Shown: positions 1-42,433 of the stretch, one piece after another
How the letters are laid out: every line of letters starts with the position of its first letter
How positions within the stretch are numbered: position 1 is the stretch's first letter
Assembly: GCA_937949535.1 (NCBI GenBank)
Contig: CALEDI010000076.1
Location: 1-42,433 of the forward strand
Length of the DNA: 42,433 nucleotides
Direction: 5' to 3'
Origin: an uncultured Lewinella sp.
Lineage (GTDB): Bacteria > Bacteroidota > Bacteroidia > Chitinophagales > Saprospiraceae
Notes under the pieces: generated by a model
What the model was told of the DNA's origin: nothing
The model's database searches: none
What the model saw: the letters and a program-made list of their open reading frames with translations, nothing else
Program-made: the position numbers and the translations under genes

Positions 1-24
1 AGCTCAGAACGCAGATATTTTGGT

Positions 25-90
25 CGCTGGCTAAACGAAAAACCACTTGCATAGCCGTAGTTACGGAAGTTGTTTTTCGTGACGCCAGCG
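25..90. repeat. Imperfect inverted repeat in left-end intergenic region
   Basis: Arms at about 25-48 and 67-90 pair through CGCTGGC/GCCAGCG and CGAAAAAC/GTTTTTCG, with a small mismatched segment between the two blocks. It could fold as a hairpin of roughly 20 bp with an 18-nt loop. No gene is visible in 1-540, so this may be the end of a transcript entering from the left, or part of a structured element together with the repeats at 201-455. Confidence 0.5.
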
Positions 91-200
91 GGCAAAAGAT
101 CAAGTTATGAGCAACGAAACTTACTGGCTGGCCCACTAGGGGCATAGTGGTAGCGATCGGCATTCAGCGATCAGGATTCAGGCTGCGGCTGTTGTGCTAC

Positions 201-455
201 CAAACTCGACAGGCGAACTTTTTCGCTGCGTAAAGAATTCGTAAGTCCTAGGATGAAAGATGTTTAGTTAGGACTAAATATGTACTCAACTCTATGAGCG
301 AAAAAGGATTCGACTGGCGAGTTTCGTGGTAGCTCGCCAGTCGAATCCTTTTTTGTCACTGCTTTAAAAGAAGAACTTGGCTATTAGAACGAGTATTTCT
401 CTCTTGATAAGATCGACGCTAATTCTACAACAAAAAAGTTCGCCTGTCGAGTTTG
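201..455. repeat. Perfect 23-bp inverted repeat flanking a second hairpin
   Basis: The arms 201-223 and 433-455 are exact reverse complements over 23 bp (core CTCGACAGGCGAAC). They enclose the 21-bp hairpin at 301-353, whose arm carries the related core TCGACTGGCGAG. The whole block is therefore a nested palindrome about 255 bp long. No open reading frame of note lies inside. It could be a small non-autonomous mobile element, a pair of terminators for neighbouring transcripts, or a structured RNA. Confidence 0.7.
301..354. terminator. Strong bidirectional hairpin terminator
   Basis: A perfect 21-bp stem (301-321 with 333-353) has an 11-nt loop and is flanked by A5 on the left and T6 on the right, so it can act as an intrinsic terminator on either strand. 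On the minus strand it lies beyond the end of the M16 gene at 541. Confidence 0.75.
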
Positions 456-540
456 GAGAAGTTCACCAAATATTCTTATCGCCCTAGCGGGCTAAAATGC
501 GGGATGACTCATGGTTGGTGTGGTAAAACCAGTAAGGAGC

Positions 541-2667
541 TTACTCCTTGATTTCAAACAACGCGGGATCAATTTCTGTGTTGACCTTCACTTCCTTGGT
601 TGCGAGTTCGAGCGGGAAGGGCATCATGCCTTCCATCTTAATGGAGTGAGGGAACATAACACCTGCTGCGGGCTTGTAGTCGCTGTAGGTCATAGTAATC
701 GTCTGGGGGCCTTGTTTTTGTTGGGTACGGACTTTCAGCATCGTCTCCGCATCGAAGTAATGACGCACATCTCCGGCAGCTGTTGGCTGAACGAGAACGA
801 TGGCTTTCTTGTCTCCGATCATTTCGGTGCCTTCGATGCTTAGCTTGTCCAACATACTCATCATGCCCAGCTCGGGGAAGAGGGATGCTTGGTCGGCCAT
901 TGCTGCTTGAGCTTCGGGCGGCAGCGGCACGCTTTGGCCCTGAGCGACAACGGATGTTTTGCCTGCATTGTAGCGTTGGTCTGCCATCGTCATACCCATT
1001 GCCATGGTTTGGCTGCTGAACTTGTCTCCGTCGGCTTTGTAGAAGGTCTGTTGAAGGGTTTGGCCCTGAATGGAGCCTTCCATCGTGAAGGCGTAGTTTT
1101 TCACTTTCATTACCGCATCCTTACCGCCGATGGCCTTGATGTAGCCTTTCAGTACGCCTTCAGGCGTCACATCCGTAGGTGCCGCCATTTCCTCCATGTT
1201 CACCGGCTCGCCGTTGACATCGAAGAAGTTGACCTTGCCGCTGGTGGCAAATTTGGCGAGTTTATCCGCTACGGCTTTATCTCCGACAGCAATGATGTTG
1301 GTGTTTTTGGGCGACATGGCCATTCGTGAAACCGCCAGGAGGTCACTGGCGCTACTAGCTTCTACTTTCTTAAGGTAGGTCGGGTAGTAGTCTCGTCCCA
1401 GCCCATAACGGATGGTGTTTAGTGCAAAACTGGCAATTTGCTGTGGGCTTTCTAAGGTTCGGCCAAAGGAGCCAATAATTTGACTCTTGGCACCAGCCAG
1501 CTCTTTGGCTGTAACAGGAGCAGTGCTAACCTTGGCAAGTTCAAGCATGAACTCGGTCACTGTAGAATCGGTCACTTCGTTGCGCACATCGGAGCTGGCG
1601 GTGAAGTTGCCTACTAGTTGGTCGGGACTTAGCCGAGAGCTAGCACCGTAGGTAAACGCTTTGTCTTCTCGGAGGTTTTGAAACAAACGACTGTTAAAAC
1701 TACCACTGCCTAAGATCAGGTTGACAAGGCGGCCATGAATTGCTTCCTTCGTTCCGGGCTTGACATCTACTGCATGAGAGATGAGGACGTTGGACTGTAC
1801 GGCACCTGAGCGTGGCACAAAGTTGACGGTTACGCCCTGCGGCGCTGCGGGCATATCGAAAGACGGAACGGGCACATCCTTTTTCTGCCAAGTGCCGAAG
1901 GCTTCCTTTGCCAGTTTTTCAGCTTCGGCGCGGGTGAGGTCGCCTACCATCACGAGGTAGCTGCGGTTTGGTACGAAGTAGGTGTCGTAGTATTCCTTTA
2001 CGGCGTCGAGGGTTACGTTCTTTAAAGAGGCTTCGGTAGTCTGCTCGCCGTAGGGGTGGTTAGCGCCGTAGATGATGCGCTGCCGTAGGCGGGAGGCGAT
2101 GGCAGCGGGGTTGCCGAGTGCTGCTTGTAGGTTGGCTTCGGCTTCGGCTTTCACCTTAGCGAACTCGGCTTCGGGGAAGCGCGCATCGAGCACTACTTCG
2201 GCCATCATACCCATCAGGGTTTCTTTGTACTTACTGATGGTGGCGCCGAAGGCGCCGCTGCCGCCGGTGCTGAGGGATGCACCGATGAAGTCGATCTCCT
2301 CATCAATCTGTTCCTTTGTCTTGGTAGAGGTAGCACGGCGGAGCATCTGGCCCATCATCTGGCTGGTGCCAGCGTACTCGCCTTCCATATGGGGCGGTAC
2401 GTCTACGAAAAGCTGGTAGCTTACGCGAGGGAGTTTGTGGTTCTCGACGAGTACAACCTGCAGGCCGTTGTCTAGCGTGAAGTCCTGAAAGTCGCCAAGC
2501 TTGATCTCGGGAGCTGGCCCAGCTTTGGGAGCCATAGAGCGGAAATCATCTTTCATGGTTTCTATTTCGGCCATTGGTTTTTCGGCTACTTTATCGGCGG
2601 TCGCTTGCGGCGTAGAGCAGGCTGCGACCAAGAAAAGGGCTATTAGGCCCATGATTAATTTTTGCAT
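541..2667 (-). CDS. M16 family peptidase-like lipoprotein, catalytically inactive subunit
   Basis: This 708-residue protein starts at the ATG at 2667. The 16 extra in-frame residues upstream are rejected because a lipoprotein signal begins here (MQKLIMGLIALFLVAAC). It has two M16 (pitrilysin/insulinase) half-domains. Where active members have HxxEH it reads QMMGQM, so zinc binding is lost. The second half keeps the pattern of non-catalytic partners (SFNSRLFQNLREDKAFTYG). After about residue 515 there is an extra domain of roughly 190 residues, beta-rich and similar in style to LolA/outer-membrane lipoprotein-sorting folds (inference). It lies downstream of an active M16 subunit on the same strand, and such pairs usually form a heterodimeric envelope protease. 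It is probably anchored in the outer membrane facing the periplasm. Confidence 0.9.
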   Translation of the reverse strand: MQKLIMGLIALFLVAACSTPQATADKVAEKPMAEIETMKDDFRSMAPKAGPAPEIKLGDFQDFTLDNGLQVVLVENHKLPRVSYQLFVDVPPHMEGEYAGTSQMMGQMLRRATSTKTKEQIDEEIDFIGASLSTGGSGAFGATISKYKETLMGMMAEVVLDARFPEAEFAKVKAEAEANLQAALGNPAAIASRLRQRIIYGANHPYGEQTTEASLKNVTLDAVKEYYDTYFVPNRSYLVMVGDLTRAEAEKLAKEAFGTWQKKDVPVPSFDMPAAPQGVTVNFVPRSGAVQSNVLISHAVDVKPGTKEAIHGRLVNLILGSGSFNSRLFQNLREDKAFTYGASSRLSPDQLVGNFTASSDVRNEVTDSTVTEFMLELAKVSTAPVTAKELAGAKSQIIGSFGRTLESPQQIASFALNTIRYGLGRDYYPTYLKKVEASSASDLLAVSRMAMSPKNTNIIAVGDKAVADKLAKFATSGKVNFFDVNGEPVNMEEMAAPTDVTPEGVLKGYIKAIGGKDAVMKVKNYAFTMEGSIQGQTLQQTFYKADGDKFSSQTMAMGMTMADQRYNAGKTSVVAQGQSVPLPPEAQAAMADQASLFPELGMMSMLDKLSIEGTEMIGDKKAIVLVQPTAAGDVRHYFDAETMLKVRTQQKQGPQTITMTYSDYKPAAGVMFPHSIKMEGMMPFPLELATKEVKVNTEIDPALFEIKE

Positions 2668-2778
2668 TTTGATTGGTTTGTGTGGAAACCCCAAGCTCCG
2701 CGCAATACTTCGCACCTAGCGGTGCTTGGGGTTCCGTTGGTTTTTTAAATCCCCTAGGGATTGTAGTTGTGCCAGTCA

Positions 2779-2842
2779 TAGCCATGCTAACTATCTGACT
2801 ACATGACTACTGACTATCTGGCTGTTTGACTATCTGACTACT
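2779..2842. repeat. Octamer repeat array (GACTAYCT type)
   Basis: Imperfect tandem copies of an 8-bp unit (GACTATCT, with variants such as GGCTGTTT) fill the end of the gap between the two M16 genes. The array runs into the stop codon of the upstream gene (TAG, read from 2840-2838). The same unit recurs at 29228-29352. Confidence 0.75.
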
Positions 2843-4169
2843 TACTCGGTTTCTCCCCCGGCATCCAGTAAAGGAGTACGCGGTTATTTTGGGAGTAGTA
2901 CTTATTGGCTACGCGCTTGATGTCTTCGCGGGTAACGGCCATGTAGCGTTCTGTTTCGTTGTTGATGAGGTTGGCGTCGCCTTGGTACATTTCGTAGTTG
3001 GCCAGGCTTTCCGCGATGCCAGCCATGGTGCTGTAGCCGGAGATGGCATCTGCTTCTACTTGGTTGCGCAGTTTCTGGAACTCTTGCTCACTGATGAGTT
3101 CGGTTTGCACCTTTTTTACTTCGCGATCGAGCAGCATTTCGGCTTTCTGGAGGTCGCCTCCGGGCTTCAATACGGCAAACGCCATAGAGATGCCTGGGTC
3201 TTGGCTTCCGGATGGGAAGGAGCCCGCTTGTACGGCTACCTGCTCTTCGTCTACGAGTACTTTGTTTAGTCGGGAGCTTTGCCCCTGGCTCATCACTTGG
3301 TTCAGCATACTGATTGCGTAGAAGTCTGGGTGCGTCAGGGCTGGGGTGCGGTAGCCCATCACGAGAGCGGGCAGTGGTGCTTTGGCGTCGTAGACCGTAT
3401 CACGAATTTCTTTGCCGAGCGCGGGCTCAACGATGCTTACGCGCGGAACTTCCGCGCCACGGGGTATGCCCGCGAAGTACTTCTCGATGAGGGCCTTCGC
3501 ATCATCGATGTCAATATCTCCAGCAATGGAGAGGATGGCGTTGTTGGGTACGTAGTAGGTTTCATAAAACCGTTTGTAGTCTGCTTCTTGTGCGCTGTTG
3601 AGGTCCTCCATGTAGCCAATGTTGGGGTCTTTGTAGGGGTGCTCTTTGAACCCACGCTTGAATAGTTCGTACTGTAGGCTTCCGTAGGGCTGGTTGTCCA
3701 TCCGTTGGCGGCGCTCTTCTTTCACTACGCTGCGCTGGGTTTCTACACCTTCTTGGTCTACAACGGCGTGCAGTAGGCGCTCGCTCTCTAGCCAGAGCCC
3801 AAGCTCTAGTTTGTTGCTGGGTAGGATCTCGTAGTAGTAGGTACGGTCTTGGCTGGTGTTGGCGTTGAGAACGCCGCCGGCGTCTTCGACGTACTTGGCG
3901 TACTCCCCGCGCTTTATGTTCTTGCTACCTTCAAAGAGCAGGTGCTCAAAGAAGTGCGCGAAGCCGGTGCGCCCATCAAAGGAGTCTTTGCCGCCTACCT
4001 CGTACATGATGGATACCGCAACGATGGGGGCCGTCGCGTCTTGGTGGAGGATGACCTTGAGGCCATTGTCAAGGGTGTATTTCGTGAAGTCAATGTTGGT
4101 TTGGCCACTGAGTCCAATGGAAGAAAGTAAACACATACACAGGAGCGTCCCGATTTTTTTGAAAAGCAT
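2838..4169 (-). CDS. M16 family zinc metallopeptidase, active subunit, secreted
   Basis: This 443-residue protein has a signal peptide (MLFKKIGTLLCMCLLSSIGLS) and ends near a Sec cleavage site before QTNIDF. The inverted zinc motif HFFEH (H72, E75, H76) is intact. The third ligand is a glutamate 76 residues later (E152, in KEERRQR), as the family requires. Length fits one two-domain M16 chain. It should degrade peptides in the periplasm or at the surface. The next gene on the strand encodes the inactive lipoprotein partner 170 bp further on, which suggests a heterodimer. A one-mismatch -7 box (GATCTTTG, minus strand, 4230-4237) lies upstream. Confidence 0.93.
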   Translation of the reverse strand: MLFKKIGTLLCMCLLSSIGLSGQTNIDFTKYTLDNGLKVILHQDATAPIVAVSIMYEVGGKDSFDGRTGFAHFFEHLLFEGSKNIKRGEYAKYVEDAGGVLNANTSQDRTYYYEILPSNKLELGLWLESERLLHAVVDQEGVETQRSVVKEERRQRMDNQPYGSLQYELFKRGFKEHPYKDPNIGYMEDLNSAQEADYKRFYETYYVPNNAILSIAGDIDIDDAKALIEKYFAGIPRGAEVPRVSIVEPALGKEIRDTVYDAKAPLPALVMGYRTPALTHPDFYAISMLNQVMSQGQSSRLNKVLVDEEQVAVQAGSFPSGSQDPGISMAFAVLKPGGDLQKAEMLLDREVKKVQTELISEQEFQKLRNQVEADAISGYSTMAGIAESLANYEMYQGDANLINNETERYMAVTREDIKRVANKYYSQNNRVLLYWMPGEKPSK

Positions 4170-4340
4170 AGTTTATTAGGTTTAACAGGGCAGCTTAATA
4201 AATACCCGTTCCCTTAAAACGGAGGAAAACAAAGATCGTTTGCAGGAAAAGCAAGTTTCGATAAATTTCCTACGTCAAGTATAGCGGTGAGTACCGGGAG
4301 GTGAGAAGATTCTTAAGGTGTGTGTGGGGGGGGCAAAGAA

Positions 4341-4370
4341 ATCCCGCAACGCCGTAATAGCGTGCGGGAT
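4341..4370. other. Hairpin, 8-bp perfect outer stem
   Basis: ATCCCGCA (4341-4348) pairs with TGCGGGAT (4363-4370), with further partial pairing inside. There is only a weak T-rich tail on the minus strand, so terminator function is doubtful. Confidence 0.4.
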
Positions 4371-4940
4371 CGGGAAAAGGGTTTGGTGTTAATCTCGAAA
4401 CTTTAGGAGACAAAAAACAGGTGTGGGAATGTAGGGCTTGAGGTAAGTACTTCTAGGTGTTAATAGGAGGTGAAAAACAATGACTTTTAGGTGAAGTGAT
4501 GGGTGAAATCAAAAGTGGGTATTCATTTCTGGGTGCCGGAAAACAAAACGTGGTTCTTGGGAACAGGACAAATCTATGCACCAAAACCATAGTAAAGAAG
4601 CAACACCCCTCGCCAAGCCTTTGTGCTTTGCCTTCAAGCCCCACATCCTTAAAAAGTGTTAACAAGAACAGGAATTAGTAAGCTGGTGCTACAATAATTG
4701 ATCCTCGTCCTCAAGGATGTAGTAGCTAAACGGCGACTCCACACGCTTTTGTGTGCGCTAAAAAACCTTAACACTTTCCGCCAAGCCCCCCCATGAACAG
4801 GCTGCTATGAACTGCATTAAAGCCCGAAAAAGGCATTTGTGAACGGTATTTTAAACATCTGTTAAAGTAGAAAAGCGGGCTTTACCAACGGGCTTCCTGA
4901 AAGAACTACGTTATCCTACCCTGTGCGGGTTTGGGCATAT

Positions 4941-4948
4941 TATCTTTG
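4941..4948 (+). promoter_or_regulatory. Bacteroidota -7 box
   Basis: TATCTTTG matches the Bacteroidota housekeeping -7 consensus TAnnTTTG and lies 23 bp before the ATG at 4972. No clear TTTG -33 box was found at the usual 19-21 bp spacing. Confidence 0.5.
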
Positions 4949-4971
4949 CGACAGACCAATCAACTTCACCA

Positions 4972-5571
4972 ATGCGTATCTTTTTTAGCCTACTACTTGC
5001 CTTGTCTTTGTTCGCCTGTCAGGATGCCTCAAGCTCTGCCTCAACAGTGGAGGTAGAGAAAGCAACATTCGACGACCAGGAGTTTGAAACCACCAAAATC
5101 GATGGCTCCGATGCCCTGCGCGTAGAGCGTAAAGGCCCACAAGGGAGGGTGCTGGAGCAAGGCTTCGTACTCAACGGCCTCAAACACGGAACTTGGACGA
5201 CTTACAACGTAGACAGCAAAGCCCCCCAAACCATCATCAGCTACATCGAGGGAGCCCTCAATGGGCCCTACATCGAAATGGACGACATGGGGCGTTTTGC
5301 CCTCCTCGCCAACTATAAAGCCAACGTACTAGACGGCCCCTACGGCAAATACAAAATTGGCCGGCCCGAACTCGTTGCCAACTACGTAGACGGCCAGCTA
5401 GATGGCCCAATGGCAGAGTACGATTACCGCAACAACAAAATCAAGCAGGAAGTCAACTACAAAATGGGCAAAAAACACGGCCCCATGCGCTACTTCAACG
5501 AAGAAGGAAAAGTAACCCTAGAATACCTCTACGAAGAAGACGAACGGGTGTCTGGCGGAATTGTACAGTAA
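4972..5571 (+). CDS. MORN-type repeat lipoprotein
   Basis: This 199-residue lipoprotein has the signal MRIFFSLLLALSLFAC with the lipidated cysteine at residue 16. From about residue 60 it contains four to five copies of a 20-25-residue motif of the MORN_2/antitoxin-YwqK type (G.W..Y, LNGPY, LDGPYGKYK, LDGPMAEYD, KHGPMRYFNEEGK). Such repeats form beta-hairpin stacks, and in Bacteroidota they are common in cell-envelope lipoproteins of unknown role. The next gene, also a lipoprotein, starts 18 bp later, so the two are probably co-transcribed from the -7 box at 4941. The function is unknown; the fold assignment is confident. Confidence 0.85.
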   Translation: MRIFFSLLLALSLFACQDASSSASTVEVEKATFDDQEFETTKIDGSDALRVERKGPQGRVLEQGFVLNGLKHGTWTTYNVDSKAPQTIISYIEGALNGPYIEMDDMGRFALLANYKANVLDGPYGKYKIGRPELVANYVDGQLDGPMAEYDYRNNKIKQEVNYKMGKKHGPMRYFNEEGKVTLEYLYEEDERVSGGIVQ

Positions 5572-5589
5572 ACCATAAAACCAATCCCC

Positions 5590-6471
5590 ATGTCCTTCAA
5601 AAACCTCCTCTGCACCTGCGTCCTCGCCCTAATGCTCCTCGCCTGCGGTAGCGAAAGCATGAACGAATACAGCGGTATGCCCGAGCCCTCCACCATGAGC
5701 GTCGAAAAAGGCTACTATGACCAAGATGGGAATGATGATGAAATAGAAATGCAGGCTCCCCGTACCGCCGAATCCGGCCCGCAAAGCCCAATCCCCGCCA
5801 CCCAACCCCGCCAGCAACGCATCATCTACACCGCCGCCGCCCGCGCCCGCGTAGAAAAACTGGACTCCGCCCTGGCCCGCGTCATCCGCCAAGTCACCAG
5901 CAGCGGTGGCTACCTCTCCAGCCAGCACCGCACCAACTCCACCTACGCGCACACCGCCCAACTCTCCATCCGCCTGCCGGCCGACCAACTGAACGGAACC
6001 CTAGCCTTCCTACCCCAAATCGCCGCCGACATCGACTACCAAAACCTCGATAGCCGCGACGTGACTGCCGAATGGCTCGACCTCGAAAGCCGCCTCCAAA
6101 CCAAACGCGACGTCCGAGACCGCTACATCGACATCCTGCGCAACCGCGCCCAAAAGGTAGAAGACATCCTGAACGCCGAAGACAAAATTCGCGTCATCAC
6201 CGAGGAAATCGAAGCCAAGGAAGGCCGCTTGCGCTACCTCCGCGACCAGGTCTCCCTCTCCACCCTCACCCTCGAACTCTACGAAACCGTCGAGTACCGC
6301 AGTACCAGCCCCACCGTCACGCGCGGTTTTGGTAGTAAGTTCCTAGATAGTCTCGCCTTCGGCGGACAGATGATTCAGGATATTGTACTTGGCATGGTAG
6401 CCATCTGGCCGCTGCTGATTTTGGGCGTGTTGGCGTTCTTTGGTGTGCGGCGGTGGCGTAAACGGAAGTAA
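5590..6471 (+). CDS. DUF4349 lipoprotein with C-terminal membrane segment
   Basis: This 293-residue protein has a lipoprotein signal (MSFKNLLCTCVLALMLLAC). A polar linker leads to a DUF4349 domain at about residues 75-240 (RIIYTAAARARVEKLDSAL, SGGYLSSQ, IRLPADQL, VTAEWLDLESRLQTKR, a coiled coil, and LSTLTLELYE). A hydrophobic helix near 262-283 is followed by RRWRKRK, which would sit on the cytoplasmic side. It is therefore attached by an N-terminal lipid and may also be membrane-spanning at the C-terminus. DUF4349 proteins are envelope proteins without an established function. It follows the MORN lipoprotein after 18 bp and precedes the Uma2 gene closely. Confidence 0.88.
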   Translation: MSFKNLLCTCVLALMLLACGSESMNEYSGMPEPSTMSVEKGYYDQDGNDDEIEMQAPRTAESGPQSPIPATQPRQQRIIYTAAARARVEKLDSALARVIRQVTSSGGYLSSQHRTNSTYAHTAQLSIRLPADQLNGTLAFLPQIAADIDYQNLDSRDVTAEWLDLESRLQTKRDVRDRYIDILRNRAQKVEDILNAEDKIRVITEEIEAKEGRLRYLRDQVSLSTLTLELYETVEYRSTSPTVTRGFGSKFLDSLAFGGQMIQDIVLGMVAIWPLLILGVLAFFGVRRWRKRK

Positions 6472-6494
6472 CGGTGAAGCGTTATCTTAGCACC

Positions 6495-7130
6495 ATGACC
6501 GTACAAGCTGTCCCAATCCCCGTACACATCGAGCCAGAGTTGATCCTTAATCAACGCTCCTGGACGCTCGAAGAATACGAAGCCATGATCTCCGCCGGAG
6601 TGCTCGGCGATCAGGACCGCGTGGAATTACTGTTCGGCAAAATAGTTGACATGAGCCCGATTGGTGTCTCGCACGCTTACCATGTTCAGGAAATGAATAA
6701 GTTCATGGTGCTGAATTTTGATGGGAGATTTGTTGGTAGGCAGGGGCAACCCGTAGCCTTTCCCCTCCACAGCATGCCCGAACCTGACTACGTACTGGCT
6801 AAACGGCACAAGCACCGCTACCGAGACCGTAGGCCCGGCCCCGAAGATATCGAACTGATCGTTGAAGTATCCGATTCGACCCTCGGGCGAGACCGGGGCT
6901 CCAAAATGAAGCTTTACGCCGCCTACGGCATCAAGGAGTACTGGATTCTGAACCTGATTGATCGCCAACTTGAGCTCTACACGGAGCCCACCGAAACGGA
7001 AGGTTACGCCAACCGCCTGTCTATCCCGCGCGACGAGACTTTTGTTAGCCCCCTGTTGGGCGAGTTCCGCGCTGCGGATGTGATGCCTAGGGCTAAGTAT
7101 GTAGGAGGAGGAGTAAGCCGCTCAGCCTGA
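6495..7130 (+). CDS. Uma2 family (DUF820) restriction-endonuclease-fold protein
   Basis: The protein is 211 residues if the ATG at 6495 is used. An in-frame GTG at 6474 would add seven residues and lies 2 bp after the preceding stop codon. Family motifs are plain: WTLEEYEAMISAGVL, DQDRVELLFGKIVDMSP, the catalytic-type PEPDYVL, IELIVEVSDSTL and KLYAAYGIKEYWILNL. Together these give the PD-(D/E)xK core (D in PEPD, E in IVEVS, K in SKMKLY). Uma2 proteins are abundant in cyanobacteria and scattered elsewhere, and their substrate is not established. Its stop codon lies in the loop of a hairpin (7121-7138), which suggests that a short palindrome marks its 3' end. Confidence 0.88.
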   Translation: MTVQAVPIPVHIEPELILNQRSWTLEEYEAMISAGVLGDQDRVELLFGKIVDMSPIGVSHAYHVQEMNKFMVLNFDGRFVGRQGQPVAFPLHSMPEPDYVLAKRHKHRYRDRRPGPEDIELIVEVSDSTLGRDRGSKMKLYAAYGIKEYWILNLIDRQLELYTEPTETEGYANRLSIPRDETFVSPLLGEFRAADVMPRAKYVGGGVSRSA

Positions 7131-7161
7131 AGGCTGAGGAACCGTCACGGCCTGAAGGCCG
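7121..7161. repeat. Two tandem small palindromes with CCTGAAGG cores
   Basis: CTCAGCC-TGAA-GGCTGAG (7121-7138) and CGGCC-TGAA-GGCCG (7148-7161) share the core GCCTGAAGGC with a TGAA loop. The first overlaps the stop codon of the Uma2 gene. They lie between two convergent genes and look like REP-type palindromes. There is no T-tract, so they are not classical terminators. Confidence 0.6.
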
Positions 7162-7174
7162 GGCAACCGAAGGG

Positions 7175-8896
7175 CTACGCCCCAAACACCCGCTCCAACA
7201 TCCGCACCGTAATCAAGTAAGTTGGCCGAACACCATCAGCCCCGAGGCTGCCGCTAGCTAGGGTATGCCCGGTAATGAGCGGGTTGTCGCTGGCGTAATA
7301 GGCATACCGGAGTTTCAGGTCTGGGTTAACGGATTTCCGGATGTGGGTGGCCGCCTGGATGGCTTTTTGGTAGTGTGCGCCCTCCATTTCCAGACCGGCG
7401 GCCTTCCAACTGCTGGTCAGGAAGTAATCCAATATCGGGATGTTCTGGAGGCTGGTGCCGAGCACCGTCACCATCGGCCCTTCGTAAACGGCCATTCCTT
7501 CGCCTTCAAAATCGGCGGCAACGAAGTCGTTTTTGAAGGGGTAATTGTCGGCAGTTCCCTCAAAGATGTGGGCGTCGGGTACCATGATGTCGCCCTTGCG
7601 CCCGTCTAGGATGCCGGCCTTGCCCATGATGTTGATGCTCTCTACGGGCATGTCGTATACGCGACCGGTTTCGGGGTCGTGGTAGGGGCGCAGCAGCTCG
7701 TCCATGCTTTCGTAGGCCTGTTCGCCGAAGGCGTAGTCCATCACGAGGATGACGGGGGCTTGGTCGGGGTTCTTGCTGGGCTGGAAGTTCAGCTCGGGCG
7801 CGATGTGTTTGGGGTCAAACTGTGCGGTATCGAAGAGCTGTACGCCGAGGTTGGTTCCGCTGTTGTCGGCTATTTCGATGAGCCCGTTCTTGCGGGCCAC
7901 GTCGAAGACGAGCGGGCGGAGGTGTTTGTAGTCGGTTTGGCTCATGGCGCGGGCGTACTCAAAGAGGCCTTTGTGTTTTTTGAGCTTTGGGGCCAGCGCA
8001 GCGGCCCCGAAAATGCTGTTGGCTACGCTGTGCAGGTTGGCGCTGATGATGTGGATTGGGCGCTCAATGAGCTTGTGTTTCAGCAAAACAGCCTTGATGT
8101 TGGTGGCCCATATCTCGCCGAAATAGTGGTGGCCGGTGCTGTCGCGTAGGCTGCTGCTGAAGGTGATTTCGCGGTCTTCGTCTAGGTCGCGTTCCAGTTT
8201 GGCTAACCGGCCTAGCCAGTAGGTGATGTGGAAGAGGGAGTTTACATGGTCGTTGCCCGCGAAGCGTTTGCAGGCGTCCACAACTTCGTCGTAGGTACGG
8301 CCCAATAGGGTGCTGAGGTAGGTGTAGGCGGTTTCTAGCTTGAAGTCTTTTTCGGTTTGTTCCTGTACTACGATTTCTTCGAGCAGTTCCCATTCTCGTT
8401 TTGGCCGTCCTTTATTGTCCATGCTGTTGTCATGGATTTTATTGGCTTCGGCGTAGAGGAAGGTAAGATGGGTCAGGATGTCGTAGATGTCTGACCGGCC
8501 GCGCGTCATCTCGATGTACATCTCGTTGTCGTCGATGCGGTAAGCGCTGCGGCGGCGGGCGGGGGCGATGATGGGCTCGAAGTTGGAGTTTTCGTAGCCT
8601 TCTCGGGTAATCAGTTTGATGAAACGGCACTCCTCAATGCCCTTCGGTAGGCGGTTGAAGACGTAGTGGAGGCCGTTGAGTTCTACTTTTTCTGCGTCGG
8701 CGATGCTGCCGTAAATTTCTGGACGCAGCAGCATCAGGTTGTCCATCAGGGTTTTACCGCTCAGTCCTCCCGGCTTATAGCTGCCCCGAATCAGCAAATG
8801 CCGCATGGCGATGTAGAGGCGTTGTACGGCGGTACGGGATTCTTGGGCGCGGGTGCGGTTCTGCATAGTTTGGGTCTTGTCGTTGGGAGTAGACAA
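7175..8896 (-). CDS. Conserved Bacteroidota protein, nucleosidase-like C-terminal region (possibly DUF6909)
   Basis: This is a 573-residue soluble protein with no signal peptide or membrane segment. The N-terminal two thirds look helical and are not recognised beyond a general resemblance, from memory, to the Bacteroidota family DUF6909. The last 200 residues resemble the nucleoside phosphorylase/AMP nucleosidase fold. They include PVILVMDYAFGEQAYE, a Gly-rich stretch VESINIMGKAG, the segment GLEMEGAHYQ near residue 500 (compare the ME[GS] ribose-binding motif of that superfamily), and YYASDNPLITG in the position of the catalytic SD motif. The start at 8896 is favoured; an ATG ten codons later is an alternative. 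The gene stands alone, convergent with the Uma2 gene. The enzymatic role is inferred, not shown. Confidence 0.75.
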   Translation of the reverse strand: MSTPNDKTQTMQNRTRAQESRTAVQRLYIAMRHLLIRGSYKPGGLSGKTLMDNLMLLRPEIYGSIADAEKVELNGLHYVFNRLPKGIEECRFIKLITREGYENSNFEPIIAPARRRSAYRIDDNEMYIEMTRGRSDIYDILTHLTFLYAEANKIHDNSMDNKGRPKREWELLEEIVVQEQTEKDFKLETAYTYLSTLLGRTYDEVVDACKRFAGNDHVNSLFHITYWLGRLAKLERDLDEDREITFSSSLRDSTGHHYFGEIWATNIKAVLLKHKLIERPIHIISANLHSVANSIFGAAALAPKLKKHKGLFEYARAMSQTDYKHLRPLVFDVARKNGLIEIADNSGTNLGVQLFDTAQFDPKHIAPELNFQPSKNPDQAPVILVMDYAFGEQAYESMDELLRPYHDPETGRVYDMPVESINIMGKAGILDGRKGDIMVPDAHIFEGTADNYPFKNDFVAADFEGEGMAVYEGPMVTVLGTSLQNIPILDYFLTSSWKAAGLEMEGAHYQKAIQAATHIRKSVNPDLKLRYAYYASDNPLITGHTLASGSLGADGVRPTYLITVRMLERVFGA

Positions 8897-8927
8897 CGCA
8901 AATGCAGTTTTTGTTTTGGCTCCGATG

Positions 8928-8956
8928 TTTTTTAGGGCGGCGGCGCGCAGGTGCAG
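8928..8956 (-). repeat. GC-rich dispersed element, copy 1
   Basis: Read on the minus strand this copy gives TGCACCTGCGCGCCGCCGCC followed by CTAAAAA. It belongs to the family with consensus TTGCACCTGCGGCCGCGCC plus an A-rich tail. It lies just upstream of the gene ending at 7175. Confidence 0.6.
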
Positions 8957-9094
8957 AGTGGGTTGGAAGTTGGTTGTCCCAGGATAACACTACTCTACAT
9001 TTTTGGCTCCCTCTCCGCTGAGCCGGAGGCGAGCACGAAGTACTGCGAAGCAAACTGTGTTGGAGAGGGCGGGGGGAGAGGTGTAAAATCAAAA

Positions 9095-9285
9095 ATGGTA
9101 ACAATTTAGGTGAGCTCCAAGAACGGACGCTCGGAGGTTCCGACTTCGTCAGGAACGCTCCGAGGTCCTTCACCTCGTCATAAATACGAAGGACCTCGGA
9201 GCGTTGCAACTGCTGAATTGCGAAGCAATTAATGCAGTTGTAACCTCCGAGCGTCCGTTCCTTGGCCTACCTAAACAGTTACCAA
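9095..9285. repeat. 190-bp nested palindrome with three stems
   Basis: The outer arms include a perfect 19-bp match (9121-9139 with 9242-9260). They extend outward with interruptions through CCAAG/CTTGG, TTAGGT/ACCTAA and TGGTAAC/GTTACCA to about 9095 and 9285. Inside are two more hairpins: an 18-bp perfect stem (9154-9171 with 9188-9205, containing CCGAGGTCC) and a third at 9207-9240 (CAACTGC..AATTGC/GCAATT..GCAGTTG). The result is a three-way-junction or cruciform shape. No coding capacity was seen. It could be a MITE-like element, a structured RNA or a large REP-type repeat. Confidence 0.8.
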
Positions 9286-9311
9286 AAATGTAGCGTAGTG
9301 TGGCCCCACGA

Positions 9312-9356
9312 CACAAAAAGCCCCGCCAGAGAAAATCTCCGACGGGGCCTTTGTGC
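9312..9356 (-). terminator. Intrinsic terminator of the DUF937-OmpA gene
   Basis: On the minus strand GGCCCCGTCGGAGA pairs with TCTCTGGCGGGGC around a short loop and is followed by T5, starting 23 bp beyond the stop codon at 9379. Confidence 0.85.
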
Positions 9357-9378
9357 TTGTTGGTGGGGGTGGGAAGAA

Positions 9379-10785
9379 TTACTTCTTCGTTACCCGCGCC
9401 GCGATGCGGCGGTTCTGTGCCTTACACTCAGGCGTGTCGTTGGCTGGGCAAGCAGGGTGCTGTATGCCAAAGCCTTCTGCGGTTAGGCGGGCTGCGTCGA
9501 TGCCTTTCTCTACGAGGGTAGCCATCACGTTGTCGGCACGTCTCTGGGAAAGCTTCATGTTGGAGTCCGGGTTGCCTACGTTGTCGGTGTAACCACCGAT
9601 CTTGAGGTTCACGTCAGGGTAAGCGGTCATTACGGCCACCATATTGTCGATCTGGCGCTTAGAGAACTCCGCGTCGAGGTCAGCGCTTCCAGTATTGAAA
9701 CGAAGGGCGTCGAAGTTGAACCAAGTGCTGTCGTTTACCGCCTTATCGCTCTTGATGAAGTCAATCAGAGAGTATTCAACACCGTCTTTGTTGGCCTCGA
9801 TGGTAGCACCACCGGGGAGAACGAAAGCCCAAAGACCGTCAGCAGTTTCCTTGAGGCTAGAAAGCATGCCGCTACCAGCAGCAACTGCGCCTTCGGCGAG
9901 GTCGCCAGCGCCTTCTACAGCACCTTCGGCGAGGTCGCCAACGCCTTCTACAGCAGCACCTGCCATGTCGGTCATGGAGTCTCCAGCATTTTCGATGCCG
10001 GCGGTTACGTCAGTAGTGTCACAACCACGAAGGCCGAACCACGCTAGGGCGCCGAGGAGGAGGAGAGGGAGCAACCACTTAAGGAAGCCCATGCCGCTAC
10101 TTGCAGCTTCGGTTGCGGTATTGGCAGCAGCAGAAGCTGTGCGTGTTGCGGTATTGGCCGCAGCAGATGCAGCACCTGTTGCAGTTGAAGCAGCAGCAGA
10201 TACGGTACTTGTAGCAGCATCTTTGGCTGCACCGAGGGTTGCCTCAGCTTTAGACTGGCCAAAGCCAAGTACTGCGCTAAGTACGCTCGGGATGGCCGCC
10301 ATGATGGAGCCTTTCTGGCCGAGGAGCATAGATGCTAGTCCGCTAGCATTCATGTTTTGGCCAGTGATCTTCTTCGCGAGGAAGCTCATGATGAAGGGAG
10401 CTGCCATGCCGAGGAGAGAAGAAGAAGAGCTTTTGTTGATGCCCGCCATGCCGCTGATCGCGTCGATCAAGCCGCTGGTCTTGTCGCCAAGTAGGGAGCC
10501 GAGAAGGCCACCACCAGCTTCGCGGGGGTCGTCGTGCGCAAGGTTGCCGCTGCCCATCATGCCGATGAGGTCGCTCAACTCGAAGTTGTCTGCGCCTTTC
10601 AGCATGTCGAAGATAGCACCGAAGTTGCCGCCTTCTGCTTTTTGTACCATGCCTCCAAGAATGGAAGGAAGCAGGCCGCCTAGGGCAGATTCAACGCCGC
10701 TTTGGGATTCGTTGAGTTGTTTGCCGATGGTGCCCATCATTTCAGGGGTAATCATCTTCCCTAGGTTCTCTAAAATAGTTGCCAT
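9379..10785 (-). CDS. DUF937 / transmembrane / OmpA-domain fusion protein
   Basis: This 468-residue protein has four parts. Residues 1-195 resemble DUF937/YidB-type proteins (ITPEMMGTIGKQL, GGLLPSILGGMVQKA, DLIGMMGSGNL, SLLGMAAPFIMSFLAKKI). An Ala/Thr-rich linker near 200-232 repeats an AASAAANTAT unit. One membrane helix lies at about 234-253 (FLKWLLPLLLLGALAWFGL). A second short linker repeats GDLAEGAVEGA. The C-terminal OmpA domain (about 350-468) has FNTGSADLDAEF, GYTDNVGNP, LSQRRADNV, GFGIQHP and NRRIAARV, the peptidoglycan-binding core. With no signal peptide, the DUF937 part should stay in the cytoplasm and the OmpA part reach the periplasm, linking inner membrane to cell wall. It is separated by 226 bp from the next gene upstream on the same strand. 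Confidence 0.9.
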   Translation of the reverse strand: MATILENLGKMITPEMMGTIGKQLNESQSGVESALGGLLPSILGGMVQKAEGGNFGAIFDMLKGADNFELSDLIGMMGSGNLAHDDPREAGGGLLGSLLGDKTSGLIDAISGMAGINKSSSSSLLGMAAPFIMSFLAKKITGQNMNASGLASMLLGQKGSIMAAIPSVLSAVLGFGQSKAEATLGAAKDAATSTVSAAASTATGAASAAANTATRTASAAANTATEAASSGMGFLKWLLPLLLLGALAWFGLRGCDTTDVTAGIENAGDSMTDMAGAAVEGVGDLAEGAVEGAGDLAEGAVAAGSGMLSSLKETADGLWAFVLPGGATIEANKDGVEYSLIDFIKSDKAVNDSTWFNFDALRFNTGSADLDAEFSKRQIDNMVAVMTAYPDVNLKIGGYTDNVGNPDSNMKLSQRRADNVMATLVEKGIDAARLTAEGFGIQHPACPANDTPECKAQNRRIAARVTKK

Positions 10786-11011
10786 GTAAATAGGTAGTTT
10801 GAAAACTGAGCCGGTTTTGTTGTTTTCGGCCAGTTAATCTATGTGATATTACGTTCTTTAGACGAGCAAAAACAAAATAGGGAACATGTCTGTACGGTAT
10901 ATTTTTAACACTTAGCCACAACTTTCTGGTTTTAAGCAGATTGTGCGCTTGTTTTTCTTTTCGTACAACCCTTTTTTGCTTATTTGCAAGCTGTTTGGTC
11001 ATCAGAAATGG

Positions 11012-11356
11012 TCAGGTCAGCGACTGTTTTATTCGTTCGGGCATTAGCTTTCCTTTCCACGCTTCAAGTTGCGCAAATAAGGCCAATAGAAACAATAACG
11101 TAATACCCAAGCCAATTAGTGGGGCTTCATAAACAGGGTGGGAATATCCGTTGGAGGTTTGCCATAGGGCCAAGCCTAAAAGTAGTAGGAAGGCAGTAAG
11201 ACACATCAGCCCTTTGCGGCGTAGTTGTTGGGCTTGCGCTTGGAGCTTGGCCTCTTCCCGGACGGTAGCCATGATGGAGGCTTCGAGGTCAACTTCCGGG
11301 AAGAGTTTGAGATCAGGATTAAGGTATTCCTTTAATGGGTCGTTGTCGGTTGTCAT
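11012..11356 (-). CDS. Small two-helix membrane protein downstream of ECF sigma factor
   Basis: This 114-residue protein has a charged N-terminal half (residues 1-48, with a helical segment EASIMATVREEAKLQAQAQQ) and two membrane helices at about 49-66 and 78-96. It begins 3 bp after the sigma factor gene, so it is certainly in the same transcript. Position, size and topology (cytosolic N-terminal helix plus membrane anchor) fit an anti-sigma factor or regulator of the sigma factor, but no zinc motif (HxxxCxxC) or other recognised anti-sigma signature is visible. That role is inferred from context only. Confidence 0.8.
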   Translation of the reverse strand: MTTDNDPLKEYLNPDLKLFPEVDLEASIMATVREEAKLQAQAQQLRRKGLMCLTAFLLLLGLALWQTSNGYSHPVYEAPLIGLGITLLFLLALFAQLEAWKGKLMPERIKQSLT

Positions 11357-11359
11357 AGC

Positions 11360-11926
11360 TTAAAGAAAGTCTGAAATGTTGGTAATATCGGAAGTTTCTT
11401 GGCAGAGCACGTAAAAGCGGTTGCGCCCTCGGGAGAGTAAAACTTTGACGTGGTTGGCTTTCAGCCCCGAGCAATAGGCTGTTTCCTTTACGGAGAGTTC
11501 CTGAAGGTAGAACAGATGGAGTACCAAGGCTTCTTTGGCGGGCATCTGGGCCAATACCTTTCGGATGGTTCTGGCCCGGTCGTCTTTGGCCAAATTGGCC
11601 AAGGCTTCGTTGGCGATACTGGGGGCTTCCGGCGGGGTACTCATTTCTTCTACCGCCTTCCCGCGCTGGGTTTTCCGAAGGGCCCGTAGTGCTTCATTGA
11701 CGACGATCCGGTACAGCCAGGTCGAAAAAGCGGCCTTACCATCAAACCCCTTCAAGCCCGTAAAGGCTTGCAGGAAACCTTGCTGAACAGCGTCTCGGGC
11801 ATCAGCATCCTGCTTCACCACAGACATCGCTACGGAGAAAGCCATTTGCTGATGCCTTCGGACGAGTACGGAGAACAACTCCGTCTCTCCGCCCCGCACC
11901 CGGTCGATGATGGTTTGGTCTTTCAC
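11360..11926 (-). CDS. ECF-type RNA polymerase sigma factor
   Basis: This 188-residue protein has region 2 at about 10-80 (LFSVLVRRHQQMAFSVAMSVV, DARDAVQQGFLQAFTGLKGF, AAFSTWLYRIVVNEALRALRK) and region 4 at about 125-175 (MPAKEALVLHLFYLQELSVKETA, followed by the recognition helix KANHVKVLLSRGRNRFY). There is no region 1.1 or 3, as is normal for the sigma-70 ECF group. It lies between two small membrane proteins with gaps of 7 and 3 bp and downstream of a secreted serine hydrolase, so all four are likely one operon. Such units usually respond to envelope conditions; the target regulon is not visible here. Confidence 0.95.
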   Translation of the reverse strand: MKDQTIIDRVRGGETELFSVLVRRHQQMAFSVAMSVVKQDADARDAVQQGFLQAFTGLKGFDGKAAFSTWLYRIVVNEALRALRKTQRGKAVEEMSTPPEAPSIANEALANLAKDDRARTIRKVLAQMPAKEALVLHLFYLQELSVKETAYCSGLKANHVKVLLSRGRNRFYVLCQETSDITNISDFL

Positions 11927-11933
11927 GAAAACG

Positions 11934-12278
11934 CTACTCTTTTGCTTGTAGCTGGGCCACGATGAAATACGACGCCAGCAAACTCAACCCGCCGCCAACA
12001 AACATGAAGGCCGGGTAGAGCACGAAAGCTTCGCTAACCGCAGCCATGTGCTCTACCGCAAAAGCCAACAGTAGACCAAGGCCAATGCCGCTCATCAGCA
12101 TGCCGAGTTTTATTCCGAAGTAACTTCGGTACCGGTTGCCTCCACCCTCGTCGAGGGTACCACGGGCAATCTTTGCCATCCGTTCGGTATGGTTGGCTTT
12201 TAAAAAGTAGAAGAGGGTGAAGCCCGCGGTAAGGCAGGCGATGGCGAGCACGAAGCCCGGCCCTAAGTCATCTATCAT
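11934..12278 (-). CDS. Small membrane protein, DUF6249-like
   Basis: This 114-residue protein has three predicted membrane helices (about 7-25, 53-73 and 85-108). The cytosolic loop reads LKANHTERMAKIARGTLDEGG. That loop, with a basic ERMAKIARG segment after the first helix, recalls the DUF6249 family often seen beside ECF sigma factors in Bacteroidota; the family name is from memory. It lies 6 bp after the serine hydrolase gene and 7 bp before the sigma factor gene. It may take part in signalling to the sigma factor, but this is an inference from gene order. Confidence 0.8.
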   Translation of the reverse strand: MIDDLGPGFVLAIACLTAGFTLFYFLKANHTERMAKIARGTLDEGGGNRYRSYFGIKLGMLMSGIGLGLLLAFAVEHMAAVSEAFVLYPAFMFVGGGLSLLASYFIVAQLQAKE

Positions 12279-12284
12279 GGTATT

Positions 12285-14015
12285 TTACTTTGAGGAGGTT
12301 GTTTTATTGAAAAGCAAGTTACGGGCCCTGCTGCCCATATTAAGGGTAAAACCAGCAATGTCGCCCGCCGCCGTTGTCTGGAGTTCAAGACTTTGGAACC
12401 AACCTTTTGCTACAATGAACGCCGTTGGGGAAACTTGCCGAAGCACAGAAGTACCATGAGAAGCATTGGAAAGGTGAAGTTCACCTTCCCGAAGGCTTAC
12501 CCTGAAGTTCTGGCCCAGTTCTTCGCTGTAGTATTCACCAACTACACCATCGGGGCGTTCAAATTCCTCTAAGGCCTTTACCTTTTCCGGAACTTGGAGT
12601 TCTCCTACGGTCTGTTCTCCTTCGGTAATCACGACGCGGTCAACTTCCCCTTCAACTACTTTAAAAGACAAGACCGAATTCATGGGGGCCAAGTAGAAGT
12701 CAGTAAGAGAACGGGCCTCCAGTACAACCGGCTCCATGCCGGCTACGGTAACAACTAGCTTCCCGTCTTCATGAGCGACCAAAACGTCGCGTTCTTTGTT
12801 GAACAGGTAGTTGCCCGAATACAGTGCTAGTAAATCTTCAGGTACGCGAACCTCCTCGTTCACCACTTCTTCTACTTTATCCGTTGCTACATCGGCGGGT
12901 TTCTCAAGGAGCATGGAGATGATCGGTTTTCCTAGTTCCGAGATCGATTCTAGGTTGCCCCAGTTGCTCAGGATGACGAGCGAAATTTCCTTTTCTGGCA
13001 AGTAAGCCGTAAGCATCCGGAACCCGGCAGGCGTACTGCCGGTATGGGAGATGAGCTTGTGCTCACCCAGCATAGAGAAATTCAGCCCGAAGTTGTAGTT
13101 GACGGGCGTACCATCTGTTAGTTGCCCGGGAGTAGTCATGAGGTCAATCAAAGCCCGGTCTCCGTCAACGAAAAAGGTCATCCATTTCTCCATGTCGCTC
13201 AAGGAGGAATAAACGGCGCTAGACCCGATCAGCGACATGCCGTTGTTCTGGTTGAAGCTGAAGTCGGTCCCCGTTCCGTAGTACGCTACCGCCCGGTTTG
13301 GTATCAGCCGAACGGGCGAGTCGTTGGCAAAGCTCGCCTTCATGCCTAGCGGTTCGAAGATGTTTTCTTGGCACCAAGACACAAAGCTTTTGCCGGAGAC
13401 CCGCTCAACGAGCACGGCCAGTAAAACATAGCCCGTATTGGAGTAATCATGCTCGGTACCCGGCGGGAAGTTTAGCGCATTTTGCCGAGCGACGATGCGC
13501 AAGGCCGTAGTGGCGGTGAACTCGCCACCAAAGTTTCCGATTCCATTGAGCTCCCCTACATCCCGCAAGCCACTGGTATGGTACAGCAGATGAGCGATGG
13601 TGATCGGGGTGCCGAAGTCGGGCACTTCCGGCAGGTACTGCCGGATGTCGTCTTCCAACCTGATTTCTCCGGCTTGTATTAGTTGTGCAATCGCAAAGCC
13701 CGTGAACTGCTTAGCGACGGAGGCCAGATCGAAGACGGAGTTTTCCGTGAGCGGCACGCCGTATTCGAGGTTGGCCATGCCGTAGGCCCTGCGGTAAGGT
13801 TGGGCTTGGCCGCGTTTTATGTAGACGGCTACGCCGGGGCCTTTTGCTCCGGCGGGCTGCATAACGTTCTCGATCAGTTCGTCAAGGTCTGCTACCGGGA
13901 GGGCCGCTGGTTGGGCCTGCAAGGAGGCGTAAGTCAAGAACAGAAAGACCAGCGCAGACAGCCGCCTAGTAGAGCGTGCAGTAAAGGCTATTGGGGGAGG
14001 TGAAGTAACCATCAT
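12285..14015 (-). CDS. Secreted serine hydrolase, class C beta-lactamase family
   Basis: This 576-residue protein has a signal peptide ending near AQPAALP (residues 35-40). The penicillin-binding/beta-lactamase fold is clear: S99-V-A-K102 in FDLASVAKQFTGFAI (nucleophile and lysine), YSNTGY near 190 (the YxN motif), and HTGST near 322 replacing KTG. Residues after about 400 form a C-terminal beta-rich region like the lipocalin-style domains of DUF3471 hydrolases. Likely substrates are D-Ala-containing peptides or esters; resistance to antibiotics should not be assumed. It is the first gene of the unit that includes the ECF sigma factor, with 6 bp to the next gene. A -7 box lies at 14071-14078. 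Confidence 0.92.
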   Translation of the reverse strand: MMVTSPPPIAFTARSTRRLSALVFLFLTYASLQAQPAALPVADLDELIENVMQPAGAKGPGVAVYIKRGQAQPYRRAYGMANLEYGVPLTENSVFDLASVAKQFTGFAIAQLIQAGEIRLEDDIRQYLPEVPDFGTPITIAHLLYHTSGLRDVGELNGIGNFGGEFTATTALRIVARQNALNFPPGTEHDYSNTGYVLLAVLVERVSGKSFVSWCQENIFEPLGMKASFANDSPVRLIPNRAVAYYGTGTDFSFNQNNGMSLIGSSAVYSSLSDMEKWMTFFVDGDRALIDLMTTPGQLTDGTPVNYNFGLNFSMLGEHKLISHTGSTPAGFRMLTAYLPEKEISLVILSNWGNLESISELGKPIISMLLEKPADVATDKVEEVVNEEVRVPEDLLALYSGNYLFNKERDVLVAHEDGKLVVTVAGMEPVVLEARSLTDFYLAPMNSVLSFKVVEGEVDRVVITEGEQTVGELQVPEKVKALEEFERPDGVVGEYYSEELGQNFRVSLREGELHLSNASHGTSVLRQVSPTAFIVAKGWFQSLELQTTAAGDIAGFTLNMGSRARNLLFNKTTSSK

Positions 14016-14070
14016 CTAAAGGGGGTTTTCCCGTTAGAGTCACGGCGGGCTCATAAGGTTACAGCGTTGA

Positions 14071-14078
14071 CAAATTTA
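14071..14078 (-). promoter_or_regulatory. Bacteroidota -7 box for the serine hydrolase/sigma factor unit
   Basis: On the minus strand the sequence is TAAATTTG, an exact TAnnTTTG match, about 56 bp before the start codon at 14015. A weak TTGA lies about 23 bp upstream in place of TTTG. Confidence 0.5.
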
Positions 14079-14111
14079 TTTACAGGGGCATCCCTTGCCC
14101 TTCAACTTGCC

Positions 14112-14138
14112 TTGCATCCTGCGGCCGCGCCCCAAAAA
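14112..14138 (+). repeat. GC-rich dispersed element, copy 2
   Basis: TTGCATCCTGCGGCCGCGCC is followed by CC and A5. It lies between divergent promoters of the serine hydrolase and the esterase and contains a GCGGCCGC octamer at 14121-14128. Confidence 0.65.
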
Positions 14139-14204
14139 GAGAGGACTGAGGGTTTTTGGTTCGTTTGCCTTAGCATCCCCTCCAAGGATGTTGCTTAAGG
14201 CCTT

Positions 14205-14212
14205 TATCTTTG
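14205..14212 (+). promoter_or_regulatory. Bacteroidota -7 box for the esterase gene
   Basis: TATCTTTG is an exact TAnnTTTG match 35 bp before the ATG at 14248. It supports that start over an in-frame ATG at 14095, which lies upstream of the promoter. Confidence 0.55.
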
Positions 14213-14247
14213 CTCCCCCACCCTTCTTTGTTTTACTTCCCCACCCC

Positions 14248-15006
14248 ATGCTGAACCACAAAACGTACGGCTCCGGCCCCAACCTCGTCATCCTCCACGG
14301 TCTTTTTGGTATGCTGGACAACTGGAGCACGCTCGGCCGCCGCTGGGCGGCAGACTACACCGTAACGTTGGTAGACCTGCGCAACCACGGCCGCAGCTTC
14401 CACGCCGACGAGATGAACTACGACCTCATGGCAGAAGACGTTGCCACCCTCCTCGAAGCGCAAAGCATAGACGAGTGCTTCCTGATGGGCCACAGCATGG
14501 GCGGAAAGGTAGCCATGCAGACCGCCATCACCTACCCCGACTTGGTGCAGAAGCTGGTTGTGGTAGACATCACGCCCCGCAAATACCGCCCCGGCCACAG
14601 CGATGTCTTCGCGGCCCTAGAAGCTTTTGACCCCGCCGAAGTCGCAGACCGCAAAGAAGCAGCCCGCCTGATGGCCAAGCATATGCCCAGCCCCAGCGTA
14701 CAGTTGTTCCTGCTCAAAAACCTAGCCCGCAACCCCGAAGGCGGTTTCAAATGGCGGATGAACCTGCCGGCGATAAAGGCGAGTTACGAAGGGCTGATCG
14801 GGCCAGTCGGTAATTTAGGAGACGAATATGACGGCCCTACCTTGTTCATTCGTGGTAGCAAAAGCGGCTACGTACAAGATGACGACGTGGAGCTCATCAA
14901 TATACTCTTCCCACAAGCCACCGTGGAGACGGTTGAAGGAGCGGGGCATTGGGTGCATGCTGAACGGCCGGAGGAGCTGTTTGAGATGGTGGGTGGGTTT
15001 TTGTAA
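14248..15006 (+). CDS. ybfF: Alpha/beta hydrolase, YbfF-like esterase
   Basis: This 252-residue protein has a standard alpha/beta hydrolase fold. LVILHGLFGMLDNWSTLGRRWA supplies the oxyanion region, VDLRNHGRS follows, and GHSMGGKVAMQ carries the nucleophilic serine. GAGHWVHAERPEEL near the C-terminus carries the catalytic histidine. The pattern LHGLFG.L.NW and DLRNHG.S is characteristic of the YbfF acyl-CoA/palmitoyl esterase group. There is no signal peptide, so it is cytosolic. An upstream in-frame ATG (14095) is rejected because its extra 51 codons overlap the promoter and the GC-rich element. It ends 127 bp before the glucanase gene and may be independently transcribed. Confidence 0.9.
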   Translation: MLNHKTYGSGPNLVILHGLFGMLDNWSTLGRRWAADYTVTLVDLRNHGRSFHADEMNYDLMAEDVATLLEAQSIDECFLMGHSMGGKVAMQTAITYPDLVQKLVVVDITPRKYRPGHSDVFAALEAFDPAEVADRKEAARLMAKHMPSPSVQLFLLKNLARNPEGGFKWRMNLPAIKASYEGLIGPVGNLGDEYDGPTLFIRGSKSGYVQDDDVELINILFPQATVETVEGAGHWVHAERPEELFEMVGGFL

Positions 15007-15016
15007 AACCTCCCCC

Positions 15017-15043
15017 AGCACCCTGCGGCCGCGCCCAAAAAAA
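15017..15043 (+). repeat. GC-rich dispersed element, copy 3
   Basis: CAGCACCCTGCGGCCGCGCC is followed by C and A7, in the gap between the esterase and the glucanase. It contains GCGGCCGC at 15025-15032. Confidence 0.65.
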
Positions 15044-15065
15044 CGCTCCAACCCAAAACCACCCC

Positions 15066-15073
15066 TATATTTG
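15066..15073 (+). promoter_or_regulatory. Bacteroidota -7 box for the GH5 gene
   Basis: TATATTTG matches TAnnTTTG and lies 60 bp before the start at 15134. No convincing -33 box was seen. Confidence 0.45.
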
Positions 15074-15133
15074 AAGCCTAGCAAGACGATCATCGTCCGT
15101 TTTTATAAAGGAATTGGTTTAAACTACACCATT

Positions 15134-17851
15134 ATGTCGATCAAGAAAACTACTGTTTTAATGGCCCTGCTGTGCTTGGGCTTCACCTCTTTATCTGCTC
15201 AGGGTTTTCTGCGTACCGAAGGTAAAGACATTGTAAACGAGGCGGGAGAGCCCTACATCCTGAAGGGGATGGGCCTTGGCGGCTGGATGCTGCAAGAGGG
15301 CTACATGCTGCAAACCTCAAGCTTCGCCAACGCCCAACACCAACTCATCGAGAAGCTCGTCGAGCTGGTCGGGCAAGAGACCACCGATGAGTTTTACGAA
15401 GCCTGGCGCGCCAACCACACCAACGAAGACGACATTGAGGCGATGCACCAAGCGGGCTTCAACTCCGTGCGCCTACCGATGCACTACAACCTCTACACCC
15501 TGCCCATCGAGGCGGAGCCCGTTGCGGGCCAACACACTTGGTTGGAAACCGGTTTTACGCTCACCGACAGCCTCATTGCGTGGTGCAAAGCCCGCGACAT
15601 GTACGTAGTCCTTGACCTCCACGCCGCCCCCGGTGGGCAGGGCAACGACGAGGGCATCAGCGACCGCGACCCAGACAAACCCAACCTCTGGGAAAGCCAA
15701 GCCAACCAAGACAAAACCGTCGCCCTCTGGGCCAGGCTCGCCGAACGGTACAAAGACGAACCCACCGTGGGCGCATACGACCTCATCAATGAAGTGAACT
15801 ACAACCTCCCCAGCGGAACGGCCCTGCGGAACCTCTACGGCCGCATCACTGATGCCATCCGCGCCGTAGACCAAAACCACCTCATCTTCATTGAAGGCAA
15901 CTGGTTTGCCAACGACTTCACCGGCCTGACGCCTCCTTGGGACGCCAACATGGCCTACAGCCCCCACAAATACTGGAGCATCAACGACCAAGCCTCCATC
16001 CAGTGGGTGATTGACCTGCGTGAGCAGTACGACATCCCGATCTACTTCGGGGAAACCGGCGAAAACTCCAACGTGTGGTTTCAGGAAGCAACCGCACTCT
16101 TCGCCGAAAACAATATGGGCTGGGCATGGTGGCCGTGGAAGAAGATCGACGCCATTGCCGGCCCCGTTTCCGTAGAACGGACAACTGGTTGGCAAAGCTT
16201 GATCGACTACTGGGAAGGGCGCGCCGAGCGGCCATCCGTCCAAAACGCTACGGCCATACTTTTTGAACTCACCGAAAAGCTGAAACTCGAAAACGCCCGT
16301 TACCAAAAAGATGTAATCGACGCGCTCTTCCGCCAGAACGAAACGGATGAGACTACACCATATGAAGTAACCGACATCCCCGGCGTGCTCTACCCCGGGA
16401 ATTTCGACATGGGCAAGTTGGGCTTTGCTTACAACGACCAAGACTACGCCAACTTTCAGGTCTCTACCGGCAACTTCAATGCTTGGAACAACGGCTGGAT
16501 TTACCGCAACGACGGCGTCGACCTCGAAAAATCTGAGGACGACACCTACACCAACGGCGTCCACCTCGGCTGGTCTGCCGCCGGCGAATGGATGCAGTAC
16601 ACCGTAAATGTAGCCGAAGACGGCGTTTACCGCGCTCAGGTGCGCACAGCCTCCGACGCCAACGGCGGAGCCTTTCATTTCCAGATCGGAGCGGCAGACA
16701 TAACGCTGCCCCACAACGTTGGCAACACCGGAGGGTGGCAGGCCTTCCAAACCTCTACCGTTCAAGACATCCCCCTCACGGCCGGAACGCATAAGCTGCG
16801 CATCTTTATTGATCGGGAAGGCTTCAACCTCGGCGGGATAGAATTCCGGCGCTCCGGAGACCTGAACTCGCTCGCCACATCCTTCATCTCGGGTATTACC
16901 GAAGATTTCCAGATCGTCCGGGTAGACCTCAACAAACCCCTAGCTACCTCGGAGACGCCCAACTTGGGGGACTTTAGCTTATTCGTCGATGGGAGTCCCA
17001 TCCCCATCACTTCCGCCGCTTTCAGCGCGGCGGGCGACCGTTCAATTGAACTGATTACCTCCTCCGCATTCCGCGCCGACGACGTGATTACGGTAAGCTA
17101 CACAGGCACCAACCTCGTTGCAACCGACGGCTCCGCACTAGCAGCATTCACCAACCGGCCCGTACAAAACACCGTGGCCGTTGTCCACGCCGTCCCGGGT
17201 CGGCTTCAAGCTGAAGACTACTTCCGCCAAGAAGGTATCCAGTTGGAGACAACCACCGACCAAGGCGGCGGCGAAAACATCGGCTACCTCGATGGTGGCG
17301 ACTACCTAGATTATTACATCGACGTAGCGCAAACCGGCACCTACACCGTAGAATACCGCAACGCTTCCGAAATGCCCAGCTCGTTGAAGATGCAACTGGT
17401 AGCGGAAGACGGCACCGTTGAAGACCTCCACACTACAAACATGGCAGCAACCGGAGGTTGGCAAACCTGGACTACCGTGAACTACGAAGCTCGGCTGCCA
17501 GCAGGCGCACAGACCCTTCGCTTGCTCGTAGAGCAAGGCCCGGTCAATATCAACTACATCGACTTTACCTTCCTGACGAGCAACGACGATGTAGAACGCC
17601 CCTTCGGGCTCAGCTTCTTCCCCAACCCTACGGAAGACGAGGTACAAATCTCTGGTGAGCTGCCCACCGAACAGCCCGCAACCTTGCTGCTCCAGGACGT
17701 AAAGGGGCAGACGGTTTCCGTGCAACGGGTTGAGCGGGGTACTGCCCTCGGCCACACTTTCAACCTACGAAACCTGCCTAGCGGTACGTATTACCTGACC
17801 TTACGGTTGGATGGAGGGCGATCTTATACCGAGAAAGTGGTGAAGCGGTAG
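15134..17851 (+). CDS. Secreted GH5 glucanase with two CBM6-like modules and T9SS sorting domain
   Basis: This 905-residue protein starts at MSIKKTTVLMALLCLGF, a signal peptide ending near LSAQG. An open frame continues 102 codons upstream but lacks coding sense. The GH5 catalytic domain covers about 22-395. E220 in DLINEVNY is the acid/base residue and E307 in YFGETGEN is the nucleophile. NSVRLPMHYN and the WAWWPWKK segment fit exo-/endo-beta-1,3- or beta-1,4-glucanases. A CBM6-like module (about 405-575) is followed by a Big/SwmB-like domain (580-680), a second CBM6-like module (686-815) and a T9SS type A tail (about 822-905, FFPNPTEDE, LPSGTYYLTL, EKVVKR). It is exported to the cell surface or medium for polysaccharide degradation. 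No SusC/D pair is nearby, so this is not a canonical PUL. Confidence 0.93.
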   Translation: MSIKKTTVLMALLCLGFTSLSAQGFLRTEGKDIVNEAGEPYILKGMGLGGWMLQEGYMLQTSSFANAQHQLIEKLVELVGQETTDEFYEAWRANHTNEDDIEAMHQAGFNSVRLPMHYNLYTLPIEAEPVAGQHTWLETGFTLTDSLIAWCKARDMYVVLDLHAAPGGQGNDEGISDRDPDKPNLWESQANQDKTVALWARLAERYKDEPTVGAYDLINEVNYNLPSGTALRNLYGRITDAIRAVDQNHLIFIEGNWFANDFTGLTPPWDANMAYSPHKYWSINDQASIQWVIDLREQYDIPIYFGETGENSNVWFQEATALFAENNMGWAWWPWKKIDAIAGPVSVERTTGWQSLIDYWEGRAERPSVQNATAILFELTEKLKLENARYQKDVIDALFRQNETDETTPYEVTDIPGVLYPGNFDMGKLGFAYNDQDYANFQVSTGNFNAWNNGWIYRNDGVDLEKSEDDTYTNGVHLGWSAAGEWMQYTVNVAEDGVYRAQVRTASDANGGAFHFQIGAADITLPHNVGNTGGWQAFQTSTVQDIPLTAGTHKLRIFIDREGFNLGGIEFRRSGDLNSLATSFISGITEDFQIVRVDLNKPLATSETPNLGDFSLFVDGSPIPITSAAFSAAGDRSIELITSSAFRADDVITVSYTGTNLVATDGSALAAFTNRPVQNTVAVVHAVPGRLQAEDYFRQEGIQLETTTDQGGGENIGYLDGGDYLDYYIDVAQTGTYTVEYRNASEMPSSLKMQLVAEDGTVEDLHTTNMAATGGWQTWTTVNYEARLPAGAQTLRLLVEQGPVNINYIDFTFLTSNDDVERPFGLSFFPNPTEDEVQISGELPTEQPATLLLQDVKGQTVSVQRVERGTALGHTFNLRNLPSGTYYLTLRLDGGRSYTEKVVKR

Positions 17852-17865
17852 TTTTTGGGTGCAAG

Positions 17866-17891
17866 TTTAGGGCGACGGCGCGCGGGTGCAA
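17866..17891 (-). repeat. GC-rich dispersed element, copy 4
   Basis: On the minus strand this copy gives TTGCACCCGCGCGCCGTCGC and then CCTAAA. It lies 15 bp after the glucanase stop codon and belongs to the same subtype as the copy at 8928. Confidence 0.55.
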
Positions 17892-17991
17892 TGGAGGGCT
17901 TTATGACATTGCTAATTCAAAAAAAACGCCGGCCCTAACTTTAGCGCTCCAAAGTCTGTTCTCTGCTACAACAGACCAACTCCCCCACCTC

Positions 17992-19020
17992 ATGCGCCTA
18001 GACCACATCGGCATAGCCGTAACCGACCTCTCCGCCGCCGAAGACCTCATCGCTCGCCTACTAGGCCGCGATGCCTATAAACGCGAAACCGTTGCCGACC
18101 AACACGTAACGACCAGCTTCTTCACCGCCGGAGACCATGCGGCCAAGCTCGAATTGGTCGCCGCCGAAGGCGAGCGCGGGCCAATTCATAAATACCTCCA
18201 AAAGCGCGGCCCCGGCATGCACCACCTCGCCTTCGAGGTCGATGATATTGAAGCAGAAATGCAACGCCTCGCCGCCGATGGGTTCGAGTTGCTGCAGGAA
18301 AAACCCTCACGCGGGGCCGACAATAAGCTCGTCTGCTTCCTCCACCCCAAGAGTACCAACGGCGTGCTGGTCGAGATTTGCCAGAGCATCCCCTCTACCT
18401 CACACTTGGCGGAAAACAGCGAAGCGGTTGATTTGGCCACTTTCTGGGGCAGCCGCTACGACGAAGCCCGGACCGGTTGGGACATCGGCTACCCTTCCCC
18501 GCCCATCACGGATTACCTCGACCAGATCGCCGACAAATCCCTACGCATCCTCATTCCCGGCGCAGGCAACGCCTACGAGGTCGAATACGCCTGGAAGCTC
18601 GGTTTCCACAATGTCCACGTCCTAGATGTAGCAACCCAACCGCTGAAAGCCTTCGCCGAGCGGGTACCCGAGTTCCCAAAGGAACAACTCATCCAAGGCG
18701 ATTTCTTCGAGCACATCGGCCAGTACGACCTCATTCTGGAACAGACTTTTTTCTGCTCTTTTCCTCCCCTACCCACAACCCGAAGCGCTTACGCCGAAAA
18801 AATGCACGCTCTACTGGTTCCCAACGGCAAACTCGTAGGCCTCTGGTTTGATATCCCCCTCACCGGCAACATGGAAAAACGACCCTTCGGTGGCTCCCGC
18901 GCCGAATACCTCGGCTACTTCGCGCCGTTTTTCGAGATGGAATCATTCGCTACCGCAACCAATTCCATCGCACCACGGTTGGGCAATGAGTTGTTCGGAA
19001 TTTTCAGAAAGGCAGGTTGA
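17992..19020 (+). CDS. Methylmalonyl-CoA epimerase / TPMT-type methyltransferase fusion
   Basis: This 342-residue protein has two parts. Residues 1-133 are a glyoxalase-fold methylmalonyl-CoA epimerase. HIGIAV gives metal ligand H5, KLELV gives a second ligand near E54, PGMHHLAFEVDDI gives H77 or H78, and GVLVEIC gives E128. Residues 145-342 are a thiopurine S-methyltransferase-like SAM enzyme: FWGSRYDEARTGWDIGYPSPP, the SAM motif RILIPGAGNAYEVEYA, VLDVA with the acidic D212, and QGDFFEHIGQYDLILEQTFFCSF. The epimerase normally serves propionate and odd-chain metabolism as a single-domain protein of about 135 residues, so the fusion is real in this sequence and worth noting. The reading frame is continuous, with no sign of a frameshift. 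A weak -7-like TAACTTTA lies at 17936. Its stop codon begins the heptamer repeat block. Confidence 0.9.
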   Translation: MRLDHIGIAVTDLSAAEDLIARLLGRDAYKRETVADQHVTTSFFTAGDHAAKLELVAAEGERGPIHKYLQKRGPGMHHLAFEVDDIEAEMQRLAADGFELLQEKPSRGADNKLVCFLHPKSTNGVLVEICQSIPSTSHLAENSEAVDLATFWGSRYDEARTGWDIGYPSPPITDYLDQIADKSLRILIPGAGNAYEVEYAWKLGFHNVHVLDVATQPLKAFAERVPEFPKEQLIQGDFFEHIGQYDLILEQTFFCSFPPLPTTRSAYAEKMHALLVPNGKLVGLWFDIPLTGNMEKRPFGGSRAEYLGYFAPFFEMESFATATNSIAPRLGNELFGIFRKAG

Positions 19021-19271
19021 GCAGGTTGCAGGTTGCAAGTTGCAAGTTGCCGTGTAGCATGTGTGAGGAGGCAACTTGTAACCTGCAACCTGTATGTGTG
19101 ACGGGCAACTTGCAACTTGCAACCTGTATGTGTGACGGGCAACCTGCAACTTGCAACCTGTATGTGTGACGGGCAACCTGCAACTTGCAACTTGCAACCT
19201 GTATGTGTGACGGGCAACCTGCAACTTGCAACTTGCAACCTGTATGTGTGACCTGTAACTTGCAACCTGCT
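19018..19271. repeat. Heptamer repeat array (CAACYTG) filling the gap before the MFS gene
   Basis: The whole gap between the fusion gene and the MFS gene consists of this repeat. It opens with about five CARGTTG units, then turns around to CAACYTG units punctuated by five copies of TGTATGTGTGAC at 19091, 19125, 19159, 19200 and 19241. These larger units are 34, 34, 41 and 41 bp apart, the difference being one heptamer. The array begins at the stop codon (19018-19020) and ends 1 bp before the ATG at 19272. Confidence 0.85.
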
Positions 19272-20570
19272 ATGAACCAAGAAAAACGCCTACTCCTCAT
19301 CCTCGCCGCCGTACAGTTTTGCCACATCATCGACTTCATGATCATCATGCCGTTGGGCAAGACGATCATGGCGGTGTTCAATATTTCCCCGGGCCAGTTT
19401 GCCTGGGTGGTGTCGGCTTATGCGGGGGCTGCGCTGACGGGCAACCTCATCAGTACGGCGTTCATTGACCGGTTTGACCGGCGTTCGGCGCTGCTGTTTT
19501 TGTTCTGTGGGTTCACCCTTGGTACGCTGGCTTGTGCCTTTGCGCCGTCTTATTTGTTGCTGCTCGTTTTTCGGGGGGCGACCGGTATTTTTGGCGGCAC
19601 TTTGGGTGCGCTGGTGCTTGCGATCGTGGGGGATGTGATTCCGTTGGAGCGGCGTGGGGCCGCGATGGGGTGGGTGATGACGGCCTTTTCGGCGGCCAGC
19701 GTTGTTGGCGTTCCGTCGGGTATCTGGATTGCGGCGGAGTATGGTTGGAGTGCGCCTTTTGTGGTTACGGCGGCGCTTTCGGCGGCCTTCGTGGTGTTGG
19801 CTTACTTCGTGGTGCCTCCCCTGCGCGGGCATTTGCAGCAGGGGGCGCGGCCGCAGGTGCAAAGTGAAGACAAAGGAGCAATGGAAGGGGTTATCGACAC
19901 CGTCGCGCTGCGGCAAGCCGACCTCCCGCCTGCGGGCGAAGCCCTCGCCCCCAAGCGCGGGTTGCGGAAAGTCGTTGACCCTTTCGTCCGCATTTTTTCC
20001 GATGCCAACCAGCGGGCGGCACTGCTCTTCACGATGACACTGATGCTGGGGCACTTCACCATCATCCCCTTCATCGCGCCCTACATGCAGATCAACATCG
20101 GTTTTGGAGACAAGCAGGTGGGCCTGATCTACTTCATCGGTGGTCTCCTGACGGTAGTGCTGCTCCCTTTCTTCGGAAAGCTGTCCGACAAATACGGCCG
20201 GATGCGGATATTCGCTACCGCTTCCGTCTTCGCCCTAGCGAGCATCTACGCCCTCACCAACCTCGATACCGATTCCATTTACATCGCCTTACTGACAACT
20301 TCCTCTTTCTTTGTGGTGGCGAGTGGGCGCAGTGTTCCGGCTACGACAATGATCACCTCCGTCGTTCGGCCAGAGAACCGGGGCGGGTTCATGAGCATCC
20401 GGCAGTCGATCAACGAGATGGCACTTTTTGCCAGCACCGTCATCGCCGGTTTCATCATCACCGAAGGCCCAGACGGCAAGCTCGAACACTACGAATGGTT
20501 GGGGTATTTCACGATGGGGATGAGTGTGTTGGCCGTTTGGGCCGCCAGCAGGATTAAAGCAGTGGCCTAA
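19272..20570 (+). CDS. Major facilitator superfamily transporter
   Basis: This 432-residue protein with about 12 membrane helices starts at MNQEKRLLLILAAVQFCHIID. An in-frame ATG at 19185 lies inside the repeat array and is rejected. The loop 2-3 motif appears as FIDRFDRRSALLF and its second-half counterpart as GKLSDKYGRMRIF. Helices 1-6 look like the arabinose-efflux (AraJ-type) group of drug or sugar exporters. The central cytoplasmic loop (about 186-245) is long and includes an in-frame copy of the GC-rich element (residues about 191-197). The substrate cannot be told from sequence. A small hairpin followed by T6 overlaps the stop codon. Confidence 0.9.
   Translation: MNQEKRLLLILAAVQFCHIIDFMIIMPLGKTIMAVFNISPGQFAWVVSAYAGAALTGNLISTAFIDRFDRRSALLFLFCGFTLGTLACAFAPSYLLLLVFRGATGIFGGTLGALVLAIVGDVIPLERRGAAMGWVMTAFSAASVVGVPSGIWIAAEYGWSAPFVVTAALSAAFVVLAYFVVPPLRGHLQQGARPQVQSEDKGAMEGVIDTVALRQADLPPAGEALAPKRGLRKVVDPFVRIFSDANQRAALLFTMTLMLGHFTIIPFIAPYMQINIGFGDKQVGLIYFIGGLLTVVLLPFFGKLSDKYGRMRIFATASVFALASIYALTNLDTDSIYIALLTTSSFFVVASGRSVPATTMITSVVRPENRGGFMSIRQSINEMALFASTVIAGFIITEGPDGKLEHYEWLGYFTMGMSVLAVWAASRIKAVA
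19843..19863 (-). repeat. GC-rich dispersed element, copy 5, inside the MFS gene
   Basis: On the minus strand this copy reads TTTGCACCTGCGGCCGCGCC, the best match to the family consensus. It lies in frame within the central loop of the transporter, a tolerant place for an insertion. Confidence 0.6.
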
Positions 20571-20586
20571 GCATAGGCTTTTTTAT
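20565..20586 (+). terminator. Short hairpin terminator at the end of the MFS gene
   Basis: GCCTA (20565-20569) pairs with TAGGC (20574-20578) around AGCA and is followed by a T-rich tract. It overlaps the stop codon. The stem is short, so confidence is moderate. Confidence 0.45.
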
Positions 20587-20754
20587 AATTTTTTCAGTTC
20601 CAGCACCTTAACTAAGAAGGGTTTTGGATAACTTTACATATAAATTGGTGAGGTTTCGCTTCTCTTTGTAGCCAAACGCTCGCACAATCATATCTCATTT
20701 GCTCTAGCGAAACTCTTTTTAGCTAGGCTGTTTTACTACTTAACACACTACACT

Positions 20755-21930
20755 ATGCGTTCAGCTCTACTCTTGCTTTTTGTTTGTATTACCGTTGCGC
20801 TGACTGCGCAAACCTCCATTGATTTTACCGGCTTTGACGGCAGCGGTATTTCAGCTCCCTCTCCTAACGGAGACGCAATTGTTGGAGGCCAACTTAACGG
20901 TGCCGTTTTCTCAATTGACGGTTTCAGCTCTGCAGCCGACCTATCGCGTGGCTCCTCTGCCGGCGGAGTAAGTACCGGCGGTGTTTATGCCTTTGAGGTG
21001 GCCCCAGGAAATGTTGCCCTAGGCGTTCAGCCAGGCGGTAGTGATTTCACAGACGGTTACATTCAGCTCGAACTCTTCAACCAGTCTGGTGCTGCGATTA
21101 TCCCTGCAGACATGATTAACGTCAGTTATACCATCTATACCTTAAATAATCAGCCCCGAGCCAACTCTTTAAACTTTGCCTACTCTACAGATGGTTCAAC
21201 TTTCACGGATATCCCCGCTCTGGACTATACCTCTCCCGCAACAGCAGATGCTTCTCCGGTTTGGGTAGCCACTACACGTACAACTACGATCACTGGAATT
21301 AGTGTTCCCGCAGGCGCAGCTTTTTACATCCGCTTTATTGGCGATGACGAAACTGGAAGTGGCTCGCGAGACGAATTTGCTTTAGATGACATTAACGTAG
21401 GCATCGTAAGTATCCTCCCCGTCACCCTAACCAACCTATCCGCAGTGCAAATGGGCAAAACAGCGATGGTAAAATGGTCTACCGCTACCGAGTCTGGCAA
21501 CAGCCACTTCGTAGTAGAGCGTAGCCAAGAAGGAGGCGCATTTGCCGCAGTAGGCCGCGTAACCGGAGCAGGAGACAGCTACGGCACGATCAACTACGAC
21601 TTCGTAGACCATGCCCCCGCTACGGGAACGAACTACTACCGCCTCCGCCAAGTAGACTTTACGGGCGAGGCTACGGTCTCTCACTCTGTGATGGTATCCT
21701 TCGAGGCAACAAGCCTCACGGCTTACCCCAACCCGGTGGCTGACCGCCTCTTCCTCAGCGGTGCTGCGGCAACCTCCCGCACCACCATCCTCGACCTCAA
21801 CGGCCGGGTACTGAGCACAACCCAGACGAGTGCCAACGGCATCGCCACCAACAAGCTTGCCGCAGGCACCTACCTACTCCGTGTAGAAAGTGCTACGGGT
21901 ACAGAGACACTGCGCTTCGTTAAGCAGTAG
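20755..21930 (+). CDS. Secreted T9SS cargo protein of unknown function
   Basis: This 391-residue protein has a signal peptide (MRSALLLLFVCITVALTAQ). The first 220 residues form a beta-rich domain with no recognised enzyme motif (FTGFDGSGISAPSP, FYIRFIGDDETGSGSRDEFALDDI). The last part resembles the jelly-roll domains common in Bacteroidota surface proteins. From about residue 223, VSILPVTLTNLSAVQMG, VKWSTATESGNSHFVVERS and TNYYRLRQVDFTGE form the fibronectin-like module that often precedes T9SS tails. The type A sorting domain follows (LTAYPNPVADRLFL, LAAGTYLLRVES, RFVKQ). It is exported and probably anchored at the surface. It stands alone between the MFS and SLC12-like genes and ends with a strong terminator. 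Confidence 0.88.
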   Translation: MRSALLLLFVCITVALTAQTSIDFTGFDGSGISAPSPNGDAIVGGQLNGAVFSIDGFSSAADLSRGSSAGGVSTGGVYAFEVAPGNVALGVQPGGSDFTDGYIQLELFNQSGAAIIPADMINVSYTIYTLNNQPRANSLNFAYSTDGSTFTDIPALDYTSPATADASPVWVATTRTTTITGISVPAGAAFYIRFIGDDETGSGSRDEFALDDINVGIVSILPVTLTNLSAVQMGKTAMVKWSTATESGNSHFVVERSQEGGAFAAVGRVTGAGDSYGTINYDFVDHAPATGTNYYRLRQVDFTGEATVSHSVMVSFEATSLTAYPNPVADRLFLSGAAATSRTTILDLNGRVLSTTQTSANGIATNKLAAGTYLLRVESATGTETLRFVKQ

Positions 21931-21955
21931 TAAATTTCTACGCTGGTTACCAGCT

Positions 21956-21993
21956 ACAGCCGGGTCTTTCTCTAGAAAGGCCCGGCTGTTTTG
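21956..21993 (+). terminator. Intrinsic terminator of the T9SS cargo gene
   Basis: ACAGCCGGG pairs with CCCGGCTGT, and CTTTC with GAAAG inside, with a TCTA loop and a TTTTG tail. It starts 25 bp after the stop codon. Confidence 0.88.
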
Positions 21994-22053
21994 TTTGCTA
22001 CCGTTAAAGTTAGGGTGTATAGTCTGCCTATAAATTAGTCCGCCGACTATCAT

Positions 22054-22101
22054 CAAAACGCACAGCGTTTTTATAACCCCCTCCCCCGTGGGGAGGGGGT
22101 T
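22054..22101. other. Two adjacent hairpins between convergent genes
   Basis: AAAACG-CACAG-CGTTTT (22054-22070) is followed by a 12-bp stem of AACCCCCTCCCC with GGGGAGGGGGTT (22075-22101, 3-nt loop). They lie downstream of the SLC12-like gene on the minus strand and may end its transcript, although no long T-tract follows. Confidence 0.5.
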
Positions 22102-22175
22102 TGCGCGCGGAGACAATACACTACAGATTACACTGTACTAGCTACTACTTGGCTGTCTGAATCCCCCAACTCTCC

Positions 22176-24554
22176 CTACCGTATCTCCACCTCCTCACTA
22201 GCATTAACAAACAGTACATTCCCGATCTCATCATAGCCAGCGAAGTAATCTTCGCCGATGTGCTTGAGTGCCTTGTCTCGGAAACCGAGGATGACCAGAT
22301 CGGCTTCGCCGCTCTTCCGTGCGATGACCGATTTGGAGTCGGAATCATCCATCCGGCAAAGTACGTCGATGTTGTTGCGGCTGATGGGCAGTTGGCCCGT
22401 CTCAATGAGGTCGTACAGGGCCTGTTCTTCTTCGGCCATTTTGGATTCCTCGAAGACGGCAAACAGCTTGATCTCCGCGCCCTGCCAGTCGGGGTGGCCG
22501 GTCATCACGTAAGCGAGCAAGATCATCAGGTTGGCGCTCTCGTAGTGCGCCCGCGTAATCCAGACGTGGATGGTCTTTTTGAGGCCAAAGCCGCGCTCGG
22601 AAAGACCAAGGATGCCGATGTTGAAATCGACAGACTTGATGAGCTTGAAGTTGTCGATGATCTCCGACAAGCCATCCTCTTTGTTCTTAGAATATTCCAG
22701 CAGCAGCAGGTTGTTTTCTGTGCCCGCTATGCCGGGAAACTGCACAATCTGCGCGATGGCGGAGGTGTAAGACGGAGATACGATGGTGTCTACATAAATG
22801 CGGCTGTCCGTCGCTTCCGCCATCCGGATGATGCGTTCTTTGATGCTGGCAGCCTCTTCGCTTTTCTCGTGGCTGAGGTACCCATCTACGTAGTGGAGGT
22901 AGGTACCGAAGCCGTATTTCTGGCTCAGCCAGCGGAGCAAATCGAATGCTCCGAGGCGGGTGAAGGTTGCGTTGCTGGCGGCGATCACACTTGGCCGCCA
23001 ACTCTTTTTTTCCTCCTTATCGGCCTTCTGCAAAAAGATCTGCAAGCGGCGGCTAAACTGGAAGATCACGCCCTGGAAGATGAGCGCCATGCTCCGCTTG
23101 TCTGGGTTGGCGTAGGCGATGTAGACGTACAAAATCCCGATCAGTACCACGGCCAGCGCGGCGTAGGTAGAGTTCATGAAAAACATGAGCCCGAAACAGG
23201 CGAGTGCGCCGAAAAGCGAGACGTACCACTTGGAGCGGAAGGTGGGGCGGTAGCTGGGGTCTGCCGCAAAGTGGTTCAGGAAGCTGATGAGGCAGAGCGA
23301 GCCGTAGGTGACCATGAAGAACATGGAAATGATTTCCGCCACGCTGTCTAGCGCGCCCAACATGATGAAAAAAGCGGCCAACAAGACCGTTATCAGGCTC
23401 GCGTTGTAGGGTTCGTTGTTTTCACCTTTTCCTTGCCCGATCCAGTTGTTGATGGCTGGGGCGGGGAATATTTTGTCGGCGGCGATGGCCTGTAATGTTC
23501 GTGGGGCAACGAGGATGGAACCGAGGGCGGAGCTGATCGTGGCGGCGGCCAAGCCCAGCGGGATGATCCACCAGCCCTGCCAGGCGATGTCGGCCATCAC
23601 CAATCGGCTCGTATCGGCGAGGGCTTCCGGAGGGGCGGAGACGGAGAGTTTCCAGGCCATGAAGAAGTAAATCACCATGCCGCCGATGGTGGCGGCCAGG
23701 GTTCCGAGCGGGATGCTGCGGCCGGGGTCTTTCAGGTCGCCGCTCAGGCCGACGCCCGCCGTCATGCCGGTGAAGGCGGGGAAAATGATGGCGAAAACGG
23801 TGAAGAAGCTTAGCTGCGGGATGTCAGGTTTTGGAGTGGGCGAGGGCGCAGGTGCCATGGATGTTGCTTCGCGGGCCGTGGCTGCTTCGCCGTTGAGGTA
23901 CACGGTGTCGGAGTTATTGGCTTGGGTTCGTTCCTCAAGGCCAGCGGCGGTTGCTTCGGCTCCGGCGGTGTAGCTGTTGAAGAAGGCGATCTCGTGGCTG
24001 TCGGCATACTCCGTACTTCCTAAAAAAAACGCCACTAGGGCGATGCCGAGGGTAAACACCACGCTGTAGAGCACCTTCACGCCCAGATCGGCTCCTTTGC
24101 TCAGGATGAGCAGGGTAAGCAGCAGTAGGGCAGGAATACCGATGGTTTGGGGCTGCGAGAGCAGCCACTCCGCCCACGGCAAAAGCGGATACGTCTCCAA
24201 CACCCAAGCAATGAACGGCCGGAAGGCTTCCGTAAAAGCCATGATGTAAAACGCCACCGAAATGGCCTGAGACATATACAGCGCCATCCCGATTGTAGAC
24301 CCAATCACGAGCCCAAAACTGCGCGAAATGATGTAGTATTCTCCGCCGCCTTCTACTTTCTGGTTGGTCGCGATCTCCGCAATCGCCATCGCCGTCGGGA
24401 TGGTTACTGCGTGGCCGATCAGGATGATCGCCAGCGTACCCGCCAGCCCAACCATCCCTACGGCGAAGCCGAAGCGCAAAAACATGATCGCACCAAGGAT
24501 AGTACTGATGGCCGTGAAGAAGACTGGGGCCGTTCCGAATTTTTGTTTACTCAT
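22176..24554 (-). CDS. SLC12-like (cation-chloride cotransporter/APC superfamily) transporter
   Basis: This 792-residue protein has about 12 membrane helices in residues 1-485 and a cytosolic C-terminal domain of about 300 residues. TM1 reads ILGAIMFLRFGFAVG, as in SLC12 carriers. EGGGEYYIISRSFG and FTGMTAGVGLSGDLKDPGRSIP are also diagnostic of that family. A variable loop near 208-240, rich in Pro, Ala and Thr, separates helices 5 and 6. The C-terminal domain (NLLLLEYSKN, FNIGILGLSERGFG, VWITRAHYESANLMILLAYVM, AEIKLFAVFEE, ADLVILGFRDKAL) matches the SLC12 regulatory domain, which has a universal-stress-like fold. It should move Cl- with K+/Na+, or amino acids; this cannot be decided here. 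It is transcribed divergently from the rhodaneses, 137 bp apart. Confidence 0.88.
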   Translation of the reverse strand: MSKQKFGTAPVFFTAISTILGAIMFLRFGFAVGMVGLAGTLAIILIGHAVTIPTAMAIAEIATNQKVEGGGEYYIISRSFGLVIGSTIGMALYMSQAISVAFYIMAFTEAFRPFIAWVLETYPLLPWAEWLLSQPQTIGIPALLLLTLLILSKGADLGVKVLYSVVFTLGIALVAFFLGSTEYADSHEIAFFNSYTAGAEATAAGLEERTQANNSDTVYLNGEAATAREATSMAPAPSPTPKPDIPQLSFFTVFAIIFPAFTGMTAGVGLSGDLKDPGRSIPLGTLAATIGGMVIYFFMAWKLSVSAPPEALADTSRLVMADIAWQGWWIIPLGLAAATISSALGSILVAPRTLQAIAADKIFPAPAINNWIGQGKGENNEPYNASLITVLLAAFFIMLGALDSVAEIISMFFMVTYGSLCLISFLNHFAADPSYRPTFRSKWYVSLFGALACFGLMFFMNSTYAALAVVLIGILYVYIAYANPDKRSMALIFQGVIFQFSRRLQIFLQKADKEEKKSWRPSVIAASNATFTRLGAFDLLRWLSQKYGFGTYLHYVDGYLSHEKSEEAASIKERIIRMAEATDSRIYVDTIVSPSYTSAIAQIVQFPGIAGTENNLLLLEYSKNKEDGLSEIIDNFKLIKSVDFNIGILGLSERGFGLKKTIHVWITRAHYESANLMILLAYVMTGHPDWQGAEIKLFAVFEESKMAEEEQALYDLIETGQLPISRNNIDVLCRMDDSDSKSVIARKSGEADLVILGFRDKALKHIGEDYFAGYDEIGNVLFVNASEEVEIR

Positions 24555-24691
24555 AATGCTTTTGCCCCTGCTGTGCTGAGGACGGGCGAAGGTACGAACA
24601 TCGATAATTTTTGAAATTGTTGTGATTGGCTTCTGTAAAACCCCACCCCCTTCCAGTACGTTACTCTACCAACAACAAACCTCCACCAACC

Positions 24692-25048
24692 ATGAACGAA
24701 GGCCCTCCTGCCTGTCCGATCCCCCGCTGGACGCTCCTGAAACAAGCGCTCCGCAACGTAAGCCCCGCCGAGTTTGACGCGCTGCGCGCGCAAGCCCCAA
24801 CGGGAACCTTACTCGACGTGCGCGCGCCTGCGGAGTTCGACGCCTTCCACCTCGAGGGCGCGGTAAATATGAACTACCTTGGGCCCGATTTTCTGGAGCA
24901 AATGGAAGCTTTAGACCCCCAAACAGAGTACTTGGTCTATTGCCGCAGCGGCCGCCGTTCCGTACGGGCTTGCACCCTGATGCGCAACGCGGGCATCAAG
25001 CAACTCATCCACCTCGACGGAGGCATCAATGCCTACGAGCAGGCCTGA
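24692..25048 (+). CDS. Cytosolic rhodanese-domain protein
   Basis: This 118-residue protein starts at the ATG at 24692, which follows ACCAACC; an upstream TTG in frame is rejected. A single rhodanese domain covers about 20-115: LLDVRAPAEFDAFHLEGAVNM, then the active-site loop YCRSGRRS with the sulfur-carrying cysteine near residue 82, then LDGGINAYEQA. No signal peptide, so it is cytosolic. It may transfer sulfane sulfur or bind thiols. The next gene encodes a related lipoprotein rhodanese 43 bp downstream, which points to tandem duplication followed by different targeting. Confidence 0.9.
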   Translation: MNEGPPACPIPRWTLLKQALRNVSPAEFDALRAQAPTGTLLDVRAPAEFDAFHLEGAVNMNYLGPDFLEQMEALDPQTEYLVYCRSGRRSVRACTLMRNAGIKQLIHLDGGINAYEQA

Positions 25049-25091
25049 AGACCGACATTTCCCCACTATCTCAAACCCACACTTAGGAATT

Positions 25092-25490
25092 ATGAAGTTC
25101 TTTATCTCTACCCTACTTCTCATTAACCTTCTTTGCACCTGCGGCCCCGCCCCTGAAAAAGCAACAACGGAAGACCAAACAACGGAGCAAGCAGCGGTCT
25201 ACCAAGACCTCTCTCCCGTAGAATTCGCCGAGTACATCGGTGAAGAAAACACCGTCTTGATCGATGTACGCACCCCCGCCGAAACCGCCGGAGGCATCAT
25301 TGAAGGCGCCCTTGAAATAGACTACCGCTCTCCAGATTTTGCCCAAAAACTCAGCGAGTTAGACCCCGACAAAACCTACCTGGTCTACTGTGCTTCCGGC
25401 GGCCGCAGCGGCAAAACCTGCGGCAAGCTGAACGAAATGGGCCTCACAAAAGTCTACAACTTGAAGGGAGGATATGCTGCTTGGAAGTAA
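25092..25490 (+). CDS. Rhodanese-domain lipoprotein
   Basis: This 132-residue protein starts at the ATG at 25092 with MKFFISTLLLINLLCTC, a lipoprotein signal with two cysteines (16 and 18) near the lipobox. The rhodanese domain covers about 38-132: VLIDVRTPAETAGGIIEGALEI, active loop VYCASGGRSGKTC with the catalytic cysteine, and NLKGGYAAWK. It is probably tethered in the periplasm. About 29 bp around its lipobox codons (25132-25160) match the GC-rich dispersed element, so the element may have contributed the residues after the signal helix, or the match is chance. It is likely co-transcribed with the preceding rhodanese. Confidence 0.9.
   Translation: MKFFISTLLLINLLCTCGPAPEKATTEDQTTEQAAVYQDLSPVEFAEYIGEENTVLIDVRTPAETAGGIIEGALEIDYRSPDFAQKLSELDPDKTYLVYCASGGRSGKTCGKLNEMGLTKVYNLKGGYAAWK
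25132..25160 (+). repeat. Possible GC-rich element copy 6 within the lipobox
   Basis: TTTGCACCTGCGGCCCCGCC followed by CCTGAAAAA differs from the element consensus at one core position. It encodes the residues around the lipidated cysteine. Because a lipobox constrains this sequence, coincidence is possible. Confidence 0.35.
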
Positions 25491-25501
25491 GAGGGGGGAG
25501 A

Positions 25502-25516
25502 CAGGTTGCAGGTTGC
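25502..25516. repeat. Heptamer repeat, two CAGGTTG units
   Basis: A minimal block of the heptamer family lies 11 bp after the rhodanese stop codon, between convergent genes. Confidence 0.6.
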
Positions 25517-25546
25517 GACACATACTTGCCAGGCTACTGTACTAGA

Positions 25547-26464
25547 CTATTTATTCAGTTCTACGCCCACCGAAAACCATGCCCAAGCGTGGGAAGTACC
25601 GCCTTCGAACTCCGTACTAAGGTGCCGAAGGCCACCGCTTAGTTTTAGTCCGTCAAAGTGGATGGTGGCGTCTAGGCCGAAAGTGCCTACGAGGGGTTTG
25701 GGTTGGATTCTGCCTCGGTAACGCTCATCTCGGTTGAGCAGGCCGCCACTCAGTGTAGCGTCATAGGCTACTAGCCGGCCCCTACCCAAGAGGTCGAAGC
25801 TCAGGGTACGTTTTTCTCCTAGCCGGATGGCGAGCCAGCTGAATTTTAGTTCTGAAGACAGGTTGTTGTAGAGCGTACCCACTCGGCCGGTAAGCCCAGC
25901 GGTAAAGCTAAGCCGTGGGGAAATGGGAAGTCGCTGGTTTATACCAAGTTGGTAGTTCAGAATCACGTCTGGTTTTACTTCGTTGGGCCAGCCAGGTACT
26001 TCGTCGGCATAGCTGAACAGGCTGTGCCAGGCGTTTTGCATACGCCCTCCGCCGGAGTAACGACCTAGAACCCCTGCGGTCAGTTCCCACCGAAAGCTAA
26101 GTCCCTGCTGGTTGGTGTCGGAAAACTTACCCCGCGTAAGGGTGAGGTAAGAAGCATACGGCCGGTCGTCTTCAAGAAAGCGCTTCGCGTCGATCTCTTG
26201 TGGGGTGTAAATGTTTTGTGTTAGCCGCCAATACCGTTCTGTCGTTTTGGTCTGGCTGGGGTGCGAGGGGGATGTTTTTCGTTCTCGTCGCCCATATTCT
26301 AGGTTTAGGCCACTGGTGAAATACCGATCCGTTTTGGCGGGGAGGTACAATACGTCGTTGGCTGCTTTGAATTCAAAGTAGCAACTTTCTCGGAAAGATT
26401 GGCCGGAAAGAAAAGTTGAAGTGCCAACGATGAGGGCTCCGAAGAGCAACAAGCCTTTCGACAT
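25547..26464 (-). CDS. LpxR-like (DUF2219) outer-membrane lipid A deacylase
   Basis: This 305-residue protein starts at the ATG at 26464, where a signal peptide begins (MSKGLLLFGALIVGTSTFLSGQ). The 79-codon upstream extension is non-coding. LpxR/DUF2219 features are in order: AANDVLYLPAKTDRYFTSGLNLEYG near the N-terminus (Asn-Asp and Ser of the active site), QNIYTPQEI, DDRPYASYLTL, then MQNAWHSLFSY with the likely catalytic histidine and PGWPNEV, and alternating beta strands to the C-terminus, as expected for a 12-strand barrel. LpxR removes the 3'-acyloxyacyl chains of lipid A in other bacteria, and that activity is presumed here. A promoter at 26528-26558 gives it its own transcript. Confidence 0.85.
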   Translation of the reverse strand: MSKGLLLFGALIVGTSTFLSGQSFRESCYFEFKAANDVLYLPAKTDRYFTSGLNLEYGRRERKTSPSHPSQTKTTERYWRLTQNIYTPQEIDAKRFLEDDRPYASYLTLTRGKFSDTNQQGLSFRWELTAGVLGRYSGGGRMQNAWHSLFSYADEVPGWPNEVKPDVILNYQLGINQRLPISPRLSFTAGLTGRVGTLYNNLSSELKFSWLAIRLGEKRTLSFDLLGRGRLVAYDATLSGGLLNRDERYRGRIQPKPLVGTFGLDATIHFDGLKLSGGLRHLSTEFEGGTSHAWAWFSVGVELNK

Positions 26465-26527
26465 ACTCGCGGGGATTAAGGTTGGTATGTACCCGCTTAA
26501 CAAAGCTGAAAAACAGTGAATCTTGCC

Positions 26528-26558
26528 CAAATGTACGAGTATCTGCTGATTCCCGAAA
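26528..26558 (-). promoter_or_regulatory. Bacteroidota promoter for the LpxR-like gene
   Basis: On the minus strand TTTC (26558-26555), 19 bp, then TACATTTG (26535-26528) match the TTTG-N19-21-TAnnTTTG pattern with one mismatch. The box lies 63 bp upstream of the start codon, and this supports the start at 26464. Confidence 0.6.
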
Positions 26559-26623
26559 CCCTTTTTCCGCTGAAAATTACGCAGGACGGTGGGGGGGAGG
26601 GTACCCTTCCGGGCGTTTTTAGC

Positions 26624-26663
26624 GCAAAAAACCCGCGAACTCCAAAACGTTGGAGTTCGCGGG
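26624..26663 (-). terminator. Intrinsic terminator of the OmpH/Skp genes
   Basis: A perfect 14-bp stem (26632-26645 with 26650-26663, core GCGAACTCC) has a 4-nt loop and is followed on the minus strand by T6. The heptamer repeat lies between the stop codon at 26723 and this terminator. Confidence 0.88.
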
Positions 26664-26685
26664 CTAAGGTATGTTGTACGGGAAT

Positions 26686-26719
26686 AACTTGCAACTTGCA
26701 ACCTGCAACCTGCAACCTG
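26686..26719. repeat. Heptamer repeat array, CAACYTG units
   Basis: Four to five units, mostly CAACCTG, end 3 bp from the stop codon of the downstream OmpH/Skp gene (26723). Confidence 0.75.
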
Positions 26720-26722
26720 ATC

Positions 26723-27229
26723 TTACATCCCGAGTTTTGCCTTCACAGCAGCACTCACATCAGAGGACTCTTCGCCGAAGAGCAGTACCTGCTGATCGAA
26801 GATGAACTGGAAGCCCTGTTCTTTAGCAACGGCCTTGATGGCTTCGTTTACCTTTTCGTAGATGGGCTCTAGGAGTTCGTTGCGCTTCTTCTGGAGGTCT
26901 TCCACCATGCTCTGCTCGAACTCACCGATTTCTTTCTGGCGAGCTTCTAACTTAGCGGATTCTTCTTGCTGAACTTTAGGGGTTAGTTCGCCAGCTTGTG
27001 CTTTGGTCTGAAGCTCTTGAACGTCTTTCTGGAAGGTTTCGACCATCGCACGGCCTTTCTTCTGGAGCTGTGTTTGTAGTGCTTCGAGGCCAGATTCAGC
27101 GGCTTTCATTTCGGGCATTTCAGCAAGGATAGCCTGAGAGTTTACGTAACCGAATTTCTGCGCGGAGGCTGTGGTGGTAGCGGCGATGAGCAGCAGGGCC
27201 ACGACGGCCAATTGGATAAACTTTTTCAT
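26723..27229 (-). CDS. OmpH/Skp family periplasmic chaperone, second copy
   Basis: This 168-residue protein starts at the ATG at 27229 (MKKFIQLAVVALLLIAATTTASAQ, signal peptide). A frame open 17 codons further upstream overlaps the promoter. The mature part has the Skp pattern: KFGYVNSQAILAEMPEM, a long coiled coil (about 45-125, heptad-rich LEALQTQLQKKGRAMVETF), and a closing strand QGFQFIFDQQVLLFG. Skp trimers hold unfolded outer-membrane proteins in the periplasm. It follows a second OmpH-like gene but has its own promoter at 27268-27298 and ends with a strong terminator. Tandem ompH genes near bamA are common in Bacteroidota; bamA is not in this window. Confidence 0.92.
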   Translation of the reverse strand: MKKFIQLAVVALLLIAATTTASAQKFGYVNSQAILAEMPEMKAAESGLEALQTQLQKKGRAMVETFQKDVQELQTKAQAGELTPKVQQEESAKLEARQKEIGEFEQSMVEDLQKKRNELLEPIYEKVNEAIKAVAKEQGFQFIFDQQVLLFGEESSDVSAAVKAKLGM

Positions 27230-27267
27230 TTGATTTAGTTGAGTCGTTGTCATTTTTTTAGCGGCCG

Positions 27268-27298
27268 CAAAGATAAGCAAATCCTGCGTTCGCTAAAA
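27268..27298 (-). promoter_or_regulatory. Bacteroidota promoter for the second OmpH gene
   Basis: On the minus strand TTTT (27298-27295), a 19-bp spacer, and TATCTTTG (27275-27268) give a near-perfect match. The -7 box runs straight into GCGGCCGC (27268-27261), so the start of the transcript overlaps the GC-rich motif. The start codon at 27229 is 38 bp away. Confidence 0.7.
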
Positions 27299-27358
27299 GA
27301 CACGTTTGAAGATGGCCCCGGTTGGTTGGTTTTGGGGCGAAAAGGGGATTTTTGTTGG

Positions 27359-27420
27359 CTGCAGGTTATACAGGTTGCAAGTTGCAGGTTGCACGGCAAT
27401 TTATAACCTGCAACCTGTAC
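27359..27420. repeat. Heptamer repeat as inverted array between the OmpH genes
   Basis: CARGTTG units (27359-27392) face CAACYTG units (27405-27418), so the block can fold back on itself. The right end touches the stop codon of the upstream OmpH gene (TAG, 27422-27420). Confidence 0.8.
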
Positions 27421-27938
27421 TAATTCTTAAGTGCACGCAGGATGTCGTCCGTCTTGTCGTAGGCATCGTTGGCGAAGATGATGCCGGCGGCGCCAGCGCG
27501 GTCGAAGATGAAGTCGTAGCCTCGGGTAGAGGCATAGTTTTCGACGGCTTCGTAGATCGCGTCTTGGATAGGCTTCACGAGTTCTTGGCGGCGCTGAAAG
27601 AGGGCACCTTCGGGGCCGAAGCGTTCGCGTTGCATTTTCTGAACGGCTTGCTCCTTGGCGATGATTTCATCTTCGCGTTGGGTGCGTTGGTCTTCGCTGA
27701 GGAGGACTTGTTCGGCTTGGTACTTGCTGTACATACCCTTGATGGCGTCGTACTGCTGGCTGATGTCTTGTTGCCATTTGGCCGCGAGCTGGTCTAGCTG
27801 CTCTTGGGCTTCTTGGTATTCGGTGATGCTGCCTAGGATTTTCTCCATATCAATGGAGGCAATTTTCTGGGCGGAGAGCGAGTTGCCGAAGCCCACGAGG
27901 GCAAACATGGCGACGAAGAGGAAAGTACGGATACGCAT
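27420..27938 (-). CDS. OmpH/Skp family periplasmic chaperone, first copy
   Basis: This 172-residue protein has a signal peptide (MRIRTFLFVAMFALVGFGNSLSAQ). KIASIDMEKILGSITEYQEA opens the mature chain, then a coiled coil of about 80 residues (LDQLAAKWQQDISQQYDAIKG, QREDEIIAKEQAVQKMQRER) and a C-terminal core YASTRGYDFIFDRAGAAGIIFA. It differs clearly from the next copy, so the duplication is old. A -7 box (TACTTTTG) sits at 27961-27968. It should assist outer-membrane protein transit. Confidence 0.92.
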   Translation of the reverse strand: MRIRTFLFVAMFALVGFGNSLSAQKIASIDMEKILGSITEYQEAQEQLDQLAAKWQQDISQQYDAIKGMYSKYQAEQVLLSEDQRTQREDEIIAKEQAVQKMQRERFGPEGALFQRRQELVKPIQDAIYEAVENYASTRGYDFIFDRAGAAGIIFANDAYDKTDDILRALKN

Positions 27939-27960
27939 GAGGTTAGCTTTTTTTAGGGTT

Positions 27961-27968
27961 CAAAAGTA
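27961..27968 (-). promoter_or_regulatory. Bacteroidota -7 box for the first OmpH gene
   Basis: On the minus strand TACTTTTG matches TAnnTTTG and lies 22 bp from the start codon at 27938. No clear -33 box. Confidence 0.5.
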
Positions 27969-28260
27969 AGTTGGCCGTTTCGGACCGTCTGCCTAATAGA
28001 CGCTTTAGAAGGACCGAAGTTACGGCATTGCGATAGTTTTAAGAGTTTGGCGTTTACCGTAATTGACTGATAATCAAACACCTAAACCTAAACGTTCGCC
28101 TCTCACAGATATGGTGTTTAACGTAAAATTAACGAGCTATCAAGGCTTTTTAAACGGCTTGCTCCTAGGTTTAGTCCGTTAAGTGGTGCTTTAGCAAGAC
28201 CATAAGCCCACAAATAACGTCCCTAAAACCATCTTTGCACCAGCGCACTGCGCCTTAATT

Positions 28261-28357
28261 AGGTTGCAAGTTGCAAGTTGCAGGTTGCAAGTTACAAGTT
28301 CACGTCACACCTGCAACACGGAACCTGCAACCTGCAACTTGCAACTTGCAACTTGTA
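28261..28357. repeat. Heptamer repeat as inverted array before the peroxiredoxin gene
   Basis: Five or six CARGTTG-type units (28262-28300) and five CAACYTG-type units (28322-28357) face each other around a 20-bp centre. It probably lies in the 5' leader of the peroxiredoxin transcript and could form a long hairpin there. Confidence 0.8.
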
Positions 28358-28435
28358 CAACCATAAAAAGCCATAGATCCATACAACAAAAGTCTTGCGG
28401 CTGTGTATTCAACACCGTACCAAACAAATAAGAAC

Positions 28436-28903
28436 ATGGCCCTCAAAATAGGAGACAAAGCCCCTTTATTTACGCTGCACGCCAGCGACACCAAAGAAGT
28501 TAGCCTGAACGACTACGCAGGCAAGAACGTAGTTGTACTATTTTTTCCACTCGCCTTTACTGGTGTATGTACCGCTGAACTGTGTACCATGCGCGATGCG
28601 CTGGCCGAGTTCAACGGCATGAATACCGACGTAGTTGCCATCAGTGTAGACAGCCCTTTCACGCTAGCTAAGTTCAAAGAGGCTGAAAACCTGAACTTCC
28701 CCCTCCTCAGCGATTTCAACAAAGAAGTCAGCCGCCAGTACGGTTCGTTGTACGACACCTTCGTATTCGGGATGGAAGGCGTTTCCAAGCGTTCCGCTTT
28801 TGTAGTTGATGCTGAAGGCATCATTCGCTACGCCGAAGTGCTGGAATCTGCGGGAGATTTGCCTAACTTTGCTGCTGTAAAGGAAACTTTGGCCTCGCTC
28901 TAA
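28436..28903 (+). CDS. Peroxiredoxin (BCP/AhpE-like)
   Basis: This 155-residue cytosolic protein starts at MALKIGDKAPLFTLHASD; 11 upstream in-frame codons are rejected. The thioredoxin fold carries FTGVCTAELC with the peroxidatic cysteine C45 preceded by T42, and a possible resolving cysteine C50 five residues on, as in BCP-type enzymes. The conserved arginine is in KRSAFVV. ISVDSPFTLAKFKEAENLNFPLLSDF is typical of the AhpE/BCP group. It reduces hydrogen peroxide and organic hydroperoxides using thiols. clpS begins 30 bp downstream on the same strand, so the genes may be co-transcribed, linking oxidative stress with protein turnover. Confidence 0.93.
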   Translation: MALKIGDKAPLFTLHASDTKEVSLNDYAGKNVVVLFFPLAFTGVCTAELCTMRDALAEFNGMNTDVVAISVDSPFTLAKFKEAENLNFPLLSDFNKEVSRQYGSLYDTFVFGMEGVSKRSAFVVDAEGIIRYAEVLESAGDLPNFAAVKETLASL

Positions 28904-28933
28904 CCGTTTTCTCCCAAAAGATTGCCAACCAGT

Positions 28934-29227
28934 ATGTTGTACGCCCACGCTCCCCAGGAAGATGTCTTGCTCGAAGAAGAAATTGAAGTCGGTTCCGGTG
29001 AACCCGCAGACCTGATCGTGTACAACGACGATCACAATACGTTTGATTGGGTGATGAAGAGCTTCGAGGAAATCCTCGGCCACTCCTCCCAGCAGAGCGA
29101 ACAACTCGCAATGTTGATCCACTTCAAAGGTAAAGCCACCGTCAAGTCTGCCGCTATGGCCGAGTTGCGCCCCAAGCGCGAAGCGCTGGTAGACCGGGGG
29201 CTCTCGGCAGTGATTGAAGGAAGGTGA
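28934..29227 (+). CDS. clpS: ATP-dependent Clp protease adaptor ClpS
   Basis: This 97-residue protein starts at the ATG at 28934, though a TTG four codons earlier is possible. The folded domain has the N-degron pocket motif IVYNDDHNTFDWVMKSF, and MLIHFKGKATVKSAAMAEL matches the strand-helix segment containing the conserved His (H..G). ClpS recognises proteins with N-terminal Phe, Leu, Trp or Tyr and delivers them to ClpA/ClpC-type unfoldases. The gene coding for Aat, which creates such N-termini, follows 131 bp downstream. Confidence 0.95.
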   Translation: MLYAHAPQEDVLLEEEIEVGSGEPADLIVYNDDHNTFDWVMKSFEEILGHSSQQSEQLAMLIHFKGKATVKSAAMAELRPKREALVDRGLSAVIEGR

Positions 29228-29352
29228 TTTAGTCAGATAGTCAAGCAGTCAGGTAGTCAAATAGTACCGCCCAACAGGATCACATGACTGAACGATGTAT
29301 AACTGCGGACTATCTGACTATCTGACTATTTGGCTACCTGACTACCTGACTA
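29228..29352. repeat. Octamer repeat as inverted array between clpS and aat
   Basis: The left arm (about 29231-29264, AGTCAGATAGTC type) and the right arm (about 29314-29352, GACTATCT/GACTACCT units) are near-perfect reverse complements over roughly 28 bp, around a centre of about 50 bp. The array starts at the clpS stop codon and ends 6 bp before the aat ATG. Confidence 0.85.
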
Positions 29353-29358
29353 CTCTCC

Positions 29359-30042
29359 ATGCCCCTCTACCGCCTAGACCCCCGTTTCCCAGAACTGTTC
29401 CCGGACCCCCTCCAAACCAACGGCGACTCACCAGCCTGCTTCAGCGGCGGCCTGAGCCCCGAGTGGTTGTTCAACGCCTATCACCTTGGTTATTTCCCTT
29501 GGTTCAGCGAGGGCGACCCCATTTTTTGGTGGCACCCCGATCCGCGTTTTGTGCTCTTCCCCGATAAGTTGAAGGTGAGCAAGAGTATGCGCCCCTACTT
29601 CAACCAACAAAAGTTTACGGTGCGCTATGATACCCAGTTTAGGGAAGTAATGAACAATTGCCGCGAAACCTACCGCCCAGGGCAGTGGGGAAGCTGGATT
29701 ACAGATGAGCTCACGGAAGGCTACGTCGGCTTACATGAATTGGGCCTGGCCCATAGTGTGGAAGTCTACGAAAACGACGAACTAGTGGGCGGGCTTTATG
29801 GCTTAGCGCTGGGCAAAGTGTTCTTCGGGGAGAGCATGTTTCACCATCGGGCCAATGCGAGTAAGTTCGCGTTCATCAGCCTAGTACGCCGCCTCCAAAG
29901 CGAAGGCTTTCGGGTAATTGATTGCCAACAGGAAACCGGACACTTGAAGTCGTTGGGCGGAGAGACCGTCTCCCGAGCAGAATTTCTGAACCTCATTGGC
30001 CCCATCCGAGAAGAAGGGACTACACGGGGGAAATGGTCGTAA
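29359..30042 (+). CDS. aat: Leucyl/phenylalanyl-tRNA-protein transferase
   Basis: This 227-residue protein has the family signature in order: GGLSPEWLFNAYHLGYFPWFSEGDPIFWWHPDPR, the central WITDELTEGYVGLHELGLAHSVE, LVGGLYGLALGKVFFGESMF with the catalytic-site E-S-M-F, then FAFISLVRRL and DCQQETGHLKSLGGE. It transfers Leu or Phe from tRNA to proteins with N-terminal Lys or Arg, making them ClpS substrates. With clpS immediately upstream, the window holds both the writer and the reader of the bacterial N-degron pathway. Its end is 12 bp from a convergent gene, with no obvious terminator. Confidence 0.96.
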   Translation: MPLYRLDPRFPELFPDPLQTNGDSPACFSGGLSPEWLFNAYHLGYFPWFSEGDPIFWWHPDPRFVLFPDKLKVSKSMRPYFNQQKFTVRYDTQFREVMNNCRETYRPGQWGSWITDELTEGYVGLHELGLAHSVEVYENDELVGGLYGLALGKVFFGESMFHHRANASKFAFISLVRRLQSEGFRVIDCQQETGHLKSLGGETVSRAEFLNLIGPIREEGTTRGKWS

Positions 30043-30054
30043 AAGTTCATATTC

Positions 30055-33042
30055 CTAAGGCACCTTGCTGAACCCAAATCCGCGCTTCCCTTCAAAGCTC
30101 TTGCCCTTCAAAATACTCTCATAGCACGCTGAATGAAGCCGTAGTCGGGTGTCCAACTTGCCGAAGGTGTTATTGTCCATACTCGGAAATGTTCGGTTGG
30201 AAAGTACAACGAAAACCATGTCTTCTACGGGGTCTGCCCAAGCTGCGATGCCGGTAAAGCCAAGGTGCCCAAAGGCCCGCTCGGAAGCGTGAGGCGAGAG
30301 GTTCATGCGTCGGTCCTCATTGAGTTGCTTCATGTCGAAACCAAGGCCTCGGCGCGTCTCGTCGGCGTAGCGGTGGGCGAAGAGGCGTACGGTTTCTGGG
30401 CGCAGGTACTGCACCCCGCCGTAATTGCCCTCTTGCAGCAACATCTGGAAAATGGTAGCGATGTCTCGGGCTGAGCCGAACAGGCCTGCGTGGCCGCTAA
30501 CGCCGCCCAGCATGGCGGCCCCCATATCGTGGACCGTTCCGTGAACTTTGGCGTTGCGGAAGTAGTCGTCGTTTTCGGTAGGTGGTATCCGGCTCTTCGG
30601 GAAGGTGCGCAGCGGGCGGTAAGTGAGCGTTTCTAGCCCCATTGGGCGGTAGAAATTACGAGCGGCGTACTCATCAACCGTCAGGCCGGAGACCTGATCG
30701 ATGAGCTTGGCCATGATGTAAAAACCAAGGTCGCTGTAGCGGTACTGGCCCTCGTTGGGCAGTTCGTTGCTGTAGAGTTTGTACCACATCGAGTCGATGT
30801 AGGTTTTGTGCATAAACAGCTTTTCGGAGACCTCTACTTGGAAGTCTCCCGTTCGCCGGCTACGGTAAAACTGGGAGCTGGGCTTCCCGTCAGCATTAAG
30901 TGTTTCTTTGTAGAAGGGGATCCAACTCCGCAGGCCAGCCCGGTGGGCCAAAATGGGCCGCAGGGTGAGGAACTCAACTTCGGTGCCTTCCATTTCGGGC
31001 ATGTAATTACTGATCGGAACGTCGAGACTGAGTTTACCTTCTTCTACCAGTTTCATGATGGAGAGGGTAGTGGCGCAGACCTTTGTTAGGCTGGCTAGGT
31101 CGTAGATGTCGCTGGGGTCTACCTTTCTGGAGTTTCGGCTGTAGGTGTGCCGGCCGAAGCCTTTTTCGTACACAATCTTGCCGTTTCGGCCTACCAACAC
31201 GACCATTCCCGGCGTTGCTTTGCGCGTCATGGCTTGGTTGGCTAGTTGGGTTACTTTGGCGTCGAGCAAGTTGCCGTCTATGCCAACTGCTTCGGGGTTG
31301 GCATAGCCCATCCTGAAGGTTGCCGCAGTTTCTAGCCCAGTATTGAAGGTAGCCGAAGGGCTTGCGGTTACCGGCAACCGTCCGTTTATTTTATTGGCCC
31401 CAAACAATGCTTGTGCCGCAGCGTCTTGCGCTACGTCGTCTCGGCTGTAAGCCATGAGCACCGTCCCGAAGCCATCAAATGCGGAGAGGCTGTAAGGGTT
31501 GCCAAACACACTGATGACAACTTCGGCCTTGGCCTCCAACGCCCGCAGCAGGCCAAGTACTTCTGGTCCGGCTGGCACTTTTTCCAGAAACCGACTCCCA
31601 TCAGAATACATTGCCACGATCACTTGGTCTCCGGCGCCAACGGCGTTTTCGATGCGCTTACGATCGGCGTTAGATACTTTGTAGGATGTATTGAAGTGCG
31701 TCGTCTTTACGTAGTCGTCTACCCTACGGCTGAAAGGCGTTGGGCTCGGCATCCCGACGTGAACGGTGATGATTTTGCCTCTGGCCTTGGGCTGTACGGG
31801 CATCCGTTTTTTGCTGTCGCGCACCAGCGTCATGGCGTTCTCGAAGAGGCGTTGCTTCAGGGCATAAGCTTCGGGGCTGTTGAGTTCGCCGCGTAGGCTT
31901 TCTACGCTGGGGTAGGTCCGTTGGTTCAGGCCTAAGCGGTACTTGCTCAGCAAGATACGGCGGACCTTCTTCTCGATGTCTGCGGGGGTAATCTTGCCTT
32001 CGTTCATATACCGCTTGATGGCGGCTATGGCGGCGGGCGTACTCTCTGGAAGTAGAAGGATGTCGGAATCAGCCATGATGGCCTCGGCTTCTACTTCGCC
32101 GTTGCCGTAGTGGTTCGTTACGCCTTTCATCTCCAAGCCGTCGGTAAACACCAAGCCGGTAAAGCCTAGCTCGTGGCGCAGCAAGTCGGTAATTACGGGT
32201 ACGCTCATTGACGTTGGGCGGTTCTTGCGGTCGTCTAGGGCGGGGATCTGTAGGTGGGCTGCCATGATAGACCCGATGCCGTAACGAATCAGGGCCTTGA
32301 AAGGGTAAAGCTCTAGGCTGTCTAGGCGGGCGCGGTCATGGTTAATGACCGGCAAGTCGTAGTGGCTATCTGTCCCCGTATCTCCGTGGCCGGGGAAGTG
32401 TTTTGCGCTGGCCAAGATGCCGTTGTCTTGCAGGCCTTTCATGTATTTATAGCCCTTCGCCATCACGTTGTAGCGGTCTTCGCCGAAGCTACGGGTATTG
32501 ATGACGGGGTTGTTGGGGTTGTTGTTCACGTCCAGCACGGGGCTGAAACTCACGTTTACGCCCATGCGGTGCATCTGGCGAGCAATCTCGGCACCCATGT
32601 CGTAGATCAGTTCGTTGTTCCGGATCGCCCCGAGGGCGATCTGTTTAGGAAAGCTGATCGTCTGCTCCGGTAGGCGCATCCCTAGGCCCCACTCCGCGTC
32701 CATACTAATCATCATTGGTAGGCTACTGAGGGCCTGGTACTCGTTGGTGAGGGCCAGTTGTTTTTCGGGCGTTCCCTGAAAAAAGCATAGCCCACCAACT
32801 TGGTATTTCTTTATCTCGGCTTTCACGTGAGCGATGTGGTCTGCGCCCCGGTCGGAGTGGGCGCGCAACATAATGAGCTGGCCTAGCTGTCGGTCAAGGT
32901 CCATCGTAGTAAAAACGGAATCAACCCAACGGCGTTCTTCCGCAGTTTGGGTAGACAGGTCGCCTTGGTAAGCACGCTGTGCCGTCAGGCTAGAAGCTGC
33001 AATAAGCAGGACTAGGATAAAGAAACGTGGGATCATGTTCAT
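30055..33042 (-). CDS. GH3 beta-N-acetylglucosaminidase / beta-lactamase-fold fusion
   Basis: This 995-residue protein is taken to start at MNMIPRFFILVLLIAASSLTAQ (signal peptide); 12 further upstream codons are less likely. Residues 45-390 are a NagZ-type GH3 domain with KHFPGHGDTGTDSHYDLPV near 210 and the catalytic aspartate in VFTDGLEMKGV. Residues 400-580 are the GH3 C-terminal alpha/beta domain. From about 600 there is a serine beta-lactamase/PBP fold: SLTK near 649, YSDLGF replacing the YxN motif, and a C-terminal HLGFTGIAAWADP in place of KTG. It is exported to the periplasm or surface and probably acts on peptidoglycan amino sugars, with the second domain acting on peptides. The order GH3 then beta-lactamase is known from other Bacteroidota. 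Confidence 0.92.
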   Translation of the reverse strand: MNMIPRFFILVLLIAASSLTAQRAYQGDLSTQTAEERRWVDSVFTTMDLDRQLGQLIMLRAHSDRGADHIAHVKAEIKKYQVGGLCFFQGTPEKQLALTNEYQALSSLPMMISMDAEWGLGMRLPEQTISFPKQIALGAIRNNELIYDMGAEIARQMHRMGVNVSFSPVLDVNNNPNNPVINTRSFGEDRYNVMAKGYKYMKGLQDNGILASAKHFPGHGDTGTDSHYDLPVINHDRARLDSLELYPFKALIRYGIGSIMAAHLQIPALDDRKNRPTSMSVPVITDLLRHELGFTGLVFTDGLEMKGVTNHYGNGEVEAEAIMADSDILLLPESTPAAIAAIKRYMNEGKITPADIEKKVRRILLSKYRLGLNQRTYPSVESLRGELNSPEAYALKQRLFENAMTLVRDSKKRMPVQPKARGKIITVHVGMPSPTPFSRRVDDYVKTTHFNTSYKVSNADRKRIENAVGAGDQVIVAMYSDGSRFLEKVPAGPEVLGLLRALEAKAEVVISVFGNPYSLSAFDGFGTVLMAYSRDDVAQDAAAQALFGANKINGRLPVTASPSATFNTGLETAATFRMGYANPEAVGIDGNLLDAKVTQLANQAMTRKATPGMVVLVGRNGKIVYEKGFGRHTYSRNSRKVDPSDIYDLASLTKVCATTLSIMKLVEEGKLSLDVPISNYMPEMEGTEVEFLTLRPILAHRAGLRSWIPFYKETLNADGKPSSQFYRSRRTGDFQVEVSEKLFMHKTYIDSMWYKLYSNELPNEGQYRYSDLGFYIMAKLIDQVSGLTVDEYAARNFYRPMGLETLTYRPLRTFPKSRIPPTENDDYFRNAKVHGTVHDMGAAMLGGVSGHAGLFGSARDIATIFQMLLQEGNYGGVQYLRPETVRLFAHRYADETRRGLGFDMKQLNEDRRMNLSPHASERAFGHLGFTGIAAWADPVEDMVFVVLSNRTFPSMDNNTFGKLDTRLRLHSACYESILKGKSFEGKRGFGFSKVP

Positions 33043-33087
33043 AACTGGGGTAAAACTGGGGACAATGCTATCTGACAATAATAATAT

Positions 33088-33108
33088 GGCGCGGCCGCAG
33101 GATGCAAA
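33088..33108 (-). repeat. GC-rich dispersed element, copy 7
   Basis: On the minus strand this copy reads TTTGCATCCTGCGGCCGCGCC minus its last base pair and lies about 46 bp upstream of the start of the GH3 fusion gene. It contains GCGGCCGC at 33091-33098. Confidence 0.65.
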
Positions 33109-33296
33109 GAAGAGGTTTACATAGAACGCTCTTCGCTGGCGACTTCATTCTTAAACTGTGGAAAAACCTTTGTTAAAGTAGGCCGGGGTCAAGATACGTA
33201 ATTTGGAGGAAGGGCCGATTTCATAGCAGGGCGAGCGAGTGTGTACACCGCTACACAAATGACGTAATCGTCTTCTGGAGCCGAAAACATTTCTGA

Positions 33297-34682
33297 TCAC
33301 CCCGCTGCCACCTCCATCAAATAGGCACAAACCAGCGCCCCATAAGTCCCCAGCGCATACCCAATTACCGCCATAATTGCCCCCACCGGCGCTAAGGCCG
33401 GGCTGAAAGCCGAGGCCACCACCGGCGCGGAAGCCGCGCCCCCAACATTCGCCTGCGAGCCCACTGCCACGTAAAAGAACGGTGCCTTGATCAGCCACGC
33501 AACGAACAGTAATATAAGGACGTGGATAATCATCCAGATTAGGCCAATGGCAAAGAGGCCAAGGTTGCTGAAGATGTCTCCGATGTTCATCTGCATCCCG
33601 ATGGTTGCTACCAGGATGTAAATACAAACTGAACCCCAGCGACTCGCCCCAACGCCTTCCAGCTTGCGGGCTGGGGTGAAGCTGAGCAGAAAACCTACCG
33701 TAGTCGCAATCACGACCAACCAGAAGAAGCCGCTCTTTAGCGTCGTCAGCCGCCAAGCTTCGAGTGTCTCGGTGAACTGGGCGAAGAAGGGCGCCAGTAA
33801 GTCCGATCCCAAATGCGCCAGCGCAACGCCGCCGAAGGCAACGCCGATCATCTGGAACGAAGAAAGCGAGGTTGGCTCGCGTTTTACCTCAGCGGCGTAG
33901 CTTTCTACTTTTTCCGTTAGCTCCGTGATGGCCGAGTTGTCGGCCTTCAGCAGCCGATCTATTTTCTCTGCCCGCCCAGCGCCGAAGAGCAGGAAGCCGA
34001 GCCAGATGTTGGCCACCAATACATCAACGATGATCATTTGGCCGAAAATCCCGGTTGGCACTTCAAAGATTTCCTTCATTGCCGCTTGGTTTGCTCCTCC
34101 ACCAATCCATGAACCTGCAATCGTGCTTAATCCTCGCCAAAGCTCGTCTGGGTTCAAACCAATCAGGTCAGGGAATAAATAAGTAATGATGAGCAGCGCA
34201 ATCGGCCCACCAATCACGATAGAGAAGGTTGCTGCCAAAAACATGATGATGGCCTTCGGGCCGAGATTGATGATGCCTTTGATGTCTATATTGAGGCACA
34301 GCAAAATCAAACTCGCTGGTAGCAAATACCGACTAGCCATAAAATATAGATTGCTGTGGCCTTTGAAGCCCGCATAGTCTTTTGGGTTGTAGCCCGCATG
34401 CTCGATGAGCTTGTTGATCTCACCAAAAGAAGCTCCATCTGGGATGGAAACATTCACTTCCGCCAAGGCCGTCATCAACTCCGGCGTATACCAATCGTAA
34501 GCAATCAAGCTCAGCGGCCAGTGCAGCAACGCGGGTACGAAGTAGCACAACAGCAGGGTAGGGACGTAGGTGTAAAACTTCTTCCAGAAAGAGGCCCCGC
34601 TGTTGGCAGTGGTAAAGATCACGGCGAGCGTAACCATGAGTAGGCCGAATACGATGGCGTCGTTGGTAAAGATGGGTTCCAT
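33297..34682 (-). CDS. DUF819 family membrane protein (YjcL-like)
   Basis: This 461-residue integral membrane protein with about 12 helices shows DUF819 features: IFTNDAIVFGLLMVTLAVIF at the start, the GSWIGGGANQAAMKEIF segment near the middle, and GSQANVGGAASAPVVASAF in the last third, which mirrors it. Two glycine-rich half-repeats (GGGANQAA and ANVGGAASAP) are typical of inverted-repeat transporters of the cation:proton or CPA/aspartate type. Substrate unknown. No signal peptide cleavage is needed. It is separated from its neighbours by 254 bp and 280 bp and transcribed divergently from the pyrophosphatase. Confidence 0.9.
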   Translation of the reverse strand: MEPIFTNDAIVFGLLMVTLAVIFTTANSGASFWKKFYTYVPTLLLCYFVPALLHWPLSLIAYDWYTPELMTALAEVNVSIPDGASFGEINKLIEHAGYNPKDYAGFKGHSNLYFMASRYLLPASLILLCLNIDIKGIINLGPKAIIMFLAATFSIVIGGPIALLIITYLFPDLIGLNPDELWRGLSTIAGSWIGGGANQAAMKEIFEVPTGIFGQMIIVDVLVANIWLGFLLFGAGRAEKIDRLLKADNSAITELTEKVESYAAEVKREPTSLSSFQMIGVAFGGVALAHLGSDLLAPFFAQFTETLEAWRLTTLKSGFFWLVVIATTVGFLLSFTPARKLEGVGASRWGSVCIYILVATIGMQMNIGDIFSNLGLFAIGLIWMIIHVLILLFVAWLIKAPFFYVAVGSQANVGGAASAPVVASAFSPALAPVGAIMAVIGYALGTYGALVCAYLMEVAAG

Positions 34683-34786
34683 GCTGCAAAGTAGGAAACA
34701 GCGGGGAGAAATTAGAAATCAATGCTTAGTGGTCGGGCGGAGCAGATGCGATGCTCCCCTGAATTCTATGGACCTATTTCTAGGCC

Positions 34787-34819
34787 TTTCTCCGATATCT
34801 AAGTTAAATGGTACTTTTG
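34787..34819 (+). promoter_or_regulatory. Bacteroidota promoter for the pyrophosphatase gene
   Basis: TTTC (34787-34790), a 21-bp spacer, and TACTTTTG (34812-34819) fit TTTG-N19-21-TAnnTTTG with one mismatch. The start codon is 143 bp further on, so the transcript would have a long leader. Confidence 0.5.
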
Positions 34820-34962
34820 CACCGAATTTCGGGTCAACGACCTTTTGAAGCGTACGGGATCAAGCAATCATTCATAGTTTAACCGACATCCCTGCGGCCA
34901 TCTAGATCGCTTGTACTTCGAAGATTAACCATCTTCTTAAACAAGTAAATCTCTTATCATTT

Positions 34963-37182
34963 ATGGTTTCTACTATTCTATTGGCGGTCCCAGCTTTGGG
35001 TATCCTCGCCTTAATCTTCATGTTCATCAAGTCTGCGGGCGTTTCCAAACTAGATCCCGGCAACGAACTCATGCAACGCATCGGTAAAAACATCGCCGAT
35101 GGGGCCATGGCCTTCCTCAAAGCCGAGTACAAAGTGCTCGCTATTTTTGTAGCCGTTGTGGCTGTCATCTTGGCCTTCACGGCTGATCCGGAGACTTCTA
35201 GCATGATGATCGCTGTAGCTTTCGTGCTCGGCGCCATCTGTTCCGCACTGGCTGGCTTCATCGGTATGAACGTAGCCACTAAGGCAAACATCCGTACTAC
35301 CCAGGCTGCGCGTACTAGTCTTGGCAAAGCCCTTGGCGTTGCTTTCGACGGTGGAGCTGTTATGGGTCTCGGTGTTGTTGGTCTTGGCCTATTGGGCCTT
35401 GGCTCACTCTTCCTCCTCTTCAAAGGCCAGTTCGCTAGCGACATCATGATCACCGATGCTACTTCCGCAGTTGCCGCCAAGGCTGCTATGCTTAAGGTCA
35501 TAACGGTCATCACTGGTTTTTCTTTCGGCGCATCTTCTATCGCCCTCTTCGCTCGCGTAGGCGGCGGTATCTACACCAAGGCTGCCGATGTTGGCGCTGA
35601 CCTTGTAGGTAAGGTCGAAGCAGGCATCCCCGAAGATCACCCCCTCAACCCCGCAACAATCGCAGACAACGTTGGTGACAACGTAGGCGACGTAGCCGGT
35701 ATGGGGGCCGACCTCTTCGAGTCGTACGTCGGCTCCATCATCGGTACTATGGTAATTGGTGCGGCGTTCATGACGATGCCCGCTTTTTACGGAACGGAAC
35801 TTAATGGCCTCAATGGCGTGCTACTTCCACTCGTTGTAGCTGGTATCGGCATCTTGGCTTCTATCATCGGTACGTTCTTCGTCCGCGTGAAGGAAGGTGG
35901 AGATCCCCAGAAGGCCCTCAACCTCGGCGAACTCATCGCGGCGGTTATCATGCTCATCGGTACGTTCTTTGCTGTAACTACACTTATGCCCGACAGCTGG
36001 TCGGCTATCAACAGCAACGGCATTGAAGCGACCTACACCAACATGGGCGTATTCTACGCCATTCTTCTCGGCCTTGTTGCTGGTTTGGGTATTGGCTACA
36101 TCACAGAGTTCTACACCGGTACGGGTACCAAGCCAGTACAAGGTATCGTAGACCAGTCGCTGACGGGGGCGGCAACCAACCTCATTGCAGGCCTCGCTGT
36201 AGGTATGCGCTCTACCGCAATCCCGATCATCATCCTCTGTACGGCCATCATCGGTTCTTACTACTTTGCTGGCCTTTATGGTATCGGTATCGCTGCCGTT
36301 GGTATGCTGGCCAATACTGGCATCCAGTTGGCCATCGATGCCTACGGCCCTATTTGCGACAACGCTGGTGGTATCGCCGAAATGGCAGGCCTCCCTAAGG
36401 AAGTACGCGAACGTACCGACAAGCTCGACGCCGTAGGCAACACTACTGCCGCGATCGGTAAAGGTTTTGCTATCGGTTCTGCCGCACTTACCGCTCTGGT
36501 CCTTTTCGCTGCCTTTATGCAAACGGCTCAGATCACAAGCATCGACGTCGCCAACCCATTCGTTACTGCTGGTCTCTTCCTCGGTGCTATGCTTCCGTTT
36601 CTCTTCTCTGCTTTCTCTATGGAAGCCGTTGGCCGCGCAGCGAACGACATGATCCAGGAGGTACGCCGCCAGTTCAACGAAATCCCCGAACTGAAAGCTG
36701 CCCTCGAAGTAATGAAGCGCGAAGGGCATGACACCTCTAAGTACAATGCTGCTGATCTTGCTACCTTCAACGCTGCTGACGGAAAGGCCGACTACGAAAA
36801 GTGTGTAGAGATTTCTACCAAAGCTTCTATCCGAGAAATGGTAATGCCTGGCCTGATTGCCGTAATCACCCCGGTTGTGGTCGGCTTCGCTGGCGGTGCC
36901 GAGATGCTCGGTGGACTACTCGCAGGCGTAACTTCTGCTGGCGTCATGATGGCCATCTTCCAGTCCAATGCCGGTGGTGCATGGGACAATGCAAAGAAGA
37001 TGTTCGAGGAAGGTGCCAATGTTCAGGGTACCATCTACCACAAAGGTTCTGAGCCGCACAAAGCTGCTGTTGTAGGTGATACGGTTGGTGACCCTTTCAA
37101 GGACACCTCTGGGCCCTCCCTCAACATTCTGCTTAAGCTCATGGCAGTTGTTTCGCTTGTTATTGCACCTTTCCTCGTGTAG
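34963..37182 (+). CDS. hppA: Membrane-bound ion-translocating pyrophosphatase
   Basis: This 739-residue protein with about 16 membrane helices carries the pyrophosphate- and Mg-binding segments: [38 protein letters not shown] (about 235-253), [14 protein letters not shown] and [17 protein letters not shown]. At residues 492-497 the sequence is GNTTAA. The alanine where K+-independent enzymes have lysine predicts a K+-dependent enzyme. Whether it pumps H+, Na+ or both is not settled by this reading. It hydrolyses pyrophosphate from biosynthesis to energise the inner membrane. It has its own promoter and terminator. Confidence 0.96.
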
Positions 37183-37263
37183 TAACAAACTGATTAACAT
37201 GAGTCATATCCCGAGCACGAAGTTCAGCGAAGCTAATTATTGGGATGAATGACCATGTTTTGT

Positions 37264-37326
37264 AGCGATCAGCGTACAATATTTAGGCAAAACTGCTCTA
37301 AATGCTGTACGCTGATCGCTTTTTTG
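37264..37326 (+). terminator. Intrinsic terminator of hppA
   Basis: A perfect 15-bp stem (37264-37278 with 37306-37320, core GATCAGCGTACA) is followed by T6. Inside, ATTTAG pairs with CTAAAT, so the stem extends. It lies about 80 bp after the stop codon. Confidence 0.88.
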
Positions 37327-37701
37327 CGCCATAACCCCATTTTACAAGTACGAGGAAAGGCCCCAAAAACTGCTCTGCCCAAAGTTCGGGATGACGCACG
37401 TTTTTTGGCGCGGACGCAGGTGCAAGGAAAGTTAGAAGCACGCTAAGCATCCATGAATCTGTGAGAAATATCCGCAAAAGCTAAGATTAGATAAAAAAAA
37501 ATAACTAAATTAGCCCTCGGTTTAAAGTATAAAGACTCATAATATAAGACAAATCAGCAGTACGTCAACCGAAAAGGTTGCTTCAACTGGTGAATTGTGC
37601 TGCTTATGCCAAAGGTCTTGGTGTTGCCTGTTAAGTAAATTGGCTACACACCAACCTCAATTTTTAAGACATTTCCCCCAGTCATCTTTATTTAACATCA
37701 C
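37327..37701. other. Gene-free, AT-rich region before the T9SS/collagen genes
   Basis: It holds one GC-rich element (37401-37425) and A-rich DNA including A8 at 37493-37500. No convincing promoter box was found; CATCTTTA at 37683 is a weak candidate -7 box. Nothing else was recognised. Confidence 0.5.
37401..37425 (-). repeat. GC-rich dispersed element, copy 8
   Basis: On the minus strand this copy reads TTGCACCTGCGTCCGCGCC followed by A6, one base from consensus. Confidence 0.6.
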
Positions 37702-38280
37702 ATGATCAACGGCTACCAACAAAAAAAGAAACATCTTATATTAGTATGCTTAGTTCTCTTCGTGGGAAGTTTCAGCCTCAATGCTCAACTTACCATCGAA
37801 CGAGAATTCATCGGTTCCGCAACAGGACCCGCTACAATCCTCTCAAACGGAGGAACACAGCAACTTAAAGTTGGTGACAGCTTCGGAGAAACAATAATTG
37901 GCTACGAAGCAGGAGAAATCATCGTAACCGTTGGCTTCCAACAAACCAGAACATCTCCCAACGCATCACCTCCAAATTTGGAGGCCGAAACAGAACAAGA
38001 TGTTCAACTTTCCAAAGTTGCGGTTAATGCTTACCCAAACCCAACAATAGAAAAACTTACAGTTGACTTGGGCGAACACCAAGATAAGTTCGAACTAATA
38101 AGAATAATCGATTCTTACGGAAGAACCGTGAAGTCTCAACAGGTCAATGACCGAGTACGAATAACCTTTAGAAGCTTAGATAAGCTCGCCAACGCCAATT
38201 ATTTCCTTCAAGGAATAACAAAGGACGGCGAGCTTCACCAACTTACTAAGGTCCTCATCGTAACTGATTCATCAAACTAA
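37702..38280 (+). CDS. Small secreted protein with T9SS sorting domain
   Basis: This 192-residue protein has a signal peptide with a long charged n-region (MINGYQQKKKHLILVCLVLFVGSFSLNAQ). Residues 30-90 are a short unknown domain (FIGSATGPATILSNGGTQQLKVGDSFGETIIGYEAGEIIVTVGFQQ). The rest is a type A T9SS tail (VNAYPNPTIEKLTVDLG, IDSYGRTVKS, LANANYFLQGITKDG). The first domain is common in Bacteroidota proteins that lie beside large surface adhesins. It precedes the collagen-like gene by 122 bp on the same strand and is noticeably more A/T-rich than most neighbours. It may assist export or anchoring of the collagen-like protein; this is inference from position. Confidence 0.88.
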   Translation: MINGYQQKKKHLILVCLVLFVGSFSLNAQLTIEREFIGSATGPATILSNGGTQQLKVGDSFGETIIGYEAGEIIVTVGFQQTRTSPNASPPNLEAETEQDVQLSKVAVNAYPNPTIEKLTVDLGEHQDKFELIRIIDSYGRTVKSQQVNDRVRITFRSLDKLANANYFLQGITKDGELHQLTKVLIVTDSSN

Positions 38281-38402
38281 AACAATCTTAAGGCTCCTTA
38301 ACAACAAGGAATGCCCAATCATCCCATCACCTTTTTTACTTGAAAGACGACCTTGGGTATACTCACTATTTACATTTTTGCTACTCTAGAAGACTGATAA
38401 TT

Positions 38403-41400
38403 ATGAACAACAAATTTTTACTATTATTAATGTTCTCACTGCTCTTTGCGGTGGAAGCGGCGGCCCAGACAACCGGGGCGTTAAACTACCAAGCCGCTGT
38501 ACGCGACGCCAGTGGTAACGTACTGGCTAATGAGGACCTCATGATTACCTTCAGGTTAATCAGAATCGGGAACCCAAACGACACAATCTATATCGAAGAT
38601 GTCGACGCAATGACCAATGAATTTGGTATCGTTAACACCGAGGTAGGTGCTGATGGAGAATTGCTGACAGTAGATTGGGCTAACGGTCCTTATATCTTGA
38701 ATACAACTATTGTTACCGAAGATGATATGACCATCGTAACCGAGCGCGAATTAGGCGCCGTTCCGTATGCCCTATATGCTCTTAACGGTGTTGAAGGCCC
38801 TCAAGGCCCTAGAGGTATCCAAGGCCCTCAAGGCCTTCAAGGTGTTCAAGGTCCTCGCGGCCTTCAAGGAGCCCAAGGAGCCCAAGGTGAGCAAGGTCAA
38901 ACAGGTTCTCAAGGCCCACAAGGCCTTCAAGGCGAACAAGGTATCCAAGGTGAACCTGGCGTGGCTGGAGCAAACGGAGCTGATGGCCAAGATGGCGAAC
39001 AAGGCCCTCGTGGCCTCCAAGGCCCACAAGGAGAACAAGGCCCTGCCGGTGTTGATGGAACCAATGGTGCCGACGGCGCTGATGGCCCTCGCGGAGAACA
39101 AGGCCCTCGCGGCGAGCAAGGTGAACGTGGACCACAGGGTATTGCTGGTGCTAACGGTGCCGACGGTGCCGACGGCGCTGATGGTGCCGACGGTGAGCGC
39201 GGTGAGCAAGGCGAACGTGGCCCTCAAGGTCTTCAAGGCATAGCGGGTGAACAAGGCCCTACAGGCGAGCAAGGTGAACGTGGCCCGCAAGGCGTCCAAG
39301 GCGAACAAGGTGTCTCGGGCGAACGTGGCGAACAAGGCCCACAAGGCGAACAAGGCCCACAAGGCCCACAAGGCGAACAAGGTCCACAAGGCCTTCAAGG
39401 CGATGTCGGCCCCCAAGGCTCACAAGGACCTGAAGGTGCTGATGGTGCCGATGGTGCTGAAGGCCCTCGTGGCCCGCAAGGTGAAATAGGCCCCGCTGGT
39501 GAACAAGGCCCTCAAGGCCCAGAAGGCCAACGAGGCATCCCGGGTGAACAAGGCCCAGAAGGCCCGCAAGGACCCGCAGGCAGAGATGGCGTTGATGGAA
39601 TTCAAGGCCCACAAGGTGAGCAAGGTGCTCAAGGTGCCGAAGGCCCTCAGGGACCACAAGGATTACAAGGACCACAAGGTGAACAAGGACCAGAAGGACC
39701 ACAGGGCCCACAAGGCCTCCAAGGGATCACTGGTGAACAAGGAGAACGCGGCCCTCAAGGTATTGCTGGTGCTAATGGCGCAGACGGAGCAGACGGAGCA
39801 GACGGCGCAGACGGTGTCCGTGGCCCAGAAGGCGAACGTGGCCCACAAGGCCTACAAGGCCCAGAAGGCGATCAAGGCCCACAAGGCGAAGAAGGCCCTC
39901 GTGGCCCTCAAGGCATACAAGGCCCATCTGGTGAACAAGGCGAACGAGGCATCCAAGGCGAACGAGGCATCCAAGGCGAACAAGGCATCCAAGGCGAACA
40001 AGGAGTAGCTGGCCCAGAAGGTCCACGAGGCCAAGAGGGTGCTCAGGGGCCCGCTGGTATTGATGGTGCTGATGGTGCTGAAGGCCCAAGAGGCCCGCAA
40101 GGAAATGTTGGCCCCGCTGGCGAACAAGGCCCACAAGGCGAAGTCGGCCAACGAGGTATTCCTGGTGAACAAGGCCCAGAAGGCCCACAAGGCCCTGCTG
40201 GTAGAGACGGTGTTGATGGCCTCGAAGGCCCACAAGGTCCACAAGGCCTACAAGGCGAACAAGGCCCACAAGGCCCACGTGGCCTACAAGGCGAACAAGG
40301 CGAACAAGGCCCACAAGGTATCCAAGGCGATCAAGGCCCTATCGGACAAGCAGGCCCACAAGGCCCACAAGGTGAACAAGGAGCAACAGGCCCCCAGGGT
40401 ATCCAAGGTGAGCAAGGTTTACAAGGCCTACAAGGACCAGAAGGTCCTCAAGGCCTTCAAGGCGAACAAGGTCTACAAGGTGTCCAAGGTGAGCAAGGCT
40501 TACAAGGAGCCGAAGGGCCTCAAGGTATTCAAGGACAGCAAGGAGCCCGAGGCTTAAGAGGTTCAACAGGCCCACAAGGAGACCAAGGTGTCCAAGGTGT
40601 CCAAGGAGAACGCGGCGAGCAAGGCCCACAAGGCTTAGCTGGTCAAGACGGCGCACAAGGTCCACAAGGCGAGCAAGGCCCACAGGGTGTAGCTGGCCAG
40701 AACGGAGCTGACGGCCAAGACGGTGCTGACGGTATCGACGGAGCTCAAGGCCCACAGGGTGAGCAAGGTCCTCAAGGTATCCAAGGCGAGCACGGCCCAC
40801 ACGGTCTAGCTGGCCAAGACGGAGCTGACGGCCAAGACGGCGCACAAGGTCCACAAGGCGAGCAAGGCCCACAGGGTGTAGCTGGTCAGAACGGAGCTGA
40901 CGGTCAAGACGGTGCTGACGGTATCGACGGTACTCAAGGCGAACGCGGTCCTCAAGGTATTGAGGGAGCTGCTGGTATTAACGGCCTAGACGGTGCCCAA
41001 GGCCCTCAAGGTGCCCAAGGCCCTCAAGGTGTCCAAGGTGTAGCTGGTCCTACCGGCCCGCAAGGTGCCCAAGGCGAACGTGGTGAGCAAGGCGAACAGG
41101 GTGTCAAAGGCCCTCAGGGTGACCAAGGCATTCAAGGCGTGCAAGGGGAGATCGGTGCTACTGGCCCCGAAGGACCTGCTGGCCCAGAAGGTCCACGCGG
41201 CGAACAAGGCCAACTAGGTCCTCAAGGTCCTCAAGGTGAAGTCGGAATGATGGGCCCACAAGGTATCCAAGGTATCCAAGGCGAACGCGGTGAGCAAGGA
41301 GAGCAGGGTGTCAAAGGCCCTCAGGGTGACCAAGGCATTCAAGGCCTTCAAGGTGAGACTGGTGCTACTGGTCCTCAAGGCCCTGCTGGCCCCGAAGGCC

Positions 41401-42113
41401 CACGCGGAGAACAAGGCCAAGTAGGTCCTCAAGGACCTCAGGGTGAAATGGGCATGATGGGTCCCGAAGGTATCCAAGGTATCCAAGGCGAACGCGGTGA
41501 GCAAGGTGAGCAGGGTGTCAAAGGCCCTCAGGGTGACCAAGGTATCCAAGGTATCCAAGGTGAAACCGGCGAAACCGGTGAGCGCGGCCCTCGTGGCTTT
41601 GAAGGCCCTCGTGGCTTCCAAGGTATTCAAGGTATCGCTGGCCTTCAAGGTGAAATGGGTATGATGGGACCAGAAGGTGCTCGTGGTGCTGACGGTGCTC
41701 AAGGCCCAGAAGGCCCCCGTGGTGCTGACGGTGCTCAGGGTATTCAAGGCGTACAAGGTCTCCAAGGTGATCGTGGCCCACAAGGCCCACAAGGCCCACG
41801 TGGCCCATCCGGTGTTGCTACTGCTGCCGCTAGCTACTCAGGTGTTTCTCTTACAGAAACGTATGATGCTGCTAGCAACCTCAACTTCTTCGTAGAAGAT
41901 GACGGCAACGAAGATGAGTCTTACCTCCGGGTTAGCCTCTTCGACACTGACCTAACGGCGTTCAACAACGTCTTCCAGGTCAATGCCAACCAGTTGGGCG
42001 TAATGCAAACCATCGAGTATGTAGACGGAGACGCGATCATTCGCTTCTTCAACATGAACGGTGAAATAGTTGATGCTGATACTCTTGCACGGATTACGGT
42101 ACTCGTATTCTAA
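38403..42113 (+). CDS. Giant collagen-like surface protein
   Basis: This 1236-residue protein starts at [22 protein letters not shown] (signal peptide); an ATG-less upstream extension is rejected. Residues 23-128 form a beta-rich N-terminal head ([35 protein letters not shown]) that is shared by many Bacteroidota surface fibres. From residue 129 to 1136 there are about 336 Gly-X-Y triplets in unbroken register, rich in [12 protein letters not shown] and GER, with few prolines in Y and many acidic residues. A 100-residue C-terminal domain (from about 1137: [22 protein letters not shown]) closes the chain and could nucleate the trimer. There is no T9SS tail. It should form a trimeric fibre. A weak -7 region (TACATTTTTG) lies at 38369. 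Internal DNA duplications are listed separately. Confidence 0.93.
39138..40220 (+). repeat. 621-bp duplication inside the collagen gene
   Basis: Three separate landmarks recur exactly 621 bp apart: 39138/39759 (Gly-Ile-Ala-Gly-Ala-Asn), 39450/40071 ([13 protein letters not shown]) and 39582/40203 (RDGVDG). The unit is 207 residues, or 69 triplets. Synonymous sites differ between copies, so the duplication is not brand new. Confidence 0.8.
40681..41058 (+). repeat. 189-bp tandem duplication inside the collagen gene
   Basis: The segment encoding [19 protein letters not shown] starts at 40681 and again at 40870, 189 bp (63 residues, 21 triplets) apart. Confidence 0.75.
41101..41721 (+). repeat. 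207-bp tandem triplication inside the collagen gene
   Basis: The landmark encoding [13 protein letters not shown] occurs at 41101, 41308 and 41515, each 207 bp apart (69 residues, 23 triplets). The third copy diverges after its first third. This period is one third of the 621-bp unit upstream. Confidence 0.82.
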
Positions 42114-42147
42114 ACAAGAGGCTAGCTTCGGCTAAGTTCCCAAAGAC

Positions 42148-42190
42148 GGAAAACCGTATCGCTCTTGTAGCGGTACGGTTTTCCTCTTTT
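42148..42190 (+). terminator. Intrinsic terminator of the collagen gene
   Basis: GGAAAACCGTA (42148-42158) pairs with TACGGTTTTCC (42174-42184), with partial pairing inside and a TCTTTT tail. It lies about 35 bp after the stop codon. Confidence 0.85.
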
Positions 42191-42433
42191 AGGGTATCCA
42201 CCAAAACACCGATTGGCTACATCTACCTAGCAAAGGAGACCCGATGACCGGGCCGCCAGAGCGGAGTCCCCGTTCGGGTGCAATACAACGTACCAATTAG
42301 AATCAGGTTTGAGTAAGTCACGCTAAGCAAAAGCCGGAACGTTTTCCCTTAACCACGAAATTAATTTCGAGACCACCCACCAAAAGACCACCAGAACGCA
42401 TCCCTATACCAAACAACTCCAATACCATGTCTT
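42191..42433. other. Right-end intergenic stretch
   Basis: No gene is recognisable. An ATG at 42427 preceded by AATACC may begin the next gene, which would lie outside the window. Small GC hairpins (for example CCCG..CGGG near 42270-42282) are not convincing. Confidence 0.35.

Follow-up and report, generated by a model that had tools for sequence, protein, structure and literature searches.

Intergenic heptamer arrays of an uncultured Lewinella sp. and their fold-back polarity: the G-richer arm comes first in the cases examined

Many of the short tandem arrays described here are fold-backs, and, in the cases examined, the arm richer in G precedes the other on either strand, irrespective of the repeated word. 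Growth by slippage is the best-supported origin of the arrays. The word in which they were noticed, CAACYTG, is not special; many repeat words occur within one genome, and the unit words vary from species to species.

The Arrays of the Window

The window, i.e., the whole stretch of 42,433 nucleotides that was analyzed (contig CALEDI010000076.1 of assembly GCA_937949535.1), contains 57 exact CAACYTG or CARGTTG heptamers. Ten tandem runs of at least two exact heptamers are present, vs. a mean of 0.005 and a maximum of 1 in 200 mononucleotide shuffles. Thus, the five blocks built from one 7-bp unit, which a preliminary description of this DNA had reported, are real, and Tandem Repeats Finder gives identical heptamer blocks. 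Like heptanucleotide simple-sequence repeats, they consist of head-to-tail 7-bp units that extend further than expected by chance (Table 1). Three of the five turn round, as had been described, and the order is always CARGTTG followed by CAACYTG. The composite units reported for the block at 19018 are present as well; those of 34 and 41 bp consist of three or four heptamers plus TATGTGTGACGGG, the first ten letters of which are repeated at 19093, 19127, 19161, 19202, and 19243. In the fold-back at 27361–27417, exact heptamers stand in tandem at 27371–27391, with a further one at 27411–27417, and in the right arm of the fold-back at 28261–28357 they occupy 28328–28355.

The arrays lie close to gene edges, as had been described. 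An additional CAGGTTG at 19013–19019 overlaps the stop codon at 19018–19020. In the 27359 block, the final heptamer lies 2 bp from the stop codon (27420–27422) of a second, minus-strand OmpH-like gene, and the right arm at 19072–19269 stops 2 bp short of the start codon (ATG at 19272) with which an MFS transporter gene begins. The long hairpins envisaged in transcripts agree with the predicted RNA pairing of the three fold-backs, i.e., 28255–28360 (z -9.3), 19018–19271 (z -5.65), and 27359–27421 on the minus strand (z -3.9); for the two single-arm blocks, the predictions are z -2.9 and -0.6.

Arrays of the octamer GACTAYCT, which the preliminary description had missed, show the same behavior as the heptamers at two other places in the window (last two rows of Table 1).

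Table 1. Repeat arrays in the window.
Feature	Position	Strand	Composition	Location
Left arm	19022..19049	.	4 x CARGTTG	1 bp after stop 19018-19020 of glyoxalase/TPMT-like gene
Spacer	19050..19071	.	Core CCGTGTAGCATGTGTGA; reverse complement similar to GTCACRCATGYTACACGG	
Right arm	19072..19269	.	Composite 34/41-bp units of CAACYTG/TAACYTG heptamers plus TATGTGTGACGGG	
Single arm	25502..25515	.	2 x CAGGTTG	Convergent gap, 11 bp after stop of rhodanese-like gene
Single arm	26686..26719	.	4.9 x CAACYTG	3 bp from stop (26723) of minus-strand OmpH-like gene
Fold-back	27361..27417	.	CARGTTG arm (to 27391) and AACCTGCAACCTG arm (27405-27417) around a spacer	
Fold-back	28261..28357	.	CARGTTG (28261-28300) and CAACYTG (28322-28357) arms around a spacer	Upstream of AhpC/TSA gene (28436)
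Octamer fold-back	29230..29353	.	TAGTCAGR-type units followed by GACTAYCT-type ones	Between ClpS-like and Leu/Phe-transferase genes
Octamer-family single arm	2790..2846	.		Overlaps stop end of minus-strand gene 2838-4169

Distribution in the Genome

The repeats are not confined to the window. As the preliminary description had proposed, they belong to a genome-wide family, of which the same genome contains 549 exact 14-mers, vs. none of a reversed control. Their enrichment in intergenic DNA was also borne out, since clusters are depleted in genes: among 24 sampled clusters, with genes called by a purpose-written simple gene finder, 20 were located in gaps, one at a contig edge, and three inside predicted genes, whereas coding sequence makes up 81% of the DNA sampled (p 6e-13). 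Neither of the two outcomes that the preliminary description had named as refuting was observed. In the blind contigs alone, two of nine clusters were inside genes (p 2e-4); single heptamers tracked coding DNA there (124 coding vs. 22 non-coding). Dispersed and mostly extragenic, the copies are distributed as expected for repeats of the LSSR/STRR kind, and the median distance from a tract to the nearest gene boundary is 12 bp.

Polarity of the Fold-Backs

The fixed polarity of the fold-backs had not been noticed in the preliminary description, nor had the other repeat words that behave like CAACYTG in relatives. CARGTTG comes first in all nine two-way CAACYTG clusters. When fold-back arrays of unlike words were counted per gap, the G-richer arm was first in 57 of 61; a tract-level count (97 vs. 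5) lets one fold-back count twice. All convergent (6/6) and divergent gaps (10/10) were G-first. Non-tandem fold-backs, in comparison, were divided over 83 G-first and 100 C-first cases. Arrays with zero skew (two of 59 other-word and one of 23 CAACYTG arrays) were excluded from the sign counts in this comparison, and the one C-first CAACYTG case (window 26464) represents a different hairpin picked in the same gap. Counted by word, 17 of 18 words were G-first, one further word was balanced, and 82 of 83 arrays agreed within their word; single linkage chains related words into one group in this count, which comprises 59 of 95 arrays. The stretches of the relatives G004 and G002 were selected at CAACYTG matches.

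Arrays from other genera, belonging to several phyla, were G-first in 36 of 37 cases. They come from 78 loci picked for CAACYTG (98 among the matches listed minus 20 of Lewinella/Neolewinella), in which only periods of 7 and 8 bp were sought, and include four arrays from other Bacteroidota and two from an unassigned MAG. Five of the 22 arrays that were labeled as other words (L035, L069, L083, L108, and L110) are visibly CAACYTG variants; 16 of the 17 with truly other words were G-first. The sole C-first array, L090, is G-first by its consensus word in the per-word count. Furthermore, three of 22 clusters of GCAAGCT arrays in Pseudomonas were paired under each of two unit definitions, and the paired clusters, at six different loci overall, were all GCAAGC-first. 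As GCAAGCT contains equal numbers of G and C, these arrays test the fixed orientation and not the G rule.

At no more than 10 bp from a gene edge, tracts show the same tendency, being G-rich after stops (49 of 56) and A/C-rich before starts (29 of 30); these counts include paired arms, whose geometry alone gives the edge polarity. Single arms near gene edges had this polarity in 17 of 19 cases near starts and 16 of 21 near stops, and the tendency was weaker far from the edges (6/8 and 10/18, respectively). Selection at gene edges could be an alternative source of the polarity of single arms. Array-free DNA is already poor in G before starts (G 0.157, C 0.292), unlike that which follows stops (G 0.244, C 0.258). 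As the sole cause of the polarity, selection at start codons is rejected, since convergent gaps contain no starts and yet are G-first throughout. Fold-backs at more than 60 bp from both genes were G-first in 10 of 13 cases, with several of the ten being overlapping detections at one locus.

Growth of the Arrays

The array at 28261–28357 is absent from the matching gap of all four relatives in which this gap was found, i.e., G007, G014, G004, and G018; G007 and G014 show 84% identity over one gene. In G007, the empty site reads GAACCTGTACAAC at the place where the array ends CAACTTGTACAAC. In one relative, a single unit-like word is present at this place. The one empty site that was aligned shows no evident flanking duplication, with a boundary that is not placeable to the base. 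This absence, together with the whole-unit step between composite units of 34 and 41 bp, which differ by one heptamer, supports the slippage-driven expansion that the preliminary description had proposed. With one genome per species as the basis for comparison, unit steps are seen within one array and presence or absence between species.

The orthologous OmpH gap was considered as an insertion hot spot and rejected, since arrays of other words were no commoner there than in the background: lag scores of at least 10 were obtained in three of 19 such gaps (G014, G011, and G008) vs. 41 of the 268 gaps scored in the own genome. By eye, arrays of other words are present in this gap in G007 and G004 as well.

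Relationship to Known Repeats

Repeats of the same unit length are known from cyanobacteria. For the STRR and long simple sequence repeats, which, as cited in PMC4679880 and PMC4692102, Mazel in 1990 and Mrazek in 2007 treated, heptanucleotides are reportedly the commonest class in most genomes studied, and slippage was reportedly proposed. They share with the window repeats the heptanucleotide tandem, and a fold-back architecture is not part of the descriptions compared. REP, REPIN, and BIME elements are dispersed intergenic palindromes of fixed sequence, with a tag tetranucleotide; the window repeats are likewise dispersed and intergenic but consist of tandem heptamers in variable number.

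The closest likeness in orientation is found in the GGGAATC and GGGGAYT heptamers of Xanthomonas and Nostoc, which are mostly intergenic (Rehm et al., 2015; PMC4692102). In that paper, they are commonest on the coding strand at less than 50 bp from stops, which some of them overlap, and on the non-coding strand ahead of starts; the two Xanthomonas genomes contain 70 and 75 convergent pairs, and Nostoc few pairs. The Xanthomonas pairs and the window repeats are alike in being mostly intergenic heptamers with G-first polarity, in pairs on opposite strands whose G-rich strands point at each other. However, one G-rich, quadruplex-forming word is described there, whereas here many unlike words are involved, in other phyla too, and many are without G runs by inspection; in CAGGTTG and CAAGTTG, no more than two G stand side by side, so that runs able to form quadruplexes are absent. 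Thus, the kind of heptamer repeat is known, and so is the polarity for one Xanthomonas word (Rehm et al., 2015), whilst its independence of the word appears less ordinary. Direct repeats of TAACTGA occur in marine Beggiatoaceae, cyanobacteria, and five Bacteroidetes, with 147 of 170 sets in a fixed orientation toward start codons (Table 1 of that paper) and most commonly ending 1 nt before the start; in some Bacteroidetes, the gaps concerned hold other heptamer arrays (MacGregor, 2015; PMC4679880). These repeats resemble those of the window in unit length, mostly intergenic position, fixed orientation, and sporadic phylogeny, but almost all are direct, with one inverted among the 170 sets in that account. 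As TAACTGA contains as many G as C, it offers no test of the G rule. Geobacter metallireducens has paired tandem heptamer or octamer sites, e.g., with the consensus GTTGCTYN, on opposite strands with variable spacing (PMC2700814). Whereas this pairing of short tandem units resembles the fold-backs of the window, the sites are read in that paper as binding sites of a global regulator and have a set unit number; a polarity is not part of the passages compared. A literature search by the letters of the repeat yielded one paper, on Drosophila, which is not relevant, and among the matches listed for Lewinella and repeats, no paper named Lewinella.

Origin of the Arrays and Alternatives

We consider it probable that the arrays are slippage-grown intergenic heptanucleotide repeats, with fold-back arms made by a template switch and hairpins that are mostly tolerated. 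A gap would by chance hold one heptamer-like word, which slippage would multiply unit by unit and sometimes as a larger composite block, and the arrays persist mostly outside coding DNA. The second arm may arise when the growing end of the G-rich strand switches template, presumably because G/T-rich single strands self-pair more easily than A/C-rich ones; after birth, both arms would expand and mutate independently. Transcripts across the arrays would form long hairpins, mostly tolerated and not selected as a regulatory device. The template-switch step has observations against it: the two arms do not mirror each other (with alignment from the center, 26 of 75 units are identical, and with alignment from the outside 32, vs. 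28.1 expected by shuffling), arm lengths show no correlation (rho -0.05 over 17 fold-backs), and the inspected spacers are mostly non-palindromic. For lack of a mirror signal, the idea that the arms are recent mirror copies was rejected. The G-rich arm folds better alone in 112 vs. 15 cases, with 60 ties, but array-free 40-mers show the same bias (340 vs. 137), so the better folding of the G-rich strand is general. The interpretation given in the preliminary description is, as a whole, partly supported.

That the hairpins are selected for regulation, with G-rich RNA after stops serving 3'-end formation or protection and A/C-rich RNA before starts keeping leaders open or binding a translational regulator, is improbable. 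The proximity of tracts to gene edges, the polarity there, which single arms share, and the strong predicted hairpins would fit such a role, and a translational role was suggested for the TAACTGA repeats (MacGregor, 2015; PMC4679880). However, the position of the 28261 array is not conserved in relatives, the same gap holds different words at no more than the background rate, and the segment 17900–30100 gave no match to Rfam models at the gathering threshold. It is very unlikely that the arrays are mobile elements, whose heptamer arms and core are copied by a trans-acting transposase, as are REP/REPIN by RAYT (Y1). A GTCACRCATGNNNCACGG-like core is common to several spacers, and Y1_Tnp matches are found in 20 of 21 genus genomes, with five matches in the own genome (G000), but their presence is not specific to array-rich genomes, and they are not classified as RAYT. 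Exact-pattern copies of the core number nine in the own genome, two in G002, one in G007, and none in the other 18, far fewer than the arrays, and a mobile core was rejected on this count. Moreover, the array ends and unit number vary, whereas REP/REPIN are fixed palindromes with conserved ends; the unit words are unlike between species; and the aligned empty site is without evident duplication.

Hardly credible is an origin at a chromosome break, where a bacterial reverse transcriptase would extend the 3' ends with G-rich repeats in the way of a telomerase and the ends would then be joined. Head-to-head end additions, as in telomere fusions, would have the G-first polarity, and DRT10 enzymes offer a precedent, since they make tandem-repeat DNA in a telomerase-like manner, although they are described as primed from their own serine and not from chromosomal ends (PMC12632851, preprint). 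An RVT_1 match is present once each in the own genome, G002, and G004; nine of the 21 genomes gave no match with this profile, which may miss divergent reverse transcriptases. Among these are G007 (98% complete) and G011 (96% complete), both with fold-back arrays, and the required enzyme was rejected on these two carriers, with the same proviso; many words in one genome also argue against such an origin. Equally remote is a horizontal spread of one family across phyla, which would account for the presence of CAACYTG in Chloroflexi, Bacteroidota, Desulfobacterota-type MAGs, and others. The 28-bp word recurs in at least 98 stretches of genome_contigs from many phyla, and up to 225 14-mers occur in an Anaerolineae MAG, vs. 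a total of 16 for controls over 50 genomes, which were picked for the 28-mer. However, three tandem copies of CAACYTG are found in four of 394 other Bacteroidota genomes and a matched control word is equally widespread (3 of 395), so the recurrence is explained by how many genomes were searched, and the closest relatives, G007 and G014, contain only 0 and 1 copies of the 14-mer, respectively. For Bacteroidota, which the control covers, a special or horizontally spread word is thereby rejected; other phyla were sampled unevenly. Regulation, a transposon, and the reverse transcriptase that would be needed find no support.

As a tentative generalization, which we consider rather unlikely to hold, bacterial 7- to 8-bp fold-back arrays would be G-richer arm first for any word, phylum, and strand. 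This polarity would mark a common birth at G-rich 3' ends, by self-primed template switching or by break-end extension and joining, that continually writes intergenic hairpins. If a full survey bears out the polarity, a class of bacterial intergenic hairpins that might be taken for terminators or regulators would be side products of a single, strand-specific mutational process, which reporter assays could reveal. If the cause is, instead, selection at gene edges, there would be a simple rule for what may follow a stop and precede a start codon. Either way, the arrays caution against calling a long hairpin between genes a regulatory RNA unless data support this.

Repeat Arrays in the Window and Its Genome

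The five blocks built from the heptamer CAACYTG or its complement, CARGTTG, are all present in the window where the preliminary description had placed them. Tandem runs of at least two exact units number 10, against a mean of 0.005 in 200 mononucleotide shuffles. Three of the blocks turn round, as claimed, and the order is invariably CARGTTG followed by CAACYTG. The predicted RNA folding of these fold-backs beats that of dinucleotide shuffles (z -9.3, -5.65, and -3.9), while the single-arm blocks give z -2.9 and -0.6. The composite 34/41-bp units at 19018 were likewise recognized; they consist of three or four heptamers plus an identical 13-bp spacer. A core, GTCACRCATGNNNCACGG, is found in several array spacers, i.e., in the window and at loci L140, L144, and L180; exact-pattern copies number nine in the source genome, two in Neolewinella agarilytica, and one in its relative G007, and a different fold-back in another relative, G011, carries a similar core, GTCATATGTAACACATG. 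The neighboring genes belong to ordinary families (glyoxalase/TPMT, MFS, rhodanese, LpxR, two OmpH, AhpC/TSA, ClpS, and Leu/Phe transferase). Judged from its sequence, a very long ORF in the window probably encodes a collagen-like Gly-X-Y protein.

Repeat features in the window, in compared gaps and within a gene
Feature	Location	Positions	Layout
Octamer family, GACTAYCT and complement	Window	29230-29353	Fold-back, as in heptamer fold-backs
Octamer family, GACTAYCT type	Window	2790-2846	Single arm
Spacer core	Window	19050-19066	
ORF of 9-bp repeats, CAAGGCCCT type	Window	38340-42113	
CAACYTG array	Locus L175	5377-5595	In frame within gene
CAACYTG	OmpH-OmpH gap, source genome		Fold-back
CAGGAGT-like	OmpH-OmpH gap, G014		Fold-back
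TAGTTTCTAAC-like	OmpH-OmpH gap, G007		Fold-back
TAGTTCTG-like	OmpH-OmpH gap, G011		Fold-back
TTGCAGG-like	OmpH-OmpH gap, N. persica		Fold-back

The suggestion of a genome-wide family was borne out: the source genome (4.09 Mb, 335 contigs) contains 549 exact copies of the 14-mer CAACYTGCAACYTG and none of its reversed control. The arrays are mostly confined to non-coding DNA. Of nine clusters in blind contigs (0.55 Mb, 81% coding according to our gene finder), two lie within predicted genes and one at a contig edge; in the hit-listed contigs and the window, one of 15 lies inside a gene. With three of 24 clusters inside genes over both contig sets (p = 6e-13), equal frequency in genes does not hold. 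Single heptamers, unlike arrays, are found 124 times in coding and 22 times in non-coding DNA of the blind set. Scored by exact runs, nine of the 24 clusters are two-way, with CARGTTG leading in all nine, and 15 have a single orientation. The array of L175, in a gene that by eye resembles one for a glycosyltransferase, would encode ~73 residues of NLQPATC-like repeats with the frame kept open, and looks like a real exception to intergenic placement. The intragenic cluster of L188 is located at the doubtful start of its gene.

Relatives, Empty Sites, and Other Phyla

Within the genus, the 14-mer is abundant in N. agarilytica (235 copies), N. persica (318), and G009 (90), with 0 to 3 copies in the others among 20 members; G021, a family member outside the genus, has 21. 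The control word turned up in five of 60 genomes, with a single copy in each. The closest relatives by one gene (84% identity), G007 and G014, have 0 and 1 copies. In an alignment of the gap preceding the AhpC/TSA gene, the array of the source genome faced an empty site in G007, G014, N. persica, and G018. Here, G007 has GAACCTGTACAAC and G014 GCAGGTACAG, and the array terminates in CAACTTGTACAAC, as if one unit-like word had been its seed. The gap between the OmpH genes carries fold-backs of different words (Table), and no comparable array in several other relatives. It was rejected as an insertion hot spot, because the lag score detected arrays in 3/19 orthologous gaps, which equals the background of 41/268 gaps in the source genome.

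A 28-bp CAACYTG word was found in many phyla, in at least 98 stretches. Among 50 genomes picked for carrying it, genome-wide families of up to 225 14-mers occur in several phyla, whilst the control totals 16 across all 50. In 395 evenly drawn Bacteroidota genomes, three tandem CAACYTG units were present in four besides the source genome, compared with three for the reversed control word; recurrence can therefore be explained without transfer. Heptamer arrays of any given word seem rare yet widespread, as judged from even sampling in Bacteroidota and uneven sampling in other phyla. Eight viral contigs (L299-L306) also contain three CAACYTG units, each in a single orientation and lacking any partner run with at least two exact units.

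Many Words, One Polarity

Elsewhere between genes, tandem arrays, many folding back, were also seen in N. persica, N. agarilytica, G014, G007, and G005, with words including TAGTCAGG, TTCAGGA, GTTGTCGG, TTGGTCTA, and GTAGTAAT; some of the N. persica and N. agarilytica stretches were selected at CAACYTG hits. N. persica (L193, L199) also shows 9-bp arrays of TTGCAGGGG and TTGCAGGAG in ten or more copies, as well as gaps in which arrays of unlike words are nested. Around arrays in many gaps (L240, L246, L189, and others), the motif CTTTGCACCTGCGNNCGCGCC recurs in both orientations; we take it to be promoter-like, of the Bacteroidota -7 type.

The polarity of these arrays hardly depends on which word is repeated. 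Scoring of 800 gaps from 22 genomes showed more G than C on the left side of tandem-unit fold-backs in 21/22 cases for CAACYTG and 48/57 for other words, with three more lacking skew; non-tandem fold-backs divided 83 versus 100, against the G-first majority of the tandem ones. Counted once per gap at periods of 7 to 9 bp, 57 of 61 gaps were G-first, two C-first, and two mixed (G-first in 41/45 co-directional, 6/6 convergent, and 10/10 divergent gaps). Of the four gaps that were not G-first, two (L145, L147) carry a variant of the TAGTCA word that lacks an excess of G but is oriented as usual for this word, a third (L174, ATTCAAC) is a true exception, and the fourth is mixed. By word group, 17/18 words were G-first and one further word was balanced; same-word arrays were concordant in 82/83 cases. 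Among 78 loci of other genera from several phyla, scored at periods 7 and 8 only, 36/37 fold-back arrays were G-first (CAACYTG 15/15; other words 21/22, five of the 22 being CAACYTG variants), and 36/37 had a 7-bp period. Since the scoring is symmetric under strand exchange, the polarity is no artefact of reading direction. In Pseudomonas, GCAAGCT arrays (L269-L298) were found in 19/59 genomes, with none for the control; the six paired loci seen were all GCAAGC-first, although with equal G and C in this word they bear on fixed orientation and not on the G rule.

Origin of the Arrays and Their Polarity

Tracts lie at a median of 12 bp from the closest gene edge. Within 10 bp of a stop, the coding strand is G-rich in 49/56 tracts and, within 10 bp of a start, C-rich in 29/30, but these numbers include paired arms, for which geometry alone gives this result. 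Partnerless arms near edges show the same polarity (17/19 at starts, 16/21 at stops), which is weaker far from edges (6/8 and 10/18). Array-free gaps are G-poor ahead of starts and neutral past stops, and, of 13 fold-backs separated from each flanking gene by over 60 bp, 10 have the G-richer arm first, several of these 10 overlapping in one locus. From these counts, a start-site constraint is present but leaves the polarity at stops and in convergent gaps unexplained. At stops, selection may contribute.

A length difference of unit steps was observed, and arrays probably grow by slippage, with the second arm perhaps arising by template switching from G-rich 3' ends. The arms show no mirror-image relation and their lengths are uncorrelated, which counts against template switching; G-rich strands do pair with themselves more readily, but this holds generally. 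A telomerase-like origin predicts the same polarity but is disfavoured, because two array carriers have no RVT_1 match, although divergent enzymes may escape RVT_1, and because the known enzyme, DRT10, is protein-primed (PMC12632851). A transposon origin is disfavoured as well, since the core that several spacers share is rare, although Y1 transposase genes are frequent in the genus.

Similar layouts have been described. One Xanthomonas word forms convergent pairs and lies near stops on the coding strand and near starts on the other (Rehm 2015, PMC4692102), which is the layout found here but for one word only. TAACTGA repeats are orientation-fixed toward starts and, in contrast to our fold-backs, almost lack inverted pairs (MacGregor 2015, PMC4679880), and short tandem sites in Geobacter metallireducens are paired on opposite strands (PMC2700814). 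No statement of a word-independent or cross-phylum polarity was found in the accessible parts of the literature searched, which covered few subscription journals. Hence, the arrays belong to a known kind of repeat, whilst the generalised polarity is worth a proper survey.
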